Part shown: in pieces, positions 1 through 64,000 of the stretch
How positions within the stretch are numbered: position 1 is the stretch's first letter
Layout: each line of letters opens with the position of its first letter
Origin: Alphaproteobacteria bacterium
GTDB taxonomy: Bacteria > Pseudomonadota > Alphaproteobacteria > Sphingomonadales > Emcibacteraceae
Length of the DNA: 64,000 bases
Direction of reading: 5' to 3'
Assembly: GCA_020446675.1 (NCBI GenBank)
Contig: JAGREE010000031.1
Location: forward strand, 1 to 64,000
Made by a program: the position numbers and the translations under genes
Notes under the pieces: generated by a model
Databases searched by the model: none
Seen by the model: the letters and a program-made list of their open reading frames with translations, nothing else
Told to the model about the DNA's origin: nothing

Positions 1-1221
1 TGGAATTTTAACTGAACGATTTGCAATGGCAAATAAAACCAAGGTCAGCATAAAGGCAATAAGAAATCCAATGATGACCGGGAGCAGGGTGCCGTCGTAA
101 TATTGTCCGATGATGGTGCCGCCTATTATAGATATGATAAATGAAACCGAGCCAATAATCGCAGAGGCTATGCCGGCAATATGACCCATCGGTTCCATCG
201 CGAGAGCGTTTAAATTGCCAAAAATAAATCCCAGATTAAAAAACATAAAACTGGCAAAAGTGAGAAACATCCAGAATTTAATATCTATATTCAGAAGTAA
301 AATCAGAAAAATTGCTGACGCAATCACATTCGCGGTCATAGCCCGGCTACTTATCGTGCGCATGCCATATTTCATGACGAGATTTGAGTTTAAAAGCGAG
401 GCAACGCCAAAAGTCAGCGCCAGACCACCGAAATAAAGCACGAACATTTCGCCGGTATTAAATATTTCCTGGAAAATTTGACGGCTTGAATTGATATATC
501 CCATCATACTGCTGAACATTAACCCCATGCCGACAGTATAACAGACGGTGGCTTTGTTGCCGATTACGGCACAAAACCCATGATAGAGGTTTACGGCTTT
601 ATATGGCACACGGTTTTCTTCTGAAAGGGTTTCTTCGAGCCGGAATGTTACCCAGGCCAGCACAGTGACCGCATACATTACATATAAAAGGAAAATATAC
701 CGCCAGGAAGCGATAAATAATATGCCCTGTCCAAGGCTTGGGGCAAGGGCCGGTGTCATAATAAAAATCATCATGACAAGTGACATGATCCTGGCCATGC
801 CAGCACCGCTATATTTGTCGCGGACAATGGACATGGTTGAAACATATGGCCCTGATGCGCCAAGCCCCTGAATGAAGCGGCCAATGAGCATTGTTTCAAG
901 TGACGTGGCATTGAAGCAGATTATGCTGCCGAACAGATAAAAGATCATACAGTAAAAAAGTATTTTTTTACGTCCGATCGCATCCGAAAGCGGCCCACTG
1001 ATTAATTGGCCGATTGCCATGCCGCCGAATATCACACTGATAATATATTGGGGCTGGTTTGCATGTTCAACATTAAGATCAGTTCCTATTATGCCGAGCG
1101 CCGGTAACATTGCATCAATGGAAATGGCCACAATGGACATGAGCACCGCCATTAAGGCAATGAATTCTTTTTCACCAACGTTTGATGGATTGGTGACATT
1201 ATAATTTTCATTATTACCCAT
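1..1221 (-). CDS. MFS drug-resistance transporter, Bcr/CflA-like (3' end outside window)
   Basis: The reverse strand is open from an ATG at 1221 to the window edge, about 407 codons with no stop. The protein has repeated hydrophobic segments. It carries the MFS loop motif between TM2 and TM3 (GPLSDAIGRKK, after GQLI) and an RFIQGLGAS segment in the TM4 region, as in Bcr/CflA drug:proton antiporters. The expected role is proton-driven export of a small toxic compound across the inner membrane. It is the last visible gene of a minus-strand operon and starts 24 bp after the upstream VOC gene stops. The C-terminus lies outside the window and the substrate is unknown. Family assignment is good; sub-family is a judgement from motifs. 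Confidence 0.8.
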   Translation of the reverse strand, partial: MGNNENYNVTNPSNVGEKEFIALMAVLMSIVAISIDAMLPALGIIGTDLNVEHANQPQYIISVIFGGMAIGQLISGPLSDAIGRKKILFYCMIFYLFGSIICFNATSLETMLIGRFIQGLGASGPYVSTMSIVRDKYSGAGMARIMSLVMMIFIMTPALAPSLGQGILFIASWRYIFLLYVMYAVTVLAWVTFRLEETLSEENRVPYKAVNLYHGFCAVIGNKATVCYTVGMGLMFSSMMGYINSSRQIFQEIFNTGEMFVLYFGGLALTFGVASLLNSNLVMKYGMRTISSRAMTANVIASAIFLILLLNIDIKFWMFLTFASFMFFNLGFIFGNLNALAMEPMGHIAGIASAIIGSVSFIISIIGGTIIGQYYDGTLLPVIIGFLIAFMLTLVLFAIANRSVKIP

Positions 1222-1245
1222 TTTTATTTTTCTATAATTAAGTCA

Positions 1246-1647
1246 CTATTGAACATGGTCAGGATCCATCCAGAAAATTTCCCATGTATGCCCGTCCGGA
1301 TCATCGAAGCTTCGCTGATACATAAACCCGTAATCCTGTGGTTTCCGGATTTCATTGCCACCCGCTTTAACCGCTTTATCCACCAACTCATTTACCGCTT
1401 CTTTGTTGTCAGCGTTAAGCGCAATCATCACTTCGGATGACTGGTGGGCATTAATAATGTCCTTGTCCGTGAAATTCTTATAATGCCCGTGGCTCAGCAA
1501 CATGACAAATATAGTATCGGAAACGATCATGCAAGCGCCGTGTTCATTGGTAAATTGCGGGTTAAAGCCATAGCCAAGTTTTTTGAAAAAATCCATAGAT
1601 TTATTCAGATCGGCAACGGGAAGATTTATAAAAATCATTTGTGACAT
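1246..1647 (-). CDS. VOC (glyoxalase/bleomycin-resistance fold) family protein
   Basis: The product has 133 residues, the usual size of a single VOC module pair. The N-terminal MIFINLPVADLNKSMDFFKKLGY is the first beta-alpha-beta unit, where the helix aligns two paired modules. The C-terminal segment FDDPDGHTWEIFW is the typical last strand with the metal-ligand Glu. VOC proteins include glyoxalase I, dioxygenases and antibiotic-binding resistance proteins, and nothing here fixes the substrate. It lies 12 bp downstream of a second VOC gene and 24 bp upstream of an MFS exporter, all controlled from the 3.8 kb promoter. A detoxification or binding role is inferred from that context only. Confidence 0.8.
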   Translation of the reverse strand: MSQMIFINLPVADLNKSMDFFKKLGYGFNPQFTNEHGACMIVSDTIFVMLLSHGHYKNFTDKDIINAHQSSEVMIALNADNKEAVNELVDKAVKAGGNEIRKPQDYGFMYQRSFDDPDGHTWEIFWMDPDHVQ

Positions 1648-1659
1648 GTTTAAAACCCT

Positions 1660-2133
1660 TTATGCGTTTTTTAATTTTTCAATATCCATTTTGGTCATTT
1701 TGAGCATTTCTGCCATCACCCTTTCTGCTTTTTCCGGATCGGCTTTGCTCATTAATTCACCCAGTATCTTCGGGACAACTTGCCACGAAACACCAAATTT
1801 GTCAGTCAGCCAACCGCATTGGCCCGGTTCACCACCATCAGATAATTTTTCCCAATAATAGTCCACTTCATCCTGGTCAGCACAGTCAATTACGAATGAT
1901 ATGGCCGGTGAAAATGTAAAATGCGGTCCACCATTGAGGGCGGTAAATTTCTGACCGTTTAATTCAAAGGAAGCCGTCATTACGTCTCCGGCTTTTTTGC
2001 CAGCTATAGCTTCTGCTGATTTAGCATATCGGGATATATTGTTAATTTTCGAATTTTTAAATATTGAAACATAAAAATTCGCCGCCTCTTCCGCCTGATG
2101 ATCAAACCACAGGAATGGGGTTATTTTTTGCAC
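1660..2133 (-). CDS. PhnB-like VOC family protein
   Basis: The product has 157 residues. It begins with QKITPFLWFDHQAEEAANFY and has a CDQDEVDYYWEKLSDGG segment followed by CGWLTDKFGVSWQVVP. That is the hallmark of the PhnB/3-demethylubiquinone-methyltransferase-like VOC subfamily, which despite the old name has no shown methyltransferase activity. The fold is a homodimeric beta-alpha-beta-beta-beta arrangement. The gene follows the DUF1428 gene by 30 bp and precedes the second VOC gene by 12 bp in the same minus-strand operon. No substrate can be assigned; the family call is confident. Confidence 0.85.
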   Translation of the reverse strand: MQKITPFLWFDHQAEEAANFYVSIFKNSKINNISRYAKSAEAIAGKKAGDVMTASFELNGQKFTALNGGPHFTFSPAISFVIDCADQDEVDYYWEKLSDGGEPGQCGWLTDKFGVSWQVVPKILGELMSKADPEKAERVMAEMLKMTKMDIEKLKNA

Positions 2134-2163
2134 AACAACTTCCCTATTACTTCAGATTTCGAT

Positions 2164-2526
2164 TTAAAATTCAACGATAGTTTTAAAGCCGCCATATACC
2201 ATTCGTTTACAATCAAAGGGCATATTGTTCATGTCACAGCTTTCTTCAAGACGCGGATCATTATGTACTTTTTCATTCACTGCATCACGGTGATCACGGG
2301 ATTTGTATTCAATATATGAGAATACGGCTATTTCGTCTTCCTGAATCTCAAATGCGGCAGGAAATGTTTGGCAGAACCCTTTATCGTCCATATCTTCGCC
2401 TATGCATTCTCTATAGGAAACTGCACCATGATCTTTCCATACCTCGCTGGCTATTTCGGCCATTTTTTTATAATCATCAAGCCGGTCTTTTTTTACGGCA
2501 AGGACAAACCCGTCGACATAGGTCAT
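2164..2526 (-). CDS. DUF1428 family protein
   Basis: The product has 120 residues and opens with TYVDGFVLAVKKDRLDDYKK. It contains KDHGAVSYRECIGEDMDD and ends with DCKRMVYGGFKTIVE, all characteristic of the DUF1428 (YbaA-like) family with a dimeric ferredoxin-like fold. The biochemical function of the family is not known. The gene is tightly coupled to the SRPBCC gene upstream, with only one base between them, which suggests translational coupling. Such proteins often sit beside VOC and SRPBCC genes under TetR or ArsR regulators, as here. No signal peptide is visible, so it is presumably cytoplasmic. Confidence 0.85.
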   Translation of the reverse strand: MTYVDGFVLAVKKDRLDDYKKMAEIASEVWKDHGAVSYRECIGEDMDDKGFCQTFPAAFEIQEDEIAVFSYIEYKSRDHRDAVNEKVHNDPRLEESCDMNNMPFDCKRMVYGGFKTIVEF

Positions 2527-2527
2527 G

Positions 2528-3076
2528 TTATTTTCCTTCCTGATTTTTTGTGTTTGTCATAATTATTTCGTTTAAATTCTGAAGACCGCTATCAAAGCTG
2601 GCGTTCATCATTTTCTCAACGTTAAAAATAGTATGCATCAATTTCATAAGGAAATTTCGCTGCCACCACATGGTCCAGGTTACTTCTGTCCCATTATCGA
2701 CTGGTTTGAGGGTGAAGCCTGCCTTATTTGTTGAAGCAAATGGTTTAATAAATTCCAGCCTTACCATCACTTTTTCAAAAGGCACACTTTCCACAATTGT
2801 ATCACTGCCCATGCCGGTCTTTTTGCCATTCCAGCTGTAACTTGCCCCTACGCCAGATTCCGGACCTTCATAGATAATTTCTGCCTCAGGATCGGCGCGC
2901 ATCCACGGGTTCCAGGTATTAAAATTGTGGGAATTATTTATCTGTTCAAAAATAACTTCTGCCGGCGCTTCTATAATCCTTGAGCGGGAAATTTTAAATA
3001 CGGCTGATTTTGACATCACCTTAATCAGAAACAATATGATAAGAGCGCCAAGTCCGATCAATATGTAATTCAGCAT
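2528..3076 (-). CDS. SRPBCC/polyketide-cyclase-like protein with N-terminal membrane segment
   Basis: The product has 182 residues. Residues 3-22 (NYILIGLGALIILFLIKVMS) form a hydrophobic segment, followed by a START/Bet-v1-like domain. That domain opens with SRIIEAPAEVIFEQINNSHNFN and contains the typical WNPWMRADP strand and an EVTWTMWW stretch. SRPBCC proteins bind hydrophobic ligands in a deep cavity. The N-terminal helix suggests membrane tethering. It lies 26 bp after the DUF899 gene and one base before the DUF1428 gene. The ligand is unknown, and a role in handling a lipophilic toxin fits the neighbouring exporter and VOC genes only as inference. Confidence 0.8.
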   Translation of the reverse strand: MLNYILIGLGALIILFLIKVMSKSAVFKISRSRIIEAPAEVIFEQINNSHNFNTWNPWMRADPEAEIIYEGPESGVGASYSWNGKKTGMGSDTIVESVPFEKVMVRLEFIKPFASTNKAGFTLKPVDNGTEVTWTMWWQRNFLMKLMHTIFNVEKMMNASFDSGLQNLNEIIMTNTKNQEGK

Positions 3077-3102
3077 GTTGCAGTATCCTTTTAATTTTAT
3101 AA

Positions 3103-3747
3103 TTAATATTCATCATGAAGCCGACACCATCCATAGGTGGGCGTTTGCGGTGTCCCTTTTGGTACATTTTGCCATTCTTCTTGCCTGCCATACGGGGTAA
3201 GATCTAGCAGGGCATATGTAGATCCAAGTGTATCCATGCCCCGTCCCTTAGTGAAATAGGTCCTGAAAGTTTCACCATTATGACGTATGAAAACATTTAG
3301 CCCGAAATATTGCGGCACATCAAAATCAGGATTGAAATCATCTAGTGTTGAAACCCAGGGAAACTTCCAATCCATTCTTTTTTTGAAGGCTTCAATTTCA
3401 TTTATTGGTGCCCGGGCCACGACACAAAAAGTCGTATTTCGTGCATTTATATGGGCAAGGTTGGGCATGTTATCCATTGCCAGCCCGCAACCGGTACAGG
3501 GACTTTTATCGCCTGGTTTTAGCATATGATGATAAACAATGAGCTGATCACGCCCTTCAAACAGGTCTTCCAGGCTTAATTTTCCGTCTTTGCTTTCAAA
3601 GCTGTATTTCTTTGTGACTTTTACCCATGGAAGATGGCGTCGTTCTGCCGCAAGCTTATCAAGAGCGCGGGTCAGCTTTTTTTCTTCGATTAAATGCGCT
3701 TCTCTCGCCTTTAACCATTCCTCTTTTGTTACTTCAATATGCTCCAC
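3103..3747 (-). CDS. DUF899 thioredoxin-like protein
   Basis: The product has 214 residues of the DUF899 family (thioredoxin-like fold). It starts with VTKEEWLKAREAHLIEEKK and has a CTGC pair inside KSPCTGCGLAMDNMP, the expected redox-active site position. It ends in a conserved GWCRLHDEY. The start is a GTG whose complement is at 3745-3747; a nearby ATG is out of frame. It is the first gene of the minus-strand operon and lies about 45 bp downstream of a good promoter with a palindromic operator. Family members are cytoplasmic proteins of unknown reaction. Confidence 0.8.
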   Translation of the reverse strand: MEHIEVTKEEWLKAREAHLIEEKKLTRALDKLAAERRHLPWVKVTKKYSFESKDGKLSLEDLFEGRDQLIVYHHMLKPGDKSPCTGCGLAMDNMPNLAHINARNTTFCVVARAPINEIEAFKKRMDWKFPWVSTLDDFNPDFDVPQYFGLNVFIRHNGETFRTYFTKGRGMDTLGSTYALLDLTPYGRQEEWQNVPKGTPQTPTYGWCRLHDEY

Positions 3748-3782
3748 GAAGACGGCATCCCTTTTTATACCTTGTATTTATT

Positions 3783-3823
3783 TAGTGATCACTATATAAA
3801 TACGCTGATTTGATGCTTGTCAA
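3783..3823 (-). promoter_or_regulatory. Promoter plus TetR-type operator of the DUF899-to-MFS operon
   Basis: On the minus strand there is TTGACA (complement of 3818-3823), an 18-bp spacer and TTATAT (complement of 3794-3799). The perfect 12-bp palindrome TAGTGATCACTA (3783-3794) follows and shares one base with the -10 box, so a bound repressor would cover the start site. The same TTGACAAGC and TTATATAGTGATC elements recur in front of the RND pump at 49592-49633. The binding protein is inferred to be the adjacent divergent TetR product. Confidence 0.7.
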
Positions 3824-3832
3824 GTATTTTTG

Positions 3833-3846
3833 TAATGACCACTACA
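3833..3846. promoter_or_regulatory. Second TetR-type operator, upstream of the tetR start
   Basis: TAATGACCACTACA matches the other two sites at most positions (consensus TARTGAYCRCTAYA) and ends 11 bp before the tetR ATG. Its position fits autorepression. It is less symmetric than the 3783 site. Confidence 0.55.
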
Positions 3847-3857
3847 AAAGAGGTAAT

Positions 3858-4454
3858 ATGACGAAAGGAAGACCCAGAAAGTTCGATAAGGACGTCGCTC
3901 TTGAAACAGCAATGAAGCTATTCTGGCAGCATGGGTATGAGGGCGTCTCTATTGCTAAATTGGCAGAAGCCATGGGTATCAATGTTCCTAGCCTTTATTC
4001 CGCGTTCGGCAACAAAGAAAAACTTTTTATGGCGGCTTTTGATAAATATAGCCTATTGGGCGGTCATATTTATATTGACTCGCTCAATAAAAAGACCGCC
4101 CGCGAAGTCGCATACAGCATTTTAAAAGGTGAGGTTGATTTGGTTACAAACCCTGATCACCCTGATGGATGTATGGTCATTCTAGGGGCGCTTGTCACCA
4201 GTTCCGATTCAGATCACATCAAAAAAAGAATGGATGAAATGCGACAAACGCCACCTAAATGGATGGCCGAACGTTTCGCACAAGCCATTAAAGAGGGTGA
4301 TCTTTCCCCGGACGTGGACCCGAAAAGTCTGGCCTGTTATATCATGACCCTGAACGCCGGCCTCGCTGTTCAGGCAAAAAGTGGTGTTGGCAAAAAAGAG
4401 CTTATGAAAGTCGTTGATATCGCCATGAAAAACTGGCCTTTTGTTGCTTATTAA
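3858..4454 (+). CDS. TetR/AcrR-family transcriptional regulator
   Basis: The ATG at 3858 is preceded by AGAGGT and begins MTKGRPRKFDKDVALETAM, giving 198 residues. The upstream in-frame ATG at 3810 would place the second operator inside the gene, so it was rejected. Residues 10-55 form the TetR helix-turn-helix: GYEGVSIAKLAEAMGINVP is followed by SLYSAFGNKEKLF, the canonical recognition helix and KxxLF turn. The rest is an all-helical ligand-binding domain. It is divergent from the DUF899 operon. Three similar palindromes (3783, 3833, 49620) suggest it controls that operon, itself and the RND pump at 49.8 kb. The inducer is unknown. Confidence 0.9.
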   Translation: MTKGRPRKFDKDVALETAMKLFWQHGYEGVSIAKLAEAMGINVPSLYSAFGNKEKLFMAAFDKYSLLGGHIYIDSLNKKTAREVAYSILKGEVDLVTNPDHPDGCMVILGALVTSSDSDHIKKRMDEMRQTPPKWMAERFAQAIKEGDLSPDVDPKSLACYIMTLNAGLAVQAKSGVGKKELMKVVDIAMKNWPFVAY

Positions 4455-4456
4455 GT

Positions 4457-4485
4457 TTTACAGTTTCCAAATCGGCAAATATTAT
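4457..4485 (+). promoter_or_regulatory. Promoter of the beta-lactamase gene
   Basis: TTTACA (4457-4462), a 17-bp spacer and TATTAT (4480-4485) form a good sigma-70 promoter. It begins just after the tetR stop, with the beta-lactamase ATG 39 bp downstream of the -10 box. The gene can therefore be expressed independently of tetR. No operator palindrome is visible. Confidence 0.5.
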
Positions 4486-4524
4486 TATAGTTTATCAGAT
4501 GAAAAATAAAATTTGGAGACAAGT

Positions 4525-5418
4525 ATGAAACATGTGCCACTGCGCCGCTCTTTATTAGCATTCAGTTTAACGATGCCGTTTATTGGTATTGGTCAGACAC
4601 TTTTCGCTGGGGCAGGTGAAAATAAAAGCTCTGAAGTGATGAAAAAACTGGCAGAGCTGGAAAATGAAAGTGGCGGCAGACTTGGTATTTCCATGATAAA
4701 TACAGGCGATAACAGTGTCATAAATCATCGCGCTGATGAACGGTTTCCATTTTGCAGCACATTTAAACTTATGCTTGCTTCCGCTATCTTGCATGAAAGC
4801 GTATCAAACCCTGATCTTTTAACGCAGCGTGTTAACTATAGCGAAGCTGATAAAGTGACTTACTCCCCCATAACAGAGAAACATTTTGAAGATGGTATGA
4901 CCATTGCCGAGCTTTGTGCCGCTGCGGTGCAATATAGCGATAATACGGCCGGCAATCTATTGATCAAGCATTTAGGCGGGCCGGAAGCCCTGACGAAATT
5001 TGCCCGTTCAATCGGCGATGAAGCGTTCCGCCTTGACCGCTGGGAAACTGAATTAAATTCAGCCATACCGGGTGACCCGCGTGATACGACGACACCGGGG
5101 GCAATGGCAAAATCCATTCAAAAACTGGTGCTTGGTAACGGGCTACCCAAAAAACAGCAAATGCAGCTGCAGGCGTGGCTTAAAGGAAACACAACTGGCA
5201 ACGCTCGCATTCGTGCCGGCGTTCCAAAAGGCTGGGTGGTTGGTGATAAAACCGGCAGCGGTGCTTACGGGGTTACCAATGATATTGGTGTTATCTGGCC
5301 CGAAAACGGCGCACCGATTGTTCTAACCGTTTATTACGCCCATAATGATAAGGACGCACCTTACAAAGATAAAATTATTGCTGATACAACCCGTATATTA
5401 TTAAGCGGAATAGTATAG
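4525..5418 (+). CDS. Class A beta-lactamase
   Basis: The product has 297 residues from the ATG at 4525, which is preceded by GGAG. It has an N-terminal export signal with a twin arginine (LRRSLLAFSL), so Tat or Sec export to the periplasm. All class A active-site motifs are present: S78-T-F-K81 (Ambler 70-73), S138-D-N140 (Ambler 130-132), E174 in the omega loop (Ambler 166, RLDRWETELN) and K242-T-G (Ambler 234). Cys77 sits at Ambler 69 and KTG is followed by S-G, as in CTX-M-like enzymes; the Cys238 of KPC-type carbapenemases is missing. The enzyme should be a functional serine beta-lactamase. Its spectrum cannot be read from sequence. No mobile element flanks it, so it looks intrinsic. Confidence 0.92.
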   Translation: MKHVPLRRSLLAFSLTMPFIGIGQTLFAGAGENKSSEVMKKLAELENESGGRLGISMINTGDNSVINHRADERFPFCSTFKLMLASAILHESVSNPDLLTQRVNYSEADKVTYSPITEKHFEDGMTIAELCAAAVQYSDNTAGNLLIKHLGGPEALTKFARSIGDEAFRLDRWETELNSAIPGDPRDTTTPGAMAKSIQKLVLGNGLPKKQQMQLQAWLKGNTTGNARIRAGVPKGWVVGDKTGSGAYGVTNDIGVIWPENGAPIVLTVYYAHNDKDAPYKDKIIADTTRILLSGIV

Positions 5419-5435
5419 AAAGCCGAATATTTAAG

Positions 5436-6779
5436 CTATTTTGTGCTTAACATATACTGGTTAATCACATTTTCGTACCATTCCTGTTTGGAACTTATTC
5501 TTTCGGGTTCGCCGTACTCAACGGCAAGATCACGCAAATCTGAGAGCGATAGTTTTCCGGCCTCGAAGTCTGCTCCTTTGCCGCTGTCATAGCTGCTGTA
5601 GCGGGCCGCTTTATGGGCGGGAAGCGCGCTTTCATTGAGAATGCGATGCGCTATTTCAAGGCCACGTGCAAAACTGTCCATGCCACCAATATGGGCAATG
5701 AAGATATCTTCCATATCGGTGCTTTCACGGCGGGTTTTGGCATCAAAATTTAAGCCCCCAGAGCCGAGGCCACCGGATGCGAGCACCACCATCATCGCAT
5801 GAACGGTGTCATACATATCGACAGGAAACTGATCCGTATCCCAGCCATTCTGGGGGTCGCCCCTGTTGGCATCAATGCTGCCGAGCAGTCCGGCATCGGC
5901 ACACATCTGCAGATCATGGGCAAAAGTATGCCCGGCCAGGGTGGCATGATTGGCTTCGATATTCAGTTTGAAATCTTTATCAAGACCATGATGGCGCAGA
6001 AAACCAATAACGGTCTGGGCGTCAAAATCATATTGGTGCTTTGTAGGCTCCATCGGTTTCGGCTCAATCAGGAATGTTCCCTTAAAGCCATTGGCGCGTC
6101 CATAATCACGGGCAGTGGTAAGAAATGTTGCCAGATGCTCCAGCTCGCGCTTGGTGTCAGTATTTTGCAGGCACATATATCCTTCGCGCCCACCCCAGAA
6201 CACATAATTTTCCCCACCCAGTTCTATGGTGGCATCAATGGCCCCTTTTACTTGTGCGGCGGCGTGTGTCAGCACTTTAAAATCCGGATTGGTTGAGGCG
6301 CCGTTCATATACCGCGGATTGCTGAACACATTGGCTGTCCCCCAAAGCAGCTTCATTCCCGTTTCACGCTGCCGTTCTTTGGCAAGTGCCACCATATGGC
6401 CAAGGTTTTTTTCGCGCTCGACAACACTGGCGGCATCAGGCGCTAAATCAATATCGTGAAAACAGTAATAGGGAACCCCAAGTTTGGTAAAAAGCTCAAA
6501 GGCGGCATCCAACTTATGCCGGGCAGCGGTCATGGGGTCGGGTGAAGCATCCCATTCAAAAACCTGAGTGCCAGGGCCAAACGGGTCTGCACCCGTGCCA
6601 CAGAATGTATGCCAATAGCAAACGGCAAACCGTAAATGCTCGGCCATGGTTTTGCTGCCGATTTTTTTATTGGCATCATAAAATTTAAAGGCGAGCGGAT
6701 TATCAGATAAAGGTCCCTCATAGCCGATTTTTGAAATGCCACTAAAATATTCTTTTTCGCCGATAAATATGCTGCTCAT
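5436..6779 (-). CDS. xylA: Xylose isomerase
   Basis: The product has 447 residues, matching the long (class II) xylose isomerases. [11 protein letters not shown] carries the catalytic His/Asp pair and FWGGREGY is diagnostic. [18 protein letters not shown] holds the metal-binding Glu, and [14 protein letters not shown] and SIDANRGD supply further metal ligands. The enzyme interconverts D-xylose and D-xylulose in the cytoplasm with Mg/Mn/Co. It lies 18 bp after xylB in the order xylB-xylA, so the two form an operon for the isomerase route. No xylose transporter or xylR is seen nearby. It converges with the beta-lactamase gene across 17 bp. Confidence 0.97.
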
Positions 6780-6797
6780 TTTATTTTCTTTCTTCTT

Positions 6798-8315
6798 TTA
6801 TAACTTACCGTAATGAAGGGTAATCAGTTTCACAAATGATTGATAGTCCTGATAGATTTTTTCATATTGGACCACGCTTTCCTTATCTGGTGCGCAATGT
6901 TTCGCTTTCTCTTCGCTTATATGATCCTTGATTATTTGCTTAAGCGTTATGGGGTTGCCTTTATGCTTTCTATAGGCCCAGAATGCCTGCAAAATTGCGC
7001 CGAAGGCTGCATTTTCCTGCTGGTTCAAAATCCGGACAGGAAGATTTAAAATATTTGCGCAAATCTGACGCCATAATGCGCTTTTACTGCCGCCACCAGT
7101 CAGGGTGATTTCATTAAATTCCATGCCGCAGCGTTTGAAAGCGTCAAGCCCTGCCTTAAGATTAAATATACCAGCTTCCATGGTTGAACGGATAAGATGG
7201 GCATTTGTTGTATTTTGAGGGCTCAGTCCAAATATGGATGCTTTGGCTTTGGGTAGAGCCGGTGTTCTTTCCCCATTAAAGAAGGGAATTGTTATGACCC
7301 CGTCTGCGCCTAGCGGGATAAAGGACGCCAGCTTTTCCATTTCCTGCAAATCAACTTCAAGGAGGTCGCGCATCTGCTCTGTGGCAACGGTGCAGTTCAT
7401 GGTGCATAAAAGCGGTAGCCAGCCGCCGCTAGATGAACAGAAAGCTGCCAGTTCCCCTTTTAGGTCAATGGCGGGCTGGTCATGAAAGGCAAATAACGTT
7501 CCTGAAGTGCCTAAACTGGCTGTCAGTTTTCCGGGTTCAATATTGCCGGTGCCGATCGCTGCCATCATATTGTCACCGCCCCCGGCACTGACCACCACGT
7601 CAGGGTTTAAACCAAGCTGTACGGCAATGTCAGCTTTGATGGTTCCGTTTAAATCATCTGCTTTGATTAAAGGTGGAAGGCAGGGCATTAAATCGCGATC
7701 CGGGTCAAGGGCTTTAAGGGCTTCTTTGCTCCAGCATCTGTTTTTTATATCCAGAAGTCCGGTGCCAGAAGCATCGCCGCATTCCATTGTCCGCTTCCCG
7801 GTCAGATAATAATTAATGTAATCATGGGGAAGCAGAATGGTGGCCATTTTTTGATAAGCTTCTGGTTGAAATTTCTTAAGCCAGAGTATTTTTGAGGCCG
7901 TATATCCAACCGCAATAGAGTTGCCGGTGATGTTTATACATTCCCTTTCACCGCCCATCGCCTCCATAATTTCAAGACATTCTTCGCTGGTTGATGTATC
8001 ACACCATAATTTTACCGGATAAAGAACATTACCGGCTTCATCAAGCGGAACGAACCCGTGTTGTTGTCCGGATACCCCAATGGCAACGATCGATTTTTTG
8101 ATTTTCGGATCAATAGCGGCGATAGTTTCTTTTATGCCGCTAATCCACCACTCGGCAAGCTGTTCCATTGTGCCGTCGGGTTTGGAAATAATTTCAAACG
8201 GATGCGTTTTTTCGGCCAGAATTTCCAGCCGGTCAGGACAATAGACCATTACCTTGACACTTTGTGTGCCCAGATCTATTCCCAAAATTGTTTTGTGTAT
8301 TGCTGTCAATGCCAT
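6798..8315 (-). CDS. xylB: Xylulokinase
   Basis: The product has 505 residues of the FGGY sugar kinase family. ILGIDLGTQSVKVMVYC is the N-terminal phosphate-1 ATP motif. SGQQHGFVPLD and the Asp in SAGGGDNMMAAIG (catalytic base region) are typical of XylB, as is the C-terminal ITLTGGGSKSALWRQICAN adenosine motif. It phosphorylates D-xylulose to xylulose 5-phosphate, which feeds the pentose phosphate pathway. It is the first gene of the xylBA pair. The C-terminal portion is complete. I see no specific operator upstream. Confidence 0.95.
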   Translation of the reverse strand: MALTAIHKTILGIDLGTQSVKVMVYCPDRLEILAEKTHPFEIISKPDGTMEQLAEWWISGIKETIAAIDPKIKKSIVAIGVSGQQHGFVPLDEAGNVLYPVKLWCDTSTSEECLEIMEAMGGERECINITGNSIAVGYTASKILWLKKFQPEAYQKMATILLPHDYINYYLTGKRTMECGDASGTGLLDIKNRCWSKEALKALDPDRDLMPCLPPLIKADDLNGTIKADIAVQLGLNPDVVVSAGGGDNMMAAIGTGNIEPGKLTASLGTSGTLFAFHDQPAIDLKGELAAFCSSSGGWLPLLCTMNCTVATEQMRDLLEVDLQEMEKLASFIPLGADGVITIPFFNGERTPALPKAKASIFGLSPQNTTNAHLIRSTMEAGIFNLKAGLDAFKRCGMEFNEITLTGGGSKSALWRQICANILNLPVRILNQQENAAFGAILQAFWAYRKHKGNPITLKQIIKDHISEEKAKHCAPDKESVVQYEKIYQDYQSFVKLITLHYGKL

Positions 8316-8356
8316 CCCCGATATTTGTATTTTTTAAAATATCCCAGGAGGTCATA

Positions 8357-8446
8357 ATGGACAAGAACAGAATTAAGGTTGTCTTGAAAGAAGGCAAATC
8401 TGACGATCCAGTTCATGCAGAAAATTTGACCTGTCGGTTTTGGTAA
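8357..8446 (+). CDS. Short open frame with strong Shine-Dalgarno, possible CsbD-like remnant
   Basis: CAGGAGGTCATA precedes an ATG at 8357, the strongest ribosome-binding site in this part of the window, yet the frame stops after 29 codons. The first residues MDKNRIKVVLKE resemble the start of CsbD-family stress proteins (MDKNRIKGAAKE-type, from memory). The rest does not match, and it runs into the 3' end of the convergent DUF188 gene. It may be the 5' relic of a CsbD gene cut by rearrangement, or a real small peptide. Little more can be said. Confidence 0.25.
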   Translation: MDKNRIKVVLKEGKSDDPVHAENLTCRFW

Positions 8447-8843
8447 AGCTGGGGTTATGTCCTTTGCTTTCGCCTGTTTCCCTTAAGTGGGCCTTTAAAT
8501 CCCGCATAGCAACGGCCATACCAATATTATCGGCAGAAAAAAGTTTGCCGGTTGGCCCAATGGCAATACCACCGGCATCAAGGCATCTTTTGGCAAGGGG
8601 AATATCGGACGTAACGGCTATATCATTATTACCGATATGCTCAGCAATCCAGTTATCGGCCTGATCGGCACCTTCCTGGACAACAATTTTTTGCACAAGG
8701 GGACCTGCATCAATTCTCATCCACTGATTGCTGACAAGGAAGACCGGCGTGTTATGCCGATAGGCAACTTTTAGAATTTCTTCCTTGACCGGGCAGGCAT
8801 CTGCATCAACATATATTGATATTTTATGGTTTTGCTGGGTCAT
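8373..8843 (-). CDS. DUF188 family protein (YaiI/YqxD-like)
   Basis: The product has 156 residues and opens with ISIYVDADACPVKEEILKVA, the DUF188 signature. It continues with QEGADQADNWIAEHIGNNDIAVTSDIPLA, a PIN-domain-like arrangement with several conserved Asp residues that could bind metal. FSADNIGMAVAMRDLKAHLRE follows. The family is widespread and uncharacterised; a nuclease role is only suggested by the PIN-like fold. It stands alone between xylBA and the aromatic cluster, and its stop region overlaps the short frame at 8357-8446. Confidence 0.9.
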   Translation of the reverse strand: MTQQNHKISIYVDADACPVKEEILKVAYRHNTPVFLVSNQWMRIDAGPLVQKIVVQEGADQADNWIAEHIGNNDIAVTSDIPLAKRCLDAGGIAIGPTGKLFSADNIGMAVAMRDLKAHLRETGESKGHNPSFTKTDRSNFLHELDRQICLLSRQP

Positions 8844-8870
8844 TCTTTTTTTGAACTTTCAATCATACCC

Positions 8871-8886
8871 GGTTATTATAAACATA
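8871..8886. promoter_or_regulatory. Degenerate copy of the cluster palindrome, upstream of marR
   Basis: GGTTATTATAAACATA keeps the left half and centre of TGTTATTATAATAACA (11 of 16 bases). It lies 40 bp before the proposed marR start, so weak autoregulation is possible. Confidence 0.3.
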
Positions 8887-8925
8887 TTCATATACAATAT
8901 TGATCATAATATAGCGAGACAAGCA

Positions 8926-9360
8926 TTGGCCCGGAAAAAAAATATTGAAAAATCAGGATTAGAAAATCAGGTAGGACATCTTTTAAGGCGCGTATTCCAT
9001 AAAGCACGTGGTCGAATGCAAAAGAAAATTGCCGAAACCGGGTTAAGCCCGATGCAGACTGCGGCTATGACATCCTTAAGAAAACTTGGGCCGACATCAC
9101 AAAATAAACTTGGACGACGGATCGGGATGGAACCGGGTAACGTTCATGGCCTGGTGGATCGGCTTTTAAAAAAGGGAATGATTACATCCAAGTTTGTTGA
9201 TGAAGGGCCGGGGCTTCATATTCTTGACCTGACCGAAGAAGGTCAGAAAATTGTAGATATGGTTATTCCGCTTGGTGCTGAAGCAAACAAAGAAACGCTG
9301 GCCCCATTATCCCCTGAGGAACAGGAACAGTTTATGGACTATCTGAGGCGTCTTTTATAG
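8926..9360 (+). CDS. MarR-family transcriptional regulator (probable regulator of the aromatic cluster)
   Basis: The protein has about 144 residues if translation starts at the TTG at 8926. The open frame extends further upstream, but that part would overlap the divergent DUF188 gene and looks non-coding. The winged helix spans roughly residues 38-105: GLSPMQTAAMTSLRKLG, then TSQNKLGRRIGMEPGNVHGLVDRLLKKGMI and the wing with LDLTEEGQ. MarR dimers bind short palindromes and are released by phenolic ligands. Palindromes of the TGTTATTATAATAACA type lie in every promoter region from 9.4 to 24 kb, so this is the obvious candidate regulator. The start codon is uncertain. Confidence 0.85.
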   Translation: MARKKNIEKSGLENQVGHLLRRVFHKARGRMQKKIAETGLSPMQTAAMTSLRKLGPTSQNKLGRRIGMEPGNVHGLVDRLLKKGMITSKFVDEGPGLHILDLTEEGQKIVDMVIPLGAEANKETLAPLSPEEQEQFMDYLRRLL

Positions 9361-9389
9361 CTTAAGCGCGTTGACTCTTTCGATTTTAC

Positions 9390-9405
9390 TGTTATTATAA
9401 TAACA
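9390..9405. promoter_or_regulatory. Perfect 16-bp palindrome (MarR operator candidate, site 1)
   Basis: TGTTATTATAATAACA is perfectly symmetric. It covers a TATAAT-like -10 element downstream of TTGACT (9371-9376) and lies 23 bp before the extradiol dioxygenase start. Binding here would block the promoter of the 9429-12675 operon. Confidence 0.65.
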
Positions 9406-9428
9406 TTATTTAATCAAGAAAGTTTAGC

Positions 9429-10442
9429 ATGGCAGAAATCGTACTTGGAATGTGGACGTCGCACGGACCCACCTTGTCAACAACACCGGAACAATGGCTG
9501 ATGCGGGTAAAGGCAGATCAGAACCGCCCGTCGCATCCGTTTCGTCTTGGCAATTATTCATTTGATGAGCTTAAAGAGCTCAGAAAAGATGAGAAATTGG
9601 GTGAACAGGCATCCCTGAAAGAACGTACAATCAGACATGGTCGGTGCCAACAGGCCATTACCAGAATGGCCGATATATGGGATGAGGTGAAACCGGATGT
9701 TGCTGTTATTATGGGCAATGACCAGAAAGAGATTTTCACAGACGACTTAATCCCTGCCTTTACCGTATTCAGCGGCGAAAAACTTTTTAATGAACCGGCG
9801 AGTGAAGAACAAATTCCCCTTATGGCTCCCGGAATTCATGAAGCGGAAAGCGGCCATAATCCTGCAAAATATACTGAATATCCGGGGCAGGTGGAATTAA
9901 GCCGCCTGATAATTGAGCAATCAACAAAAGACGGGTTTGATGTAGCGCAGATGAATAAAATTCCGCGTCATGAAAACCACTGGTCCTCAGGCGTTGGTCA
10001 TGCATTTGGCTATATTTACCGTCAGGTTATGAGAGATAAAGTGGTGCCCAACGTTCCCATTATCACCAATACGTTTTTCCCGCCCAATCAGCCAACTGCA
10101 AAAAGATGTTTTGAATTCGGTCGGACCATCGGCAAGGCCATCAGAAGCTGGGACAGTGATCTGAAGGTGGCTATATTCGGTTCCGGCGGTATGAGCCATT
10201 TTGTTATTGATGAGGATCTCGACCAGCTTTTCATAAAAGCCATCAGGGAAAGAGATGCAGATACTCTCATTTCTCTGGAAGAAGGATATTTTCAAACCGG
10301 CACATCTGAGCTGAAAAACTGGATTGCTGCTGCGGGCATTTTATTTGATACTGACCTGGGTGGTGAACTGGTTGATTATGTTCCTTGTTACCGGTCAGAG
10401 GCCGGAACAGGAACCGCAAATGGTTTCGTCTACTGGCGATAA
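9429..10442 (+). CDS. LigB-type (class III) extradiol ring-cleavage dioxygenase
   Basis: The product has 337 residues. His12 in MWTSHGPTL is at the position of the first Fe(II) ligand of LigB. RHENHWSSGVGHAFGYIYR (about 180-198) contains the catalytic-His region and FGSGGMSHFV (250-259) is typical of the family. The enzyme should cleave a catechol or gallate-like ring next to the diol, using Fe(II) and O2. The neighbouring LigK-like aldolases and LigJ-like hydratase favour a carboxylated substrate (gallate, methylgallate or protocatechuate class) giving 4-oxalomesaconate. Oddity: the GND motif is followed by Gln99 where many LigB enzymes have a metal-binding His. It is a single-chain enzyme without a LigA-type partner, first in a four-gene operon. 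Confidence 0.8.
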   Translation: MAEIVLGMWTSHGPTLSTTPEQWLMRVKADQNRPSHPFRLGNYSFDELKELRKDEKLGEQASLKERTIRHGRCQQAITRMADIWDEVKPDVAVIMGNDQKEIFTDDLIPAFTVFSGEKLFNEPASEEQIPLMAPGIHEAESGHNPAKYTEYPGQVELSRLIIEQSTKDGFDVAQMNKIPRHENHWSSGVGHAFGYIYRQVMRDKVVPNVPIITNTFFPPNQPTAKRCFEFGRTIGKAIRSWDSDLKVAIFGSGGMSHFVIDEDLDQLFIKAIRERDADTLISLEEGYFQTGTSELKNWIAAAGILFDTDLGGELVDYVPCYRSEAGTGTANGFVYWR

Positions 10443-10464
10443 TTTTAGATTTGGAGAATGATTA

Positions 10465-11115
10465 ATGGATCAGGCAGTAGTGCGTGCGGCAAAACTTGAT
10501 ACGGCAACCATCAGCGATGCCCTAGACAAGCTAGGGATTAAAGGTCAATGCCTTGGCATAAAGCCGCGCGATCATAATTTCAGAATGACCGGGCGGGCCT
10601 TTACCATTCTATATGGTCCGGCAGACGTCAAACCGGGTACGGTTGGCGATTATATTGATGATCTTGAACCGGGAAGCGTGGTGGTACTTGATAATGGCGG
10701 CCGTGAAGATGCAACAGTCTGGGGCGATATTCTAACCTATCTTGCCCATAAAAATGGTGTCGCGGGCACCGTTATTGATGGGGCCTGCCGCGATGTCCAT
10801 ATGTGCCTTAAGCTTGGTTATCCGGTATATAGCCGCAGTTATTCCATGCGTACAGGTAAAGACCGCGTTCAGGTTGATGCAACCAATGTCCCCGTTAATA
10901 TTGGTAATGCAAAGGTGCATCCGGGAGATCTTATGCGGGGGGATAGTGATGGCGTGGTGGTTATTCCGAAAGAGCATGAAGAAAAGGTACTCGCAGCGGC
11001 CGAGGCCATTGAAGCGGCAGAAGAAAAAATTCGGGAAGCCCTTGAAAAAGGAATGCGTCTTGATGAGGCGCGTGAGCTTAATAAATATCACAGTCTTCAG
11101 ACCCGGGAAGAATAA
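10465..11115 (+). CDS. RraA-family aldolase, LigK-like (copy 1)
   Basis: The product has 216 residues of the RraA/4-carboxy-4-hydroxy-2-oxoadipate (CHA) aldolase family. The catalytic and metal-site segment is complete: TVWGDILTYLA (about 84-94) followed by TVIDGACRDVHM with Arg109-Asp110. The RNase E regulator RraA lacks aldolase function, whereas LigK/GalC-type members cleave CHA to pyruvate and oxaloacetate. The neighbours, an extradiol dioxygenase 22 bp upstream and another RraA homologue two bases downstream, favour the aldolase role. The charged C-terminal helix (EAAEEKIREALEKGM) is usual. Exact substrate not determined. Confidence 0.8.
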   Translation: MDQAVVRAAKLDTATISDALDKLGIKGQCLGIKPRDHNFRMTGRAFTILYGPADVKPGTVGDYIDDLEPGSVVVLDNGGREDATVWGDILTYLAHKNGVAGTVIDGACRDVHMCLKLGYPVYSRSYSMRTGKDRVQVDATNVPVNIGNAKVHPGDLMRGDSDGVVVIPKEHEEKVLAAAEAIEAAEEKIREALEKGMRLDEARELNKYHSLQTREE

Positions 11116-11117
11116 TC

Positions 11118-11732
11118 ATGCGTCCTGACATTAAATTAATACATGCACTCGGGGCGTTCGGTACCGCAACCATTCATGAGGCGGCCGGCCAGATCGGAGC
11201 CTTGCCGGGAAATATTAAACCGATTTCCATGAACATGAAATTATGCGGCCCTGTATTCCCGCTTTATTGTTTGGCAAGAAGCAACATTAATCTTCATGAA
11301 GCAATTTATCAGGCGAAGCCCGGTGATATTCTGGTCGGCAGTATTGAAGGGATGCAGGATGCCGGTTATTGGGGGGATATTCTGACATGCGCTGCGCAGG
11401 AAAGAGGGATTAAGGGGCTTGTTCTTGATGGATGTGTTCGTGATGCCGATGATATTGACAGATTAGGCTTTCCTATCTTTGCCCGCGGGCTTAATATCCT
11501 TGGCACCGGAAAAATGCGGGGCGGATCTATTGGTGACAAGATTGTGATCGGTGATATTGAAATAAATGTCGGTGATGTTATCGTGGGGGACAGGGACGGT
11601 GTTGTTGTCATTCCATCAGCAAAACTAGAGCAGGTGATTGAAGCATCCAAAGCCCGGGAAGAAAAAGAAGATGACGTCAGAAAACGTCTCAAAGCAGGTG
11701 AAAGAAGTCTGGAAATTTATAAGTTTCCTTAA
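11118..11732 (+). CDS. RraA-family aldolase, LigK-like (copy 2)
   Basis: The product has 204 residues and is a second RraA/LigK-type protein, starting two bases after copy 1 stops. It has AGYWGDILTCAAQ (about 82-94) and LVLDGCVRDADD with Arg108-Asp109, so the metal-binding and catalytic residues are kept. It is well diverged from copy 1. It could be a second aldolase with different stereo- or substrate preference, or form a hetero-oligomer with copy 1; the two-base spacing favours coupled synthesis. Substrate inferred from context only. Confidence 0.78.
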   Translation: MRPDIKLIHALGAFGTATIHEAAGQIGALPGNIKPISMNMKLCGPVFPLYCLARSNINLHEAIYQAKPGDILVGSIEGMQDAGYWGDILTCAAQERGIKGLVLDGCVRDADDIDRLGFPIFARGLNILGTGKMRGGSIGDKIVIGDIEINVGDVIVGDRDGVVVIPSAKLEQVIEASKAREEKEDDVRKRLKAGERSLEIYKFP

Positions 11733-11748
11733 GACTTGAGGATAAAAT

Positions 11749-12675
11749 ATGAATAGTGATGTTGACGTCAGAGTACTTCGCAATTGTTTTGGAAAATTTG
11801 CAACGGGGATTACGGTAATCACCGCCCTTGCGCCTGATGGCACAAAAATCGGTCTGACAGTAAATTCCTTTAGTTCTTTAAGCCTTGACCCACCGATGAT
11901 CCTCTGGAGCCTCGATAAAAGATCCAACAGTCTTGACGCTTTAAAAAATGCCAGTCATTTTGCCGTTAATGTCCTGGCATCAGATCAGATGGATATTTCC
12001 AATAATTTTGCCCGACCAGGAGAGGATAAATTTAAAGATGTAGATCTGGTTGACAGCGCGTTTGGGCTACCCTTGCTGGCGGGGACAGTTGCTCATCTTG
12101 TCTGTAAGAATGTTGGTACCTATGAAGGGGGTGATCATCTTATTTTTATTGGGGAGGTCGAGCATTTTGATGCCTGTGATAAGAAACCGCTTCTTTACAG
12201 TAATGGCCAGTATTCCGTGGCAGCCCGTCATCCGGGTGTCAAGATGGCAGAACCACCGGCGGAAGAGCGATCTAGCAATGATGAATTCATTGTTCCGCTT
12301 CTTCTAAGAAGCTACTGGGAAATTTCTGATCCGTTTTATCGGGAGCTTCTTGATGAAGGAATCCCCGTTGCCCATGCGCGTATTCTGGTTCATTTAAGCC
12401 ATTCGCCGGAGCTGACCGTTCGGGAATTAAGTGATGCCATTCGCGTTGATATGGCGTCAGTTGCCATGTCGGTAAACTGGCTTTGTGATAATGGCCATCT
12501 CAAAAAACTTGAGAATGATAAACTGGTGCTTTCAGACAGGGGATGGGAACATCTTGATAACGTCCAAAGAAGGGCGGAACGATTTGAAAAAGAAGTCCTT
12601 GATGGCTATAGCGAGCAGGATATTGACCTCCTTAAATCAATGCTTAGAAAGCTTATTTACCGCAATAATCTTTAA
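11749..12675 (+). CDS. Flavin reductase fused to a C-terminal MarR-like domain (HPAH C1-type)
   Basis: The product has 308 residues in two domains. Residues 1-165 are a flavin reductase-like FMN-binding domain (RNCFGKFATGITVITAL, TVNSFSSLSLDPPMILWSLD, HFAVNVLASDQ, GDHLIFIGEVEHF). Residues 185-308 are a winged-helix MarR-like domain (ARILVHLSHSPELTVRELSDAI, then a wing). This architecture is known from the reductase component C1 of Acinetobacter 4-hydroxyphenylacetate hydroxylase, where the C-terminal domain senses the aromatic substrate. It would supply reduced flavin to a monooxygenase; the only candidate here is the HpaB-type gene at 22467-23972. It is the last gene of the 9429 operon. Confidence 0.88.
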   Translation: MNSDVDVRVLRNCFGKFATGITVITALAPDGTKIGLTVNSFSSLSLDPPMILWSLDKRSNSLDALKNASHFAVNVLASDQMDISNNFARPGEDKFKDVDLVDSAFGLPLLAGTVAHLVCKNVGTYEGGDHLIFIGEVEHFDACDKKPLLYSNGQYSVAARHPGVKMAEPPAEERSSNDEFIVPLLLRSYWEISDPFYRELLDEGIPVAHARILVHLSHSPELTVRELSDAIRVDMASVAMSVNWLCDNGHLKKLENDKLVLSDRGWEHLDNVQRRAERFEKEVLDGYSEQDIDLLKSMLRKLIYRNNL

Positions 12676-12686
12676 ATAATTTTATT

Positions 12687-13778
12687 CTAATATGGTATGG
12701 GCCGAATGCCTTCATAGGCCTGCTGTAATAGTGCTCTTACGGATTGAAAATCGACCGGCTTAGGGTTAAAGGGCGTGGTTTCAACGGTTTCCTTAGCAGC
12801 GATGTCAAGATGTTCTTCCCTCATTCCCAGTTCTTTCAGGCTTTTGGGAACATTAATGTCGCGGGCAAAGTCATATACTCCACCTGAGGCACTTTTTGTT
12901 TTCATGGCAGTGGTTATTTTTTCCATGGCAAATGGTGCAGCCGTTTCATTATAGGCGATAGCATAAGGCAGAATCACACTGTTGGATTCACCATGTGGTA
13001 TGCCATGATGTCCGCCGAGCACATGGCATATTTTATGATGAATGGCGATGCCGGCAAGATTGACGCAATAGCCACTGAGCATGCCACCATATAGCACCTG
13101 TGCCCGGGCGTTTAAATCATTCGGATTTAAAATGCTGCCTTTTATGCCTTTTGTCAGGGCGACAATTCCCTCAATGGCATAAAGGTCAGAAACCGGATTT
13201 TTATCCTTTGCATATAGTGCCTCAACACAGTGGGCGAGGCTGTTCATGCCGATTGTGCCAGTCAGATGGGCGTTAAGCCCAGTTGTCAGCATAGGATCAT
13301 ATATTGTTGTCCTGGCAATAACCCTCACATCACGCCCGGTTTTTTTCTGATTTCCGATCAGCATTCCATATATTGGCGTGCTTTCTGAGCCGCATGGGGT
13401 TGTGGCAATTACAATGAATTTTGCATCGGTTCGAAGGGCAATGGCCTTACCAATACCAATTGTGGATCCGCCACCAATAGCCACAATGCAGTCGGCATTT
13501 TTTTTATTATAAAGCTCAAGCGCCTCCATGGCGACCTGTTCAGGGCAATGGGGTTTTGCACCGTTATATAGCGCAACGCATAATGGTCCCAGACTTTCAA
13601 TTATGTGATCAATTCGCTTGACCATCCCCGCAGAGCAGGCGATCATAACCCGCCTGCAGCCAAGTTTTTCGACTTCGTCTTTCAGCTTTAAAGCGGCATT
13701 TTCAGCGAAGACGGCTTTGGTCGGAATGGGGGTATATTCAAACTGCATTTCTTTGTTCCCGTGCTTGACAGCGGACAT
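12687..13778 (-). CDS. Iron-containing alcohol dehydrogenase, maleylacetate-reductase-like
   Basis: The product has 363 residues of the type III (metal-dependent) alcohol dehydrogenase family. IVAIGGGSTIGIGKAIALRT is the NAD(P)-binding motif. The metal ligands fall in GMNSLAHCVEALYAKDKNP and HHKICHVLGGHHGIPHGESN. Length and the FEYTPIPTKAVF opening fit maleylacetate reductases, which reduce maleylacetate to 3-oxoadipate after hydroxyquinol-type ring cleavage. No hydroxyquinol dioxygenase is seen in the window, so the substrate could be a related ring-cleavage product. The ATG at 13778 is only 8 bp from operator site 2; Met11 (13748) is an alternative start. It converges on the flavin reductase gene across 11 bp. 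Confidence 0.75.
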   Translation of the reverse strand: MSAVKHGNKEMQFEYTPIPTKAVFAENAALKLKDEVEKLGCRRVMIACSAGMVKRIDHIIESLGPLCVALYNGAKPHCPEQVAMEALELYNKKNADCIVAIGGGSTIGIGKAIALRTDAKFIVIATTPCGSESTPIYGMLIGNQKKTGRDVRVIARTTIYDPMLTTGLNAHLTGTIGMNSLAHCVEALYAKDKNPVSDLYAIEGIVALTKGIKGSILNPNDLNARAQVLYGGMLSGYCVNLAGIAIHHKICHVLGGHHGIPHGESNSVILPYAIAYNETAAPFAMEKITTAMKTKSASGGVYDFARDINVPKSLKELGMREEHLDIAAKETVETTPFNPKPVDFQSVRALLQQAYEGIRPIPY

Positions 13779-13786
13779 TCATTAGG

Positions 13787-13802
13787 TATTATTATAATAA
13801 CA
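13787..13802. promoter_or_regulatory. MarR operator candidate, site 2 (divergent promoter)
   Basis: TATTATTATAATAACA differs from the perfect palindrome at one base. It lies between the divergent dehydrogenase (8 bp) and the third RraA gene (49 bp), so it could control both directions. Confidence 0.6.
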
Positions 13803-13851
13803 TTAAACATGTGACAATATTTTTCTCTAATTTATAGAAATGGAATGATAA

Positions 13852-14517
13852 ATGAGCAATGATCTACTGGACCGCCTTAAAAAAATGGACAGTTGTGCAG
13901 TGTCGGATGCGATGGATAGTCTTGGACTGCCGGGTGAAGTAACAGGTATTAAAAACCAGACAACAAAAAATAAAATTGTCGGTCGTGCCCTGACTGTTGA
14001 ACTTGGCAGCAAAGCCCCGGAAGGGGGAAGCGCCAGGCATCTTTGTTCAGGAGCCATTGAAAGCGGAAAATCGGGAAATATTATTGTTATTCAGCAAAGT
14101 ACGGGGATTGATGCGGCCGGATGGGGTGGTGTTCTTTCCAATGCAGCGCAGTATAACGGTATCGAAGGCGTGATCGTTGAGGGACCGGCACGTGATATTG
14201 ATGAAGCGGCAGGGTTGGGATTTAGCGTTTATGCGCGCGGTCATACAGCACGTACAGCTCGGGGCAGGGTATATGAACAATGCTTCAACCAGCCGATCAC
14301 TGTTGGTGATGTTAAAGTAAGCCCGGGTGATTATGTTATTGCAGATGGCAGTGCCGTGGTTTTTATACCGGAAAACCGTGCTGAAGAGGTGATAAAAATT
14401 GCTGAACGAATCGTGGCAAAAGAAAAACTTATGACAGAGGCGGTGCGCTCAGGCACACCAGTAGGGACTGTTATGGGATCAAATTATGAAAATATGCTGG
14501 ATGATATGGGTAAATAG
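13852..14517 (+). CDS. RraA-family aldolase, LigK-like (copy 3)
   Basis: The product has 221 residues and is the third RraA/LigK-type protein of the cluster. AAGWGGVLSNAAQYNG (about 88-103) and VIVEGPARDIDEA with Arg114-Asp115 keep the catalytic core; Glu replaces the usual Asp before the Gly. The C-terminus has an unusual tail with TPVGTVMGSNYENMLDDM. It starts 49 bp after operator site 2 and is followed two bases later by the flavoprotein hydroxylase, so the two form an operon. The conserved Arg-Asp pair supports a 2-oxo-acid aldolase or decarboxylase role on an aromatic cleavage product. Confidence 0.78.
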   Translation: MSNDLLDRLKKMDSCAVSDAMDSLGLPGEVTGIKNQTTKNKIVGRALTVELGSKAPEGGSARHLCSGAIESGKSGNIIVIQQSTGIDAAGWGGVLSNAAQYNGIEGVIVEGPARDIDEAAGLGFSVYARGHTARTARGRVYEQCFNQPITVGDVKVSPGDYVIADGSAVVFIPENRAEEVIKIAERIVAKEKLMTEAVRSGTPVGTVMGSNYENMLDDMGK

Positions 14518-14519
14518 GC

Positions 14520-15707
14520 ATGGATAAATCTACGAAAATTATCATTGCCGGTGCCGGTATTGGCGGCCTGACAGCGGCAGCCTGCCTATTGCAGGAAGGA
14601 TATCATGTCCGCGTCTATGAACAGGCGCCTAAACTTGGTGAAATTGGCGCAGGCATTCAAACCAGTGCCCCGGCCGTGAAAGTTCTTCACCATCTTGGTC
14701 TGGCAGAAAAACTGGCGGAAGTGTCCGTTAAGCCGAAATCATTTGAATTCAGACTGTTTGACAGCGGGGAAGTTCTTCATAAACTGCCATTGGCTGAAGC
14801 GCATGAAAAACAGCATGGTGCGCCCTATTATCATATTCACCGTAGTGATATTCATAAAATTCTGGCTGACCGTGTTCTTGAGCTAGACCCGGATGCTGTG
14901 GTCTTGAATTCAACTGCTGTCGGATTTAGTGAAGATAAAGACAGCGTTACATTAAACCTTGCTGATGGACGGGAAATCAGGGGGGATATTCTTGTTGGCG
15001 CTGATGGTATCAAATCGGCCATCCGCGATCAGATTGTTGGTGTAACGGAACCGGATTATAGCGGGCAGGTAGCCTGGCGGGCGACAGTTGACGTTAAAAA
15101 ACTGCCGGCAGACTTTATGGATAAAATTGTTGCGATCTGGTGTGGACCAAAGAAACATGCTGTTGTCTATTACCTGCGGTCGGGCAAATTGCTTAATTTC
15201 GTTGGTTGTGTGGAAAATAGCGACTGGAAAGAAGAAAGCTGGACGGTAAAGGCATCATGGGATGCTTTAAAAGCGGATTATGCCGGCTGGAATAAGGAAA
15301 TCCAGACCATCATAGACAATATTGATAAGGACCAGTGTTTCCTTTGGGCCTTAAATAACCGTAAGCCAGTTGATAATTGGCGTACTGATCGGGCTGTTAT
15401 AATGGGTGATGCGGCGCACCCGACGTTGCCTTATATGGCATCCGGAGCCGTGATGGCGATCGAGGATGGTGCCGTGCTGATGCGGTCAATAAATGCCAAT
15501 AATGATGTTGCCGAGGCACTTGATATGTTTCAGAGAAACCGTCTTGAGCGAACCGCAAGGATTGTCACGGGCAGTACCGAAATGGGGGATCTTTATCATT
15601 TATCCAACAGGGAAGAATTTGAAAAAGGATTTGCCAAAAGAAACGTGGCCAAGGAACGCAATGAATGGCTATATGCCTATGACCCCTTAACAGTCGCGTT
15701 AGTTTGA
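14520..15707 (+). CDS. FAD-dependent aromatic hydroxylase (salicylate / 3-hydroxybenzoate hydroxylase-like)
   Basis: The product has 395 residues, a single-component group A flavoprotein monooxygenase. IIIAGAGIGGLTAAACLLQ (8-26) is the FAD-binding GxGxxG motif. DILVGADGIKSAIRDQ is the DG motif for FAD and NAD(P)H, and AVIMGDAAHPTLPYMASGA is the GD motif with the usual proline turn. Enzymes of this size and type hydroxylate salicylate to catechol or 3-hydroxybenzoate to gentisate. A complete gentisate pathway lies 4 kb away under the same operator type, so gentisate formation is the better guess. Its stop overlaps the convergent MFS gene by 9 bp. Confidence 0.82.
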   Translation: MDKSTKIIIAGAGIGGLTAAACLLQEGYHVRVYEQAPKLGEIGAGIQTSAPAVKVLHHLGLAEKLAEVSVKPKSFEFRLFDSGEVLHKLPLAEAHEKQHGAPYYHIHRSDIHKILADRVLELDPDAVVLNSTAVGFSEDKDSVTLNLADGREIRGDILVGADGIKSAIRDQIVGVTEPDYSGQVAWRATVDVKKLPADFMDKIVAIWCGPKKHAVVYYLRSGKLLNFVGCVENSDWKEESWTVKASWDALKADYAGWNKEIQTIIDNIDKDQCFLWALNNRKPVDNWRTDRAVIMGDAAHPTLPYMASGAVMAIEDGAVLMRSINANNDVAEALDMFQRNRLERTARIVTGSTEMGDLYHLSNREEFEKGFAKRNVAKERNEWLYAYDPLTVALV

Positions 15708-16982
15708 GTTCTCTTTTTCTTTAAGCCATATCCGGTAAGATGGACGGACAAAAGCAAGGGATAGTGTGGCGAGCAACGACATCAGGATTAGAAGATAAAA
15801 GGCTTTATCATAATTTCCGAACCGTTCATACATGACACCAACCACATAAGGTCCGGCGGCAAATCCAGCTGACAAAATCATGGTCATGGTGCCGACAGTC
15901 CGCGGTAATATTGCCGGGCCAAAAGCCTGTCTGCAGAGATAAGGCACATCAACAATTGTTCCGCCATGAGAGATGCCGCGGGCAATGGCAAAGGCAACCA
16001 AAGTCGTCGTTCCGGCAACAGGAAAAGCAAGAATAACCCCTAAACCAATAGTCAGGTAGCAGAGCATAACCCCTTTCACTGCAAATTTGTCAAATGCCCA
16101 GCCAAAACAAACCTTGCCGAGAATGCTTATGGTCATGATCAGGCTGAATGTCCAACGGGCAAGATCACGACCCAGCCCGGCATCCTTGTCAATATATTCT
16201 ACAGTATGCTGCAGCATGCTTTGATCGACGAACCCGATCAGGAAAACGCCGATACTCATCATGTTGAAGGTTTTTCCCTTTACGGTGCCGACAAAATCAA
16301 GGAATTCTGCCGGTAAATTTTCGCTTTTGGTCATATTCTTGTCTTTTATGCCTTCTGTTTCAAGGCCAAGATCATCGGGTGTCTCCCTCGCAATAAAAAG
16401 GAAAAAAGGAAGTGCGAAAAACCAGATGCCAGCGCTTAAAATGGCCACAGTTGTTCGCCAGCCATAACCATTAAGAAGTGGTTCTATTACAAACGGCAGT
16501 GTGGCACCTGCGGCGGACGTTCCAAGCAGGGCAAGACCAAGGGCCAGTCCAATCCGGCCATGAAACCAGCGGGAAACGATTACCTTTACGGTGATCACCA
16601 GACTGATTGAACCAATTCCCAAAAATGTACCCACCAATGCCAGGTGCCATAGTTTTGTGATAAAAATGAAGGATATCATGGTAAGGCCGACAATCAGGCT
16701 GGTAATAATTGTGGTCAGACGCGCACCAAAGCGTTGGATAAATTCACCAATAAAAAAGGCGGCTACAGCGCCTGATATAAATTTTGCACTGGCAAGTAAT
16801 GTGACATCGCTTCGGGTCCAGCCGAACTGATCTTCCATTGGTCCATAAAGCAGCGGCAGCATCATGGTTGGAATGCCAAAAATAAACATATGGCAGAAAA
16901 ATGAAGCCAGAACCACCATCCAGCCATAATAAAATAGGACTGGACGGTCTTTGCCTGAAAAGTAGGTTTCGATGACGCTCAC
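15699..16982 (-). CDS. MFS transporter (monocarboxylate/oxalate-type)
   Basis: The product has 427 residues with about twelve hydrophobic segments. The layout matches MFS carriers of the monocarboxylate/oxalate:formate group: YYGWMVVLASFFCHMFIFG at the start, GPMEDQFGWTRSDVTL, and a FIQRFGARL loop after TM2. Such carriers often import aromatic or short organic acids. It is the second gene of a minus-strand pair with the HD protein 10 bp upstream, and its promoter region carries operator sites 3 and 4. The probable role is uptake of the pathway substrate or export of an intermediate. The substrate is not determined. Confidence 0.8.
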   Translation of the reverse strand: MSVIETYFSGKDRPVLFYYGWMVVLASFFCHMFIFGIPTMMLPLLYGPMEDQFGWTRSDVTLLASAKFISGAVAAFFIGEFIQRFGARLTTIITSLIVGLTMISFIFITKLWHLALVGTFLGIGSISLVITVKVIVSRWFHGRIGLALGLALLGTSAAGATLPFVIEPLLNGYGWRTTVAILSAGIWFFALPFFLFIARETPDDLGLETEGIKDKNMTKSENLPAEFLDFVGTVKGKTFNMMSIGVFLIGFVDQSMLQHTVEYIDKDAGLGRDLARWTFSLIMTISILGKVCFGWAFDKFAVKGVMLCYLTIGLGVILAFPVAGTTTLVAFAIARGISHGGTIVDVPYLCRQAFGPAILPRTVGTMTMILSAGFAAGPYVVGVMYERFGNYDKAFYLLILMSLLATLSLAFVRPSYRIWLKEKENSN

Positions 16983-16992
16983 GGTCAGAATT

Positions 16993-17781
16993 CTACAGGA
17001 AGTTATTTGGATAAATCATTGTCCGCCACATATGGGCAACCGGGCTGTTATCAAATCCAAGCCCTTCTTCCGGCTGCTTAAAATGTCTGCCGATAATATC
17101 TTCAAAATCATCAATTTCAGCAGTGACATTGGGATCAAATGAATAAATATCATTTATGGTGATCTGACGGGCAGTCATATACCATTTGTGGTTTCTGGCA
17201 TATTCAGCGGCTTCGGCAACGTAAGGTTCCGGTTTGAAATCCGGACCAAAATAGCGGATATAGGCCTCTGGATATTCATAACCGACTTCTTCATCGGGAT
17301 AAAATCTCAATGCCTGGTGATATTTGATGGCCCATGCGATTTCCTCGTCTACATAAGGGGCTACCATTTGCGACCCCCAGTAGCCATGATCCATTCTGAT
17401 CAGTCCACCGACAGAAATGTCATGGAGCAGGCAGGCAAGAACAATTTTTTCCGGCAGGCCGTTTTTGCGTGCGAGTCGGGCGCTTTGACACATATGCTGA
17501 ACTGAACCCAGACGTTTTTTGTAAAATTCGATCAGTGTCGGCTTTTCTGACATTTTTGGGAGTCTCGGATCTTCACCCATCATGAAATATTTGTCTCGTT
17601 TTACACCTTTTACAATTTCTTCACCTTCCCGGCCATATGTCGTGCAAATACCAGGTTTTACAACGATTTTGTCGAGCTCTTCACTCATTGCAAGTTCAAG
17701 TGCATCAGCTTTTTCAGAGGCAGACATTGCAGCAAGAGCGGATGCTCCGCCAACGGCTGCTAGAAACTTTCTTCGGTCCAT
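16993..17781 (-). CDS. Tat-exported HD-domain protein with MIOX/PhnZ-like metal motif
   Basis: The product has 262 residues. The N-terminus MDRRKFLAAVGGASALAAMSA is a twin-arginine signal with an Ala-rich cleavage region, so periplasmic export of a folded, probably metal-loaded protein is expected. The core carries His96, His120-Asp121 (CLLHDISVGG), His132 (DHGYWGS), His155 (IKYHQALRF) and Asp211. This H...HD...H...H...D order, with similar spacing of the last ligands, is that of the diiron HD oxygenases PhnZ and myo-inositol oxygenase. It is not obviously a nucleotide phosphohydrolase. It is the first gene of a pair with the MFS carrier and is divergent from ligJ. The reaction is unknown; an oxygenase acting on the pathway substrate outside the cytoplasm is one possibility. 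Confidence 0.72.
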   Translation of the reverse strand: MDRRKFLAAVGGASALAAMSASEKADALELAMSEELDKIVVKPGICTTYGREGEEIVKGVKRDKYFMMGEDPRLPKMSEKPTLIEFYKKRLGSVQHMCQSARLARKNGLPEKIVLACLLHDISVGGLIRMDHGYWGSQMVAPYVDEEIAWAIKYHQALRFYPDEEVGYEYPEAYIRYFGPDFKPEPYVAEAAEYARNHKWYMTARQITINDIYSFDPNVTAEIDDFEDIIGRHFKQPEEGLGFDNSPVAHMWRTMIYPNNFL

Positions 17782-17869
17782 GATGTGATCCTTATTTTGC
17801 TGGTCATACCCGTCATATTATATCAATATTAAAACATAATACACGTGCTTTGTTTAAATCAAGTATAGC

Positions 17870-17885
17870 TACTATTATAATAACA
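17870..17885. promoter_or_regulatory. MarR operator candidate, site 3
   Basis: TACTATTATAATAACA keeps the core and right half of the palindrome. It sits 88 bp upstream of the HD-protein start in the divergent intergenic region. Confidence 0.55.
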
Positions 17886-17926
17886 GTAAATATAAAAATA
17901 CAAGCTTGACTTCAACTTTTCTTTAC

Positions 17927-17942
17927 TGCTATTACAATAACA
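17927..17942. promoter_or_regulatory. MarR operator candidate, site 4
   Basis: TGCTATTACAATAACA keeps both ends and most of the core of the palindrome. It sits 42 bp before the hydratase start, so the divergent region has one site per direction. Confidence 0.55.
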
Positions 17943-17984
17943 CTATATTATGGTTTATAATTTACTCATCAGGAAGGATCAGGG

Positions 17985-18986
17985 ATGTTAATTGATTGTC
18001 ATGCACATGTCAGCGCACCAGCAAAATTATGGGCCTATAAAGCAACTTTACTTGCTCACAGAGGATCTCATGGTCGCGGAAAAGTCGTGATATCCGATGA
18101 CGAAATGATAGAGGCGCTCAATACACCACATATGGGGCCTTTTGGTCACCTTCCATATTTAAAAGAAAACGGCATTGATAAACAATGTATTTCCCCACGT
18201 CCGTTTCAAATGATGCATTCGGAAAGCCCGGCGAAGATTGTGGACTGGCTTCATGAAGAAGTGAACAATGTTATCTATAGGCAAACGCAACTCTTTCCCG
18301 AAATATTTATCGGGGTAGCGGGGTTGCCGCAGGTTGCCGGTCGCCCGATTGAAGCATCACTTCCTGAACTTGAGCGTTGTGTGAATGAACTTGGATTTAA
18401 AGGATGTCTTCTAAATCCGGACCCTTACGAAAATGGTGGGCAGGAAGCACCGGGATTAGGGGATCGATACTGGTATCCATTATATGAAAAACTCTGTGAG
18501 CTTGATGTCCCCGCACATATACACAGTGCCGGGTCCCGTTCTGAACGGACGCCATATTCGCTTCATTTTATTAATGAAGAAACGATTGCTGTTCAACATA
18601 TTCTCAAATCGTCTGTTTATGATGATTTTCCTGACCTAAAAATTATATGTTCACATGGCGGTGGTGCTATCCCCTATCAGATCGGCAGGTTTGATTCAGC
18701 GTCCATGCGCGGTAAAGGGCTTCGTTTCCGTGAAAAAGTGCGTAAATTATATTTTGATACGGTATTATATTCGGAAGCGGCTCTTGAGTTGCTAATAAAG
18801 GAAATTGGCGCTGATCGTCTTTTATTTGGCGCGGAATGTCCGGGGGTGGGCTCAACCCATAATCCGGATACAGGAAAAACCTTTGATAATATAAAACCTT
18901 ATATTGACGGGTTTGATTGGCTTGCCGACAAAGACCGACAGGCAATATATTCAGGAAATGCAATAAAGGTATTTAATCTGGATTGA
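17985..18986 (+). CDS. ligJ: Amidohydrolase-family 4-oxalomesaconate hydratase (LigJ-like)
   Basis: The product has 333 residues of the amidohydrolase-2 family. DCHAH gives His6 and His8, VPAHIHSAG gives His178, and FGAECPG gives Glu284. As I recall, these are the numbers of the zinc ligands of LigJ from Sphingobium. LigJ hydrates 4-oxalomesaconate to 4-carboxy-4-hydroxy-2-oxoadipate, which LigK (RraA fold) then splits to pyruvate and oxaloacetate. The extradiol dioxygenase and three RraA proteins in the same regulon supply the preceding and following steps. Related decarboxylases (ACMSD, gamma-resorcylate decarboxylase) share the fold and are the alternative. First gene of a plus-strand operon that continues into the gentisate genes. 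Confidence 0.82.
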   Translation: MLIDCHAHVSAPAKLWAYKATLLAHRGSHGRGKVVISDDEMIEALNTPHMGPFGHLPYLKENGIDKQCISPRPFQMMHSESPAKIVDWLHEEVNNVIYRQTQLFPEIFIGVAGLPQVAGRPIEASLPELERCVNELGFKGCLLNPDPYENGGQEAPGLGDRYWYPLYEKLCELDVPAHIHSAGSRSERTPYSLHFINEETIAVQHILKSSVYDDFPDLKIICSHGGGAIPYQIGRFDSASMRGKGLRFREKVRKLYFDTVLYSEAALELLIKEIGADRLLFGAECPGVGSTHNPDTGKTFDNIKPYIDGFDWLADKDRQAIYSGNAIKVFNLD

Positions 18987-19018
18987 TTGTAAGCAGAAAT
19001 CTCAAAGGGGTAAATATC

Positions 19019-20062
19019 ATGACAGAAACACCAAAATCAGAAAAATTATCCAGCTTTAGTGATAAAGTAACCAAGGATAATATCAGGCCATTATGGGATG
19101 TGCTGTCAACTTTGGTTACCCCGGAACCAAAAAGCCGCTGTGAAGCCGCATTATGGAAATATAATGAGGTACGCCCCCTATTGATGGAGGCCGGCGGGCT
19201 GCTTACAGCGAAGGAAGCTGAAAGACGTGTTCTTATTTTAGAAAATCCTGGCATCCCGGGGGAGAGTAAAATTACAACATCTCTTTACGCAGGAATACAA
19301 TTGGTCCTTCCTGGTGAAATCGCGCCGGCACACAAGCATTCACAGTCAGCGTTTCGTTTTGTGCTTGAAGGTGGTGATGGAGCCTATACGGCGGTAAACG
19401 GCGAAAAAGCCTATATGGAAGTCGGCGACCTGATCCTGACACCAAGCGGAACCTGGCATGATCATGGTAACGAAAGCGATAATCCGGTAATCTGGCTTGA
19501 TGGACTTGACATTCCGATTGTGCAGTTTTTTGATGCTTCTTTTATGGAACATCATACGGAGGATGAGCATCCGCATGTTAAATCAGACGGTGATTCACTT
19601 GCCCGATATGGGAGCGGCATGCTGCCGATGGATTATGAGGCCGAGATGCCCACATCACCAGTTATTAAATATCCCTATTCCAGAACGAAACAGATATTGA
19701 ATAAAATGAAGGAAACGAAGGACTGGGACCCCTGCCACGGTCTTAAGCTTATGTATGTCAATCCTTCCGATGGAAAATCGGCCATGCCAACTCTGGGGGC
19801 ATATATGCAGCTCTTACCGGCAGGTTTTATTACGTCCTCTTACCGTTCAACCGATGCGACCATTTATTCTGTTGTGGAAGGAAACGGTAAAACCAAAATA
19901 GGGGATAAAATATTAGAATGGGGACCAAAGGATACTTTTGTAGTGCCCAGCTGGCACCATCATCAGCATATCGCTGATAGCGAATGTGTGTTATTCAGCT
20001 TTTCGGACCGCCCGGTGCAGAAAGCTCTGGGGCTTTGGCGCGAAGATCGCGGAAACAGATAA
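19019..20062 (+). CDS. Gentisate 1,2-dioxygenase
   Basis: The product has 347 residues from the ATG at 19019, which is preceded by AAAGGGG; an in-frame ATG at 18983 has no such site. This is a bicupin. The first cupin holds the Fe(II) His ligands in APAHKHSQSAFRFVLEG and the downstream TPSGTWHDHGN; the second is near VVPSWHHHQHIADS. It cleaves gentisate (2,5-dihydroxybenzoate) between C1 and C2 to maleylpyruvate. The next two genes encode the hydrolase and the glutathione-dependent isomerase that finish the route to pyruvate and fumarate. Confidence in the family is high; substituted gentisates are possible given the dehalogenase-like neighbour. Confidence 0.92.
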   Translation: MTETPKSEKLSSFSDKVTKDNIRPLWDVLSTLVTPEPKSRCEAALWKYNEVRPLLMEAGGLLTAKEAERRVLILENPGIPGESKITTSLYAGIQLVLPGEIAPAHKHSQSAFRFVLEGGDGAYTAVNGEKAYMEVGDLILTPSGTWHDHGNESDNPVIWLDGLDIPIVQFFDASFMEHHTEDEHPHVKSDGDSLARYGSGMLPMDYEAEMPTSPVIKYPYSRTKQILNKMKETKDWDPCHGLKLMYVNPSDGKSAMPTLGAYMQLLPAGFITSSYRSTDATIYSVVEGNGKTKIGDKILEWGPKDTFVVPSWHHHQHIADSECVLFSFSDRPVQKALGLWREDRGNR

Positions 20063-20083
20063 TTTAATCAGGAGAGTTATAAA

Positions 20084-20770
20084 ATGGGTTATGTTTTTGA
20101 ACCACCAGCTTTATCAAGTGTTGCAATTCACGGAAGCAAGGATCGCTTTCCTGTGCGGCGCATTTTTTGTGTTGGTCGAAACTATGCGGCCCATGCACGC
20201 GAAATGGGGCGTGATCCTGATCGCGAGCCACCATTTTATTTTATGAAACCGACCGATGCCTTGGTGGATAATGGTGTCGATGTTCCTTATCCGCCACAAA
20301 CCGGCAATCTTCATTATGAAGGAGAATTGGTTGTGGCAATCGGAAAAGAATGTGCGAATGTCTCAACAGAAAATGCCCTTGATTATGTTTTCGGTTATGC
20401 GGTGGGCAATGATCTGACACGACGTGATCTGCAGCTTGATGCCCGTGAAAAGGGCCGTCCCTGGGATACGGGGAAAGGGTTCGATCATTCGGCACCCTGC
20501 GCCGAAATACACACGGTTGATCAGGTTGGTCATATTTCTGATGCCAGGATATGGCTTTCCGTCAACGGTGAAATCAGGCAGGACAGTAATATCAATAAAC
20601 TGATCTGGTCGGTACCGGAAGTGATTGCCAATCTTTCAGGTTTATTTAAATTGGAACCTGGTGACCTGATATATACCGGAACACCGGAAGGGGTCGGCGC
20701 GGTTGTGGCGGGTGATGTCATCCGCGTTGGTGTAGACGGACTAACAGAATTGGAGACAAAAATTGTCTGA
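20084..20770 (+). CDS. Fumarylpyruvate hydrolase (FAH superfamily)
   Basis: The product has 228 residues. RIFCVGRNYAAHAREMG and GNLHYEGELVVAIG carry the divalent-metal Glu pair, and YAVGNDLTRRDLQ carries the metal Asp. YTGTPEGVGAVVAGD is the C-terminal FAH signature. NagK-type enzymes of this length hydrolyse fumarylpyruvate to fumarate and pyruvate, the last step of the gentisate pathway. It lies 21 bp after gentisate dioxygenase and overlaps the isomerase gene by 8 bp, so the three are translationally linked. Maleylpyruvate hydrolase activity is a less likely alternative because an isomerase is present. Confidence 0.9.
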   Translation: MGYVFEPPALSSVAIHGSKDRFPVRRIFCVGRNYAAHAREMGRDPDREPPFYFMKPTDALVDNGVDVPYPPQTGNLHYEGELVVAIGKECANVSTENALDYVFGYAVGNDLTRRDLQLDAREKGRPWDTGKGFDHSAPCAEIHTVDQVGHISDARIWLSVNGEIRQDSNINKLIWSVPEVIANLSGLFKLEPGDLIYTGTPEGVGAVVAGDVIRVGVDGLTELETKIV

Positions 20771-21410
20771 TATTATTTTACATGGCATGTGGCGCAGCTC
20801 TGCTTCGTACCGGGTTCGCATTGCCTTGAATTTAAAAGGTCTGCCCTATCAGCAGAAAAATTATGTTCTGGCCAATAAAGAACATAAGACAGCAGAATTT
20901 TTATCAAAAAACCCGCAAGGATTAATTCCGGCACTAGAGGTTGATGGAAAAGTTATAACCCAGTCGCTGACCATTATTGAATATCTTGATCATATAAAAG
21001 CGGAAAACAGACTTCTTCCACTTGATGTTGATGAAAGGGCGCGCGTGCAGTCAATCGCTTATTCTATTGCCTGTGAAATTCATCCGCTGAATAATCTTCG
21101 CGTCCTTCAGTATCTGAAAAATGATATGGCGCAGGATCAGGACAGCATCAATAAATGGTACAGGCATTGGGTGGCCGAAGAATTTACCGCGCTTGAAAAG
21201 AAATTGTCTGCCGATCCGGCAACCGGGAAATATTGTCATGGGGATAAGCCCGGTTTTGCGGACTGTTTTCTTATTCCCCAAATTTATAATGCGCAGAGAT
21301 TTGATTGTGATCTGTCAGGATATCCTACCCTGATGCGAATTAACAAGGCATGCTTGGAACTAAAAGCATTTAGGGAGGCGTTACCGGAAAATCAGCCGGA
21401 TGCTATTTAA
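20763..21410 (+). CDS. Glutathione-dependent maleylpyruvate (maleylacetoacetate) isomerase
   Basis: The product has 215 residues of the zeta-class glutathione S-transferase family. SSASYRVRIALNLKGLPYQ (about 11-29) is the zeta motif, with Ser-Ala where many have Ser-Cys. NPQGLIPALEVDGKVITQSLTIIEYLD forms the glutathione site. The enzyme isomerises maleylpyruvate to fumarylpyruvate in the cytoplasm with glutathione as cofactor. The start lies inside the end of the hydrolase gene. Placement between gentisate dioxygenase and the FeS protein fixes the role in gentisate breakdown. Confidence 0.9.
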   Translation: MSDIILHGMWRSSASYRVRIALNLKGLPYQQKNYVLANKEHKTAEFLSKNPQGLIPALEVDGKVITQSLTIIEYLDHIKAENRLLPLDVDERARVQSIAYSIACEIHPLNNLRVLQYLKNDMAQDQDSINKWYRHWVAEEFTALEKKLSADPATGKYCHGDKPGFADCFLIPQIYNAQRFDCDLSGYPTLMRINKACLELKAFREALPENQPDAI

Positions 21411-21432
21411 ACCTTAAAATTAGGGAGGCAGA

Positions 21433-22470
21433 ATGGGTAAGGTCAATATTGACAATGCGAGGCCAATTGTTCGTCGCACAAATGGTAATAATCCCTATTC
21501 ACCGCTCTTTATGGAACGTATGACACCAAAGGCAAGATGGTATTTTTTCATGCGGACCAAGGTGCTGCCTTCTATGCGTGATGCAGAAGTAAACCTGAGA
21601 GCAATTCCGACAAGAGATCAGTGGGTTGATAGTGAGCTGATCAGGCAAATGACAAAAGACCTTGGGGCGGATATTGTTGGTATTGCCAAATATACGCCAA
21701 GTATCCTCTATCAGGATGCCAAGATTCAAAATCATAAGACAGTAATCGTTTTCGGTATGGCAATGAAATATGACCTGATGATTGATATTGGGGCAGATTC
21801 ACAGGAAGAGGTTCACCGTGTTTATTTTGAGCTGGATGAAATTGGTGTGCGCTTAGCGCAGCGGATAGGCGCAATGGGGTTTGAAGCCAGAACCCACCCA
21901 AATACAGGGGATTTCCCCCTGCCTGCTTATGGGTATCTTGCCGGTCTCGGTGAGGTGGTGAAACATGGCTCACTCGTTTCCCCTGAACTTGGAAGTTCAT
22001 TCAGATTATCAGCCGTATCAACCGCAATGCCCCTTGTCGTAGATGGAATTCAGGATTATGGCATGGATGAGGTGTGCCAAAATTGTGGCATATGTGAACG
22101 TTTCTGTCCGGGACAGGCAATTATGCCTGAAAAACGTGAGGTGGCCGGTGTTATGCGCTGGCATGTGGACAGTGACAAATGTCAGCCGTATTTTTCCCGT
22201 CTTTATGGCTGTAAAATTTGTCTTTCTGTTTGTCCGCTGACGGCCCGGGCACCTGAAATGAGGGCAGGGTATAAGGAAATGTCAAAATCAATCCGGGAAG
22301 CGGGTGATGCGGCAGGGATGTTGAACCTGATTGATCAAAAAAACGGGTTAAATACCGATGGGTTTGATGCAATCCCCTATAATCCCGAAGACTTTGGCGG
22401 ACCTTACATTCGTAAGGCCCGCGAAGAACATGATGATAAGGATAGCCCCATTTTATTCGGGGATGATTAA
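21433..22470 (+). CDS. Reductive-dehalogenase-like corrinoid iron-sulfur protein
   Basis: The product has 345 residues. Two 4Fe-4S motifs are visible: Cys215-x2-Cys218-x2-Cys221-x3-Cys225-Pro, and Cys250-x9-Cys260-x2-Cys263-x3-Cys267-Pro. Upstream, AYGYLAGLGEVVKHGSLVSPELGSSFRLSAV matches the corrinoid-binding half of reductive dehalogenases (RdhA) and, more distantly, epoxyqueuosine reductase. It lacks the Tat signal of respiratory RdhA enzymes, so it is cytoplasmic, and it lacks the fused reductase domain of aerobic RdhA proteins. It is the last gene of the ligJ-gentisate operon, 22 bp after the isomerase, so removal of a halogen or another leaving group from a ring or ring-cleavage product is the leading idea. 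Not proven. Confidence 0.75.
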   Translation: MGKVNIDNARPIVRRTNGNNPYSPLFMERMTPKARWYFFMRTKVLPSMRDAEVNLRAIPTRDQWVDSELIRQMTKDLGADIVGIAKYTPSILYQDAKIQNHKTVIVFGMAMKYDLMIDIGADSQEEVHRVYFELDEIGVRLAQRIGAMGFEARTHPNTGDFPLPAYGYLAGLGEVVKHGSLVSPELGSSFRLSAVSTAMPLVVDGIQDYGMDEVCQNCGICERFCPGQAIMPEKREVAGVMRWHVDSDKCQPYFSRLYGCKICLSVCPLTARAPEMRAGYKEMSKSIREAGDAAGMLNLIDQKNGLNTDGFDAIPYNPEDFGGPYIRKAREEHDDKDSPILFGDD

Positions 22471-23972
22471 TAGTCCCCTTCAAGTTCGAGGAAATCCGCA
22501 ATAAGGCTTCGGGCATGGCTTAAATCCGTGTTGCGCCAGGCATTGGCAACCATTACATTCGGATCGCCAGAATGAAGGCGTTCATACATTTGCTGGCGGG
22601 CACCATAGCCATCACCACTCAAATCCCAGGCAAATTTACAAAGCTTATGACGATCCATGGGCGAGCTGTCCTTGCCACGCATATATACATCGAGATATTC
22701 TTTAATTTCGGGATTATCCCAGTCTTCGGCTGTCGGCAGGAAAATGAGTGAACTGGTGCCAATATGTTCAATCAGTTCAATAAAGCGTTCTGAAACCATT
22801 GTTGTAAAAGAACGTCTTTCCGGTGCAAGTGCAGGCTTATAATTTCCTGCTGCTGTTTTGGTTGCCTTAATCATGGACAGTTCAAAACTGGATTTAATCG
22901 CGCCCATATAGGTGCACATTTCACCAAGCTTTGCGATCACTTCCGGACGATTGAGAACGCCGGATGTTTTGGCGAGCATCTCAGCAATTGCACATAGAAT
23001 TTCAAGTCGGAGAATGGTCAGGGACCCACCGGCAAAGCTGGCCCATGTCATGACGTTCGATCTGAAAAGCTGATTGGCTTTTAGCGGTTCGCGGTATAGG
23101 AAAATCCGCTCCCATGGAATAAAGACATCATCAAAAATAATCAGACTGTCCACCTCGTCATATACGGCTGAAGCCGGATGATCAAGCGGGTTACGTCCGC
23201 CGTGGGCTTCACGGGCGATCTGGCTTAAGCCAGGTGCATCACAAGGGACCGTGAACCAGATCGCAAACTCTTTTTCGTCTTCCTTAAAGCCATAAGTCGG
23301 GCAGATCATGATTTCATTGGAATAAAGACCAAATGTATTAAAACGGGCACCGCGAACGATGATGCCATCGTCACGTTCCTTGACAACACGCACGCAGCGG
23401 TCAGGATCCTGACTTGGGCGCAATGATTTATCCATGCATGGATCATGAAGCCCGTGGGAAAGGCACAAATCATTCTGACGGGCAAATTTTAGATAATCTG
23501 CGGCATTCTGGCCAAATTCCGGATTTAGTTTTGCCAGTTCATGACGAATGTCATACATCCCGACCGTCATGCCGGCAACAAAATCGGGTAATCGTCCAAG
23601 CATTCCCATTGCATCATTGACCCATACATCGGTATTGGTCCTTTTGGCGGCCAGTATTTCTTTTGTATCCGGAACCGCATAGGAATAAGAACAGCGAATA
23701 CCATCTTCATCAATAAAGCTCATTTTATCCTGATATTCGGGTTCATGCTGTTTATCATAACTTTCAGCAATTTTATGGGCCATCTTCGAAAATATTGGGT
23801 GGGTAGTTACATCCTTTACCCGTTCACCCTTATAATAAACAACGCGATCATCGCGGAGGCTTTCAAGAAAAACGGCCCCATTCTTTACGCCTTTTCCCTT
23901 AATGTTTTTGTATGAGGACATTTTTACGTCACGCTCAACAGCGGGTTTGTCCAGAGTTGTTTTTATATCCAT
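22467..23972 (-). CDS. HpaB-type flavin-dependent aromatic monooxygenase (oxygenase component)
   Basis: The product has 501 residues. The ATG at 23972 is preceded by GGAG at good spacing; an upstream in-frame TTG was rejected. The family is 4-hydroxyphenylacetate 3-monooxygenase large component (HpaB), with an acyl-CoA-dehydrogenase-like fold. Typical segments are ICSYSYAVPDT-like strands, HDPCMDKSLRP, GARFNTFGLYSNEI, GRNPLDHPASAVYDEVDSLIIFDDVFIPWERIF, and a helical C-terminus. It hydroxylates a phenol ortho to OH using reduced flavin supplied by a separate reductase, here most likely the MarR-fused reductase 10 kb away. Operator site 5 lies 65 bp upstream. Substrate unknown. Confidence 0.88.
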   Translation of the reverse strand: MDIKTTLDKPAVERDVKMSSYKNIKGKGVKNGAVFLESLRDDRVVYYKGERVKDVTTHPIFSKMAHKIAESYDKQHEPEYQDKMSFIDEDGIRCSYSYAVPDTKEILAAKRTNTDVWVNDAMGMLGRLPDFVAGMTVGMYDIRHELAKLNPEFGQNAADYLKFARQNDLCLSHGLHDPCMDKSLRPSQDPDRCVRVVKERDDGIIVRGARFNTFGLYSNEIMICPTYGFKEDEKEFAIWFTVPCDAPGLSQIAREAHGGRNPLDHPASAVYDEVDSLIIFDDVFIPWERIFLYREPLKANQLFRSNVMTWASFAGGSLTILRLEILCAIAEMLAKTSGVLNRPEVIAKLGEMCTYMGAIKSSFELSMIKATKTAAGNYKPALAPERRSFTTMVSERFIELIEHIGTSSLIFLPTAEDWDNPEIKEYLDVYMRGKDSSPMDRHKLCKFAWDLSGDGYGARQQMYERLHSGDPNVMVANAWRNTDLSHARSLIADFLELEGDY

Positions 23973-24037
23973 CAGAATCTCCAAATTTTATTCTGAAGAA
24001 ATTCTATATGGTTTGGAACGGAGGATCAAGAAAAAAG

Positions 24038-24053
24038 TGTTATTATAATAACA
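24038..24053. promoter_or_regulatory. Perfect palindrome (MarR operator candidate, site 5)
   Basis: TGTTATTATAATAACA is identical to site 1. It lies 65 bp upstream of the HpaB-type gene, in the gap shared with the type I secretion operon. Confidence 0.65.
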
Positions 24054-24059
24054 TTAGAT

Positions 24060-24075
24060 TACTATTATGATAATA
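24060..24075. promoter_or_regulatory. Degenerate palindrome next to site 5 (site 6)
   Basis: TACTATTATGATAATA starts 22 bp after site 5, two helical turns, so two dimers could bind on the same face. Its right half is weak. Confidence 0.35.
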
Positions 24076-24224
24076 TTAATTTTTTTCCTTTATTTATATC
24101 ATTAGCTAAAGGCAATTTTTGCTGATTGAATAAAAATGAGCATGTTCCACAATTTTTATTCAGGATTGATAATATGGACATCCTATGTATATTATGGACA
24201 AAATAAAATTGGGTATTGAGATTT

Positions 24225-25583
24225 ATGGATAAAAAACATTGGGGGCCAAGCCTATCTATTCTATTATTGTCGATTATCATGCCTTTCGTAATACAGGCAC
24301 AGGAAAATAATGAAATACCCTTTGATGGGAACCCGGCCTATTCACAGACATTTAAAGAAAATATTTCCAGTGCTGTCGCTACACATCCAAGAATAGCGGC
24401 GGCGATCGCGCAACGTGATGAACAAAGATATCTGGAGGATGAGGCGAGAGCCGGTCTTTACCCGCATCTGGAAGTGGGGCTTACAGGGCGCCACAGACTT
24501 GCCGATAATTTTGAAGACAGGTTTGATAATATTACTCAGCGCAGTTTACGTGATACGGCGGCGAATGTGACTTTAACAGGACGGCAGCTTCTTTATGATG
24601 GTGGAAGTACGTCAAGCAAAATTGCCAGTGCAAGATATGCTTTTTCTGCTGCCCATGAGGAATATAGCCTGGAAGCCTCAGAAGTGGCTCTGGCGGCAAT
24701 TGAAGCACATTATTCGGTGCTGCTGCAGAGAATGAGGAGGGCTTATCATCAGGAGAATGTCGAAAGACATCGTGAAATTCTGGATATGGTCAATGAGCGT
24801 TTTAAAAGCGGGCGGGGACCAAACCGTGATGTAACACTGATGGAATCGCGGCTTGCAATCGCTGAAACAGAACAGTCTCGGGTACAGATGGAATTGGAAG
24901 AGGCGATCAGTAATTATGTGGAAGTTTATAATTTTGCACCGGAGAATTTGAAAAGACCGGCACTTGCACTCAATGTTCCAGCGTCTGAAAATGATGCATT
25001 GGAAATAGGGTTTCAAAATAATCCTATGCTGGTCATGGCTTCCTCACAGTCGCTTTCATCAAAAGAATATATGAATTCAGTACGGGCAGAAAGACTGCCA
25101 AGTGTGTCAGTTGAACTGGCCGCAACAAAATATGATCTTGAACGGGGAAATCCGGATTATGATGTGACCGGTCGGCTGGTGGTCAATTATAGTCTTTATA
25201 ACGGCGGCGCCAGTTCAGCGAGGATTTCCCGTTCCCTTAAAGGTTATGAACGGGCTCGCCATTCCGAAGATAATGTTAATAGAGAAGTGAACCGTAATAT
25301 TAAAGTGGCTTATCAGAATATGGAAAGTCAGGCGCGCCAGGTAATCAGCCTGCAAAAAGCTATGGAGGCTAGCCGAATTAACCGGGACCAGACAAGAGAG
25401 CAATTCGAGGTGACAGGTGGAAGCCTTTTTAATCTACTGGAGGCTGAGAAAGAGCATCATAATGCAAAGGAACAGCATCTTCGCGGTGTTATAGATTATG
25501 ACATAGCACAGTTTAGGTTACTGGATGCTATGGGGACATTGTTGCCCACACTCAATATTCTTATAAAAAAGGATAGCGAATGA
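24225..25583 (+). CDS. TolC-family outer-membrane protein of a type I secretion system
   Basis: The product has 452 residues from the ATG at 24225 and begins with a signal peptide (SLSILLLSIIMPFVIQAQ). It has the duplicated helical TolC pattern: SSAVATHPRIAAAIAQRDEQ near the N-terminus, then LLYDGGSTSSKI and LYNGGASSARI at the two repeat positions. TolC trimers form the outer-membrane channel and periplasmic tunnel. Its stop overlaps the ABC transporter start by 4 bp and HlyD follows, so it is the dedicated exit duct for the RTX protein encoded next. Closest in type to LapE/AggA. Confidence 0.9.
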   Translation: MDKKHWGPSLSILLLSIIMPFVIQAQENNEIPFDGNPAYSQTFKENISSAVATHPRIAAAIAQRDEQRYLEDEARAGLYPHLEVGLTGRHRLADNFEDRFDNITQRSLRDTAANVTLTGRQLLYDGGSTSSKIASARYAFSAAHEEYSLEASEVALAAIEAHYSVLLQRMRRAYHQENVERHREILDMVNERFKSGRGPNRDVTLMESRLAIAETEQSRVQMELEEAISNYVEVYNFAPENLKRPALALNVPASENDALEIGFQNNPMLVMASSQSLSSKEYMNSVRAERLPSVSVELAATKYDLERGNPDYDVTGRLVVNYSLYNGGASSARISRSLKGYERARHSEDNVNREVNRNIKVAYQNMESQARQVISLQKAMEASRINRDQTREQFEVTGGSLFNLLEAEKEHHNAKEQHLRGVIDYDIAQFRLLDAMGTLLPTLNILIKKDSE

Positions 25584-27337
25584 GTGAGGAGAATAAACCA
25601 GGCGGGGCATTGCTTGATAAAAATCATTGGTTCTGGGGGGGATTTCATCAGAACTGGTGGACTTATGGTCAGATTATCCTGGCGGCGATCATGATTAACT
25701 TCTTTTCGCTTGGCAGTTCAATTTTTATCATGACCGTTTATGACCGTGTCATACCCAATAATGCTGTTGAGAGCCTGGTTGCTCTTTGTATTGGAATGAT
25801 TATTCTGATTAGTTTTGATTTCCTTCTTAAATTTTTACGGGCGTATTTTATTGATTCTGCAGGGCAAAAAGTTGACCTTAAAGTCGCAAAAGGTATTTTT
25901 GACAGGATCATGAAATTAAAACTTGCCTCTCAGAAAGGCTCAACAGGCAGACTGGTCAATATAGTCCGTGAATTTGAAAGCCTGCGTGATTTCTGTACCT
26001 CTGCTTCTTTGGCAACATTGGTTGATATTCCATTTATACTTCTGTTTCTGACCGTCATTATTATCATTGGTGGTCCTGTTGCGATTGTTCCGGCACTGGC
26101 TATACCGATCGTTTTGTTTATCGGTATTTTTATTCAGCCATTCCTTTCGCGCTTTTCCAGTGAAGGGATGCAGCAGGGACACAGCAAACAGGGTACGCTG
26201 GTTGAAATGGTTTCCGGACTTGAAACTTTAAAAAGTCTGGGATCCGATAAATTGTTCCATGACCGCTGGGAAAAGGCCGTTGATCAGCATTCAAGTATCA
26301 GTATGAAATCCCGAATGTTCAGTCAGATCGCCATAAACAGTGCTGCAACGGCACAACAAGTGGCGCAAATAGGAATAGTTGCTGTTGGATTTGCCCGGAT
26401 TATGGACGGTGAAATGTCGATGGGGGCACTGATTGCCTGTGTTATTATATCGGGCCGCTGTCTTGCCCCGCTTGGGCAGCTTGCCAATCTGCTGACACGA
26501 TATAACCATGCCAAGACGGCTTATAACGCGCTTGATAATCTTATGGCAGAACCGAGCGAAGATACTGAAGGACGCGATTTTATCCGCCGTAATAAAATCA
26601 AAGGCAAGATTGAATTTCAGAATGTAAGCTTCAAATATCCTGGTGCCTCAGGAAAGGTCCTGGAAAATGTATCCTTTAAAGTGGAGGCCGGTGAGAAGGT
26701 TGCTATATTAGGGACAATAGGGTCCGGCAAAAGCACGATACTAAGGATTGCTGCGGGACTATATGATCCTGCAGAAGGGGCCGTTCTTCTTGATGATACT
26801 GATATCCGGCAGATCATTCCTGAAGATCTCCGTAAAAATATGGCAATGGTGTTACAGGATGTTTTCCTTTTTTCAGGCAGTATTAAGGAAAATATTACTA
26901 TGGGTGATCCGCAGATCAGTGATGACGATATTCTTCATGCAGCGGAAATAAGCGGGGTACAGGATTTCCTTGGCGGCCTGCCCAATGGTTATGACCTTCA
27001 GCTTCGTGACCGCGGTGACGGGCTTTCGGGGGGACAGAAACAGGCTATGGCCATATGTCGGACTTTGGTAAGAAAATCCCCAATTCTGATGATGGATGAA
27101 CCGACAAGTTCTATGGATACCGGATCCGAACAAAAACTTATTTACCGGCTTAAGGAAGAGCTTAAGGAAAAAACCCTTCTGGTGGTCACGCACAGACCGA
27201 CGATGCTTGACCTTGTTGACCGCATCATCGTTATTGAAAAAGGGAAAATTGTCGCTAATGGCCCCAAAGATGATGTCATCAGAATGCTGACACCCAAGGG
27301 AAGTGATCCCAATCTGGCAAAACGGGGGAAAGCATGA
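25580..27337 (+). CDS. Type I secretion ABC transporter (LapB/HlyB-like, no C39 domain)
   Basis: The product has 585 residues. The N-terminal half is a six-helix exporter domain (for example FFSLGSSIFIMTVYDRVIPNN). The ATPase half has Walker A GTIGSGKST, signature LSGGQKQ, Walker B ILMMDEPTS and the H-loop VVTHRPT. The order and DRVIPNNA motif are those of type I secretion exporters. There is no room for the N-terminal C39 or C39-like domain of HlyB or LapB, so substrate docking must rely on the core. It is inner-membrane, dimeric, and acts with the flanking TolC and HlyD proteins. Confidence 0.92.
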   Translation: MSEENKPGGALLDKNHWFWGGFHQNWWTYGQIILAAIMINFFSLGSSIFIMTVYDRVIPNNAVESLVALCIGMIILISFDFLLKFLRAYFIDSAGQKVDLKVAKGIFDRIMKLKLASQKGSTGRLVNIVREFESLRDFCTSASLATLVDIPFILLFLTVIIIIGGPVAIVPALAIPIVLFIGIFIQPFLSRFSSEGMQQGHSKQGTLVEMVSGLETLKSLGSDKLFHDRWEKAVDQHSSISMKSRMFSQIAINSAATAQQVAQIGIVAVGFARIMDGEMSMGALIACVIISGRCLAPLGQLANLLTRYNHAKTAYNALDNLMAEPSEDTEGRDFIRRNKIKGKIEFQNVSFKYPGASGKVLENVSFKVEAGEKVAILGTIGSGKSTILRIAAGLYDPAEGAVLLDDTDIRQIIPEDLRKNMAMVLQDVFLFSGSIKENITMGDPQISDDDILHAAEISGVQDFLGGLPNGYDLQLRDRGDGLSGGQKQAMAICRTLVRKSPILMMDEPTSSMDTGSEQKLIYRLKEELKEKTLLVVTHRPTMLDLVDRIIVIEKGKIVANGPKDDVIRMLTPKGSDPNLAKRGKA

Positions 27338-28599
27338 TTAAGCCAAAATTTGCCGCCAATATTCTCCTGCTCAGTATATTCGGGTTTTTTGTTCTTTTTA
27401 TTTTATGGGCATCTTTTGCTGAACTTGATGAAGTGACAAAAGCACCGGGACGGATTGTACCGAGTAAGCAGATCCAAGTGATCCAAAATTTGGAAGGAGG
27501 TATAATCAAGGAAATTCTGGTCAGTCAGGGGGATGAGGTAAAAGCCGGTGATGTGCTTGTGCGACTTGACCGTACCCAGTTTGATGCCGATTTTAACCGA
27601 AATGAAGAAGAATATTTATCGCTTGAAGCCAAGATTGCGCGTCTAAAAGCGGAAAGCGAATTTATCACGCCGGTTTTTGATGAAAATCTTGTCAAAAACC
27701 ATGAAAATCTGATTGCCCGGGAAATTAACCTTTTTAATGCGAGAAAGGCGGAATTTGACGCAACCATTAGCAGTCTGGAAGCACGTTTAAGGCAAATAGA
27801 GCAGGCGCAGATTGAAGCGGAGGTCAGTCTGGTCAGTGCCAAATCTGCTAGTGAACTGGCAATAACAGAAGTCGAGACGCTAAAGCCGCTTGTTGAACGT
27901 GGGATCGAACCCCAGCTTGAGCTGATCCGGGCGGAACAAAGAAAAATAGAAGCCGAAGGGGATCACCGCAAAGCAGAGCTTGGCATTGAAAAGGCCAAAA
28001 AATCTGTGGAAGAAACCAATTTGCAGATTGAAGCGGAAAGACAAAAGTTTCGTGCCAGTGTTCTTAATGAACTCAATGAAACACAGACCGATCGAAATCA
28101 ACTGCTTGATAGTATGCCGACCCTTTCCGACAGAGTAAACAGAACCGATGTCATCGCACCAACGGATGGCATTATAAATCAGGTGCTGGTCACGACCATC
28201 GGCGGTATTGTTGACAGCGGAATGCCGATTGTTGAACTTGTCCCTCTTGACGATACATTGCTGGTGGAGGCGGAGGTTAAGCCATCGGACATTGCCTTTC
28301 TCCGGCCTGGTCAGCAGGCAAGGGTAAAACTGACGGCATATGATTATGCGCGCTATGGCTCTCTGGAGGGCAATGTTGAAAATATTAGTGCCGGTGCGAT
28401 AATGAACGATCAGGAACAATATGTTTATGTTATTAAGGTTCGGACAAAAGAAAACAGCCTTCCATCCACTGAGGGGGATCTGCCAATCCTTCCGGGTATG
28501 GTTGCCGAAGTGGATATCCTGAACGGCAAAAAAACAATCATGCGCTATTTGATGAACCCGGTGCTTAAGCTCAAGGATAATGCCTTTAGGGAAAGGTAG
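27334..28599 (+). CDS. HlyD-family membrane fusion protein
   Basis: The product has 421 residues with one N-terminal transmembrane segment (NILLLSIFGFFVLFILWASFAELDE). GRIVPSKQIQVIQNLEGGIIKEILV is the first half of the biotinyl-lipoyl domain and is diagnostic for HlyD/LapC. A long coiled coil (about 100-245) follows. The second lipoyl half (APTDGIINQVLVTTIGGIV) and a C-terminal beta-barrel end with KTIMRYLMNPVLKLKDNAFRER. It bridges the ABC exporter and the TolC channel in the periplasm. It starts inside the last codons of the ABC gene. Confidence 0.92.
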   Translation: MIKPKFAANILLLSIFGFFVLFILWASFAELDEVTKAPGRIVPSKQIQVIQNLEGGIIKEILVSQGDEVKAGDVLVRLDRTQFDADFNRNEEEYLSLEAKIARLKAESEFITPVFDENLVKNHENLIAREINLFNARKAEFDATISSLEARLRQIEQAQIEAEVSLVSAKSASELAITEVETLKPLVERGIEPQLELIRAEQRKIEAEGDHRKAELGIEKAKKSVEETNLQIEAERQKFRASVLNELNETQTDRNQLLDSMPTLSDRVNRTDVIAPTDGIINQVLVTTIGGIVDSGMPIVELVPLDDTLLVEAEVKPSDIAFLRPGQQARVKLTAYDYARYGSLEGNVENISAGAIMNDQEQYVYVIKVRTKENSLPSTEGDLPILPGMVAEVDILNGKKTIMRYLMNPVLKLKDNAFRER

Positions 28600-28735
28600 T
28601 TTTTTGTAATTTTTTAGCAAAAGAAAATTAATTTTAAGTGTTTGGTTAACAAAATACTAATAAAAAAGCTTGCCAAGTCCTATTTTAGAATTTAACGTGT
28701 TTTGAGTACTTATGTGTTAATTCAGGGGGGGTAAA

Positions 28736-31075
28736 ATGTATTTTCCTATACTTAAATCAGCAGAAATTTTCTATAAAAAGCCAAATCAAAATTATGTAAT
28801 AAATAGTCGGGCAGTTAAATACAGCAGCTCCGGGCTTGCATTATTATCACTTGCAGCATGTGGTGGAGATGGAGCAAGCCCAACAACCGCTGCTCCGCCT
28901 GCAAGTGGGGGCGGCGGCGTAACCACTCCACAGGTTGCCGGATTTACAGAGATTTCGACCAATACTTTTCTTGCCAATAATGATCTGGATAGTGTTTTTA
29001 ACAGATCCACAAGTACCGCGGACCTTACCGTGTCTGGAGCGGGTGGCGATGATACAATTATAACAGGGTCGGGGGATGACTATTTATTTGGTCAAAGTGG
29101 GAATGATACCCTCCAAGGTGGCGCGGGTGTTGATGTCCTGACTGGTGGTTCGGGTGCAGATAATTTGGTTGGTGGGCCCGGTTTTGACTTTGTAGCCTAC
29201 ATTGACTCACCGGGAGGTGTAACGGTTAATCTTGCGTCCGGGGTCGGTTCCCGAAATGACGCTTCTGGGGATAGCTATAATACTGTTGAAGGGGTTTTTG
29301 GCAGTGATTATAACGACATAATTACAGGAAATTCGAGTGACAATTTGTTCGAAGGGTTAGGAGGAGCCGATATTTATGATGGCGGGGCAGGTGAAGATTA
29401 TGTTGCATATACGTCTTCTTCTTTCAGAGTTATTGCTGATCTTAGTTCCGGCTCTGGAAGTCTTGGTGATGCTCAGGGTGATAGCTACACGAATATAGAA
29501 GGGATAATTGGAAGTAATTACGATGACACTCTAACAGGTGACGCACTGGATAATTATTTTGAAGGCGGTGATGGTAACGATACCATAAATGGTGGCGACG
29601 GAAATGATTTAATTTTTGGTCTTGTTGGTAATGACACAATAAACGGTGAAAATGGCAATGATATCCTTTCCGGTGGCGATGGGGGAGACACAATAAACGG
29701 TGGTGCCGGTTTTGATTTAATCTCAGGAGATGCCGGAAATGATATAATCAATGGTGGAGATGATCAGGACCTGATTTATGGGAATAACGGCAATGATACC
29801 ATATTTGGCGGCACCGGATGGGATATTATCGAAGGAGGTCAGGGTTCTGACACGATTGATGGTGAAGCTGATAAGGCTGTTCTGAGCTATGCTTTATCAA
29901 CAGCAGGTGTAACGATAAATTTGGCAACCAATTCTGCATCTGGCGGTGACGCGACTGGAGATACGTTTACAAACATTGATGGTGTTTTTGGCTCAACCCA
30001 TAATGATGTTCTTACAGGCGATGATGAAGATAATTATCTGGATGGTGATGAAGGTTCAGATATACTATCCGGCGCTGGTGGGGATGACTATTTTTACGCC
30101 TATCAGTCAGAAGGGTCCGCTACGGAAGATCAGTTTGATGGAGGTGATGGCTTTGATAAACTTGATCTTATCGGCTCAAGTGCAATAACAACATTTGCAG
30201 TCGACTTGTCCACTGTGGATGCAGTTAACATAGAAGAAGTCCGTATGGGACATGATTATAGAGAAAGCCTTACTCTTACAAACCAGGATGTAATTGATGT
30301 AACGGATGCTGATAATTTTCTGGTTATTTTGGGACATGATACAGATTCTGTAAGTAGTGGCTCAGTCTGGGCATATACTATGGATGTTATGTATGACGGG
30401 GAAATTTATCATCAGTATACAGGCACCGGAACGGAAGTGCTTGTTTATACGGAAATTGGGTCACAATCCGGGTTTGCTAAACCAGCAGCCAGCTTCACAG
30501 AAACAACAACCAATGTTTTTGATGCTGTAGATAATAACGATTCAACATTAAGCAAGACACATGTAACAGTTGGATTGACAGTAAACGGAAAAGACGGTGA
30601 CGATCTAATCGCAACCGGTGATGGGAATGATACCATTAACGGTGGTAACGGGAATGATACACTCCGTGGTAATGGAGGAGTTGATTTTTTAAATGGTGAC
30701 GCAGGTGACGATATATTGATTTATGATGGTGTCACCACGACTTATGATGGCGGCGCAGACAGCGATACTTTATTATTTGTTTACGAAGCAGATGGGATTG
30801 ATTTATCAACGTTAACACTGACAAATATCGAGACTATTGATCTGGATACTGAAAATGCGAATAGCTTGACCCTGGTGGCTCAGGATGTGCTTGATGTGAC
30901 CGATGGCGGAAATCAGCTTATTGTTGCCGGTGACGGTGAAGACGCAGTAACGTCAACGGGACAGGGATGGGTGCAGGGCGCAGATCAGATTATTGATACA
31001 AAAACCTATCACAGTTATACTTCAGGTGCTGCAACGCTATTGATTGATGACGATATTATGCAGACGATCAGCTAA
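28736..31075 (+). CDS. RTX-type calcium-binding repeat protein, probable type I secretion substrate
   Basis: The product has 779 acidic, Gly/Asp-rich residues. Residues 30-45 (YSSSGLALLSLAACGG) look like a short hydrophobic lipobox segment with Cys42, followed by a low-complexity Thr/Ala/Gly linker. Three blocks of GGxGxDxUx nonapeptides (about 101-143, 277-379 and 619-660) would form calcium-binding beta-rolls. Three 60-70 residue modules of the GVTVNLASG...GDSYNTVEGVFGS type lie between them. The C-terminal 195 residues repeat an earlier stretch. It follows the TolC-ABC-HlyD operon by 136 bp, so it is the natural cargo: an adhesin or matrix protein rather than a toxin, as no enzymatic domain is seen. 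Confidence 0.82.
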   Translation: MYFPILKSAEIFYKKPNQNYVINSRAVKYSSSGLALLSLAACGGDGASPTTAAPPASGGGGVTTPQVAGFTEISTNTFLANNDLDSVFNRSTSTADLTVSGAGGDDTIITGSGDDYLFGQSGNDTLQGGAGVDVLTGGSGADNLVGGPGFDFVAYIDSPGGVTVNLASGVGSRNDASGDSYNTVEGVFGSDYNDIITGNSSDNLFEGLGGADIYDGGAGEDYVAYTSSSFRVIADLSSGSGSLGDAQGDSYTNIEGIIGSNYDDTLTGDALDNYFEGGDGNDTINGGDGNDLIFGLVGNDTINGENGNDILSGGDGGDTINGGAGFDLISGDAGNDIINGGDDQDLIYGNNGNDTIFGGTGWDIIEGGQGSDTIDGEADKAVLSYALSTAGVTINLATNSASGGDATGDTFTNIDGVFGSTHNDVLTGDDEDNYLDGDEGSDILSGAGGDDYFYAYQSEGSATEDQFDGGDGFDKLDLIGSSAITTFAVDLSTVDAVNIEEVRMGHDYRESLTLTNQDVIDVTDADNFLVILGHDTDSVSSGSVWAYTMDVMYDGEIYHQYTGTGTEVLVYTEIGSQSGFAKPAASFTETTTNVFDAVDNNDSTLSKTHVTVGLTVNGKDGDDLIATGDGNDTINGGNGNDTLRGNGGVDFLNGDAGDDILIYDGVTTTYDGGADSDTLLFVYEADGIDLSTLTLTNIETIDLDTENANSLTLVAQDVLDVTDGGNQLIVAGDGEDAVTSTGQGWVQGADQIIDTKTYHSYTSGAATLLIDDDIMQTIS
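29564..29872 (+). repeat. RTX nonapeptide repeat block
   Basis: About eleven tandem 27-bp units encode GGxGNDxIx nonapeptides (GGDGNDTIN, GGDGNDLIF and so on). The DNA units are diverged, so the array is constrained at protein level. Ca2+-induced folding after export is the known role. Confidence 0.85.
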
Positions 31076-31968
31076 CTGACATTTTCGGCCTGTTCCAATA
31101 ACCATTTCCTGAGGGCTACGACGGGGGCATAGCCCGAATGACTTGAGGGCGTGATCAGATAATAACCGGCACTGTTCACAAGGGGAACATTCATTAAAAT
31201 TTCCAGCTCACCCCTTTCAAGTTCTGTCTTAATCAGGAAATGAGGAAGAATGGCAACGCCAAGTCCGGCAACGGCCGCCTGGGTTACCATAGAAAACTGT
31301 TCCAAAATCATGCCGCGACTGTTGGGTGGTGTTATATAATTTTGTTTGAACCAGTCCGCCCAGGCATTGGGTCGGGTTTCCAGATGCAAAAGAGGAATGC
31401 GGGCAATTTCTTCAGCACTTCTGATCATATGATCACCAATGAGTGATGGAGCCGCGACAGGTACTGCTTCCTCGCTCATTAAAAATGTCCCTTCCGTTCC
31501 CGGCCAGTTGGGATGTCCGAAATGGATGGCGCAGTGAAGCTCTTCATTCGCAAAATCAAATGGGGAAAGTTTGCTGGTAAAATTCACGGTAATTTGAGGG
31601 TTTTTTGCAAGAAAGTCAGGAAAACGCGGCATCAGCCAACGCATACCAAATGTAGGCAATATTGCAAAATTTAAGGTCTGCCCCTGGGTGTCACTTACGG
31701 CATTAAGAGAAGCGTTACGGATCAGCCTTAAAGCGCCGGCAATTTCAGTTGCGTATTTTTCCCCAACATCTGTCAGGATAATGGATTTTTTAATTCGTTT
31801 GAATAATTTAATCCCCAGCTGTTCTTCAAGAGCATTTACCTGCCTGCTTATGGCTCCCTGGGTCAGGTTAAGCTCCTGAGCTGCGAGAGTGAAGCTGCCG
31901 TTTCGCGCTGATGCTTCAAAGGCCATAAGCATACTGGTGCTTGGTATCAGTCTTCTTTGTCCCAGCAT
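31072..31968 (-). CDS. LysR-family transcriptional regulator (GcvA-like)
   Basis: The product has 298 residues. The N-terminal winged helix is FEASARNGSFTLAAQELNLTQGAISRQVNALEEQLG. The rest is a periplasmic-binding-like co-inducer domain (LNFAILPTFGMRWLMPRFPDFLAKNP is typical of GcvA/AmpR-type members). Its stop overlaps the RTX gene by 4 bp, so the genes are convergent. Its start faces the aminomutase operon at 32146 across 177 bp, the classic layout for a LysR protein controlling a divergent catabolic operon with an amino-acid or organic-acid ligand. The ligand is inferred only. Confidence 0.9.
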   Translation of the reverse strand: MLGQRRLIPSTSMLMAFEASARNGSFTLAAQELNLTQGAISRQVNALEEQLGIKLFKRIKKSIILTDVGEKYATEIAGALRLIRNASLNAVSDTQGQTLNFAILPTFGMRWLMPRFPDFLAKNPQITVNFTSKLSPFDFANEELHCAIHFGHPNWPGTEGTFLMSEEAVPVAAPSLIGDHMIRSAEEIARIPLLHLETRPNAWADWFKQNYITPPNSRGMILEQFSMVTQAAVAGLGVAILPHFLIKTELERGELEILMNVPLVNSAGYYLITPSSHSGYAPVVALRKWLLEQAENVS

Positions 31969-32145
31969 ATGCTATTAATCCATTACAAAAAGTCATTAAC
32001 TTATGATCAAGAATAGGTTGTTATTCCCTATAATTTTTTTTATTTTAAGACAAATTTTATTTTCAATCAATATATTGAAGTGAGTTTTTGTAATAAAAAT
32101 AGTCAATTCCATATATTTTTAATTTCAGCCATAAGGGGCGTTAAA

Positions 32146-33558
32146 ATGAATGTTCAAAGTCCAGTAAGAAAAAAGCATATCCCAACCGATAAAGAAGCAG
32201 ATTTTCTTTCCAAAGTGGAAAATGCAAAATATGACCGGAAAATCGTTGCCGGTCTTCAAAAATTCATTGACGGAAAAGTTGATGATGACATGAAAGATTT
32301 TTACAGCCAGGAAGAAATTGATGCCATTTCTGCCCTTAAAGGGACTAATCGTGATCTTGAAGCCCGTATGCCTGTTAAAATTACCCGTCATTATTTTGAG
32401 CGCGCCCGTGTCAGTGCCCCTCTTCGCACCCTGATTAAAGCAAGTCCTGCTGAAACCTTTGATCTTGAAGGTTCTGAAGACCCAGGAAAGCAAATGAGCT
32501 ACAGCCCGGTTGAAGGGCTTATTCATAAATATGAGCTCGGGCTTATCTATGTGGCGGGGACATGTTCCGCACATTGTCGTTTTTGTTACCGTGAAGAATT
32601 GATTGCCAAGAAGGAAATCGTTCGTGAAGATGGGTCAATTCAGGCAAAAGGCCTGGCCCAAATTCCTGATCTGGTTGAATATATTGTTGAGCATAATAAA
32701 ATTGTGGCTGAAAATGGCGGTCATCATCCTAAGACAGGACGTGAAAAGCTCCGGGAAATACTGATGTCCGGCGGTGACCCAATGGTTCTGGCCAATAAGG
32801 GGATAGCTTCATGGTGGGCAGCGCTTGCAGAAGCTGGTATTGAAAGCATCAGACTTGGAACAAAAGAACTTGCTTTCTTCCCTGATCGTTTTGATGATGC
32901 ATTCTTTAAAATGATGGATGATTTTCATGCAGCATATCCTGAAACAAAACTGCGCTTTATGATTCATTTTAATCATCCTGATGAATTCCTCGATAAAGAT
33001 GAGAACGGCAATTATATTGATCTGCCAGATGGCGGTCTTAAATGGGTTGAGAGCACCCAACGTGCGATCAGAGAGTTTGGCAAACGTAATTTTGTGACGG
33101 TCGATAACCAAGCTCCGATTATTAAAAATATCAATAATGACCCTGATGCGCTCCGTATCATGCAGCGTGAACTTCGTCGCAACAAAGTTGAAAACCATTA
33201 TTTCTTCTGTGGACGTGATATTGTTGGTCATAAAGCGTTTAACGTTCCAATTGAAGAAGCCTGGCGTATTCTGAATACCTCTCAACGTGGTCTGTCCGGT
33301 GTTGAGGCCCATGCCCGGCTTTCAATCACCCATTATTATGGCAAAACCGAAGTTGTTGCGGTTACAAATGAGCCGATGGAAGGGGTAAAAGGCGCAGAAA
33401 ATGGCGTAGTGATCTTTAAGCTTCTTCGTTCTGCTGAAGATGCGCCGAAAAAAGGTCAGGTAGCGATTGTTGGACGAAACCCTGATGCTATTTGGTTTGA
33501 TGGTTTTAAAGACCGTGTCATTTACGACGAAGCAGGTCTTTTCAGCATTAAAGCCTAA
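32146..33558 (+). CDS. KamA-family radical SAM 2,3-aminomutase (acidic amino acid substrate predicted)
   Basis: The ATG at 32146 after AAGGGGCG gives 470 residues; the upstream in-frame ATG at 32080 lacks a ribosome-binding site. GTCSAHCRFCYRE gives the radical SAM CX3CX2C cluster ligands Cys140, Cys144 and Cys147. Arg149 matches the KamA Arg that holds PLP or carboxylate, SGGD is 208-211 and Lys400 is the expected PLP Schiff-base Lys. By hand alignment, KamA Asp293, which binds the lysine epsilon-amino group, becomes Arg357, and Asp330 is also lost. The enzyme should shift an amino group from C2 to C3. The residue swap suggests a substrate with a side-chain carboxylate, like the Lys found there in glutamate 2,3-aminomutase. 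First gene of a five-gene operon. Confidence 0.85.
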   Translation: MNVQSPVRKKHIPTDKEADFLSKVENAKYDRKIVAGLQKFIDGKVDDDMKDFYSQEEIDAISALKGTNRDLEARMPVKITRHYFERARVSAPLRTLIKASPAETFDLEGSEDPGKQMSYSPVEGLIHKYELGLIYVAGTCSAHCRFCYREELIAKKEIVREDGSIQAKGLAQIPDLVEYIVEHNKIVAENGGHHPKTGREKLREILMSGGDPMVLANKGIASWWAALAEAGIESIRLGTKELAFFPDRFDDAFFKMMDDFHAAYPETKLRFMIHFNHPDEFLDKDENGNYIDLPDGGLKWVESTQRAIREFGKRNFVTVDNQAPIIKNINNDPDALRIMQRELRRNKVENHYFFCGRDIVGHKAFNVPIEEAWRILNTSQRGLSGVEAHARLSITHYYGKTEVVAVTNEPMEGVKGAENGVVIFKLLRSAEDAPKKGQVAIVGRNPDAIWFDGFKDRVIYDEAGLFSIKA

Positions 33559-33579
33559 TAGATTAGGGACGTCGAGTTT

Positions 33580-34290
33580 ATGATCAATAAACAATTAAGT
33601 TCGGTCCACGAAGCGGTGGCAGGCATCCATGATGGTGCCACCGTTATGATCGGCGGGTTCGGTGAGGCGGGTAGCCCTATTGAACTTATCCATGCCCTGA
33701 TCGATCAGGGAGCCAAGGACCTTACGGTCATCAATAATAATACGGGTTCCGGTCATGTCGGCCTTGCCGCGCTGATTGAAAACAGACGAGTGGCCAAAAT
33801 GATATGTTCATTTCCAAAATCAGCAAATTCATTTGTGTTTCCTGATCTCTATACCAAGGGGGAAATCGAACTGGAATTGGTGCCTCAAGGGACTTTGGCC
33901 GAACGCATTCGCGCAGGTGGTGCTGGTGTTCCGGCTTTTTATACGGCAACGTCCGTTGGAACACCCCTTGCCGAAGGTAAGGAGGTCCGCAATATTAAAG
34001 GTCGTGATTACGTGCTTGAATATGGACTGACCGCTGATTTTGCCTTGATAAAATCATTAAAAGCAGATCGTTATGGAAACCTGATTTATAATAAAACGGC
34101 CCGAAATTTTGCACCGGTTATGGCAATGGCCGCGAAAACGACAATAGTTCAAACCAAAGAATTTGTGGAAGCAGGCAGTATTGATCCTGAAATTGTGGTG
34201 ACCCCAAGCATTTTCGTGGATTTAGTGGTTGAAGTTCCAAACCCACTACACGAATCTGAACTTGTTAAAGCCGGGGAGACATATCCATGA
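33580..34290 (+). CDS. pcaI: 3-oxoadipate CoA-transferase subunit A (PcaI-like)
   Basis: The product has 236 residues of the CoA-transferase family I alpha subunit. GATVMIGGFGEAGSPIELIHAL, VINNNTGSGHVGLAALI, CSFPKSANSFVF, IELELVPQGTLAERIRAGGAG and ARNFAPVMAMAAKTTIVQ follow PcaI closely, segment by segment. With subunit B it transfers CoA from succinyl-CoA to 3-oxoadipate. It starts 21 bp after the aminomutase gene and overlaps pcaJ by 4 bp. Related SCOT and AtoDA enzymes act on acetoacetate, but the downstream PcaF-type thiolase supports 3-oxoadipate. Confidence 0.88.
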   Translation: MINKQLSSVHEAVAGIHDGATVMIGGFGEAGSPIELIHALIDQGAKDLTVINNNTGSGHVGLAALIENRRVAKMICSFPKSANSFVFPDLYTKGEIELELVPQGTLAERIRAGGAGVPAFYTATSVGTPLAEGKEVRNIKGRDYVLEYGLTADFALIKSLKADRYGNLIYNKTARNFAPVMAMAAKTTIVQTKEFVEAGSIDPEIVVTPSIFVDLVVEVPNPLHESELVKAGETYP

Positions 34291-34937
34291 GTGAACAAGA
34301 AATTGGCTGGAACCGTGAACAGATGGCGGAGCGCGCGGCTCAGGATATACCAAACGGCGCTTATGTAAATCTGGGTATAGGAATTCCTGAAAAAGTGGTG
34401 CGCTACGTGCCTGCCGGTCGTGAAGTGATTTATCATACAGAAAATGGCCTGCTCGGCATGGGGGATGCGCCTGCACCCGGCGAGGAAGACCCGGAACTAA
34501 TTAATGCTGGGAAAAAACTTGTTACGGCCATTCCGGGTGCTGCATATTTTCATCATGCAGACAGCTTTTCCATGATCCGCGGCGGGCATATTGATATTTG
34601 TGTGCTTGGTGCCATGCAAGTTGCTGAAAATGGCGATCTGGCCAATTGGTCAACTGGAAGTTCAGATGATATCCCAGCTGTGGGTGGTGCAATGGATCTT
34701 GTTGCAGGTGTAAAAACAATCAATGTCATTACCCAGCATGTTACAAACAAGGGGTACCCGAAACTCGTTTCCAAATGCACATTTCCCCTGACCGGCGTTG
34801 GTGTTGTGAGCCGGATATACACAGACCTTGCAGTGATTGATGTAACGCCGCAAGGCTTTAAAATTGTTGAACTCGCCCCCGGGGTTGATTTCGATTATGT
34901 ACAGGAAAGAACCGGCTGCAAGCTTATTGCCGCATAA
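34287..34937 (+). CDS. pcaJ: 3-oxoadipate CoA-transferase subunit B (PcaJ-like)
   Basis: The product has 216 residues of the CoA-transferase beta subunit. AQDIPNGAYVNLGIGIPEKVVRYVP and HTENGLLGMGDAP contain the catalytic Glu of the ENG motif. GGHIDICVLGAMQV and the C-terminal ELAPGVDFDYVQERTGC are typical of PcaJ. The gene start overlaps pcaI by 4 bp, as is usual for these two-subunit transferases. Together they produce 3-oxoadipyl-CoA and succinate in the cytoplasm. Confidence 0.88.
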   Translation: MSEQEIGWNREQMAERAAQDIPNGAYVNLGIGIPEKVVRYVPAGREVIYHTENGLLGMGDAPAPGEEDPELINAGKKLVTAIPGAAYFHHADSFSMIRGGHIDICVLGAMQVAENGDLANWSTGSSDDIPAVGGAMDLVAGVKTINVITQHVTNKGYPKLVSKCTFPLTGVGVVSRIYTDLAVIDVTPQGFKIVELAPGVDFDYVQERTGCKLIAA

Positions 34938-34948
34938 AGGAAAAAATA

Positions 34949-36256
34949 ATGTCAAAAAGCTCTGAACTCTATGAACGCGGCCTTAAGGTCATGCCAGGTG
35001 GCTGCAGCCGAAATACAATTTTAAGAAAACCCCATCCGCTTTACGTGGAAAAAGGCGAAGGCTGTTATGTTACGGATGTCGAGGGTATAACCCGCGTTGA
35101 TTTTGCAAATAATATGTGTTCGCTTATTCATGGGCATGCTCATCCGGCGGTGGTGGCTGCGGTCAGTGAGCAACTTGCCAAAGGGACCGCTTTTACCATC
35201 GGTACTGAAGTGGAAATTGATTATGCTGAGCATATTGTCAGCAGAAGCAAATCTTTTGAAAAAATGCGGTTTGTGAATTCTGGAACCGAAGCGGTTATGA
35301 GCTGTATTAAAGCCGCACGGGCATTTACAGGCAAGTCAAAAATTGCCAAGGCGGAAGGTGCTTACCATGGTCTTTATGATTATGCTGAGGTCAGCCAGAC
35401 ATCAAAACCTGAAAATTGGGGCGATGCCGATAAACCAAGTAGCGTTCCTGTGGCATATGGCACACCGAAAGCAGCGCTTGACGATGTGATCATCATTCCT
35501 TTTAACGAACCTGATCGTGCCATAAAAATATTAGAGGAAAATGCCGATGATATTGCGTGTGTTCTGCTGGATGTCATGCCGCACCGGATTGGTCTCATTC
35601 CTGCGAGTGATGAATTTGCCAGAAGCATATATAACTGGACACGCAAAAATAAAAGTCTTCTGGTTTTTGATGAGGTCATTACGTTCCGCTCCAACTATGG
35701 TGGGGCCCAAGAATGGTATGAGGGTGTGTTGCCTGACCTTACCGCCATGGGCAAAATGATCGGCGGCGGTTTTCCTGTTGGTGCACTTGCCGGGCGGGCG
35801 GATGTTATGGATGTTATGGATCCGTTAGCGAGCAAAGTATTGTTCCCGCATTCCGGGACTTTCTCTGCAAATCCAATTACGATGACTGCAGGGCTTGTTT
35901 CCATGAAACTGTTTGACCGGAACGCTGTGCTAAAGCTGAATAATCTTGCTGATTATGCGCGGGATAGCCTTAATGAAGCGATAAAAATTGCTGACGTTCC
36001 TGTTTGCGTGACTGGTGAAGGGTCTATGTTCCGTATACATATGAAGGAAACAGCACCGGTCAGTTATCGTGACGGCTATGTCACACCGGCTGAAGCGGCA
36101 CTGACAAAAACCCTTCTTGATCATTTATTTGATGATGGCATCATGATGATTAATACCTGTACCGGTGTATTATCGACTGTGATGAAGGAAAAAGAAATTG
36201 ACCGTCTTGCTGAAGCTGTGCTTAGTGGTCTGAAGAAAATGAAAAATCAGTTTTAG
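34949..36256 (+). CDS. Class III aminotransferase, beta-amino-acid / GSA-aminomutase-like
   Basis: The product has 435 residues of fold-type I PLP enzymes. RFVNSGTEAVMSCIKAARAFTG is the cofactor phosphate region, LLVFDEVITFR holds Asp241 and AMGKMIGGGFPVGAL holds the PLP Lys269. The closest types are glutamate-1-semialdehyde aminomutase-like proteins, including beta-phenylalanine aminotransferases of almost the same length. A haem-pathway role is unlikely because the gene sits between CoA-transferase and thiolase genes. It is the natural partner of an aminomutase: it would convert the beta-amino acid to the 3-oxoacid used by the CoA-transferase. Substrate inferred. Confidence 0.85.
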   Translation: MSKSSELYERGLKVMPGGCSRNTILRKPHPLYVEKGEGCYVTDVEGITRVDFANNMCSLIHGHAHPAVVAAVSEQLAKGTAFTIGTEVEIDYAEHIVSRSKSFEKMRFVNSGTEAVMSCIKAARAFTGKSKIAKAEGAYHGLYDYAEVSQTSKPENWGDADKPSSVPVAYGTPKAALDDVIIIPFNEPDRAIKILEENADDIACVLLDVMPHRIGLIPASDEFARSIYNWTRKNKSLLVFDEVITFRSNYGGAQEWYEGVLPDLTAMGKMIGGGFPVGALAGRADVMDVMDPLASKVLFPHSGTFSANPITMTAGLVSMKLFDRNAVLKLNNLADYARDSLNEAIKIADVPVCVTGEGSMFRIHMKETAPVSYRDGYVTPAEAALTKTLLDHLFDDGIMMINTCTGVLSTVMKEKEIDRLAEAVLSGLKKMKNQF

Positions 36257-36264
36257 AAGGTTAA

Positions 36265-37467
36265 ATGATGAAGAATGTTTTTATTTGTGATGCGATCAGA
36301 ACTCCGGTCGGTCGTTATGGTGGCGGGTTATCATCTGTTCGTGCTGATGACCTGGCCGCTGCGCCGATTTCGGCACTGATGGACAGAAATAAAAACGTTG
36401 ATTGGGATGCTATAGATGATGTGGTTTATGGCTGTGCCAATCAGGCTGGCGAAGATAACCGCAATGTTGGGCGGATGGCAACGCTTCTGGCTGGGTTATC
36501 CGAGAAGGTCGCGGCAACAACGGTGAACCGACTTTGCGGTTCCGGTCTTAATGCCATTGGAATTGCCGCTAATTCCATAGCCGTTGGTGAAGGTAATTTA
36601 ATGATCGCAGGTGGTGTGGAAAGCATGTCCAGGGCACCTTTTGTCATTGGCAAAGGGGAAGGACCTTATGACCGGGGTCAGCAGATGTATGACACAACAA
36701 TGGGCTGGCGCTTTATCAATAAAAAACTTGAAAAACAATATGGCAGTGATGCGATGCCGCGCACGGCCGAGAACCTGGCCGAAGAACTGAATATCAGTCG
36801 CGAGGATCAGGATCAATTCGCCTTTTGGAGCCAGAGTAAGGCCGCCGCCGCGATAGAGGCAGGATATACGGCAAAAGAGATTGCGGCAGTGTCAGTACCG
36901 CAAAGACGCGGCGATCCAATTATTATTGAAAATGACGAACATCCGCGTCAGACAAATCTGGAAAAAATGGCAGCGCTCAGACCGATTTTTGAAGGGGGCA
37001 CGATAACAGCGGGAAATGCGTCAGGTATTAATGATGGTGCAGGTGCAATATTAATTGCTTCAGAAGTTGCAGCAGCAAAACATGGCCTAAAGCCACGTGC
37101 CAGAATATTGGGAATGGCTGTTGCGGGTGTTCCGCCAAGAACCATGGGGATCGGCCCGGTTCCGGCAAGCCAAAAGCTTCTGGCCCGTATCGGGCTTTCG
37201 CTTGATGACATGGATATTCTGGAGCTTAATGAGGCCTTTGCCGCACAGGTGCTTGCCTGTACCCGGACATTGGGTATTGCAGATAACGATCCGCGAATTA
37301 ACCCGCAGGGTGGTGCCATTGCATTTGGGCACCCATTGGGGATGAGTGGTGTTCGCCTGGTGACAACAGCCCTAAACCAGTTGGAGCGGACAGGCGGCAG
37401 ATACGCACTCTGCACAATGTGTATTGGTGTTGGCCAGGGTATAGCTCTGGTAATTGAACGGGTTTAA
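36265..37467 (+). CDS. pcaF: 3-oxoadipyl-CoA thiolase (PcaF-like)
   Basis: The product has 400 residues. CDAIRTPVGRYGGGLSSVRADDLAA opens the protein. The nucleophile Cys lies in TVNRLCGSGLNAIG, and AIAFGHPLGMSGVR and LCTMCIGVGQG give the other active-site residues. A thiolase sub-family marker is the stretch MSRAPFVIGKGEGPYDRGQQ followed by a DTT.GWRFIN segment, which matches beta-ketoadipyl-CoA thiolases far better than acetoacetyl-CoA thiolases. It cleaves 3-oxoadipyl-CoA to succinyl-CoA and acetyl-CoA. It is the last gene of the operon, 8 bp after the aminotransferase. Confidence 0.92.
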   Translation: MMKNVFICDAIRTPVGRYGGGLSSVRADDLAAAPISALMDRNKNVDWDAIDDVVYGCANQAGEDNRNVGRMATLLAGLSEKVAATTVNRLCGSGLNAIGIAANSIAVGEGNLMIAGGVESMSRAPFVIGKGEGPYDRGQQMYDTTMGWRFINKKLEKQYGSDAMPRTAENLAEELNISREDQDQFAFWSQSKAAAAIEAGYTAKEIAAVSVPQRRGDPIIIENDEHPRQTNLEKMAALRPIFEGGTITAGNASGINDGAGAILIASEVAAAKHGLKPRARILGMAVAGVPPRTMGIGPVPASQKLLARIGLSLDDMDILELNEAFAAQVLACTRTLGIADNDPRINPQGGAIAFGHPLGMSGVRLVTTALNQLERTGGRYALCTMCIGVGQGIALVIERV

Positions 37468-37479
37468 AGCAAGGCTAAC

Positions 37480-37923
37480 TTACTGAACCAGAAATGATTT
37501 TGATGACCCGGTAAGCGTAAAGTCAAAATGCGGTATCAATGGCAATGACATTTTATAATCATAATCAATCGTAATATTGACGGTGCTGGTATTATCCGCA
37601 TTGGTAACCACTTCAACATCGAAATTTGAAATATTTGTATCATTTACCAGGATGAAACTATTTCTTGAAACGTCTTCAATATCACTTTTGATAGCGTTTA
37701 TATAGTCAGGGTCCAGATTATCATGATCAAAATTGACCATAGCAAACCTTGTTCCCTGTTCTGCTGAATAACTCAGGATACCCTGGGTGAACAGAACGCG
37801 GCTGAATTCAAACATGCCAAATAATAAAAGCAATAATACCGGTGCCGTAATAGCGAATTCAATGATCGTAGAGCCTTTATTGTCATTTTTTAACTTTAGA
37901 AATTCTGCAAATTTCATGTTCAC
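37480..37923 (-). CDS. TadE-like pseudopilin (copy 1)
   Basis: The product has 147 residues. NDNKGSTIIEFAITAPVLLLLLFGMFEFSRVLF (about 14-46) is the TadE/TadF-type N-terminal segment: short charged leader, conserved Glu at +5 and a hydrophobic helix. A small extracytoplasmic domain follows with several beta strands. TadE-like proteins are processed minor pseudopilins of the Flp/Tad pilus machine. It is third in a TadG-TadE-TadE run, with 10 bp to the upstream gene. No tadA, tadB, tadC or flp gene is seen in the window, so the machine must be elsewhere. Confidence 0.85.
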   Translation of the reverse strand: MNMKFAEFLKLKNDNKGSTIIEFAITAPVLLLLLFGMFEFSRVLFTQGILSYSAEQGTRFAMVNFDHDNLDPDYINAIKSDIEDVSRNSFILVNDTNISNFDVEVVTNADNTSTVNITIDYDYKMSLPLIPHFDFTLTGSSKSFLVQ

Positions 37924-37933
37924 ATTCTTTTCA

Positions 37934-38398
37934 TTAATTTAACTGTATTGTCTGGCTCTCTTTGAGCGGGAAATCAGAAAATAACCAGTTATAGTTAAAA
38001 TATGGTGTCGTATAATTCTCACTGACGGTAACATTTACAAATGCAGATACATTTTCATCAGCACAAACATTCGTGCAAAGCTGTTTCGCGCCATCACAAA
38101 GACAATATAATTCAACATCAATATCAGTGGATGCATTGCCTGAATCGCCGATTGATTGTGTTACTGCGTTGGTTATCGCTGTCAGGTCACCTTCTAATGG
38201 TTTTCGAACCATAGCATATTGGATTCCGGCTTTGGCGGCATTGGATAATTCCATTTTACGAACGAATGCTGATCCAAGATCAAGTGAGCCTACCATTATC
38301 AATAATAAAATTGGCAGAATTAATGCCATTTCAACCAAGGAGGCTCCTTGTTCGTCTGACAGCAACATTGTTTTTAATTTTTTCATACTCATCATCAT
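37934..38398 (-). CDS. TadE-like pseudopilin (copy 2)
   Basis: The product has 154 residues. DEQGASLVEMALILPILLLIMVGSLDLGSAFV is the TadE N-terminal helix with the conserved Glu. The exported part has a cluster of Cys residues (ELYCLCDGAKQLCTNVCADE), which suggests disulfide bonds in the periplasm. It overlaps the TadG-like gene by 4 bp and precedes copy 1 by 10 bp. A minor-pilin or scaffold role is inferred from the family. Confidence 0.85.
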   Translation of the reverse strand: MMMSMKKLKTMLLSDEQGASLVEMALILPILLLIMVGSLDLGSAFVRKMELSNAAKAGIQYAMVRKPLEGDLTAITNAVTQSIGDSGNASTDIDVELYCLCDGAKQLCTNVCADENVSAFVNVTVSENYTTPYFNYNWLFSDFPLKESQTIQLN

Positions 38399-39687
38399 TC
38401 CACCAATGTCACAAGTGTTCGTGAAATCTTTTTAATGCCGTATATGTCACATGTTGACTGATCGTTATAAAGTTCGGCATTCCCGTTAAACGTAACCTTT
38501 TTACCAATAATCTGCAGGCAGGTTGCTACACCGGTTGACCCACCAGAATAATTAATTTCCTGGGACGGAAAATAAACAGCGCCGTTGATGATCGTATTTG
38601 CCGTACCAAGCAAGTCATTATTACCGGTTGGGTCGGCATTTCGGTCCTGATAAATGGTAACCCCAGAATATTCACCGGATGTCGGAGGGGAAAGATCAAT
38701 ATAGGCATCACCGTTTATTTTCATGGTGGCTACGTTTTCAGGGCTATCGCCGGTGAGAATTATGGTTACCCCATCCCCTGTTACGGTAGCGCCAGCATTT
38801 ATTCTAAGCTCGCCCCCATCCATAATATAGACGCCAGGATCAAGAGTAACATTGGACTGAGAGCCAAAATCTATTCCACCGCAATAACGACCAGGCGTTG
38901 GCGCTGGATCGGTATCTTTAAGAAGCTTGAGGTTTGTATCTGTACAGGTGGCTGGATCACTTGGAACCGTAATATTTTCATAAGGATCAGGGGATCTTTG
39001 TGAAAATGGCTGAATCGGGTTTGGCACATTAAGCGTTGCGCTGCCGCCGGTGTAAATATCACCATAAGCCTGTGCAGACGGGTTTGCCGTCAACGTGGCG
39101 TGTCCATTCAGATAAATGGATTCCGAACTGCTTGAATTGGACGCAACACCACAATTAATATCAACAATTGATGAGCCAGTAAATTCCAGGGCCTTGTCAA
39201 TTTTATGGTCAAGGGCCAATATGCAGTGCTCACCCACTGCCAGAATGCCGGCGGTGGCAATTGTTTTAATGGTGCCGTCGGCTCTTCCCAAAATTCGGGT
39301 AAAAGTTCCTGATGCCGGTGTGGTCGATGTGACCATAACAAAATTCGCCTGCCCGGCATAATCGCCGGATGTCGGGGGGCTTTCAATGAGCATTGTATTG
39401 CTACCGCCAACTGTAAAGCTGTTTACTTGAGCATCCGCATATGCGGCCAATTCAACCTCGGTTGCTTCATTTCCCTTGGATATTGAATAGGCGGCGGCAA
39501 GTGCCGAAGAATCGGTTACATTCTGCAGCATACGTTTTTCCATATACCAGCCGGTAGCATCAAACGCCAGTCCGGCAAAACCGGCAATAACCGGCATCAT
39601 TAGCGCAACAAATACAAGTGTACCCCCATTTTCCGAATTTCTTATATTCTTTAGATGTTGCGAAAAAACCATTAATTTAGTCCACAT
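38395..39687 (-). CDS. TadG-like pilus-assembly protein
   Basis: The product has 430 residues. SENGGTLVFVALMMPVIAGFAGLAFDATGWYMEKRMLQN (about 18-56) is the TadG/RcpC-associated N-terminal region with one membrane helix and the DSSALAAAY motif just after. The large exported part is rich in Gly/Asn/Thr beta repeats (VTGDGVTIILTG, GDAYIDLSPP) that look like a beta-solenoid. Four Cys residues are scattered there. It heads the three-gene minus-strand run. A role in surface attachment or pilus assembly is expected from the family; the von Willebrand domain seen in longer TadG proteins is not evident. Confidence 0.8.
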   Translation of the reverse strand: MWTKLMVFSQHLKNIRNSENGGTLVFVALMMPVIAGFAGLAFDATGWYMEKRMLQNVTDSSALAAAYSISKGNEATEVELAAYADAQVNSFTVGGSNTMLIESPPTSGDYAGQANFVMVTSTTPASGTFTRILGRADGTIKTIATAGILAVGEHCILALDHKIDKALEFTGSSIVDINCGVASNSSSSESIYLNGHATLTANPSAQAYGDIYTGGSATLNVPNPIQPFSQRSPDPYENITVPSDPATCTDTNLKLLKDTDPAPTPGRYCGGIDFGSQSNVTLDPGVYIMDGGELRINAGATVTGDGVTIILTGDSPENVATMKINGDAYIDLSPPTSGEYSGVTIYQDRNADPTGNNDLLGTANTIINGAVYFPSQEINYSGGSTGVATCLQIIGKKVTFNGNAELYNDQSTCDIYGIKKISRTLVTLVE

Positions 39688-40028
39688 ATGGCTTCATACT
39701 TTCATCTAGTTAATAAAATAAGATCAAGATTACACACAAACCATCAAAAAATAATTAAGGATAGATAAATTTATCAATAATTTGATTTAATTGGGTTTCT
39801 TGGAAAAACGGGAGAATACATAGCATTGGAGTGGGTGTTTAATTTGTTAAATAAGCATGATCAATAAGCAGAATCTGCGTAATGATAATATATAAAGCTA
39901 AACCGAATTTCATGTTGAATATTCCCTAATATGCATTTCTCAAATGGCATTCATGAAAATATTTCGCTTTAATTTGTGTCCGACAAATTCGACAATTCTT
40001 TCATCAATCATTTTTTGAAGGAACTGTT
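39688..40028. other. Intergenic region, divergent promoters (no gene)
   Basis: This 341-bp AT-rich stretch separates the TadG-like gene and the small secreted-protein gene. I find no convincing coding frame or RNA gene. It must hold both divergent promoters. An inverted repeat at 39971-39989 is listed separately. Confidence 0.5.
39971..39989. promoter_or_regulatory. Inverted repeat AATTTGT-5-ACAAATT
   Basis: Perfect 7-bp arms with a GTCCG spacer lie 39 bp upstream of the secreted-protein ATG. It is a possible operator; the binding protein is unknown. Confidence 0.35.
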
Positions 40029-40316
40029 ATGAAAATAATAAAAAAAGCATTTTTGGTGCTGGCGATATTGTCAGGCTTTTCAAATGTCACCTTGTATGCT
40101 GCCGATCTCGTCAATAGTGATAATGTAAGTTACACAATATTTGTCGATACTGATGATGGGTCAAAAACTATAACCATAGCGCCCAATGAAACCATTTCAG
40201 AAATATGCAGCGATTGTTATCTTGAAATTGATGGAAATCCAAAAGGCGTAACCATTGAAAATGAACCGATCGTTACCATTAAGGACGGTAAACTTAGTGT
40301 TGCTTCAAATGAGTAA
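40029..40316 (+). CDS. Small secreted protein of unknown function
   Basis: The product has 95 residues. KKAFLVLAILSGFSNVTLYAAD is a clear signal peptide with cleavage after about residue 25. The mature part, about 70 residues, has a CSDC pair and a beta-rich pattern (YTIFVDTDDGSKTITIAPNE, then GVTIENEPIVTIKDGKL). I do not recognise the family. The ATG follows AAGGA at good spacing. It stands alone, divergent from the TadG-like operon, and ends before a hairpin. A periplasmic redox or binding role cannot be told from sequence. Confidence 0.75.
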   Translation: MKIIKKAFLVLAILSGFSNVTLYAADLVNSDNVSYTIFVDTDDGSKTITIAPNETISEICSDCYLEIDGNPKGVTIENEPIVTIKDGKLSVASNE

Positions 40317-40343
40317 CGAATAGAAAAACAAAATTTGGCTTGC

Positions 40344-40374
40344 TCCTGCTTACCTGGAAATTAGGTACGCAGGA
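40344..40374. terminator. Hairpin between convergent genes
   Basis: TCCTGCTTACCT (40344-40355) pairs with AGGTACGCAGGA (40363-40374) with one mismatch and a 7-nt loop. It lies between the ends of the secreted-protein and DUF465 genes. No clear U-run follows, so termination is likely but not certain. Confidence 0.5.
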
Positions 40375-40412
40375 GTAAGCAATCGTTCAATCTGCAATTC
40401 TGCAAAAAATAA

Positions 40413-40652
40413 TTAGCTTTGTTTCAGCAGACTGTAAATTTCATCTTTAAGCATCATTCTTTTTTTACGAAGATCTTCTTCTGTGAATTGAGACACGTGT
40501 TCTTCACCAATTTCAAGGCGGTGTATTTCTCTGTTGATTTGATGATATTCAGCTTCCAGTTTGGCAAAATGGGCATTATTCCCTTTTAGCTCATGTATTT
40601 TATCTTTATATTCTGGAAAATCGTCTCTTAATTCATGTGGTGTGTGGCTCAT
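40413..40652 (-). CDS. DUF465 (YdcH-like) small protein
   Basis: The product has 79 residues from the ATG at 40652, which is preceded by GGAGATATT; an in-frame ATG 15 bases upstream lacks such spacing. SHTPHELRDDFPEYKDKIHELKGNNAHFAKLEAEYHQINREIHRLE is the DUF465 signature, an all-helical, highly charged coiled coil. The family is common in alphaproteobacteria and uncharacterised. It is monocistronic and converges on the small secreted-protein gene. Confidence 0.9.
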   Translation of the reverse strand: MSHTPHELRDDFPEYKDKIHELKGNNAHFAKLEAEYHQINREIHRLEIGEEHVSQFTEEDLRKKRMMLKDEIYSLLKQS

Positions 40653-40825
40653 AATATCTCCATTCATTTAATGTATGATTACAATATTAGATTTCGGCCA
40701 TTAACGGTTTGACTTTAATCAATAAAATGAATTTGTTTAATTTCTGAGTGGAAATTAAGACATCAAGCGTATCTATTGTTGTCTACCCCATAATTTTATA
40801 GGCGGCTGGAAGGGAGCTTGCAAGA

Positions 40826-40858
40826 TCCGACAGTCTGTAAGGTTTTATGACTGCCGGA
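40826..40858 (-). terminator. Hairpin downstream of the glp operon
   Basis: TCCGACAGTC (40826-40835) and GACTGCCGGA (40849-40858) form a 10-bp stem with one mismatch and a 13-nt loop, 29 bp beyond the glpV stop. On the minus strand no U-run follows, so a Rho-independent role is uncertain. Confidence 0.4.
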
Positions 40859-40887
40859 TACTTTCTTTTCCACCAAATTCTAAAGTC

Positions 40888-42579
40888 TTATTGCCATGAT
40901 TTAATCAGTTCATCATAGCCGATAGTCACCGGTTTTGGCTTTTCATTGGCAATTTTTGCTTTTGGGGCACCGGGCTGCGATAGCCAGTAATCGGCCCCTT
41001 TTTCATCATTCAATTTGGGTCCATATTGCCCTTGTACACCTGCCCGTTCCAGCCGGCTTAATAATCTTTCCTGCGCCATACATAAGGCGTCAAGTGCTTC
41101 CTGCGCTGTTTTTTCACCACTGGCAGCATCACCGATATTTTGCCACCAAAGCTGGGCCAGTTTTGGATAATCCGGGATATTGGTGCCGGTCGGTGACCAG
41201 CGCACCCTTGCAGGGGAACGGTAAAATTCAACAAGTCCGCCAAGCTTTGGTGCCCGTTCGGTAAAAGACTGGTGTTGCACCGTACTTTCACGGATAAAGG
41301 TCAGCCCAACATGTGATTTCTTTACATCAACGGTTTTTGAGGTAACAAACTGGGCATAAAGCCAGGCTGCTTTTGCCCGATTATCCGGTGTTGATTTCAT
41401 GAGTGTCCATGAACCCGCATCCTGATAGCCGATCTTTGTTCCTTCTGACCAGTAAGCACCGTGTGGCGATGGGGCCATTCGCCATTTTGGGGTACCATCA
41501 GTGTTGACCACGGGGATATTATCCTTGACCATGTCAGGGGTAAACGTTGTGTACCAGAATATCTGCTGGGCGATGTCGCCTTGCGCGGGGACGGGTCCCG
41601 CTTCGGAAAAGACCATGCCTGCGGCGGCAGGAGGGGCATATTTTTTAAGCCAGTCAATATATTTTTGCAGGGCATAAACGGCAGCCGGGCTGTTGGTTGC
41701 GCCGCCCCGCGCCATGCAGGAGCCGACAGGCTGTGAATTTTCATTGACGCGAATGCCCCATTCATCAACCGGCAGTCCGTTTGGTTCCCCTTTATCACCC
41801 ATACCCGCCATGGACATCCAGGCATCGGTAAAGCGCCAGCCGAGGGATGGGTCCTTTTTGCCATAGTCCATATGGCCGTAAACTTTTTTACCGTCTATTT
41901 CACGGCCGGTGAAAAATTCCGCTATATCTTCATATGCGGACCAGTTGACGGGAACACCAAGTTCATAGCCGTATTTTGCCTTAAAATCAGCCATGATTTT
42001 AGGATCTGTGAACCAGTCATATCGAAACCAGTAAAGATTGGCAAACTGCTGGTCAGGAAGTTGATAAAGTTTGCCGTCCGGCCCGGTGGTGAATGAGGTG
42101 CCAATAAAATCAGCCAGGTCAAGCCCTGGATTGGTGACATCCTTGCCGATGCCAGCCATAAAGTCGGTTAGGTTTCTTGCCTGCTGATAGCGCCAATGGG
42201 TTCCGATCAGATCGCTGTCATTAATATAGGCATCATATATATTTTCCCCTGATTGCATCTGGGTTTGCAGTTTCTCGACCACATCCCCTTCTCCGATCAG
42301 GTCATGGGTGACTTTAATTCCGGTCAGCTCGGTAAAAGCCTGGGCCAGAACCTTGCTTTCATATTCATGGGTGGCGATTGTTTCTGAAACAACTTTTATT
42401 TCCAAGCCTTTATAAGGCTCTGCTGCTTTGATAAACCAGTTGACTTCTTGTTTTTGCTGTTCTTTTGACAAACTGGATGGCTGAAATTCCTCAATCCATT
42501 TATTAACAGTCACCTCATCAGCAAAGGCATTTGTACTGATCCCCAAAATCAATAGCGCCAGTTTAAAGCTTTGTTTCAT
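40888..42579 (-). CDS. glpV: Glycerol-type ABC transporter substrate-binding protein (GlpV-like)
   Basis: The product has 563 residues from the ATG at 42579 (GGGAGA upstream), with signal peptide KQSFKLALLILGISTNAFAD. The extended upstream frame overlaps glpU and was rejected. It is a large extracellular-solute-binding family 1 protein (EVKVVSETIATHEYESKVLAQAFTELTG-type start, YINDSDLIGTHWRYQQ, YQLPDQQFANLYWFRYDWF). Size and gene order glpS-T-P-Q-U-V match the Rhizobium glycerol importer, where GlpV is the periplasmic binding protein. Another polyol cannot be excluded, because no glycerol kinase or GlpD gene is in the window. Confidence 0.88.
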   Translation of the reverse strand: MKQSFKLALLILGISTNAFADEVTVNKWIEEFQPSSLSKEQQKQEVNWFIKAAEPYKGLEIKVVSETIATHEYESKVLAQAFTELTGIKVTHDLIGEGDVVEKLQTQMQSGENIYDAYINDSDLIGTHWRYQQARNLTDFMAGIGKDVTNPGLDLADFIGTSFTTGPDGKLYQLPDQQFANLYWFRYDWFTDPKIMADFKAKYGYELGVPVNWSAYEDIAEFFTGREIDGKKVYGHMDYGKKDPSLGWRFTDAWMSMAGMGDKGEPNGLPVDEWGIRVNENSQPVGSCMARGGATNSPAAVYALQKYIDWLKKYAPPAAAGMVFSEAGPVPAQGDIAQQIFWYTTFTPDMVKDNIPVVNTDGTPKWRMAPSPHGAYWSEGTKIGYQDAGSWTLMKSTPDNRAKAAWLYAQFVTSKTVDVKKSHVGLTFIRESTVQHQSFTERAPKLGGLVEFYRSPARVRWSPTGTNIPDYPKLAQLWWQNIGDAASGEKTAQEALDALCMAQERLLSRLERAGVQGQYGPKLNDEKGADYWLSQPGAPKAKIANEKPKPVTIGYDELIKSWQ

Positions 42580-42592
42580 TATAGTCTCCCTC

Positions 42593-42871
42593 TTAAACCC
42601 ATTTAAATACCATTCCACCAAAAATGATACAAACCAAAAGCCCGCCCCAGATGGGTGAGCCAAAGGCTGCCAGCCAACCAAGACATATAAAGGCCGATCC
42701 AAGCAGGCTGATGAATAATCTGTCACCCGGTGTTGTTTCCAATCCAAGTATTCCCCGTCTTGGTGCCTGCGGTGCTTTTATGGCCCATATGATCATAACT
42801 AGAAGGGCGCATGCAATAGAAATAAAAAATATTGCTGTGGGCAGTGTCCAGGCCATCCATGATAAATCCAT
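42593..42871 (-). CDS. glpU: DUF2160 membrane protein (GlpU-like)
   Basis: The product has 92 residues with about three hydrophobic helices: LSWMAWTLPTAIFFISIACALLVMIIW, then FISLLGSAFICLGWLAAFG and GLLVCIIFGGMVF. DUF2160 proteins occur only beside GlpSTPQV-type transporters and are called GlpU. It sits in the expected place between glpQ (15 bp) and glpV (13 bp). The exact function within the transporter is not known. Confidence 0.88.
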   Translation of the reverse strand: MDLSWMAWTLPTAIFFISIACALLVMIIWAIKAPQAPRRGILGLETTPGDRLFISLLGSAFICLGWLAAFGSPIWGGLLVCIIFGGMVFKWV

Positions 42872-42886
42872 TTGCCGCTCCCCTTT

Positions 42887-43690
42887 CTAAACCCTGCCGA
42901 GGGCAAAGCCCCTGGCGATATGGTTTCTGACAAAATAAATCACCAATGCCCCCGGAATAATCGTGAGTACGCCGGCAGCAGCGAGCACGCCCCAGTCAAG
43001 ACCGGATGCGGAAACAGTTCGGGTCATCGTGGCCGCAATCGATTTCGCATCGACCGATGTCAGGGTCCGGCTTAAAAGCAATTCCACCCATGAAAACATA
43101 AAACAGAAGAATGCTGCTACCCCAACGCCGGATGCGATGAGCGGCATAAATATTTTTCTAAAAAATGTGAAAAAACCGTAACCATCAATATAGGCCGTTT
43201 CATCAATTTCTTTTGGCACCCCGCGCATGAACCCTTCCAATATCCATACCGCGAGCGGCACATTAAACAGGGTGTGGGCCAGCGCCACAGCAATATGGGT
43301 ATCGAAAAGGCCGATACTTGAATAAAGCTGGAAAAATGGCAAGGCGAAGACAGCCGGCGGGGCCATGCGGTTGGTCAGAAGCCAGAAAAATAAATGTTTA
43401 TCTCCCATAAAATTATAGCGACTGAACGCATAGGCCGCGGGCAGGGCAACTGAAATAGAAATCACCGTGTTCATTAGAACATAAGTGATGGAATTAATAT
43501 AACCACCATACCAGCTGGCATCGGTGAAGATCACCAGATAATTATCAAATGTAAGATTTTCCGGCCACAGAGAGAAGCCGGATAGTATTTCCTGATTGGT
43601 TTTAAGGCTCATGTTTATTAGCCAGTAAATCGGCAGCATAAGAAAAAGGATATATAGGGTCATGACAAGAGCGGACTTGTTTATTTTCAT
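42887..43690 (-). CDS. glpQ: ABC transporter permease (GlpQ-like)
   Basis: The product has 267 residues, a six-helix MalG-type permease. LYILFLMLPIYWLINMSLKTNQEI opens it, and the EAA loop is in EGFMRGVPKEIDETAYIDGYGFFTFFRKIFMPLI. It pairs with GlpP to form the membrane channel. Its start overlaps the glpP stop by 4 bp. (The name glpQ is also used for a phosphodiesterase elsewhere; here it is the permease.). Confidence 0.9.
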   Translation of the reverse strand: MKINKSALVMTLYILFLMLPIYWLINMSLKTNQEILSGFSLWPENLTFDNYLVIFTDASWYGGYINSITYVLMNTVISISVALPAAYAFSRYNFMGDKHLFFWLLTNRMAPPAVFALPFFQLYSSIGLFDTHIAVALAHTLFNVPLAVWILEGFMRGVPKEIDETAYIDGYGFFTFFRKIFMPLIASGVGVAAFFCFMFSWVELLLSRTLTSVDAKSIAATMTRTVSASGLDWGVLAAAGVLTIIPGALVIYFVRNHIARGFALGRV

Positions 43691-44562
43691 GCGCCAGCTC
43701 CCTTGTCGGATTGAACCATAACTGTGTAAAACACCCAGGAGATCAGAAGTATCACCAGAAAATAAATGAGTGAAAATGCAGCCGCCGGTCCAAGGTCAAA
43801 TTGGCCGATCGCCATTTTAACCAGATCAATGGATAAAAATGTCGTCGCATTGCCGGGACCTCCTCCGGTAACTACAAATGGTTCAGTATAAATCATAAAG
43901 CTGTCCATAAACCGAAGCAGGATCGCAATCAGCAGAACCCCTTTCATTTTAGGCAGCTCAATATATCTAAAAATGCTCCAGCGGCTGGCCTGATCAATTT
44001 TTGCCGCCTGATAATAGGCATCCGGAATGGATTTAAGTCCGGCATAGCAAAGCAGCACCACCAGCGATGTCCAGTGCCAGACATCCATAATAATGATGGT
44101 AATCCAGGCGTCGGTGGCATCCTGCGTATAATTATAATCAAAGCCAAGCTGATCAAGCATATAGCCGAGAAGCCCGATATCGATCCGGCCAAAAATTTGC
44201 CAGATAGTTCCAACCACATTCCATGGAATAAGCAGCGGCAGAGCTATCAGTACCAGGCAGAGGGTCGTCCAAAGGCCGCTTTTTTTGGGCATATTCAGGG
44301 CAACAAAAATACCAAGGGGCACTTCAATGGCCAGAATAATTAATGTGAAGATAATCTGACGGATTAGGGCATCATGGACTCGCTCGGAAGCAAGAATTTC
44401 TTCAAACCATTCAAGGCCGACCCAGAAAAATTCATTATTGCCGAATGTATCCTGCACTGAATAATTTACGACAGTCATTAGCGGGATGATGGCGGAAAAT
44501 GCAACCAGCACCAACATCGGCAGCACCATAAACCATGCTTTTTGATTGGTTGTTTTCCTCAT
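43687..44562 (-). CDS. glpP: ABC transporter permease (GlpP-like)
   Basis: The product has 291 residues, a MalF-type permease. KAWFMVLPMLVLVAFSAIIPLMTVVNYSVQD is TM1 with its periplasmic loop, and the EAA loop lies in GLKSIPDAYYQAAKIDQASRWSIFRYIELPKM. It overlaps glpT and glpQ by 4 bp each, so translation of the three is coupled. Confidence 0.9.
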   Translation of the reverse strand: MRKTTNQKAWFMVLPMLVLVAFSAIIPLMTVVNYSVQDTFGNNEFFWVGLEWFEEILASERVHDALIRQIIFTLIILAIEVPLGIFVALNMPKKSGLWTTLCLVLIALPLLIPWNVVGTIWQIFGRIDIGLLGYMLDQLGFDYNYTQDATDAWITIIIMDVWHWTSLVVLLCYAGLKSIPDAYYQAAKIDQASRWSIFRYIELPKMKGVLLIAILLRFMDSFMIYTEPFVVTGGGPGNATTFLSIDLVKMAIGQFDLGPAAAFSLIYFLVILLISWVFYTVMVQSDKGAGA

Positions 44563-45629
44563 GGTGTCACCAGCCAGTCATCGGTATAAATATTGGTCCG
44601 TGCCTTATCAAAACTGACATAACGCATATTTTCTGAAATGCCGGTTTCTTCTTTTAATATGATATTTATGTCCTGCCCCTGATGTGTGGCTCGAACAATT
44701 TTATAATGACCCACATCCTCAACCCTGTTGATGGTTATGGGAAGGTCATCGGGATTATCTGTTAGGCGGACATATTCCGGGCGAATGCCCAGTTCCAGTT
44801 TTCCTTGAAGGTTTTTATAGCCGTTATTTAATATTATTTCGTGATTGCCGATAATGGCTTTATTACCAACCACATCAGCATTGAGAATATTCATTCCCGG
44901 CGAGCCGATAAAATAACCAACAAAAGTATGTTGCGGTTTTTCAAAAAGCTCTTCAGGTGTTCCGATCTGCACCACTACGCCCATGGACATGACAACAACT
45001 TTATCAGCAAAAGTAAGAGCCTCCGTCTGGTCATGGGTGACATAAATCATGGTATGGCCCAGATTTTGATGAAGCGCTTTGAGCTGGGTTCGAAGCTGCC
45101 ATTTCATGTGGGGATCAATGACCGTTAATGGTTCATCAAAAAGAATGGCATTGACATCCTCGCGCACCAGACCACGACCAAGGCTAATTTTTTGTTTTAT
45201 ATCGGCGGTTAATTCCTTTGCTTTTTTGGTAAGGATATCTTCTGCATCAATTATTCGGGCGATTTCATGAACCCGGCTCTCAATATAAGCCGGTTTTAAG
45301 TTGCGGTTTTTTAATGGGAAAGCAAGGTTTTCATAAACAGTCATAGTATCATAAACCACCGGAAACTGGAAAACCTGTGCTATATTTCGCTCTGCGGTTT
45401 TTTTCTCGGTGACATCCTGTTCATTGAACAATACTTGCCCTTTGGAAGGTTTTAGCAGACCGGAAATGATATTCAGCAGTGTCGTTTTACCGCAGCCGGA
45501 TGGCCCCAGTAGGGCATAGGCGGCCCCGTCTTCCCAAACATGGTTTAAGGTTTTTAAAGCATAATCATTTTCTGTTTCAGGATTTTTCTGATAACTGTGC
45601 GCCAGGTTGGACAGGGTGATTTTTGCCAT
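44559..45629 (-). CDS. glpT: ABC transporter ATPase (GlpT-like)
   Basis: The product has 356 residues of the MalK/UgpC type: Walker A GPSGCGKTT, Walker B AILFDEPLTVID, the H-loop YVTHDQTEA and a C-terminal TOBE/OB regulatory domain. The signature region reads LTADIKQKISLGRG instead of LSGGQ. As far as I recall this is a trait of the GlpT branch, so the second ATP site of the GlpS-GlpT heterodimer may be weak. It starts on the last base of glpS. Confidence 0.88.
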   Translation of the reverse strand: MAKITLSNLAHSYQKNPETENDYALKTLNHVWEDGAAYALLGPSGCGKTTLLNIISGLLKPSKGQVLFNEQDVTEKKTAERNIAQVFQFPVVYDTMTVYENLAFPLKNRNLKPAYIESRVHEIARIIDAEDILTKKAKELTADIKQKISLGRGLVREDVNAILFDEPLTVIDPHMKWQLRTQLKALHQNLGHTMIYVTHDQTEALTFADKVVVMSMGVVVQIGTPEELFEKPQHTFVGYFIGSPGMNILNADVVGNKAIIGNHEIILNNGYKNLQGKLELGIRPEYVRLTDNPDDLPITINRVEDVGHYKIVRATHQGQDINIILKEETGISENMRYVSFDKARTNIYTDDWLVTP

Positions 45630-46717
45630 TATTCAACCCTTTCGGCATATCTTGCGGGCAGGGCCAATTTACCGTCTTTTTTGAATGTATAAATATGATC
45701 CGGATCAAGATAGACGGAAATTTGACTGCCAAGTTTTAAATCATGAATGCCATGAAGCAGGCCAACCCAGGGATTTCCCTCGTGCTCCATATGAATATAT
45801 GTTTCTGAGCCGGTAATTTCGGTAACGTTAAGCCGGGCATCAAATTTCAATTTTTTGTCTTCATGATGAAGGGCAAGGTGATTAGCGCGAAATCCGGCCA
45901 TATAGTCACCGTCATTTAATGTCAGAAATGCATCTGTTGCAGGCATGAGCGTTCCATCACCCAGAATAATTCTGTCTTGCCGTTTGTTAAGGGTCAGAAA
46001 ATTCATCGGCGGGTTAGAAAATATACGCGCTGTGATATTATTTTGCGGCCGGTGATAAACGTCAGACGACTTTCCAAACTGGGTGATACGACCTTCAGAC
46101 ATTGTGGCCGTATTGCCGCCAAGAAGGAGGGCTTCTTCGGGTTCGGTGGTGGCATAAACAAAAATGGAACCGGACGCGGCAAAAATCTTTGGTATTTCAG
46201 TGCGCAATTCTTCACGTAATTTATAATCAAGGTTTGCCAACGGTTCATCAAGAAGCACAAGCCCCGCCCCTTTAACCAATGCCCGGGCAAGAGCGCATCT
46301 TTGCTGCTGCCCACCGGATAGTTCAAGTGGTCTACTTTTCAGAAAAGGGGTCAGTTTCATAAGCGCTGCTGTTTCTCTGACAGCGGTGTCAATTTCAACA
46401 GCAGTTTTTTTCTTAACCCGAAGTGGTGAAGCAATATTTTCATAAACAGTTAGCGAGGGATAGTTGATAAATTGCTGATAAACCATCGCGACATCACGGT
46501 GCTGAACTTTTCGGTTGGTGACATCTTCACCGTTCCAGATAATTTTACCTGTATCAGGTTTATCCAGTCCTGCCATCAGCCGCATCAGGGTGGTTTTTCC
46601 CGCGCCTGTCGGGCCAAGCAGAATATTCATACTGCCAGATTCAAGCGCTAGATTTGTCTGATAAATATGTGGCTCACCGTCAATACTTAAAGTCACATTT
46701 TCAAGCTTCAGTGACAA
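45629..46717 (-). CDS. glpS: ABC transporter ATPase (GlpS-like)
   Basis: The product has 362 residues with Walker A GPTGAGKTT, Q-loop VYQQFINYPS, full signature LSGGQQQRCALARAL, Walker B VLLDEPLANLD and a C-terminal TOBE-like domain. It pairs with GlpT as the canonical partner. It is the first glp gene and starts 10 bp after the PLP gamma-lyase gene, so the transporter is probably part of a longer transcript beginning at the OsmC gene. Confidence 0.9.
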   Translation of the reverse strand: MSLKLENVTLSIDGEPHIYQTNLALESGSMNILLGPTGAGKTTLMRLMAGLDKPDTGKIIWNGEDVTNRKVQHRDVAMVYQQFINYPSLTVYENIASPLRVKKKTAVEIDTAVRETAALMKLTPFLKSRPLELSGGQQQRCALARALVKGAGLVLLDEPLANLDYKLREELRTEIPKIFAASGSIFVYATTEPEEALLLGGNTATMSEGRITQFGKSSDVYHRPQNNITARIFSNPPMNFLTLNKRQDRIILGDGTLMPATDAFLTLNDGDYMAGFRANHLALHHEDKKLKFDARLNVTEITGSETYIHMEHEGNPWVGLLHGIHDLKLGSQISVYLDPDHIYTFKKDGKLALPARYAERVE

Positions 46718-46727
46718 TCAATTCCCC

Positions 46728-47945
46728 TTATATATTTTGCAGTGCCTGATCAAAATCGGCAATTATATCCTCTATATCCTCAATCCCGACAGAGCACCTG
46801 ATAAGGCTTTCAGGAATGTCAAGTCTGGCTCTCTGTTCTTCTGTCAGTTCTACATGGCTTGTTGTTCGCGGTGGACCGACAATCGTTTCAACGCCGCCTA
46901 GATGCGCTGCCCGGTGAGCAAATCTGATTTGCGGCAGAAAGTGACGGACCGCATCAAATCCGCCTTTTAGTGAAAAGCTGAGCATGCCGCTAAATCCATG
47001 CATTTGGCTTTTTGCGATTGAATAATTTTGGCTGTTTTCCAGACCGGGATAAAACACCTGATCAACCTTTTTATGATTTTGCAGGAATTTGGCAAGCTTC
47101 ATGGCATTGTCATTCTGACGTTCGATGCGCAGTTTTAAGGTTTTTAACCCACGAAGCAGAAGATAGGCGGAATTGGCATCCAGTGTGGCGCCATTGATTT
47201 CACGAAAACCATATATTTTCTTTACCAGATCCTTTTTGCCGCAAATAACGCCGCCTAGGGCATCTGAATGACCACCAATAAATTTGGTGGCACTATGAAC
47301 CACCAGATCAGCCCCAAGGGCAAGAGGGTTCTGATTAATTGGCGTGGCAAATGTATTATCAACGACGACCGTTGCACCCACTTTTTTCCCGGCGGCTATC
47401 AGCCTTTTTAAATCCAGTATTTTCATTGTCGGGTTGGTTGGCGTTTCAAGATAGAGTACAGTGCAGCCTTTTAAGCATTCTGCCTCGATCTCATCCTGGT
47501 CATGGGTTTCACACATGGTAACATCAATACCAAAGCGGGGAAGGTGTTCAAGAAAGACGATACTTGTGCCCCCATAAGTGTCCTTTACAGACACTACGCG
47601 CTCACCAGGGGAAAGTAGGGTAAAAAGGGTGTTGCTGATGGCAGCCATACCTGTGGAGAAGCTGGTCGCGGCCTCAGCGTCTTCGAGCACACGCATTTTT
47701 TCTTCAAAGACTTTTACGGTCGGATTGGTGTTGCGACTGTAAATATGACCTTCTCGTTTTCCGGTTGCAACTTCAAACCATTCATCAACATCATCGTGAT
47801 TATAGGAGACACTGTTTACGATGGGTACCTGGGCCACACCTTCAAAAAATCCGTCCGTTTCGCCGGCCCATACTGCTTTTGTTGATTGATGAATTCCATC
47901 CCACTTCTGATTGCTCATATTTTCATCCTTGCTTTTTGAAGTCAT
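46728..47945 (-). CDS. Cys/Met-metabolism PLP-dependent enzyme (gamma-lyase/synthase family)
   Basis: The product has 405 residues. IYSRNTNPTVKVFEEKM, TGMAAISNTLFTLLSPGERVV, VVDNTFATPINQNPLALGADLVVHSATKFIGGHSD (PLP Lys in SATKF) and the C-terminal RCSVGIEDIEDIIADFDQAL are the family signatures. Members catalyse beta/gamma-elimination or replacement on sulfur amino acids (cystathionine gamma-lyase, methionine gamma-lyase, sulfhydrylases); the substrate cannot be told. Two starts are plausible, 47945 and 47918, each with a ribosome-binding site. It lies between the OsmC gene and glpS. Confidence 0.85.
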   Translation of the reverse strand: MTSKSKDENMSNQKWDGIHQSTKAVWAGETDGFFEGVAQVPIVNSVSYNHDDVDEWFEVATGKREGHIYSRNTNPTVKVFEEKMRVLEDAEAATSFSTGMAAISNTLFTLLSPGERVVSVKDTYGGTSIVFLEHLPRFGIDVTMCETHDQDEIEAECLKGCTVLYLETPTNPTMKILDLKRLIAAGKKVGATVVVDNTFATPINQNPLALGADLVVHSATKFIGGHSDALGGVICGKKDLVKKIYGFREINGATLDANSAYLLLRGLKTLKLRIERQNDNAMKLAKFLQNHKKVDQVFYPGLENSQNYSIAKSQMHGFSGMLSFSLKGGFDAVRHFLPQIRFAHRAAHLGGVETIVGPPRTTSHVELTEEQRARLDIPESLIRCSVGIEDIEDIIADFDQALQNI

Positions 47946-47949
47946 ATTT

Positions 47950-48390
47950 TTACTCCATCAGGCTTGAATCAATGATTATTTCATTGGTGATTGTTCTGTG
48001 CACCGGGCATTTCTCTGCTATATCAAAAATTCTTTGACGTTCCTCATCAGTAAGGTCACCAGTAATCGTAATATCCGTCTGAATGTGATCAACAATGCCT
48101 TTTTTAGTTTCACATTTTGCGCAGTCTTCAGCATGAATTTTTGAATGGGAAAGTTTTACTTCAACATTTTCGAGCTTGAACCCTTTTCTTTCTGCATACA
48201 TGCGCATGGTCATTGATTTACAACTGCCAAGAGCCGCCAGTAAAAAATCATAAGGGGATGGGCCAGTGTCTTCGCCACCTACATCTTTTGGCTCATCTGC
48301 CATTAGTGAGTGACCGGTGCTCGTTTCGATTTTGTTGGTATATTTTCCGGTCCCTGTTTCCTGTACGATGACGGTTACTGTTTCTGACAT
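47950..48390 (-). CDS. OsmC-family protein
   Basis: The product has 146 residues: GHSLMADEPKDVGGEDTGPSPYDFLLAALGSCKSMTMRMYAERKG, with Cys in GSCKS, then a C-terminal CPVHRTITNEI with the second Cys. These are the paired OsmC redox cysteines that reduce organic or fatty-acid hydroperoxides. It is the first gene of a run OsmC, PLP lyase, glpSTPQUV, with only 4 bp to the lyase gene. A thiol-stress link with the lyase is an inference. Confidence 0.88.
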   Translation of the reverse strand: MSETVTVIVQETGTGKYTNKIETSTGHSLMADEPKDVGGEDTGPSPYDFLLAALGSCKSMTMRMYAERKGFKLENVEVKLSHSKIHAEDCAKCETKKGIVDHIQTDITITGDLTDEERQRIFDIAEKCPVHRTITNEIIIDSSLME

Positions 48391-48445
48391 TTCAGCTATC
48401 CTTTATATAATGCATTTTTAAAAACTTAGAATAAATGACTTATGA

Positions 48446-49249
48446 TTAATCAAATAATCCTAAGCCATTTTCTTTGATGAAATCATGAATATGAAAAGCG
48501 AGAATTTCCGGTTGCTCAATTGGGGGAAGGTGCCCGGCTCCGTCAATACGGACGAAGGTCGCATCTTCAATCATCATAGCCATATCCTGAACATTTTTGG
48601 GAGTGGTAACCAAATCTTCGTCACTGGCTATGCATAGGGCAGGCACTGTAATCTTTTCAACAACATGACTTAGATCTGTAATCCGGAGGGCTTCGCAGGT
48701 TGCCACATACCCTTCCAGAGTTGTTCGTGTAAGCATATTTTTCCACCCCACGATTTCGGCTTTATTTTCTGACTTGAATCGGGCAGAAAACCATCTGTCC
48801 AATATGGCATCGGCTTGTGAGTTAATTCCCTCGTTTTTAATCAGCTTGATACGTTCTTTCCAGAATTCTTCCGTTCCGATCCGCGGCGAAGTATTGCAAA
48901 GGATCACCCCCCTTAACCGGTTTGGGAATGAGCTTGCAACCTGTTGGGCAATCATACCGCCGACAGAGATGCCGCAAAGAATGGCTTTCTCGATTTTCAG
49001 GTAATCCATCAGGGCAATAACGTCCTGACTCAGCAATTTAATGGTATAGGGCGTGTTTGAAATATCTGACAATCCATGGCCACGTTTATCAAAGCGGATG
49101 ATGCGGTATGACTTATCAAGATATTTTGATAGGCTGTCCCAAAGTCTAAGATCAGTACCCAGAGAATTACAGAATATAATCACCGGGCCTTTTCGGGAGC
49201 CCGTATCTTTATAGTGTATATTAGTGTCATTAATTGATGCAATTTTCAT
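48446..49249 (-). CDS. pcaD: 3-oxoadipate enol-lactonase (PcaD-like alpha/beta hydrolase)
   Basis: The product has 267 residues, an alpha/beta hydrolase. The nucleophile is in CGISVGGMIAQ, the oxyanion HG region is VIIFCNSLGTDLRLWDSL, and the acid and His lie in ASDEDLVTTP and IDGAGHLPPIEQP. FCNSLGTDLRLWD and RFDKRGHGLSD are typical of PcaD, which opens 3-oxoadipate enol-lactone to 3-oxoadipate. It would feed the PcaIJF enzymes at 33.6-37.5 kb. No pcaGHBC genes are in the window, so upstream steps must be elsewhere or the substrate is another ester or lactone. Confidence 0.78.
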   Translation of the reverse strand: MKIASINDTNIHYKDTGSRKGPVIIFCNSLGTDLRLWDSLSKYLDKSYRIIRFDKRGHGLSDISNTPYTIKLLSQDVIALMDYLKIEKAILCGISVGGMIAQQVASSFPNRLRGVILCNTSPRIGTEEFWKERIKLIKNEGINSQADAILDRWFSARFKSENKAEIVGWKNMLTRTTLEGYVATCEALRITDLSHVVEKITVPALCIASDEDLVTTPKNVQDMAMMIEDATFVRIDGAGHLPPIEQPEILAFHIHDFIKENGLGLFD

Positions 49250-49765
49250 TTTCTAAACCGGATTATTGAACAGGATCATGATATTGAATTGAGCCAATAA
49301 AACAAGACAAGAAAAATATATTTTATTTAATGATTGTTTATGACAGCAAGGGAATATTCTTTTTTATTTCATCAATAAAAGCTGTCATCACAGATGGATA
49401 AAATAAAAAGAAAAAGAAAAAAAGAATAAAATTTTAGCATGTGCACTTTTAATGCTGTATAAAGTGCCTATATATACCACTAGTAAAATATAGCCTTAAT
49501 CAATTGCGTCATAGAATACGCCAGTTTCAGGACTTTCCGGATTAGACATTGATTAATTTTTACTTCTCTTGAAGGGGGTATTTCATAAGGCTTGACAAGC
49601 GTCTCACGTTTTAATTATATAGTGATCGCTACAAAAAAAGAAAGTTCCGTTTAAATTATGAGTTTCCAGTAAATAATAAATTTCAATTGAAGCATTTACT
49701 TTTGTCGTTGTTAATATTATTAAGTGCTTCATTAATTCAAATGCATAATTAAATGCATTAACCAA
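49250..49765. other. Intergenic region with the RND pump promoter (no gene)
   Basis: This AT-rich stretch of 516 bp between divergent pcaD and the pump operon has no supportable coding frame. It holds A-rich and T-rich runs around 49380-49440 and the promoter/operator listed at 49592-49633. The remaining bases show no clear hairpins or repeats. Confidence 0.5.
49592..49633 (+). promoter_or_regulatory. RND pump promoter with TetR-type operator
   Basis: TTGACA (49592-49597), a 17-bp spacer, TTATAT (49615-49620), then TAGTGATCGCTACA (49620-49633) overlapping the -10 box by one base. The arrangement is nearly identical to the DUF899 operon promoter at 3783-3823, including TTGACAAGC and TATATAGTGATC. 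The transcript leader would be about 150 nt. Confidence 0.65.
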
Positions 49766-49786
49766 ATGAGAGTAAAGGGTATAATT

Positions 49787-50932
49787 GTGTCAAATCGAAT
49801 AGTGATCATTGCTGTCACTGTCGTGATTGTTGCTGTTGGCGCATGGTATATGTTGTCGTCAGGTCCACAATCAGGCAGTCAGATGGGGGCAATGGGCCAA
49901 ATGCCACCTTCAGCCGTCTCAGTCCTTACATTAAAGGAAGAGACAATTAACCGTGAAGAAATTCTTCCTGGTCGTGTTTCGGCATTCAGACAGGCAGAAA
50001 TCAGGCCTCAGGTAAATGGTATTATTATAAGCCGTCTTTTTGAAGAAGGTTCATTGGTCAAACAGGGACAGGCCCTTTACCAGATTGATGATACACCATA
50101 TAAGGCAGCACTTGCCAGTGCCAAAGCTGATCTTGTCAGTGCGGAAGCCAACCTGAAAGCGGTAACTGCTAAAGAAGCCAGATATCGAGAATTGCTGAAA
50201 ACCAGCGCCGTAAGCGGACAGGCTTATGATGATGTCAAAGCGGACCTTGATAAGGCTGTTGCATCGATAGCCGTTGCAAAGGCATCGGTCGAGGTGGCAG
50301 AAGTCAACCTTGGATATACGCGGGTTTATGCCCCGATCGCCGGCCGAATTGGAAGATCATCGGTAACCGAAGGCGCGCTGGTGACTACCAACCAGTCTGA
50401 CAGCCTTTCCATGATTACGCAGCTTGACCCGATTTATGTTGATATTAATCAGCCAGGTGTTGATTCAATGCGTCTTAGAAATGAACTGTCTGATAAAGAT
50501 AATATCCCCGTTGAAATTATCATCGACAGCACTTCAGGTATGGTCCACCCGCAAAAAGGTAATCTGATATTTTCAGATGTGGTGGTTGATGAAACAACCG
50601 GATCAGTAGGATTGCGGGCTTTGATCCCCAATCCGAACCAGACTTTGTTGCCAGGACTTTTCGTTCGGGCAAAAATCGAATTGGGCGAGCATCCAGCCGT
50701 TTTGGTGCCACAGCGCGCGACAACAAGAAATCCTGACGGGAGTTTGTTGGTCTGGACAGTAGATGCTGAGAATAAAGTTGCGCCAAGACCGATTACCGTT
50801 TCGGGTGATTATGGTGATCAGTGGATTGTAGCTTCGGGTGTTGAAGCGGGCACGACAATTGTTATCGAAGGATATCAGAAAATTCGCCCGGGAATGACTG
50901 TATCGCCTACTCCTTGGGTAGCGGCACAATAG
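49787..50932 (+). CDS. RND efflux periplasmic adaptor (AcrA/MexA-like)
   Basis: The GTG at 49787 has AAGGG seven bases upstream and gives 381 residues; an ATG at 49766 in the same frame lacks a ribosome-binding site. The N-terminus is a membrane anchor (SNRIVIIAVTVVIVAVGAWYML) without a lipobox Cys. Lipoyl halves are IRPQVNGIIISRLFEEGSLVKQGQALYQID and YAPIAGRIGRSSVTEGALV, separated by a coiled coil (about 95-155). The beta-barrel and membrane-proximal domains end in EGYQKIRPGMTVSP. It links the RND pump to an outer-membrane TolC. First gene of the pump operon, 34 bp before the RND gene. Confidence 0.9.
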   Translation: MSNRIVIIAVTVVIVAVGAWYMLSSGPQSGSQMGAMGQMPPSAVSVLTLKEETINREEILPGRVSAFRQAEIRPQVNGIIISRLFEEGSLVKQGQALYQIDDTPYKAALASAKADLVSAEANLKAVTAKEARYRELLKTSAVSGQAYDDVKADLDKAVASIAVAKASVEVAEVNLGYTRVYAPIAGRIGRSSVTEGALVTTNQSDSLSMITQLDPIYVDINQPGVDSMRLRNELSDKDNIPVEIIIDSTSGMVHPQKGNLIFSDVVVDETTGSVGLRALIPNPNQTLLPGLFVRAKIELGEHPAVLVPQRATTRNPDGSLLVWTVDAENKVAPRPITVSGDYGDQWIVASGVEAGTTIVIEGYQKIRPGMTVSPTPWVAAQ

Positions 50933-50966
50933 TCAAAAACTAAATTAGGGTATTAGGAAAGATATT

Positions 50967-53900
50967 ATGGCTCGATTTTTTATTGAACGTCCGGTTTTTG
51001 CATGGGTTATTGCAATAGTTGTGATGCTGGCGGGCGTGCTTTCCATTCGTTCGCTGCCGGTGGAACTTTACCCGCAGGTGGCACCGCCAACAGTTTCCAT
51101 TATGGCATTCTATCCGGGTGCATCGGCAGAAACGGTTGAAAATGCCGTGACGCAGGTAATTGAACAGCGTCTTGTCGGTATTGATAATCTGCGATATTTT
51201 TCTTCAAACAGCCTTGACGGGTCCGCCGTCATTACCCTTACCTTTGAACCGGATACGGACCCGGATATAGCACAGGTTCAAACCCAGAATAAGGCGCAAG
51301 GCGCCCTTACACAGCTTCCGCAGGAAGTGCAGGCGCTTGGCCTTACTGTGGAAAAGGCAACCAGAAACTTTCTTATCGTTGTCGGTCTTTACGCAGATGA
51401 TGACAGCATGACCCAAAGCGAAATTGGGGATATCGCCGTTTCAACATTTCAGGATCAGCTTTCCCGGGTTAATGGCGTCGGAAGCACACAGGTTTTTGGT
51501 GCACAGCATGCTATGCGTATATGGCTAAATCCTGAAAAACTGCTCAGCTATAATCTGACACCTGTGGAAGTTCAGAACGCCATCAGGGTGCAAAATACTG
51601 ACGTTTCAGCCGGACAGCTCGGTGCATTGCCGGCCGTTTCCGGGCAGCAGCTTAATGCCACGATTACAGCGCAGTCACGGCTACAGTCTGTCGAAGATTT
51701 CGGCAATATCATCCTTCGGATTAATACAGACGGATCACAGGTCAGACTTCGTGATGTGGCAAGATTAGAGCTTGGAACAGAAAACTATTCCGTTGTTGTG
51801 CGTTATAAAAGAAAGCCAGCCACCGGTATTGCTGTCAGCATGACACCAGGGGCCAATGCGCTGGAAACAGCAAAAGCGGTTAAAGCACGTGTTGCCGAAC
51901 TGGCAGAATTTTTGCCTAAAGGCGTTAAATATATGTTCCCATATGATACGTCACCATATATACAGCTTTCGATTGAATCTGTGATTGTCACACTGCTGGA
52001 AGCTGTCGGACTTGTGTTCGTGATTATGTTCTTGTTCCTGCAAAATATACGGGCAACCCTGATCCCGACAATTGCGGTGCCGATTGTTTTGCTGGGAACG
52101 TTCGGGGTGCTTTCCGTCTTTGGCTTTTCAATAAATACGCTGACAATGTTTGCTATGGTGCTGGCGATCGGACTTTTGGTGGATGACGCTATTGTTGTGG
52201 TCGAAAACGTTGAACGAATAATGAGCGAAGAGGGGCTGTCGCCAAAAGAGGCGACAAAGAAATCGATGGACCAGATCACCAGTGCTCTGGTGGGGATTGC
52301 CCTTGTGCTATCGACCGTTTTTGTTCCAATGGCCTTTTTTGCCGGTTCTGCCGGGGTGATTTACAGGCAGTTTTCAATAACCATTGTCGCCGCGATGACC
52401 TTATCGGTTTTGGTCGCGCTTATTCTTTCCCCGTCATTATGTGCCACATTCCTGAAAAATGAAAAAGGCCATGCAAGACGTTCGGAAACAGGATTTTTCG
52501 GGGCTTTTAACAGGAACTTTAACAAGGTCCGTAATTTTTATCAGAAAAGCACGTCTTATATGGCGCGGCGGATTGCCCGTTTCTTTTTGGTTTATTCTGC
52601 ACTTGCAGCAGGGCTTGTCTATATCTTTTTATCATTGCCGACATCGTTTCTTCCAAACGAAGATCAGGGCATTATGATAATGCTGGTGAACACACCGCCC
52701 GGTGCAACCACCGAGCGTACACTGGAAAGTGTTGCCAAAATTGAAGACTATTTCCTTGAAGGCCAAAAGGAAAATGTAGAGCATCTCTTTACGGTCACTG
52801 GTTTTAGCTTCGCCGGCGCCGCACAGAATAATGGTATGGGTTTTATCGGCCTTAAAGACTGGTCAGAGAGAACACGTCCCGACCAAAGCGTCTTTGCAAT
52901 ATTCGGTCAGGCGATGGGGGCGCTGTCGCAGATAAAGGATGCGATGGCTTTTACATTCTTCCCGCCGCCCATTCAGGAACTGGGCAATGCCGCCGGTTTT
53001 GATTTCCATATTGTTGACCGGGCCGGTCTTGGACATCAGACACTGATGAATGCACGAAACCAATTGCTTGGGGCAGCTGCCCAGGATAGCTTACTATCTG
53101 GCGTTCGGCCAAACGGATTGAATGATGTGCCGCAGTTAAAAGTGGATATTGACAGTGAAAAGGCATCCGCTTTCGGTCTGTCTTTAAGCGATATTAACCG
53201 TACTTTGCAAATTGCGCTTGGCTCAAGTTATGTCAATGACTTCCTTGATAAAGGACGGATTAAGAGAGTTTATCTTCAGGCGGATGCAGATTTCCGCATG
53301 ACACCTGAGGATATCTTTGACTGGCATGTCAGAAACGACAAGGGTGAAATGATTCCATTCAGCAACTTTGCCACCACCAAATGGGAATTTGGGTCACCTA
53401 AACTGGAACGTTTTAACGGTATTGCCTCCTTTAATATTCAGGGCTCTCCTGCACCGGGGGTTAGCTCAGGAGTTGCCATGAACGAAATTGAAAAAATCGT
53501 TGATACACTCCCCGAAGGGATTGGCATCGAATGGTCCGGCCTCAGTTATGAGGAAAGGCTCTCCGGTGCTCAGGCACCAGCGCTTTATACAATTTCGGTA
53601 TTGGTTGTATTCCTTTGTCTGGCCGCGCTTTATGAAAGCTGGGCTGTCCCGCTTGCTGTTATGCTTGTGGTGCCGCTTGGGGTGCTTGGTGCGGTTATCG
53701 CCACCAAAATGTTTGGTATGGCCAATGATATTTACTTCCAGGTGGCACTGTTGACCACGGTTGGTCTGGCATCCAAAAATGCTATTTTGATTGTGGAATT
53801 CGCCAAGAGTCAATATGAGGAAGGCGTCAGCCTGATGGAGGCAACAGCGCTTGCCGCCCGCCGCCGGTTCCGACCGATTATTATGACCTCTATGGCCTTT

Positions 53901-54098
53901 GTGCTTGGGGTAAGCCCACTTGCCTTTGCAACGGGTGCGGGTTCCGGGTCACAGAATGCCATTGGTATAGCGGTGATTGGCGGTATGCTTGCTGCAACAT
54001 TCCTGGCGATCTTCTTCGTGCCGATGTTCTATATTGCTGTGGAAAAAATGTTCCATGGTGAACGGACAGCGGAAAAGTCACCAGCACCGGCTGAGTAA
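50967..54098 (+). CDS. RND multidrug efflux pump (AcrB/MexB-like, HAE1)
   Basis: The product has 1043 residues, full length. MARFFIERPVFAWVIAIVVMLAG begins TM1. The two large periplasmic loops follow TM1 and TM7. TM4 carries the proton-relay Asp pair in IGLLVDDAIVVVENVERIM, and TM10 has a conserved Lys in GLASKNAILIVEFAK. QLGALPAVSGQQLNATITAQ and similar stretches match the hydrophobe/amphiphile exporters. It exports drugs, solvents or bile-like compounds with proton import. No outer-membrane gene follows, so it must borrow a TolC. A 13-bp hairpin after the stop may end the transcript. Confidence 0.95.
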   Translation: MARFFIERPVFAWVIAIVVMLAGVLSIRSLPVELYPQVAPPTVSIMAFYPGASAETVENAVTQVIEQRLVGIDNLRYFSSNSLDGSAVITLTFEPDTDPDIAQVQTQNKAQGALTQLPQEVQALGLTVEKATRNFLIVVGLYADDDSMTQSEIGDIAVSTFQDQLSRVNGVGSTQVFGAQHAMRIWLNPEKLLSYNLTPVEVQNAIRVQNTDVSAGQLGALPAVSGQQLNATITAQSRLQSVEDFGNIILRINTDGSQVRLRDVARLELGTENYSVVVRYKRKPATGIAVSMTPGANALETAKAVKARVAELAEFLPKGVKYMFPYDTSPYIQLSIESVIVTLLEAVGLVFVIMFLFLQNIRATLIPTIAVPIVLLGTFGVLSVFGFSINTLTMFAMVLAIGLLVDDAIVVVENVERIMSEEGLSPKEATKKSMDQITSALVGIALVLSTVFVPMAFFAGSAGVIYRQFSITIVAAMTLSVLVALILSPSLCATFLKNEKGHARRSETGFFGAFNRNFNKVRNFYQKSTSYMARRIARFFLVYSALAAGLVYIFLSLPTSFLPNEDQGIMIMLVNTPPGATTERTLESVAKIEDYFLEGQKENVEHLFTVTGFSFAGAAQNNGMGFIGLKDWSERTRPDQSVFAIFGQAMGALSQIKDAMAFTFFPPPIQELGNAAGFDFHIVDRAGLGHQTLMNARNQLLGAAAQDSLLSGVRPNGLNDVPQLKVDIDSEKASAFGLSLSDINRTLQIALGSSYVNDFLDKGRIKRVYLQADADFRMTPEDIFDWHVRNDKGEMIPFSNFATTKWEFGSPKLERFNGIASFNIQGSPAPGVSSGVAMNEIEKIVDTLPEGIGIEWSGLSYEERLSGAQAPALYTISVLVVFLCLAALYESWAVPLAVMLVVPLGVLGAVIATKMFGMANDIYFQVALLTTVGLASKNAILIVEFAKSQYEEGVSLMEATALAARRRFRPIIMTSMAFVLGVSPLAFATGAGSGSQNAIGIAVIGGMLAATFLAIFFVPMFYIAVEKMFHGERTAEKSPAPAE

Positions 54099-54134
54099 TC
54101 TCGGATATTGTCATTCAAATAGTTTAACGATATG

Positions 54135-54164
54135 CTCTCCCCTGAAAAATATTTCAGGGGAGAG
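54135..54164 (+). promoter_or_regulatory. Perfect 13-bp hairpin covering a ribosome-binding site
   Basis: CTCTCCCCTGAAA (54135-54147) and TTTCAGGGGAGAG (54152-54164) pair perfectly with a 4-nt loop. The right arm contains the GGGGAGAG ribosome-binding site of the next gene, whose ATG is at 54170. It may act as a terminator-like hairpin after the pump gene, as translational control, or both. There is no U-run, which argues against a plain terminator. Confidence 0.6.
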
Positions 54165-54169
54165 GTCAT

Positions 54170-54631
54170 ATGTTAAAAATTATCCTTAAAGCGGTCATCA
54201 TCATTTTTCTGGGAATGAATTTTGCCAGTGCTGAAAGCAGCCTGGTTGAAAAAGCGGCCGTTCAGAAAGTGCTTGATCAGGTATTTGCCGCCATGCGGGC
54301 CGGCGATGCGGAAACCTTAAAAACCCTGATCCTTCCCGATACACCCCTTGACCGGGCAAACCCGGATAAGCCGGTAACCCGCGGTATTTCAAAAGACTGG
54401 ATTGACTGGGTCAGCACCTTAAAGCCGGGTCAGGCGGACGAACAGATTTTTGATGTAAAAATTCATGTGGAGGGGCCATTGGCGGTTGCCTGGGCCCCTT
54501 TCACCATTGCCCTTGACGGGGAGCTTAAATCCTGTGGGGTTAACCAGTTTACCCTCGTTAAACAGCCGGACGGCTGGCGGGTTGCTTATCTGATTGATAC
54601 CCATACCCCGGAAAAATGTTTATCCCGGTAA
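54170..54631 (+). CDS. Secreted NTF2-like (DUF4440-type) protein
   Basis: The product has 153 residues. The N-terminus KIILKAVIIIFLGMNFASAES is a signal peptide cut near residue 22. The mature part is an NTF2-like alpha/beta cone: KVLDQVFAAMRAGDAETLKTLILPDTP, then VEGPLAVAWAPFTIALDGELKSCGVNQFTLVKQPDGWRVAYLIDTH. Such proteins bind small ligands or act as isomerases; none can be assigned. Its ribosome-binding site is inside a hairpin downstream of the RND gene. One Cys pair (in LKSCGV and EKCLSR) may form a disulfide. Confidence 0.78.
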   Translation: MLKIILKAVIIIFLGMNFASAESSLVEKAAVQKVLDQVFAAMRAGDAETLKTLILPDTPLDRANPDKPVTRGISKDWIDWVSTLKPGQADEQIFDVKIHVEGPLAVAWAPFTIALDGELKSCGVNQFTLVKQPDGWRVAYLIDTHTPEKCLSR

Positions 54632-54740
54632 CAAGACCGAAATTCTGATATGGACGGAGCATTGCGAATAGACTACCATCCTTATCAGACCCCTAAAAAA
54701 GGCCGATAATAAATTTAACTTCCGAAGACAGGAATTAATT

Positions 54741-55577
54741 ATGGCAGGCGGCAAAGATCATATTCACAGGTATTATTCCCCCAATGATTTATATAATAAA
54801 ATTATTGATGGCCTTAACAAACTGGGTAAGGATTTATCAAAAATCACCCTTGATGATCTTCAGCCGGTGGACGAATTTCATATTCGCGGCGACACGGCGA
54901 CCAGAGAACTGATCGCGCTTTGTGGGTTCACGTCGGATATGCATATTCTTGATGTGGGCTGTGGCATCGGCGGTTCAACCCGGCGTTTATCCCATGAAAC
55001 AGGCTGCTTTGTCACTGGCATTGATCTTAGCGATGAATATATTGATGTTGCTGAGCGGCTGACTGAGCTTCTCAATATGCAGGACCGGGTTAAATTCCAC
55101 GCCACCAGTGCACTTGATCTTCCTTATGCGGATAATTCATTTGAGGGTGTCTGGTCATTGCAAATGAATATGAATGTTGAAGATAAGCTTGGCTGGTTAA
55201 AGGAAACCTGCCGTGTCTTAAAGCCGGGTGGACGGGCGGTGCTTTACGAAGTTTGCGGCGGAAAAAATAACACCCAGCATTTTCCTGTTCCCTGGGCGCA
55301 GGACAGTTCCATGAGCTTTCTGGTGCCGCCGGAAACATTCCGGGATATTATTACCGAAGCCGGTTTTGAAATTGCTGTCTGGAATGATAAAACTGACCTT
55401 GCCCAGATTGCCTTCTCAAAAGCGCAAAAGCCTGCGGGCAAACCGAATTTACCCATTCTTGGTGTTTATATGCTGGTCGGCGAAGACATCAGCACCAAGG
55501 CTTATAATCTGCACCGTAACCTTGATGAAGGACGCGTCAGCCTGATTGAAACCGTGGCGGTTAAACCAACAGCTTAA
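54741..55577 (+). CDS. Class I SAM-dependent methyltransferase
   Basis: The product has 278 residues. MHILDVGCGIGGSTRRLSHETGCFVTGIDLS (about 70-100) is SAM-binding motif I and the acidic loop, DLPYADNSFEGVWSLQMNMNVEDK is motif II, and CRVLKPGGRAVLYEVCGG is motif III. The N-terminal helix HIHRYYSPNDLYNKIIDGLNKLGKD resembles sarcosine/glycine- and ubiquinone-type small-molecule methyltransferases. The substrate is unknown. It has its own AGGAATTA site and stands alone after the NTF2-like gene, convergent with the next RND gene. Confidence 0.85.
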   Translation: MAGGKDHIHRYYSPNDLYNKIIDGLNKLGKDLSKITLDDLQPVDEFHIRGDTATRELIALCGFTSDMHILDVGCGIGGSTRRLSHETGCFVTGIDLSDEYIDVAERLTELLNMQDRVKFHATSALDLPYADNSFEGVWSLQMNMNVEDKLGWLKETCRVLKPGGRAVLYEVCGGKNNTQHFPVPWAQDSSMSFLVPPETFRDIITEAGFEIAVWNDKTDLAQIAFSKAQKPAGKPNLPILGVYMLVGEDISTKAYNLHRNLDEGRVSLIETVAVKPTA

Positions 55578-55708
55578 ATCAATGCCATTCTCGATTATAT
55601 AGCGAGAACAGAATTATTACCTTTTATTTTGAATGACTGCTGTCGACCCAAAGCGGACAGTCAGAAAGAGTAAAATCAATAAAATACTTTTGATTTGAAT
55701 TGAAATAT

Positions 55709-58700
55709 TTAATTTATTTTAGACACAGTTTCAGATCGAAATAATTTGAAAAGTAAATAATATACGGTTGGCGTTGCAAGCAAGGATAACAGTACTGAAA
55801 TAAATAGTGAGCCGATCACCGCAATAGCGAGTGGGCGCAGCATGTCTGATCCTGCACCAATCCCCCAGGCCAGAGGTAACATACCAAACCCTGCCGCCAT
55901 TGATGTCATAAGAACCGGCCTCAATCTCCTATGACCGGACTGAACAAGGGCATCAATCATGCCTATACCTTGTGCGCGAAGCAGGCTGACAAAATCAAGC
56001 ATAAGAATACCGTTTTTGGCCACGATACCCACCCCAATAATCGCGCCAAGGAAAGAAACAACATTAAGCGAAGTTCCGGTTATCCATAAAGCGAGCACAG
56101 TCCCAAACAAGGCAAGTACCGCGCCAAAAACGATAGCAATTGGTTCATAAAATGATCTGAATTCAATAAGCAGGACCGTAAATACAAGAAAAATAGCCAC
56201 GATCAGCACAAACACCAGATTTTTGAATGATTGCTGCTGCTGTTGATAAAGGCCTCCATATTCAATTGTTGCCGGAAAAACATTTAATTCCTGATTGAGA
56301 ACTGACTGGATTTCTTTCATAGCACTCCCAAGATCACGCCCTTCAAGCCGTGCCGTTACAGCAACATTCTGTCTCAGGTCTTCCCGCCTCATTTCCATTT
56401 GCCCGGGTTCTATGACCACATCGGCTACCTGTGACAGTTTCACAAGATTGCCATCAGGGGTGTGTATCGGCATGTCTTTCAGTTTTACCAACGTATCAAT
56501 TTTTTCAGGTTCTTCCAAAACCCTGATATTAATGATGTGGTCGCCTTCAAGCATTATCGAAGCCTGCTGTCCAAGCATTGCCGTATGAACAGCGGTTGCA
56601 ATATCGGCCGCGGTTAATCCGGCGCGCTGCGCATCCAGAGGGCGGACTTTAAAACTGATATTTGGTCCTGCATAAACAAGACCGTTAAACGTATCAACAA
56701 CGCCGTCAATGTTAGAAATTTTTGCTTCTATTTCCGGTGCTTTTTCTTTTAAAAGGTTCACATCCGTTGAGAATAATTTAATTTCAATAGGCTCCGGCGA
56801 CCAGGTTAGATCACCAACCAGATCAGACAGGATGCCAGGAAATTCCCATTCTATACCCGGCTGTGCCGCTGTTAGTTTGTGACGAAGCTCTGTGATTACA
56901 TCCTGGGTAGATCGCTTGCGATCAGATTTAAGTTTTACCAGAAAGTCACCCGTATTGGGTTCCGCAATGGCCAGAGCAAGGCGGGCGCCCGTTCGACGGG
57001 AATAGCTTTCAACCTCCGGTAAGGATAATAATATCTTTTCCGCCTGTTGTAGCTGGCGATCCGTCTCCTCAAGGCTGGTCCCAAACGGAGCAACATAATC
57101 AATGACGAAGCCGCCTTCATCCATTGGCGGTAAAAATTCACTTTCAAGATTTTTGTAAAGTCCGACTGCAAGAATAAACACGACGGCACAAAGGCCTATA
57201 GCGATCCAGATATGATTTAGACTTTTCCTTAATGCCTTATCATAAAGTCCCAGGACAGTTTTAAGCAGTGGGCCACTTTCCTTATGTCCCTGCTGCTGTT
57301 TATTAAACCTGTCCTTAATAAACCAGCCAGCAAGGGATGGGGTTAGCGTTAAGGCAAGCACAAGTGAAGTCAGTAATGCAACCACCATTGTCAGGGCAAG
57401 CGAGCGAAAGAAAACGCCCGTAATGCCGTCAAGAAATGCTAGGGGAATAAAAACAACAACAGGTGTAAGGGTTGAGCCGATCAGTGCGCCAAATATTTCT
57501 CCTATAGCTGATTTGATGGCATCGAGTTTTGAAAGTCCTGAAGCAATTTTTGCGTATATGGCTTCAACCACGACAATGGCATCATCAATAACCAGCCCGA
57601 TTGCGGCAGCAATGCCGCCAAGTGTCATAAGATTAAAACTAAGACCAGCGAGCTGCATAGCAACCAGAGTGATCAATATTGTAATGGGGATGACAACAAT
57701 TGCGGTCATGGTGATACCCCAATCCTTCAGAAACATATAAATGATGAAGACAGAAAGTAGCAGGCCAAATATAATCGCATCACGAACGCTGGCGACAGAC
57801 TCACGGACGAAGCTTGACTGATCATAATAATAAGCAACTTTTATATCCTGCGGAAGTTCGGTTTTTAGTTCATCCAGAACTTGTTCAAGATTATCTGCAA
57901 TGCTTAGAGTGCTTCCGTTTGGCTGACTGCGCACATTCAGAAGCACAGCTGAAACACCATCAGCCGTAACCACATTAAAAACAGGCTCGGGTGCACGAAC
58001 AACTTGCGCAAAATCCTTTATAAGGATTGGATGACCGTTAACGATGGTGACAGGAAATTTCTCCAGATCAGTTATATTATGAACGCGGCTATTCACCACG
58101 GTAAGGTAGAGCGTGTAATCCTCTTCATGCATTCCTGAAGGAACAAGTATGTTATTTTGCTCAAGCGCAAATGTTACCTTCTGCAGGTTTAAATTTGCCG
58201 CCTGAAGCTTAATCGGATCAATTACAATATGATATTCAGGCGCACTGCCGCCGACAAGATCGACCCGTCCCACGCCGGGAATACGTAAAAATTTCGGTTT
58301 TATATCATAACGTGCAATTTCCCAAAGCTCAGTTGAATTGCGAATAGGGCTAGTAAGGCTAACACCAATAATAGGAAATGCGGAAAAGGTTAGTCGCCAT
58401 ATTGTTGTTGTGGCGGTCTGGGGTAGAACAGTACGAATTTGCGAAAGGCGGCTGTTGACATAAAGCTCTGACTGGATCATATCCGTTTTCCAGTCAAAGA
58501 AAACGTTGATTTCTGCTGATCCTCTCCCGGTGGAGGAGCGAACCGATACGGACCCCGGGATATCCTTCATTGCTTCTTCAATCGGTCGGGTAATTGTCGA
58601 CATCATTTCATTTGCTGGCATAACTCCATTATCAACCAGAATGACAACTCGTGGAAAATTGGTCTGTGGAAACACGGATGATGGAACAGTCGTTGCCGCA

Positions 58701-58801
58701 AAAATACCGATACCACAAAGGGCAAGGCTAATAAAGATAATTGCCAGCTTATGTTTGATGGCAAAAGAACCGAGCCCGTTATTATTTATACTATAAGCCA
58801 T
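55709..58801 (-). CDS. RND efflux transporter (second system)
   Basis: The product has 1030 residues. TM4 reads GLVIDDAIVVVEAIYAKI, with the Asp pair typical of RND pumps, and TM10 is GVGIVAKNGILMLDFVSLLR. The N-terminus (FAIKHKLAIIFISLALCGIGIF) and PSSVFPQTNFPRVVILVDNG place it among the broad HAE/NFE-type RND proteins rather than the classical AcrB group; the metal-efflux (CusA) residues are not evident. It is the last gene of a four-gene minus-strand operon and its start overlaps the adaptor gene by one base. Substrate unknown. Confidence 0.9.
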   Translation of the reverse strand: MAYSINNNGLGSFAIKHKLAIIFISLALCGIGIFAATTVPSSVFPQTNFPRVVILVDNGVMPANEMMSTITRPIEEAMKDIPGSVSVRSSTGRGSAEINVFFDWKTDMIQSELYVNSRLSQIRTVLPQTATTTIWRLTFSAFPIIGVSLTSPIRNSTELWEIARYDIKPKFLRIPGVGRVDLVGGSAPEYHIVIDPIKLQAANLNLQKVTFALEQNNILVPSGMHEEDYTLYLTVVNSRVHNITDLEKFPVTIVNGHPILIKDFAQVVRAPEPVFNVVTADGVSAVLLNVRSQPNGSTLSIADNLEQVLDELKTELPQDIKVAYYYDQSSFVRESVASVRDAIIFGLLLSVFIIYMFLKDWGITMTAIVVIPITILITLVAMQLAGLSFNLMTLGGIAAAIGLVIDDAIVVVEAIYAKIASGLSKLDAIKSAIGEIFGALIGSTLTPVVVFIPLAFLDGITGVFFRSLALTMVVALLTSLVLALTLTPSLAGWFIKDRFNKQQQGHKESGPLLKTVLGLYDKALRKSLNHIWIAIGLCAVVFILAVGLYKNLESEFLPPMDEGGFVIDYVAPFGTSLEETDRQLQQAEKILLSLPEVESYSRRTGARLALAIAEPNTGDFLVKLKSDRKRSTQDVITELRHKLTAAQPGIEWEFPGILSDLVGDLTWSPEPIEIKLFSTDVNLLKEKAPEIEAKISNIDGVVDTFNGLVYAGPNISFKVRPLDAQRAGLTAADIATAVHTAMLGQQASIMLEGDHIINIRVLEEPEKIDTLVKLKDMPIHTPDGNLVKLSQVADVVIEPGQMEMRREDLRQNVAVTARLEGRDLGSAMKEIQSVLNQELNVFPATIEYGGLYQQQQQSFKNLVFVLIVAIFLVFTVLLIEFRSFYEPIAIVFGAVLALFGTVLALWITGTSLNVVSFLGAIIGVGIVAKNGILMLDFVSLLRAQGIGMIDALVQSGHRRLRPVLMTSMAAGFGMLPLAWGIGAGSDMLRPLAIAVIGSLFISVLLSLLATPTVYYLLFKLFRSETVSKIN

Positions 58802-59841
58802 TAGCCATCATTCCCCTGACGGTTTATTTCGCGAACTTTGGTCTGATCAGGCAGGGCATAAGCCCCCAATGTCACGACCTTCATTTCGGGCTTCAAATTT
58901 TCAGCAATTATCTCTGTAAAATCACCTTCACGAATTCCTTCTTCTACCGGCACTTGTCGGGCAATGCCATTTTCAATTACCGCAATCAACGTTTCATCAT
59001 TTTCATTTTTAACAATGCTTGTGTTCGGAACCGTGAGACTGTCTTTGTGAATGTTGCTGACTATATGAATTGGCACAAACTGTCCGGGCCGAAGGCCTGA
59101 ATTAGCTGGCAATGAAATACGTATTGCAACAGTTCCTGTGCTGGTATCAACGTCTGAAGCAATATAGCTTAAAGTACCGGCAATTGGCTCTTTCGCATCA
59201 GTCATTTGAATTTCTGCCTTCTGACCAGGCATAAGAGGCATAATTTCATTGCTTGGGACACGGGCATTTACGACAAGCCGATTAAGATCAACAATTTCGG
59301 CTAGATTTGTGGTTAAATCAACGGCATCACCGGGCTTGACATTCACTTTTGTAACGATCCCTGCTAAGGGCGCTGTTACTTTAAGCAATGCCTGTTGTAC
59401 CAGAGCCGCATCAAGATCGTGCTGTGCTGCATCCACCAGTTTTTGTGATGAATTTCCATCTTTGGCCAGTTGTTTTTGGCGTTCGAGCGTTGTTTTGGCA
59501 AAGGCAACAGTTTCATCAGCAGCCCGGCTGTCGAGCTTAAATAAAAGCGTCCCCTTGTTCACGGCCTGCCCTTCGGCAACATTAACAGTAACAACAACAC
59601 CAGAAACAGAAGGGGCCAGTCGCGCGCTTGCCGCTTCTTCCGCGCCTGCTGGCACAGGGGCAACAGTACCATATGCAGTAACTATGGATCTCATATCTCT
59701 GCTGACTATTTTACCACTTTGAACGGAAACTTCAGTATCCTGGGCATTTTCATTGCTGCCATTATCCTGAACACCACGTGTTTGCCAATAAATCCCGACC
59801 AGTACGAAAAAAATTACAATGAGAAAGCCATATTTTTTCAT
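58801..59841 (-). CDS. RND periplasmic adaptor (second system)
   Basis: The product has 346 residues with an N-terminal membrane anchor (YGFLIVIFFVLVGIYWQTR). The lipoyl halves are PSVSGVVVTVNVAEGQAVNKGTLLFKLD and VTAPLAGIVTKVNVKPGDAV, with a short coiled coil between. The beta-barrel segment GQKAEIQMTDAKEPIAGTLSYI follows, then a C-terminal PDQTKVREINRQ. The coiled coil is shorter than in AcrA. It overlaps the TolC-like gene by 4 bp and the RND gene by one. Confidence 0.88.
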   Translation of the reverse strand: MKKYGFLIVIFFVLVGIYWQTRGVQDNGSNENAQDTEVSVQSGKIVSRDMRSIVTAYGTVAPVPAGAEEAASARLAPSVSGVVVTVNVAEGQAVNKGTLLFKLDSRAADETVAFAKTTLERQKQLAKDGNSSQKLVDAAQHDLDAALVQQALLKVTAPLAGIVTKVNVKPGDAVDLTTNLAEIVDLNRLVVNARVPSNEIMPLMPGQKAEIQMTDAKEPIAGTLSYIASDVDTSTGTVAIRISLPANSGLRPGQFVPIHIVSNIHKDSLTVPNTSIVKNENDETLIAVIENGIARQVPVEEGIREGDFTEIIAENLKPEMKVVTLGAYALPDQTKVREINRQGNDG

Positions 59842-61250
59842 GGTGTGTTCCTTGTGATTAAAGGTTCAGAATTTTGTGATGCGCCCTGCCAGATTGCCGC
59901 ATTAAATTCAAGTGGGATTTGAAGAGATGTTTCAAGTTGCGCATAAGCCAATCGAAGGTCTGCTTCAGCCTGAAGATGGCTAAGTTCTAAGGAATTTTTC
60001 TGAAGACGTACCCCTATCAGCTGGATATAGGAAATCTCCCCGGCATTGAGCATTTTTTGAGCATTCTGCTGATGTTTAATCAGGTCCGCAAGCATTGCCT
60101 CGGCACTTTTTTTCTTATTCAGGGTTGCTCTAAAATTTATCTGGGCAATATCAATTTCATTAAGCACCTGTGTTTGCAGGGCGTTGAAATTTGCGGCGGC
60201 TTCCTCCCGTCTGGCTTCTGCAACGGCAATGGCCCCTTGATTTTGGTTGAATAATGGCAAAGTAAAGGATAACCCAAGTGACCATTTATTATCACCCTGA
60301 TCATATTCATAACCCGGACCAATGCCGATATCCGGATATTGTTTTGCTATTTCAATCCCAAGGGTGGATTGACTGGCGGCATATTCCGCCAGTGAAGCTA
60401 GAATATCTGCACGGTTTATCAGAGCAGCCCTGCGTAATTCCTGAATTGGCATTTGCGCTGGAACATTTAAATCATCAAATGTAAAAATTGTCTTCTGTAG
60501 CGCTTTTACGGGTACCCCTATGGCTTTGGCGAGTTGAGCCAGTGCAGCTGCTTTAGCTCTGGTTTCATCCAGTAGCGCAAGTTTAGTAGTGTCGCTGGCA
60601 ATCCGCGCCTGGGCCAGTTCAAATGCAGAAATTGCCCCTGCATCGAATTGCAGTTTTAGAAGGCGGAGGTTTTCCTGATTAATATCAAACTGGTCACTTA
60701 ACAGGATCTGCCTTTTTGTAGAGACATAAAGATCAATAAAACTGTTCCATATATCCTGTCGCACCCGCCATGCAGCGCTGATAACATTAAGACGGGCAGC
60801 ATTGGCCAGCTGATCGGCATTTTCAATACGATAATCACGCTTACCAGCCGTTTCAATGATGAAATTGGTGGAGAACACAGCCATCCACGGTGTAGGAGTT
60901 GAGTTAGACTGATTGTTGCCAGGGGTGATACCGATGGATGGATTGGGGCGTTCAGCGGCACTTTTTTTGCCAGCCGTTGCAACATTCCACTGTGCATAGG
61001 CAACTTTTATTGCCGGATTATAATAAAAGCCCGCAAGGGTTAAGTCATCAAGGCCCCAGTTATCAAACTGATTTTGATCTGAAGGCCGGTTGTAAGCCTG
61101 ATTAATAAATGTTTTTAATCCCGGATCATCAAGTGATCTGTTTTCAATATTTAATGCTGTTTCATCAGGCACAATGGGCTTATTTTCAAATGTGCTACAG
61201 CCAGTAATAGAAAATAAAACCAGAATGAACAAAAACCTTTTAATGATCAA
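59838..61250 (-). CDS. TolC-family outer-membrane lipoprotein (second system)
   Basis: The product has 470 residues. MIIKRFLFILVLFSITGCST has a lipobox with Cys18, so the N-terminus is lipid-anchored like CusC/OprM. The helical TolC repeat follows (AGFYYNPAIKVAYAQWNVATAGKKSA near the start; IGIEIAKQYPDIGIGPGYEYDQG in the second half). It supplies the outer channel of the adjacent RND system. It overlaps the beta-propeller gene upstream by 4 bp. Confidence 0.88.
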   Translation of the reverse strand: MIIKRFLFILVLFSITGCSTFENKPIVPDETALNIENRSLDDPGLKTFINQAYNRPSDQNQFDNWGLDDLTLAGFYYNPAIKVAYAQWNVATAGKKSAAERPNPSIGITPGNNQSNSTPTPWMAVFSTNFIIETAGKRDYRIENADQLANAARLNVISAAWRVRQDIWNSFIDLYVSTKRQILLSDQFDINQENLRLLKLQFDAGAISAFELAQARIASDTTKLALLDETRAKAAALAQLAKAIGVPVKALQKTIFTFDDLNVPAQMPIQELRRAALINRADILASLAEYAASQSTLGIEIAKQYPDIGIGPGYEYDQGDNKWSLGLSFTLPLFNQNQGAIAVAEARREEAAANFNALQTQVLNEIDIAQINFRATLNKKKSAEAMLADLIKHQQNAQKMLNAGEISYIQLIGVRLQKNSLELSHLQAEADLRLAYAQLETSLQIPLEFNAAIWQGASQNSEPLITRNTP

Positions 61251-62275
61251 GGTGTAAACTCCATAACCCTGAATGTACCTTCAAGCCGTTCCGGCCTACT
61301 ATTAGAATTTTTAAGCGCTGGGGAAAATTGCGACGTCGCTGTATAAATCCGGTGGGTGTCCAAATCAACTTCAAGTGTTCTGGCGCCAGGTAATGTCTTT
61401 ACTGTCTGAACAACATGATAGCTGTCAGCGTTATCTTCCTGAATAATGCTTAGACTGCCTTCCCCATTGGATGTAATGATCTGTTTTGTCGCTGGATCAA
61501 AGCGTGTTCCGTCTGACCCTTCTCCTATTTTAACTTCTGTAACGAGATGACCATCATCGGCATTCACCACCGCTAGCATAGCATTATCGCTGCAAGAGCT
61601 GAATAATCGGTGGGTTTCCCTGTCCAGGGCAATTCCGGTTGGTGCTTCACATGGGGCGATCGACCAGCGGGATAGAACATTAAGGTTGATACTATCAATT
61701 TTGACTATCTCATTTCTATCTTCAACATTGACAAAAATCGCACCATTTTCATCAGATACGCCATACTCCAATTCACCTCCAACATTGATGGTCCCGACTA
61801 TTTTATTCTCGGCTGGGTCAATGACGGTGACATCACCACCGGAGTGGTTAAAGGCAAAAACACGTTTTGAAAAAGGGTCATAAATAATAGCATCCGGATT
61901 TTTACCGGCGGGAAGAGATGCTTTAATTTCAAGATTTTTTAAATCAAAAATCGTTATTTTATCGGAGCCGCCATTTGAAATATATCCAAGACCCAAAGCA
62001 TCAACCACGGCCACACCATGCGCACGGGACAATCCGCCTATTTCGCCGACAACCTTGCCGCTATCCATGTTAATGACTGATATAGTATCGGAATGGGTTA
62101 CATAAAGCTGGCGGGTTTTACTGTCAGCAATCAGATAATCCCATGATCCGTTACCATCAATATGGATAGATTTGCTTAAATGATAACCTGACATTGATTG
62201 CGCGATTATCGGCGAAGAAAAAATTACACTTATCGCCATTAACATTACTGCTGTTGGTACGATTTGTTTTTTCAT
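61247..62275 (-). CDS. YncE-like periplasmic beta-propeller protein
   Basis: The product has 342 residues. KKQIVPTAVMLMAISVIFSSPIIAQS is a signal peptide. The rest has seven-bladed propeller repeats: TRQLYVTHSDTISVINMDSGKVVGEI, GLGYISNGGSDKITIFDLKNLEIK, AVFAFNHSGGDVTVIDPAENKIVGTI and similar, the YVTN-type blades. It is the first gene of the efflux operon, so it may bind the substrate or act as a sensor in the periplasm. Function is inferred only from position. Confidence 0.82.
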   Translation of the reverse strand: MKKQIVPTAVMLMAISVIFSSPIIAQSMSGYHLSKSIHIDGNGSWDYLIADSKTRQLYVTHSDTISVINMDSGKVVGEIGGLSRAHGVAVVDALGLGYISNGGSDKITIFDLKNLEIKASLPAGKNPDAIIYDPFSKRVFAFNHSGGDVTVIDPAENKIVGTINVGGELEYGVSDENGAIFVNVEDRNEIVKIDSINLNVLSRWSIAPCEAPTGIALDRETHRLFSSCSDNAMLAVVNADDGHLVTEVKIGEGSDGTRFDPATKQIITSNGEGSLSIIQEDNADSYHVVQTVKTLPGARTLEVDLDTHRIYTATSQFSPALKNSNSRPERLEGTFRVMEFTP

Positions 62276-62334
62276 TTTTGACCCCAGAAAATAAATTCTA
62301 TCTGATAATTTCCGCGCAAGTATATATCAGTAAA

Positions 62335-62355
62335 CTTAGCTGATACTTAGCTGAT
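62335..62355. promoter_or_regulatory. Direct repeat CTTAGCTGAT x2, OmpR-type binding site
   Basis: Two identical 10-bp copies (62335-62344 and 62346-62355) have an 11-bp period, about one helical turn. That is the arrangement recognised by OmpR/PhoB-family dimers. It lies in the divergent gap between the efflux operon and the response-regulator gene, a likely site for that regulator. Confidence 0.6.
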
Positions 62356-62452
62356 CGAATAAAGACCCCTGTCCTGAAATTTAATAATAAACATCGACAT
62401 TTTTTGATTAATCCGGATATGATATTCCCGAATTAAACCTTAAGGATTCAGC

Positions 62453-63112
62453 ATGAGGACATTATTGGTTGAAGATGATCACATGATCGGTGATATCATT
62501 GTCCAGTCCCTAAAGGATAACAGCTTTGCAGTAGACTGGGTACGTGATGGACAGACGGCATTGGATAGTCTGATCAATCAGGAATATGATCTGATACTGC
62601 TTGATCTTGGTCTACCGGGCAAGAACGGATTTGAGGTATTGCATCAGATTAGAACTTCTGGAAACTATGTTTCCTTGTTAATATTGACGGCTAAGGATTC
62701 CATAGAGGATCGAATTAAGGGGCTTGATGCTGGTGCAGATGATTATGTGATAAAACCTTTTGATATGACTGAATTGCTGGCACGCATAAGGGCGGTCTTA
62801 CGTCGTAAGAACGGTTCCGCCAGTCCACTTCTTACAACAACTTTAATTACACTTGATCCGGCGACTCATGAGGTCAGTGTTGATGAAAGTCTGCCGCACC
62901 GCTTATCTTCAAGGGAATTTTCCCTGCTTTATACATTGATGCTTAGGCCAGGCGCTATTTTGTCAAGACAGGAACTGGAAGAGCGGGTTTACGGCTGGGG
63001 CGAAGAAGTAGAGAGCAATGCCATAGAATTTATAATTCACTCTATAAGAAAAAAAATAGGCGCCACCGTTATTCAAAATGTCAGGGGTGTGGGTTGGATG
63101 GTCGCCAAATGA
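62453..63112 (+). CDS. OmpR-family response regulator
   Basis: The product has 219 residues. Residues 1-115 are a receiver domain: acidic pair in LLVEDDHMIG, phospho-acceptor Asp51 in LILLDLGLPGKNGFE, and Lys in YVIKPFD. Residues 125-219 are the winged-helix DNA-binding domain (LSSREFSLLYTLMLRPGAILSRQELEERVYGW, IEFIIHSIRKKIG, GVGWMVAK). It is most similar in layout to QseB/PmrA/CusR. Its stop overlaps the kinase start by 4 bp, and it is divergent from the efflux operon it likely controls through the 62335 repeats. Confidence 0.93.
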   Translation: MRTLLVEDDHMIGDIIVQSLKDNSFAVDWVRDGQTALDSLINQEYDLILLDLGLPGKNGFEVLHQIRTSGNYVSLLILTAKDSIEDRIKGLDAGADDYVIKPFDMTELLARIRAVLRRKNGSASPLLTTTLITLDPATHEVSVDESLPHRLSSREFSLLYTLMLRPGAILSRQELEERVYGWGEEVESNAIEFIIHSIRKKIGATVIQNVRGVGWMVAK

Positions 63113-64000
63113 AATCTGTAAGTTCCCTAAAATCAAAACTTTCACTATGGTTAGCCATAATCATAATCTGTTTTGCTGCTCTGATTACCAGTGTTGCCTT
63201 TTATGTCATTTTTAATGAAGGGATAGAATGGCAGGATGATACTCTGAAACAAGTTGCAGAGCTGATCAGTGAACAGCCGAATTCAATTTCGGCAAGCTAT
63301 CAGTATGACAATCCCAATTATAATGGGACAGTAGGTCCGATTTTTATTCAGATGATTAATCAAGGTGAAAAGGAAGAAGAGCGAACCAATAAAAAAACCT
63401 TAAAATTACCGGCTGGTTTGTCAGATGGAATTCAGACGGTAAAAATTAACAATGTAAGATATAGGGTTTTTGTCAAAACCGTAGATGAAGATAAAAAAAT
63501 TGCCGTGATACAATCTACTGATGAGCGTGACATGACAGCGAAAGAAGGGACAATCATAGCCCTAATTACTATGCTTTTGTTGATCCCGGTGATGATTTTC
63601 TCTGTCATTTTGGTCGTTAAACGCATTCTATTGCCTTTGGCGGAGGTCGCTAAGGATATTGAGCAGAGAAAAGAACCGGAATTAAACCCTATTACAGCGG
63701 ATAATATTCCCGAGGAAATTATTCCATTTGTAATGGCAATCAACAGATTATTTGGCCGCATTAAACAGTCAATGGATATCCATAAACGTTTTATAACGGA
63801 CGCGGCACATGAACTTCGCTCGCCCATGACGGCAATTTCTTTGCAAGCCGAAAGACTTGCAAAAACTGAGTTAACCGAGACGGCAAAGGAACGACTTGAA
63901 ACCCTGCGCAGCGGAATTTCTCGAAGCCGGATATTACTTGATCAATTGCTTGTTCTTGCCCGCATTCAGGCACCATCAAAGACTATTGCCTCTTCCGTCT
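63109..64000 (+). CDS. Sensor histidine kinase (3' end outside window)
   Basis: The frame starts at the ATG overlapping the regulator stop (ATGA) and stays open to the window edge, about 297 codons. TM1 is LSLWLAIIIICFAALITSVAFYVIF. A periplasmic domain of roughly 115 residues precedes TM2 (IALITMLLLIPVMIFSVILVV). Then comes a linker and the dimerisation H-box FITDAAHELRSPMTAISLQAERL with the phospho-accepting His. The ATPase domain is cut off. It should phosphorylate the preceding regulator in response to a periplasmic signal. Confidence 0.92.
   Translation, partial: MKSVSSLKSKLSLWLAIIIICFAALITSVAFYVIFNEGIEWQDDTLKQVAELISEQPNSISASYQYDNPNYNGTVGPIFIQMINQGEKEEERTNKKTLKLPAGLSDGIQTVKINNVRYRVFVKTVDEDKKIAVIQSTDERDMTAKEGTIIALITMLLLIPVMIFSVILVVKRILLPLAEVAKDIEQRKEPELNPITADNIPEEIIPFVMAINRLFGRIKQSMDIHKRFITDAAHELRSPMTAISLQAERLAKTELTETAKERLETLRSGISRSRILLDQLLVLARIQAPSKTIASSV

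Follow-up and report, generated by a model that had tools for sequence, protein, structure and literature searches.

The window analysed here is a 64,000-nucleotide stretch of an alphaproteobacterial contig (JAGREE010000031.1). It contains a putative KamA-family aminomutase gene at the head of a compact run of genes on the forward strand, a divergent regulator gene and, further downstream, a gene for a second source of 3-oxoadipate (PcaD):

31072..31968, minus strand: LysR regulator (GcvA-like), divergent from the operon and kept beside the aminomutase in relatives
32146..33558, plus strand: putative KamA-family radical SAM/PLP aminomutase, 470 aa
33580..34290, plus strand: 3-oxoacid CoA-transferase subunit A (PcaI/ScoA), TIGR02429 350 against a cut-off of 128.5
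34287..34937, plus strand: 3-oxoacid CoA-transferase subunit B (PcaJ/ScoB), TIGR02428 297 against a cut-off of 243.6, with Glu52 in an ENGLLG motif
34949..36256, plus strand: class III aminotransferase, proposed to be a 3-aminoadipate transaminase, best PDB match 6k8h (4.7e-111)
36265..37467, plus strand: 3-oxoadipyl-CoA thiolase PcaF, TIGR02430 equivalog 662.7 against a cut-off of 597
48449..49249, minus strand: PcaD 3-oxoadipate enol-lactonase, TIGR02427 298.9 against a cut-off of 255.9, 11 kb downstream

The aminomutase reading frame opens with ATG, and the sequence GGGGCG lies a short way 5' of it. The gaps from the aminomutase through CoA-transferase subunits A and B and the transaminase to PcaF are 21, −4, 11 and 8 bases. 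A genome search for PcaF gave this single match and no second copy. The position of PcaD, 11 kb away, shows that 3-oxoadipate is handled in this genome; it backs the assigned substrate of PcaF, yet it also offers PcaF another job. Genes close to PcaD encode an ABC transporter and, at 46731-47945, a member of the cystathionine gamma-synthase family.

The class III aminotransferase resembles glutamate-1-semialdehyde (GSA) aminomutase in NCBIfam, but it scores below the cut-off, and its match to 6k8h (4.7e-111) compares with approximately 1e-62 for the solved GSA aminomutases. The 6k8h entry is StoTA, a transaminase with activity measured on beta-amino acids (PMC10589169). The proposed carboxylate residue of StoTA, R36, corresponds to R21 here. 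The position of StoTA Ser41 (position 26) is basic in the 19 loci compared, Lys in one and Arg in the others; as a suggestion only, this residue might bind a second carboxylate.

A gentisate-type cluster at 14520-22467 encodes a 3-hydroxybenzoate 6-monooxygenase-like protein and a gentisate 1,2-dioxygenase (531.9 against a cut-off of 442.1). A further gene of the cluster, at 21433-22467, encodes a reductive-dehalogenase-like protein that falls below its cut-off (93 against 160). Type I secretion genes (TolC-like, ABC and membrane-fusion) follow at 24216-31075, ending in a 779-aa RTX-like repeat protein that directly precedes the LysR gene. A similar set is found at this place in some relatives (L026 and L064) and is absent there from others. 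The same genome has another uncharacterised catabolic cluster (L060, 8957-13334; G000:C140). Its two genes resembling intradiol dioxygenases score under the PcaG/PcaH cut-offs, and a homologue of the beta-keto acid cleavage enzyme and a class III aminotransferase are encoded close by.

Family and pocket of the aminomutase

The closest solved sequence relative of the 470-aa protein, and the sole significant one, is KAM (PDB ID: 2a5h; E 1.4e-10). The protein stays below the cut-offs of all the curated models it matches: broad KamA (TIGR00238, 87.3 bits against 199.2), glutamate 2,3-aminomutase (TIGR04368, Glu_2_3_NH3_mut, 83.6 bits against 650), arginine 2,3-aminomutase (TIGR04468, 79.7 against 600), EpmB (TIGR03821, 78 against 369.3), an AblA-like model (72 bits against 396) and lys_2_3_AblA (TIGR03820, 68.7 against 525.4). 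On these scores it is outside the lysine, glutamate and arginine 2,3-aminomutase families as the curated models define them. A TIGR00238 search of the genome found no further KamA-family gene. Matches to the aminomutase at E 1e-30 occur in 2 of 398 genomes of a Pseudomonadota sample and in 24 of 149 genomes of the order.

In its workings, the protein would be like a KamA-type aminomutase. Membership in the broad family rests on the CxxxCxxC motif, the alpha-carboxylate Arg and the PLP lysine, all of which are present, and on the fold of an AF2 model compared with 2a5h. The reference KAM is that of Clostridium subterminale, whose sequence was verified letter by letter against 2a5h. In this enzyme, D293 and D330 bind the epsilon-amine of the substrate and R134 binds the carboxylate. 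The main alignment was made with L-INS-i and included KAM, AblA, EpmB and other plasmid-borne KamA proteins; it was used instead of a six-sequence MAFFT alignment that put the KAM PLP loop in the wrong place. The codons of the pocket residues were confirmed in the DNA:

32563..32586, plus strand: CxxxCxxC [4Fe-4S]/SAM motif, C140-C144-C147, equal to C125/C129/C132 of 2a5h and invariant
32590..32592, plus strand: codon of R149, equal to KAM R134 (alpha-carboxylate), invariant in 101 of 101 aligned rows
33214..33216, plus strand: codon of R357, at the KAM D293 position
33322..33330, plus strand: codons of S393-I394-T395, the KAM D330 region, non-acidic in the 470-aa protein
33343..33345, plus strand: codon of K400, equal to the KAM PLP lysine, Lys337

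An earlier note, made by hand alignment, had claimed that the two lysine-binding Asp residues are replaced by Arg357 and by a non-acidic residue near Ser393-Thr395, and that the catalytic Cys, Arg149 and PLP Lys400 are kept. The alignment to KAM bears out both claims. R357 pairs with D293 without a gap for at least nine residues on each side (VRPYYIYQC-D in KAM, VENHYFFCG-R here). The counterpart of D330 is S393 in the L-INS-i alignment and T395 in a second one, depending on where the gap is placed. Both acidic ligands of KAM are thus missing. P0002, a bridging homologue that is 34% identical and comes from a different family of Alphaproteobacteria, also places its Arg over D293 of 2a5h in an ungapped phmmer stretch. 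R149, R357, D358, S393, T395 and K400 are invariant in 19 orthologues that are 71-93% identical to the query.

The AF2 model was built from 60 sequences and has a pLDDT of 84.6; an earlier model from 19 close orthologues (pLDDT 57.8, below 50 in the pocket) was set aside. The model superimposes on 2a5h with a Z score of 30.4 over 316 residues (27-421 of the model on 19-356 of the chain), compared with 13.1 for the next-best radical SAM fold. R357 immediately follows the barrel strand 349-355, beyond its C-terminal end. Active sites of such barrels lie at the C-terminal ends of the strands. The superposition puts R357 at this end of the barrel and gives no placement outside the pocket, the outcome that the earlier note had named as refuting its reading. 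We infer the geometric role of R357 from KAM.

Spread of the Arg residue and of the gene set

The loss of both Asp residues that bind the epsilon-amine argues against lysine as the substrate. Viral contigs were scanned with a mixed profile (A3), which gave 80 loci and 79 usable homologues gathered blind to the residue at 293; scans with A1, P0002 or a Rhizobium protein as the query gave no matches. Column 293 is Asp in all 79 of these viral-contig homologues, and column 330 is acidic (Asp or Glu) in nearly all. Masking the diagnostic columns gave a tree in which a single branch, with support of 100/99, separates the 11 Arg rows from the rest. The Asp/Arg split takes one change on this tree, a number as low as which was reached in 0 of 500 shuffles, with some long branches meeting within the Arg side.

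Proteins from Rhizobium, Paenibacillus and Streptomyces/Nonomuraea also have Arg at the 293 position, as does one more subfamily within the Alphaproteobacteria. Further basic positions around the PLP site are altered in this clade as well (KAM R112 is K, and R116 is lost). Its members in G355 (L032), Rhizobium (L042), Streptomyces (L043), Nonomuraea (L080) and Paenibacillus (L041) are approximately 25-40% identical to the query, likewise carry Arg at 293 and no acid at 330, and fall in the same 100/99 clade. Where their neighbors were read, these differ: Rhizobium has ATP-grasp genes beside the KamA-like gene, Streptomyces has an NRPS, and G355 has a class I aminotransferase. The swap from Asp to Arg looks like one old, clade-marking event in these sequences and not a recent change in the operon at 32146.

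L032 (8931-11862, minus strand), from another alphaproteobacterial family, represents a second subfamily of the clade, in which the adjoining aminotransferase is of class I and not class III. The Rhizobium plasmid protein at L042 5983-7074, beside ATP-grasp genes, and the Streptomyces plasmid protein at L043 5620-6924, beside NRPS, are both annotated as lysine 2,3-aminomutase and lack both lysine-binding Asp residues; this annotation is probably wrong in both cases. L041 and L080 carry no annotation and likewise lack both Asp residues.

The earlier note took the positive residue as a sign of a side-chain carboxylate on the substrate and as independent support for 2-aminoadipate or glutamate. 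The direction of the first claim holds, as the loss of both Asp residues points away from lysine and probably toward an acidic side chain. The second claim was put too strongly. Since the Arg is clade-wide and occurs in unlike gene contexts, it is no independent evidence for 2-aminoadipate. R357 speaks against the lysine-binding mode, but alone it names no substrate. The gene context is what favors 2-aminoadipate over glutamate.

The aminomutase and the transaminase occur together in 17 of 25 related loci, two Chloroflexota MAGs among them, in either relative orientation, and most of the remaining loci stop at a contig edge. In three (L010, L013 and L016), neither the transaminase nor the CoA-transferase stands beside the aminomutase. 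The two Chloroflexota MAGs have a shorter form of the set, with only the aminomutase and the transaminase together. The conjugative plasmid MesoLj113b2 of Mesorhizobium sp. 113-3-3 encodes an aminomutase homologue that is 68.5% identical; after it come the genes for the ferredoxin fdxA and the transaminase, and a CoA-transferase pair that differs in type and matches no PcaI/PcaJ model.

Supply of 2-aminoadipate and the proposed route

The genome encodes a Lys1-like (lysine-forming) saccharopine dehydrogenase (7.8e-75 to 2q99) and, adjoining it, a Lys9-like (glutamate-forming) one (2.8e-42 to 1e5l). An L-piperidine-6-carboxylate dehydrogenase (794.6 against a cut-off of 730) is also present, with a LysM-like regulator, below cut-off, upstream of its gene. 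The distance between the saccharopine pair and the aminomutase is approximately 10 kb in genome G441. By these assignments, the conversion of lysine to 2-aminoadipate is encoded in the genome, as is that of 3-oxoadipate to succinyl-CoA and acetyl-CoA. With both pathway ends encoded, the aminomutase and a beta-transaminase are precisely the two steps that would join them.

We predict that the gene at 32146-33558 encodes a radical SAM, PLP-dependent L-2-aminoadipate 2,3-aminomutase feeding the 3-oxoadipate route, an assignment we hold to be somewhat better than an even bet. 2-Aminoadipate would be derived from lysine via the saccharopine branch. SAM bound to the CxxxCxxC [4Fe-4S] cluster would give the 5'-deoxyadenosyl radical, and the substrate would be carried as a PLP aldimine, with Lys400 binding PLP in the resting enzyme. 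R149 would grip the alpha-carboxylate, and R357, at the position of KAM Asp293, would pair with the carboxylate at the far end. Movement of the amino group from C2 to C3 would then turn L-2-aminoadipate into 3-aminoadipate; we infer this interconversion, and its direction, from the gene context. The class III aminotransferase would convert 3-aminoadipate to 3-oxoadipate, the PcaIJ-type CoA-transferase would activate it, and cleavage by PcaF would yield succinyl-CoA and acetyl-CoA. The oxygen sensitivity of a radical enzyme does not in itself conflict with carriers that are presumably aerobic or facultative, as EpmB functions in E. coli.

The substrate might instead be another acidic amino acid, with glutamate going to beta-glutamate or with 2-aminopimelate, and R357 binding that side-chain carboxylate. 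R357 suits any distal carboxylate, TIGR04368 ranks second among the NCBIfam matches of the protein, and glutamate 2,3-aminomutase is already a known kind of enzyme; one presumed example is the incednine protein IdnL4 (PMC11284099). We nevertheless consider this unlikely and place 2-aminoadipate ahead of glutamate because of the 3-oxoadipyl-CoA thiolase, the genes from lysine to 2-aminoadipate and a TIGR04368 score far under its cut-off. Glutamate fits the thiolase poorly, since thiolysis of 3-oxoglutaryl-CoA would yield malonyl-CoA, and the encoded supply of 2-aminoadipate counts against the other acids too.

That the Arg at 293 is structural or related to PLP, for example in a salt bridge with D358, is likewise unlikely in our judgement. 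R357 would then contact no carboxylate, and the enzyme would act on a neutral or other amino acid to give a beta-keto acid through the same transaminase. The invariance of the Arg through a deep clade with several dissimilar gene contexts fits such a role, as do the invariance of D358 in the query family and the other changes at basic PLP-site positions. However, in KAM the residue at 293 is the ligand on the substrate side at its distal end, both acidic ligands vanish together, and the downstream enzymes indicate a C6 dicarboxylate.

A quite improbable arrangement is that the CoA-transferase and thiolase serve aromatic degradation with PcaD, which is at most 11 kb away, and that the aminomutase-transaminase pair belongs to an unrelated pathway as a mere neighbor. 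The two Chloroflexota loci with that pair alone are in keeping with it. PcaD, however, is outside the operon and on the opposite strand, the five genes form a tight run (gaps of −4 to 21 bases), and the grouping recurs in the other orientation and, on the Mesorhizobium plasmid, with a CoA-transferase pair not of this type. A lysine 2,3-aminomutase, whose beta-lysine would feed an osmolyte or undergo transamination and then cleavage into 4-aminobutyryl-CoA and acetyl-CoA, agrees with the fold, the catalytic residues and the annotation of remote relatives but is highly improbable, given the absence of both lysine-binding Asp residues, the low lys_2_3_AblA score and the lack of a beta-lysine acetyltransferase gene among the aminomutase neighbors.

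If the enzyme is an L-2-aminoadipate 2,3-aminomutase, the wider proposal is a lysine route that leaves 2-aminoadipate by an amino shift and reaches 3-oxoadipate, where it would merge with the beta-ketoadipate pathway without passing through 2-oxoadipate or glutaryl-CoA. We give this route, with enzyme and route both undescribed, an even chance. Its proposed carriers are Emcibacteraceae/Kordiimonadaceae-type marine alphaproteobacteria, Chloroflexota MAGs and the conjugative Mesorhizobium plasmid.

Other exits from 2-aminoadipate were considered. The 2-oxoadipate hydroxylase HglS was absent from 21 of 21 genomes tested, which rules it out there as a rival exit. A glutaryl-CoA dehydrogenase homologue is present (83% over the C-terminal 70 aa, the query being a human GCDH segment); it adjoins a succinate-glutarate-type CoA-transferase, below cut-off, and occurs in genomes both with and without the aminomutase. 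With these two genes, lysine may leave by the usual 2-oxoadipate/glutaryl-CoA or glutarate route, and the new route is not required. Across the order, the Lys1-like gene is found in 16 of 24 aminomutase carriers compared with 16 of 125 non-carriers. Within the family the figures are 15 of 22 and 7 of 10 (p 0.69), and the gene is missing from G421, G431, G460 and G463, all carriers with nearly complete genomes. This co-occurrence is confounded by phylogeny, and we do not count it as support, since it vanishes within the family.

To our knowledge, radical SAM 2,3-aminomutases are known just for lysine, glutamate, arginine and EF-P lysine, and we know of no described 2-aminoadipate 2,3-aminomutase family. 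Literature searches on 3-aminoadipate metabolism gave just two matches, a meteorite paper and an incidental reference title. If true, the proposal would reveal a path by which carbon from lysine reaches succinyl-CoA and acetyl-CoA by way of 3-oxoadipate, and it would correct annotations of lysine 2,3-aminomutase across the Arg clade. The replacement of two acids by Arg, if a real rule, would be a simple substrate predictor for many proteins that bear this name.

Comparison with known systems

The 470-aa protein and KAM (2a5h) are alike in fold, in the CxxxCxxC motif, in the R134 equivalent, in the PLP lysine and at the Y288 and Q258 positions, with approximately 23% identity overall. The changes from KAM are D293 to R357, D330 to S393/T395, R112 to K, the loss of R116 and Y287 to H. 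Glutamate 2,3-aminomutase is of the same superfamily and is reported with a basic residue, Lys, at the D293 position, where the protein described here has Arg. Unlike that enzyme, the present one is encoded in a catabolic operon with a terminal 3-oxoadipyl-CoA thiolase. The class III aminotransferase of the operon keeps the counterpart of StoTA Arg36, and its role with beta-amino acids is putative here.

The final two steps of the proposed route are those of the beta-ketoadipate pathway (PcaD, PcaIJ and PcaF), with PcaF over its equivalog cut-off. That pathway is entered from aromatics, whereas the proposed entry here is from an amino acid via the aminomutase and the transaminase. With saccharopine/2-aminoadipate lysine degradation, the genome shares both saccharopine dehydrogenases and the piperidine-6-carboxylate dehydrogenase. 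The known continuations from 2-aminoadipate go through 2-oxoadipate, either to glutaryl-CoA or by HglS to 2-hydroxyglutarate, whereas the proposed route would bypass 2-oxoadipate.
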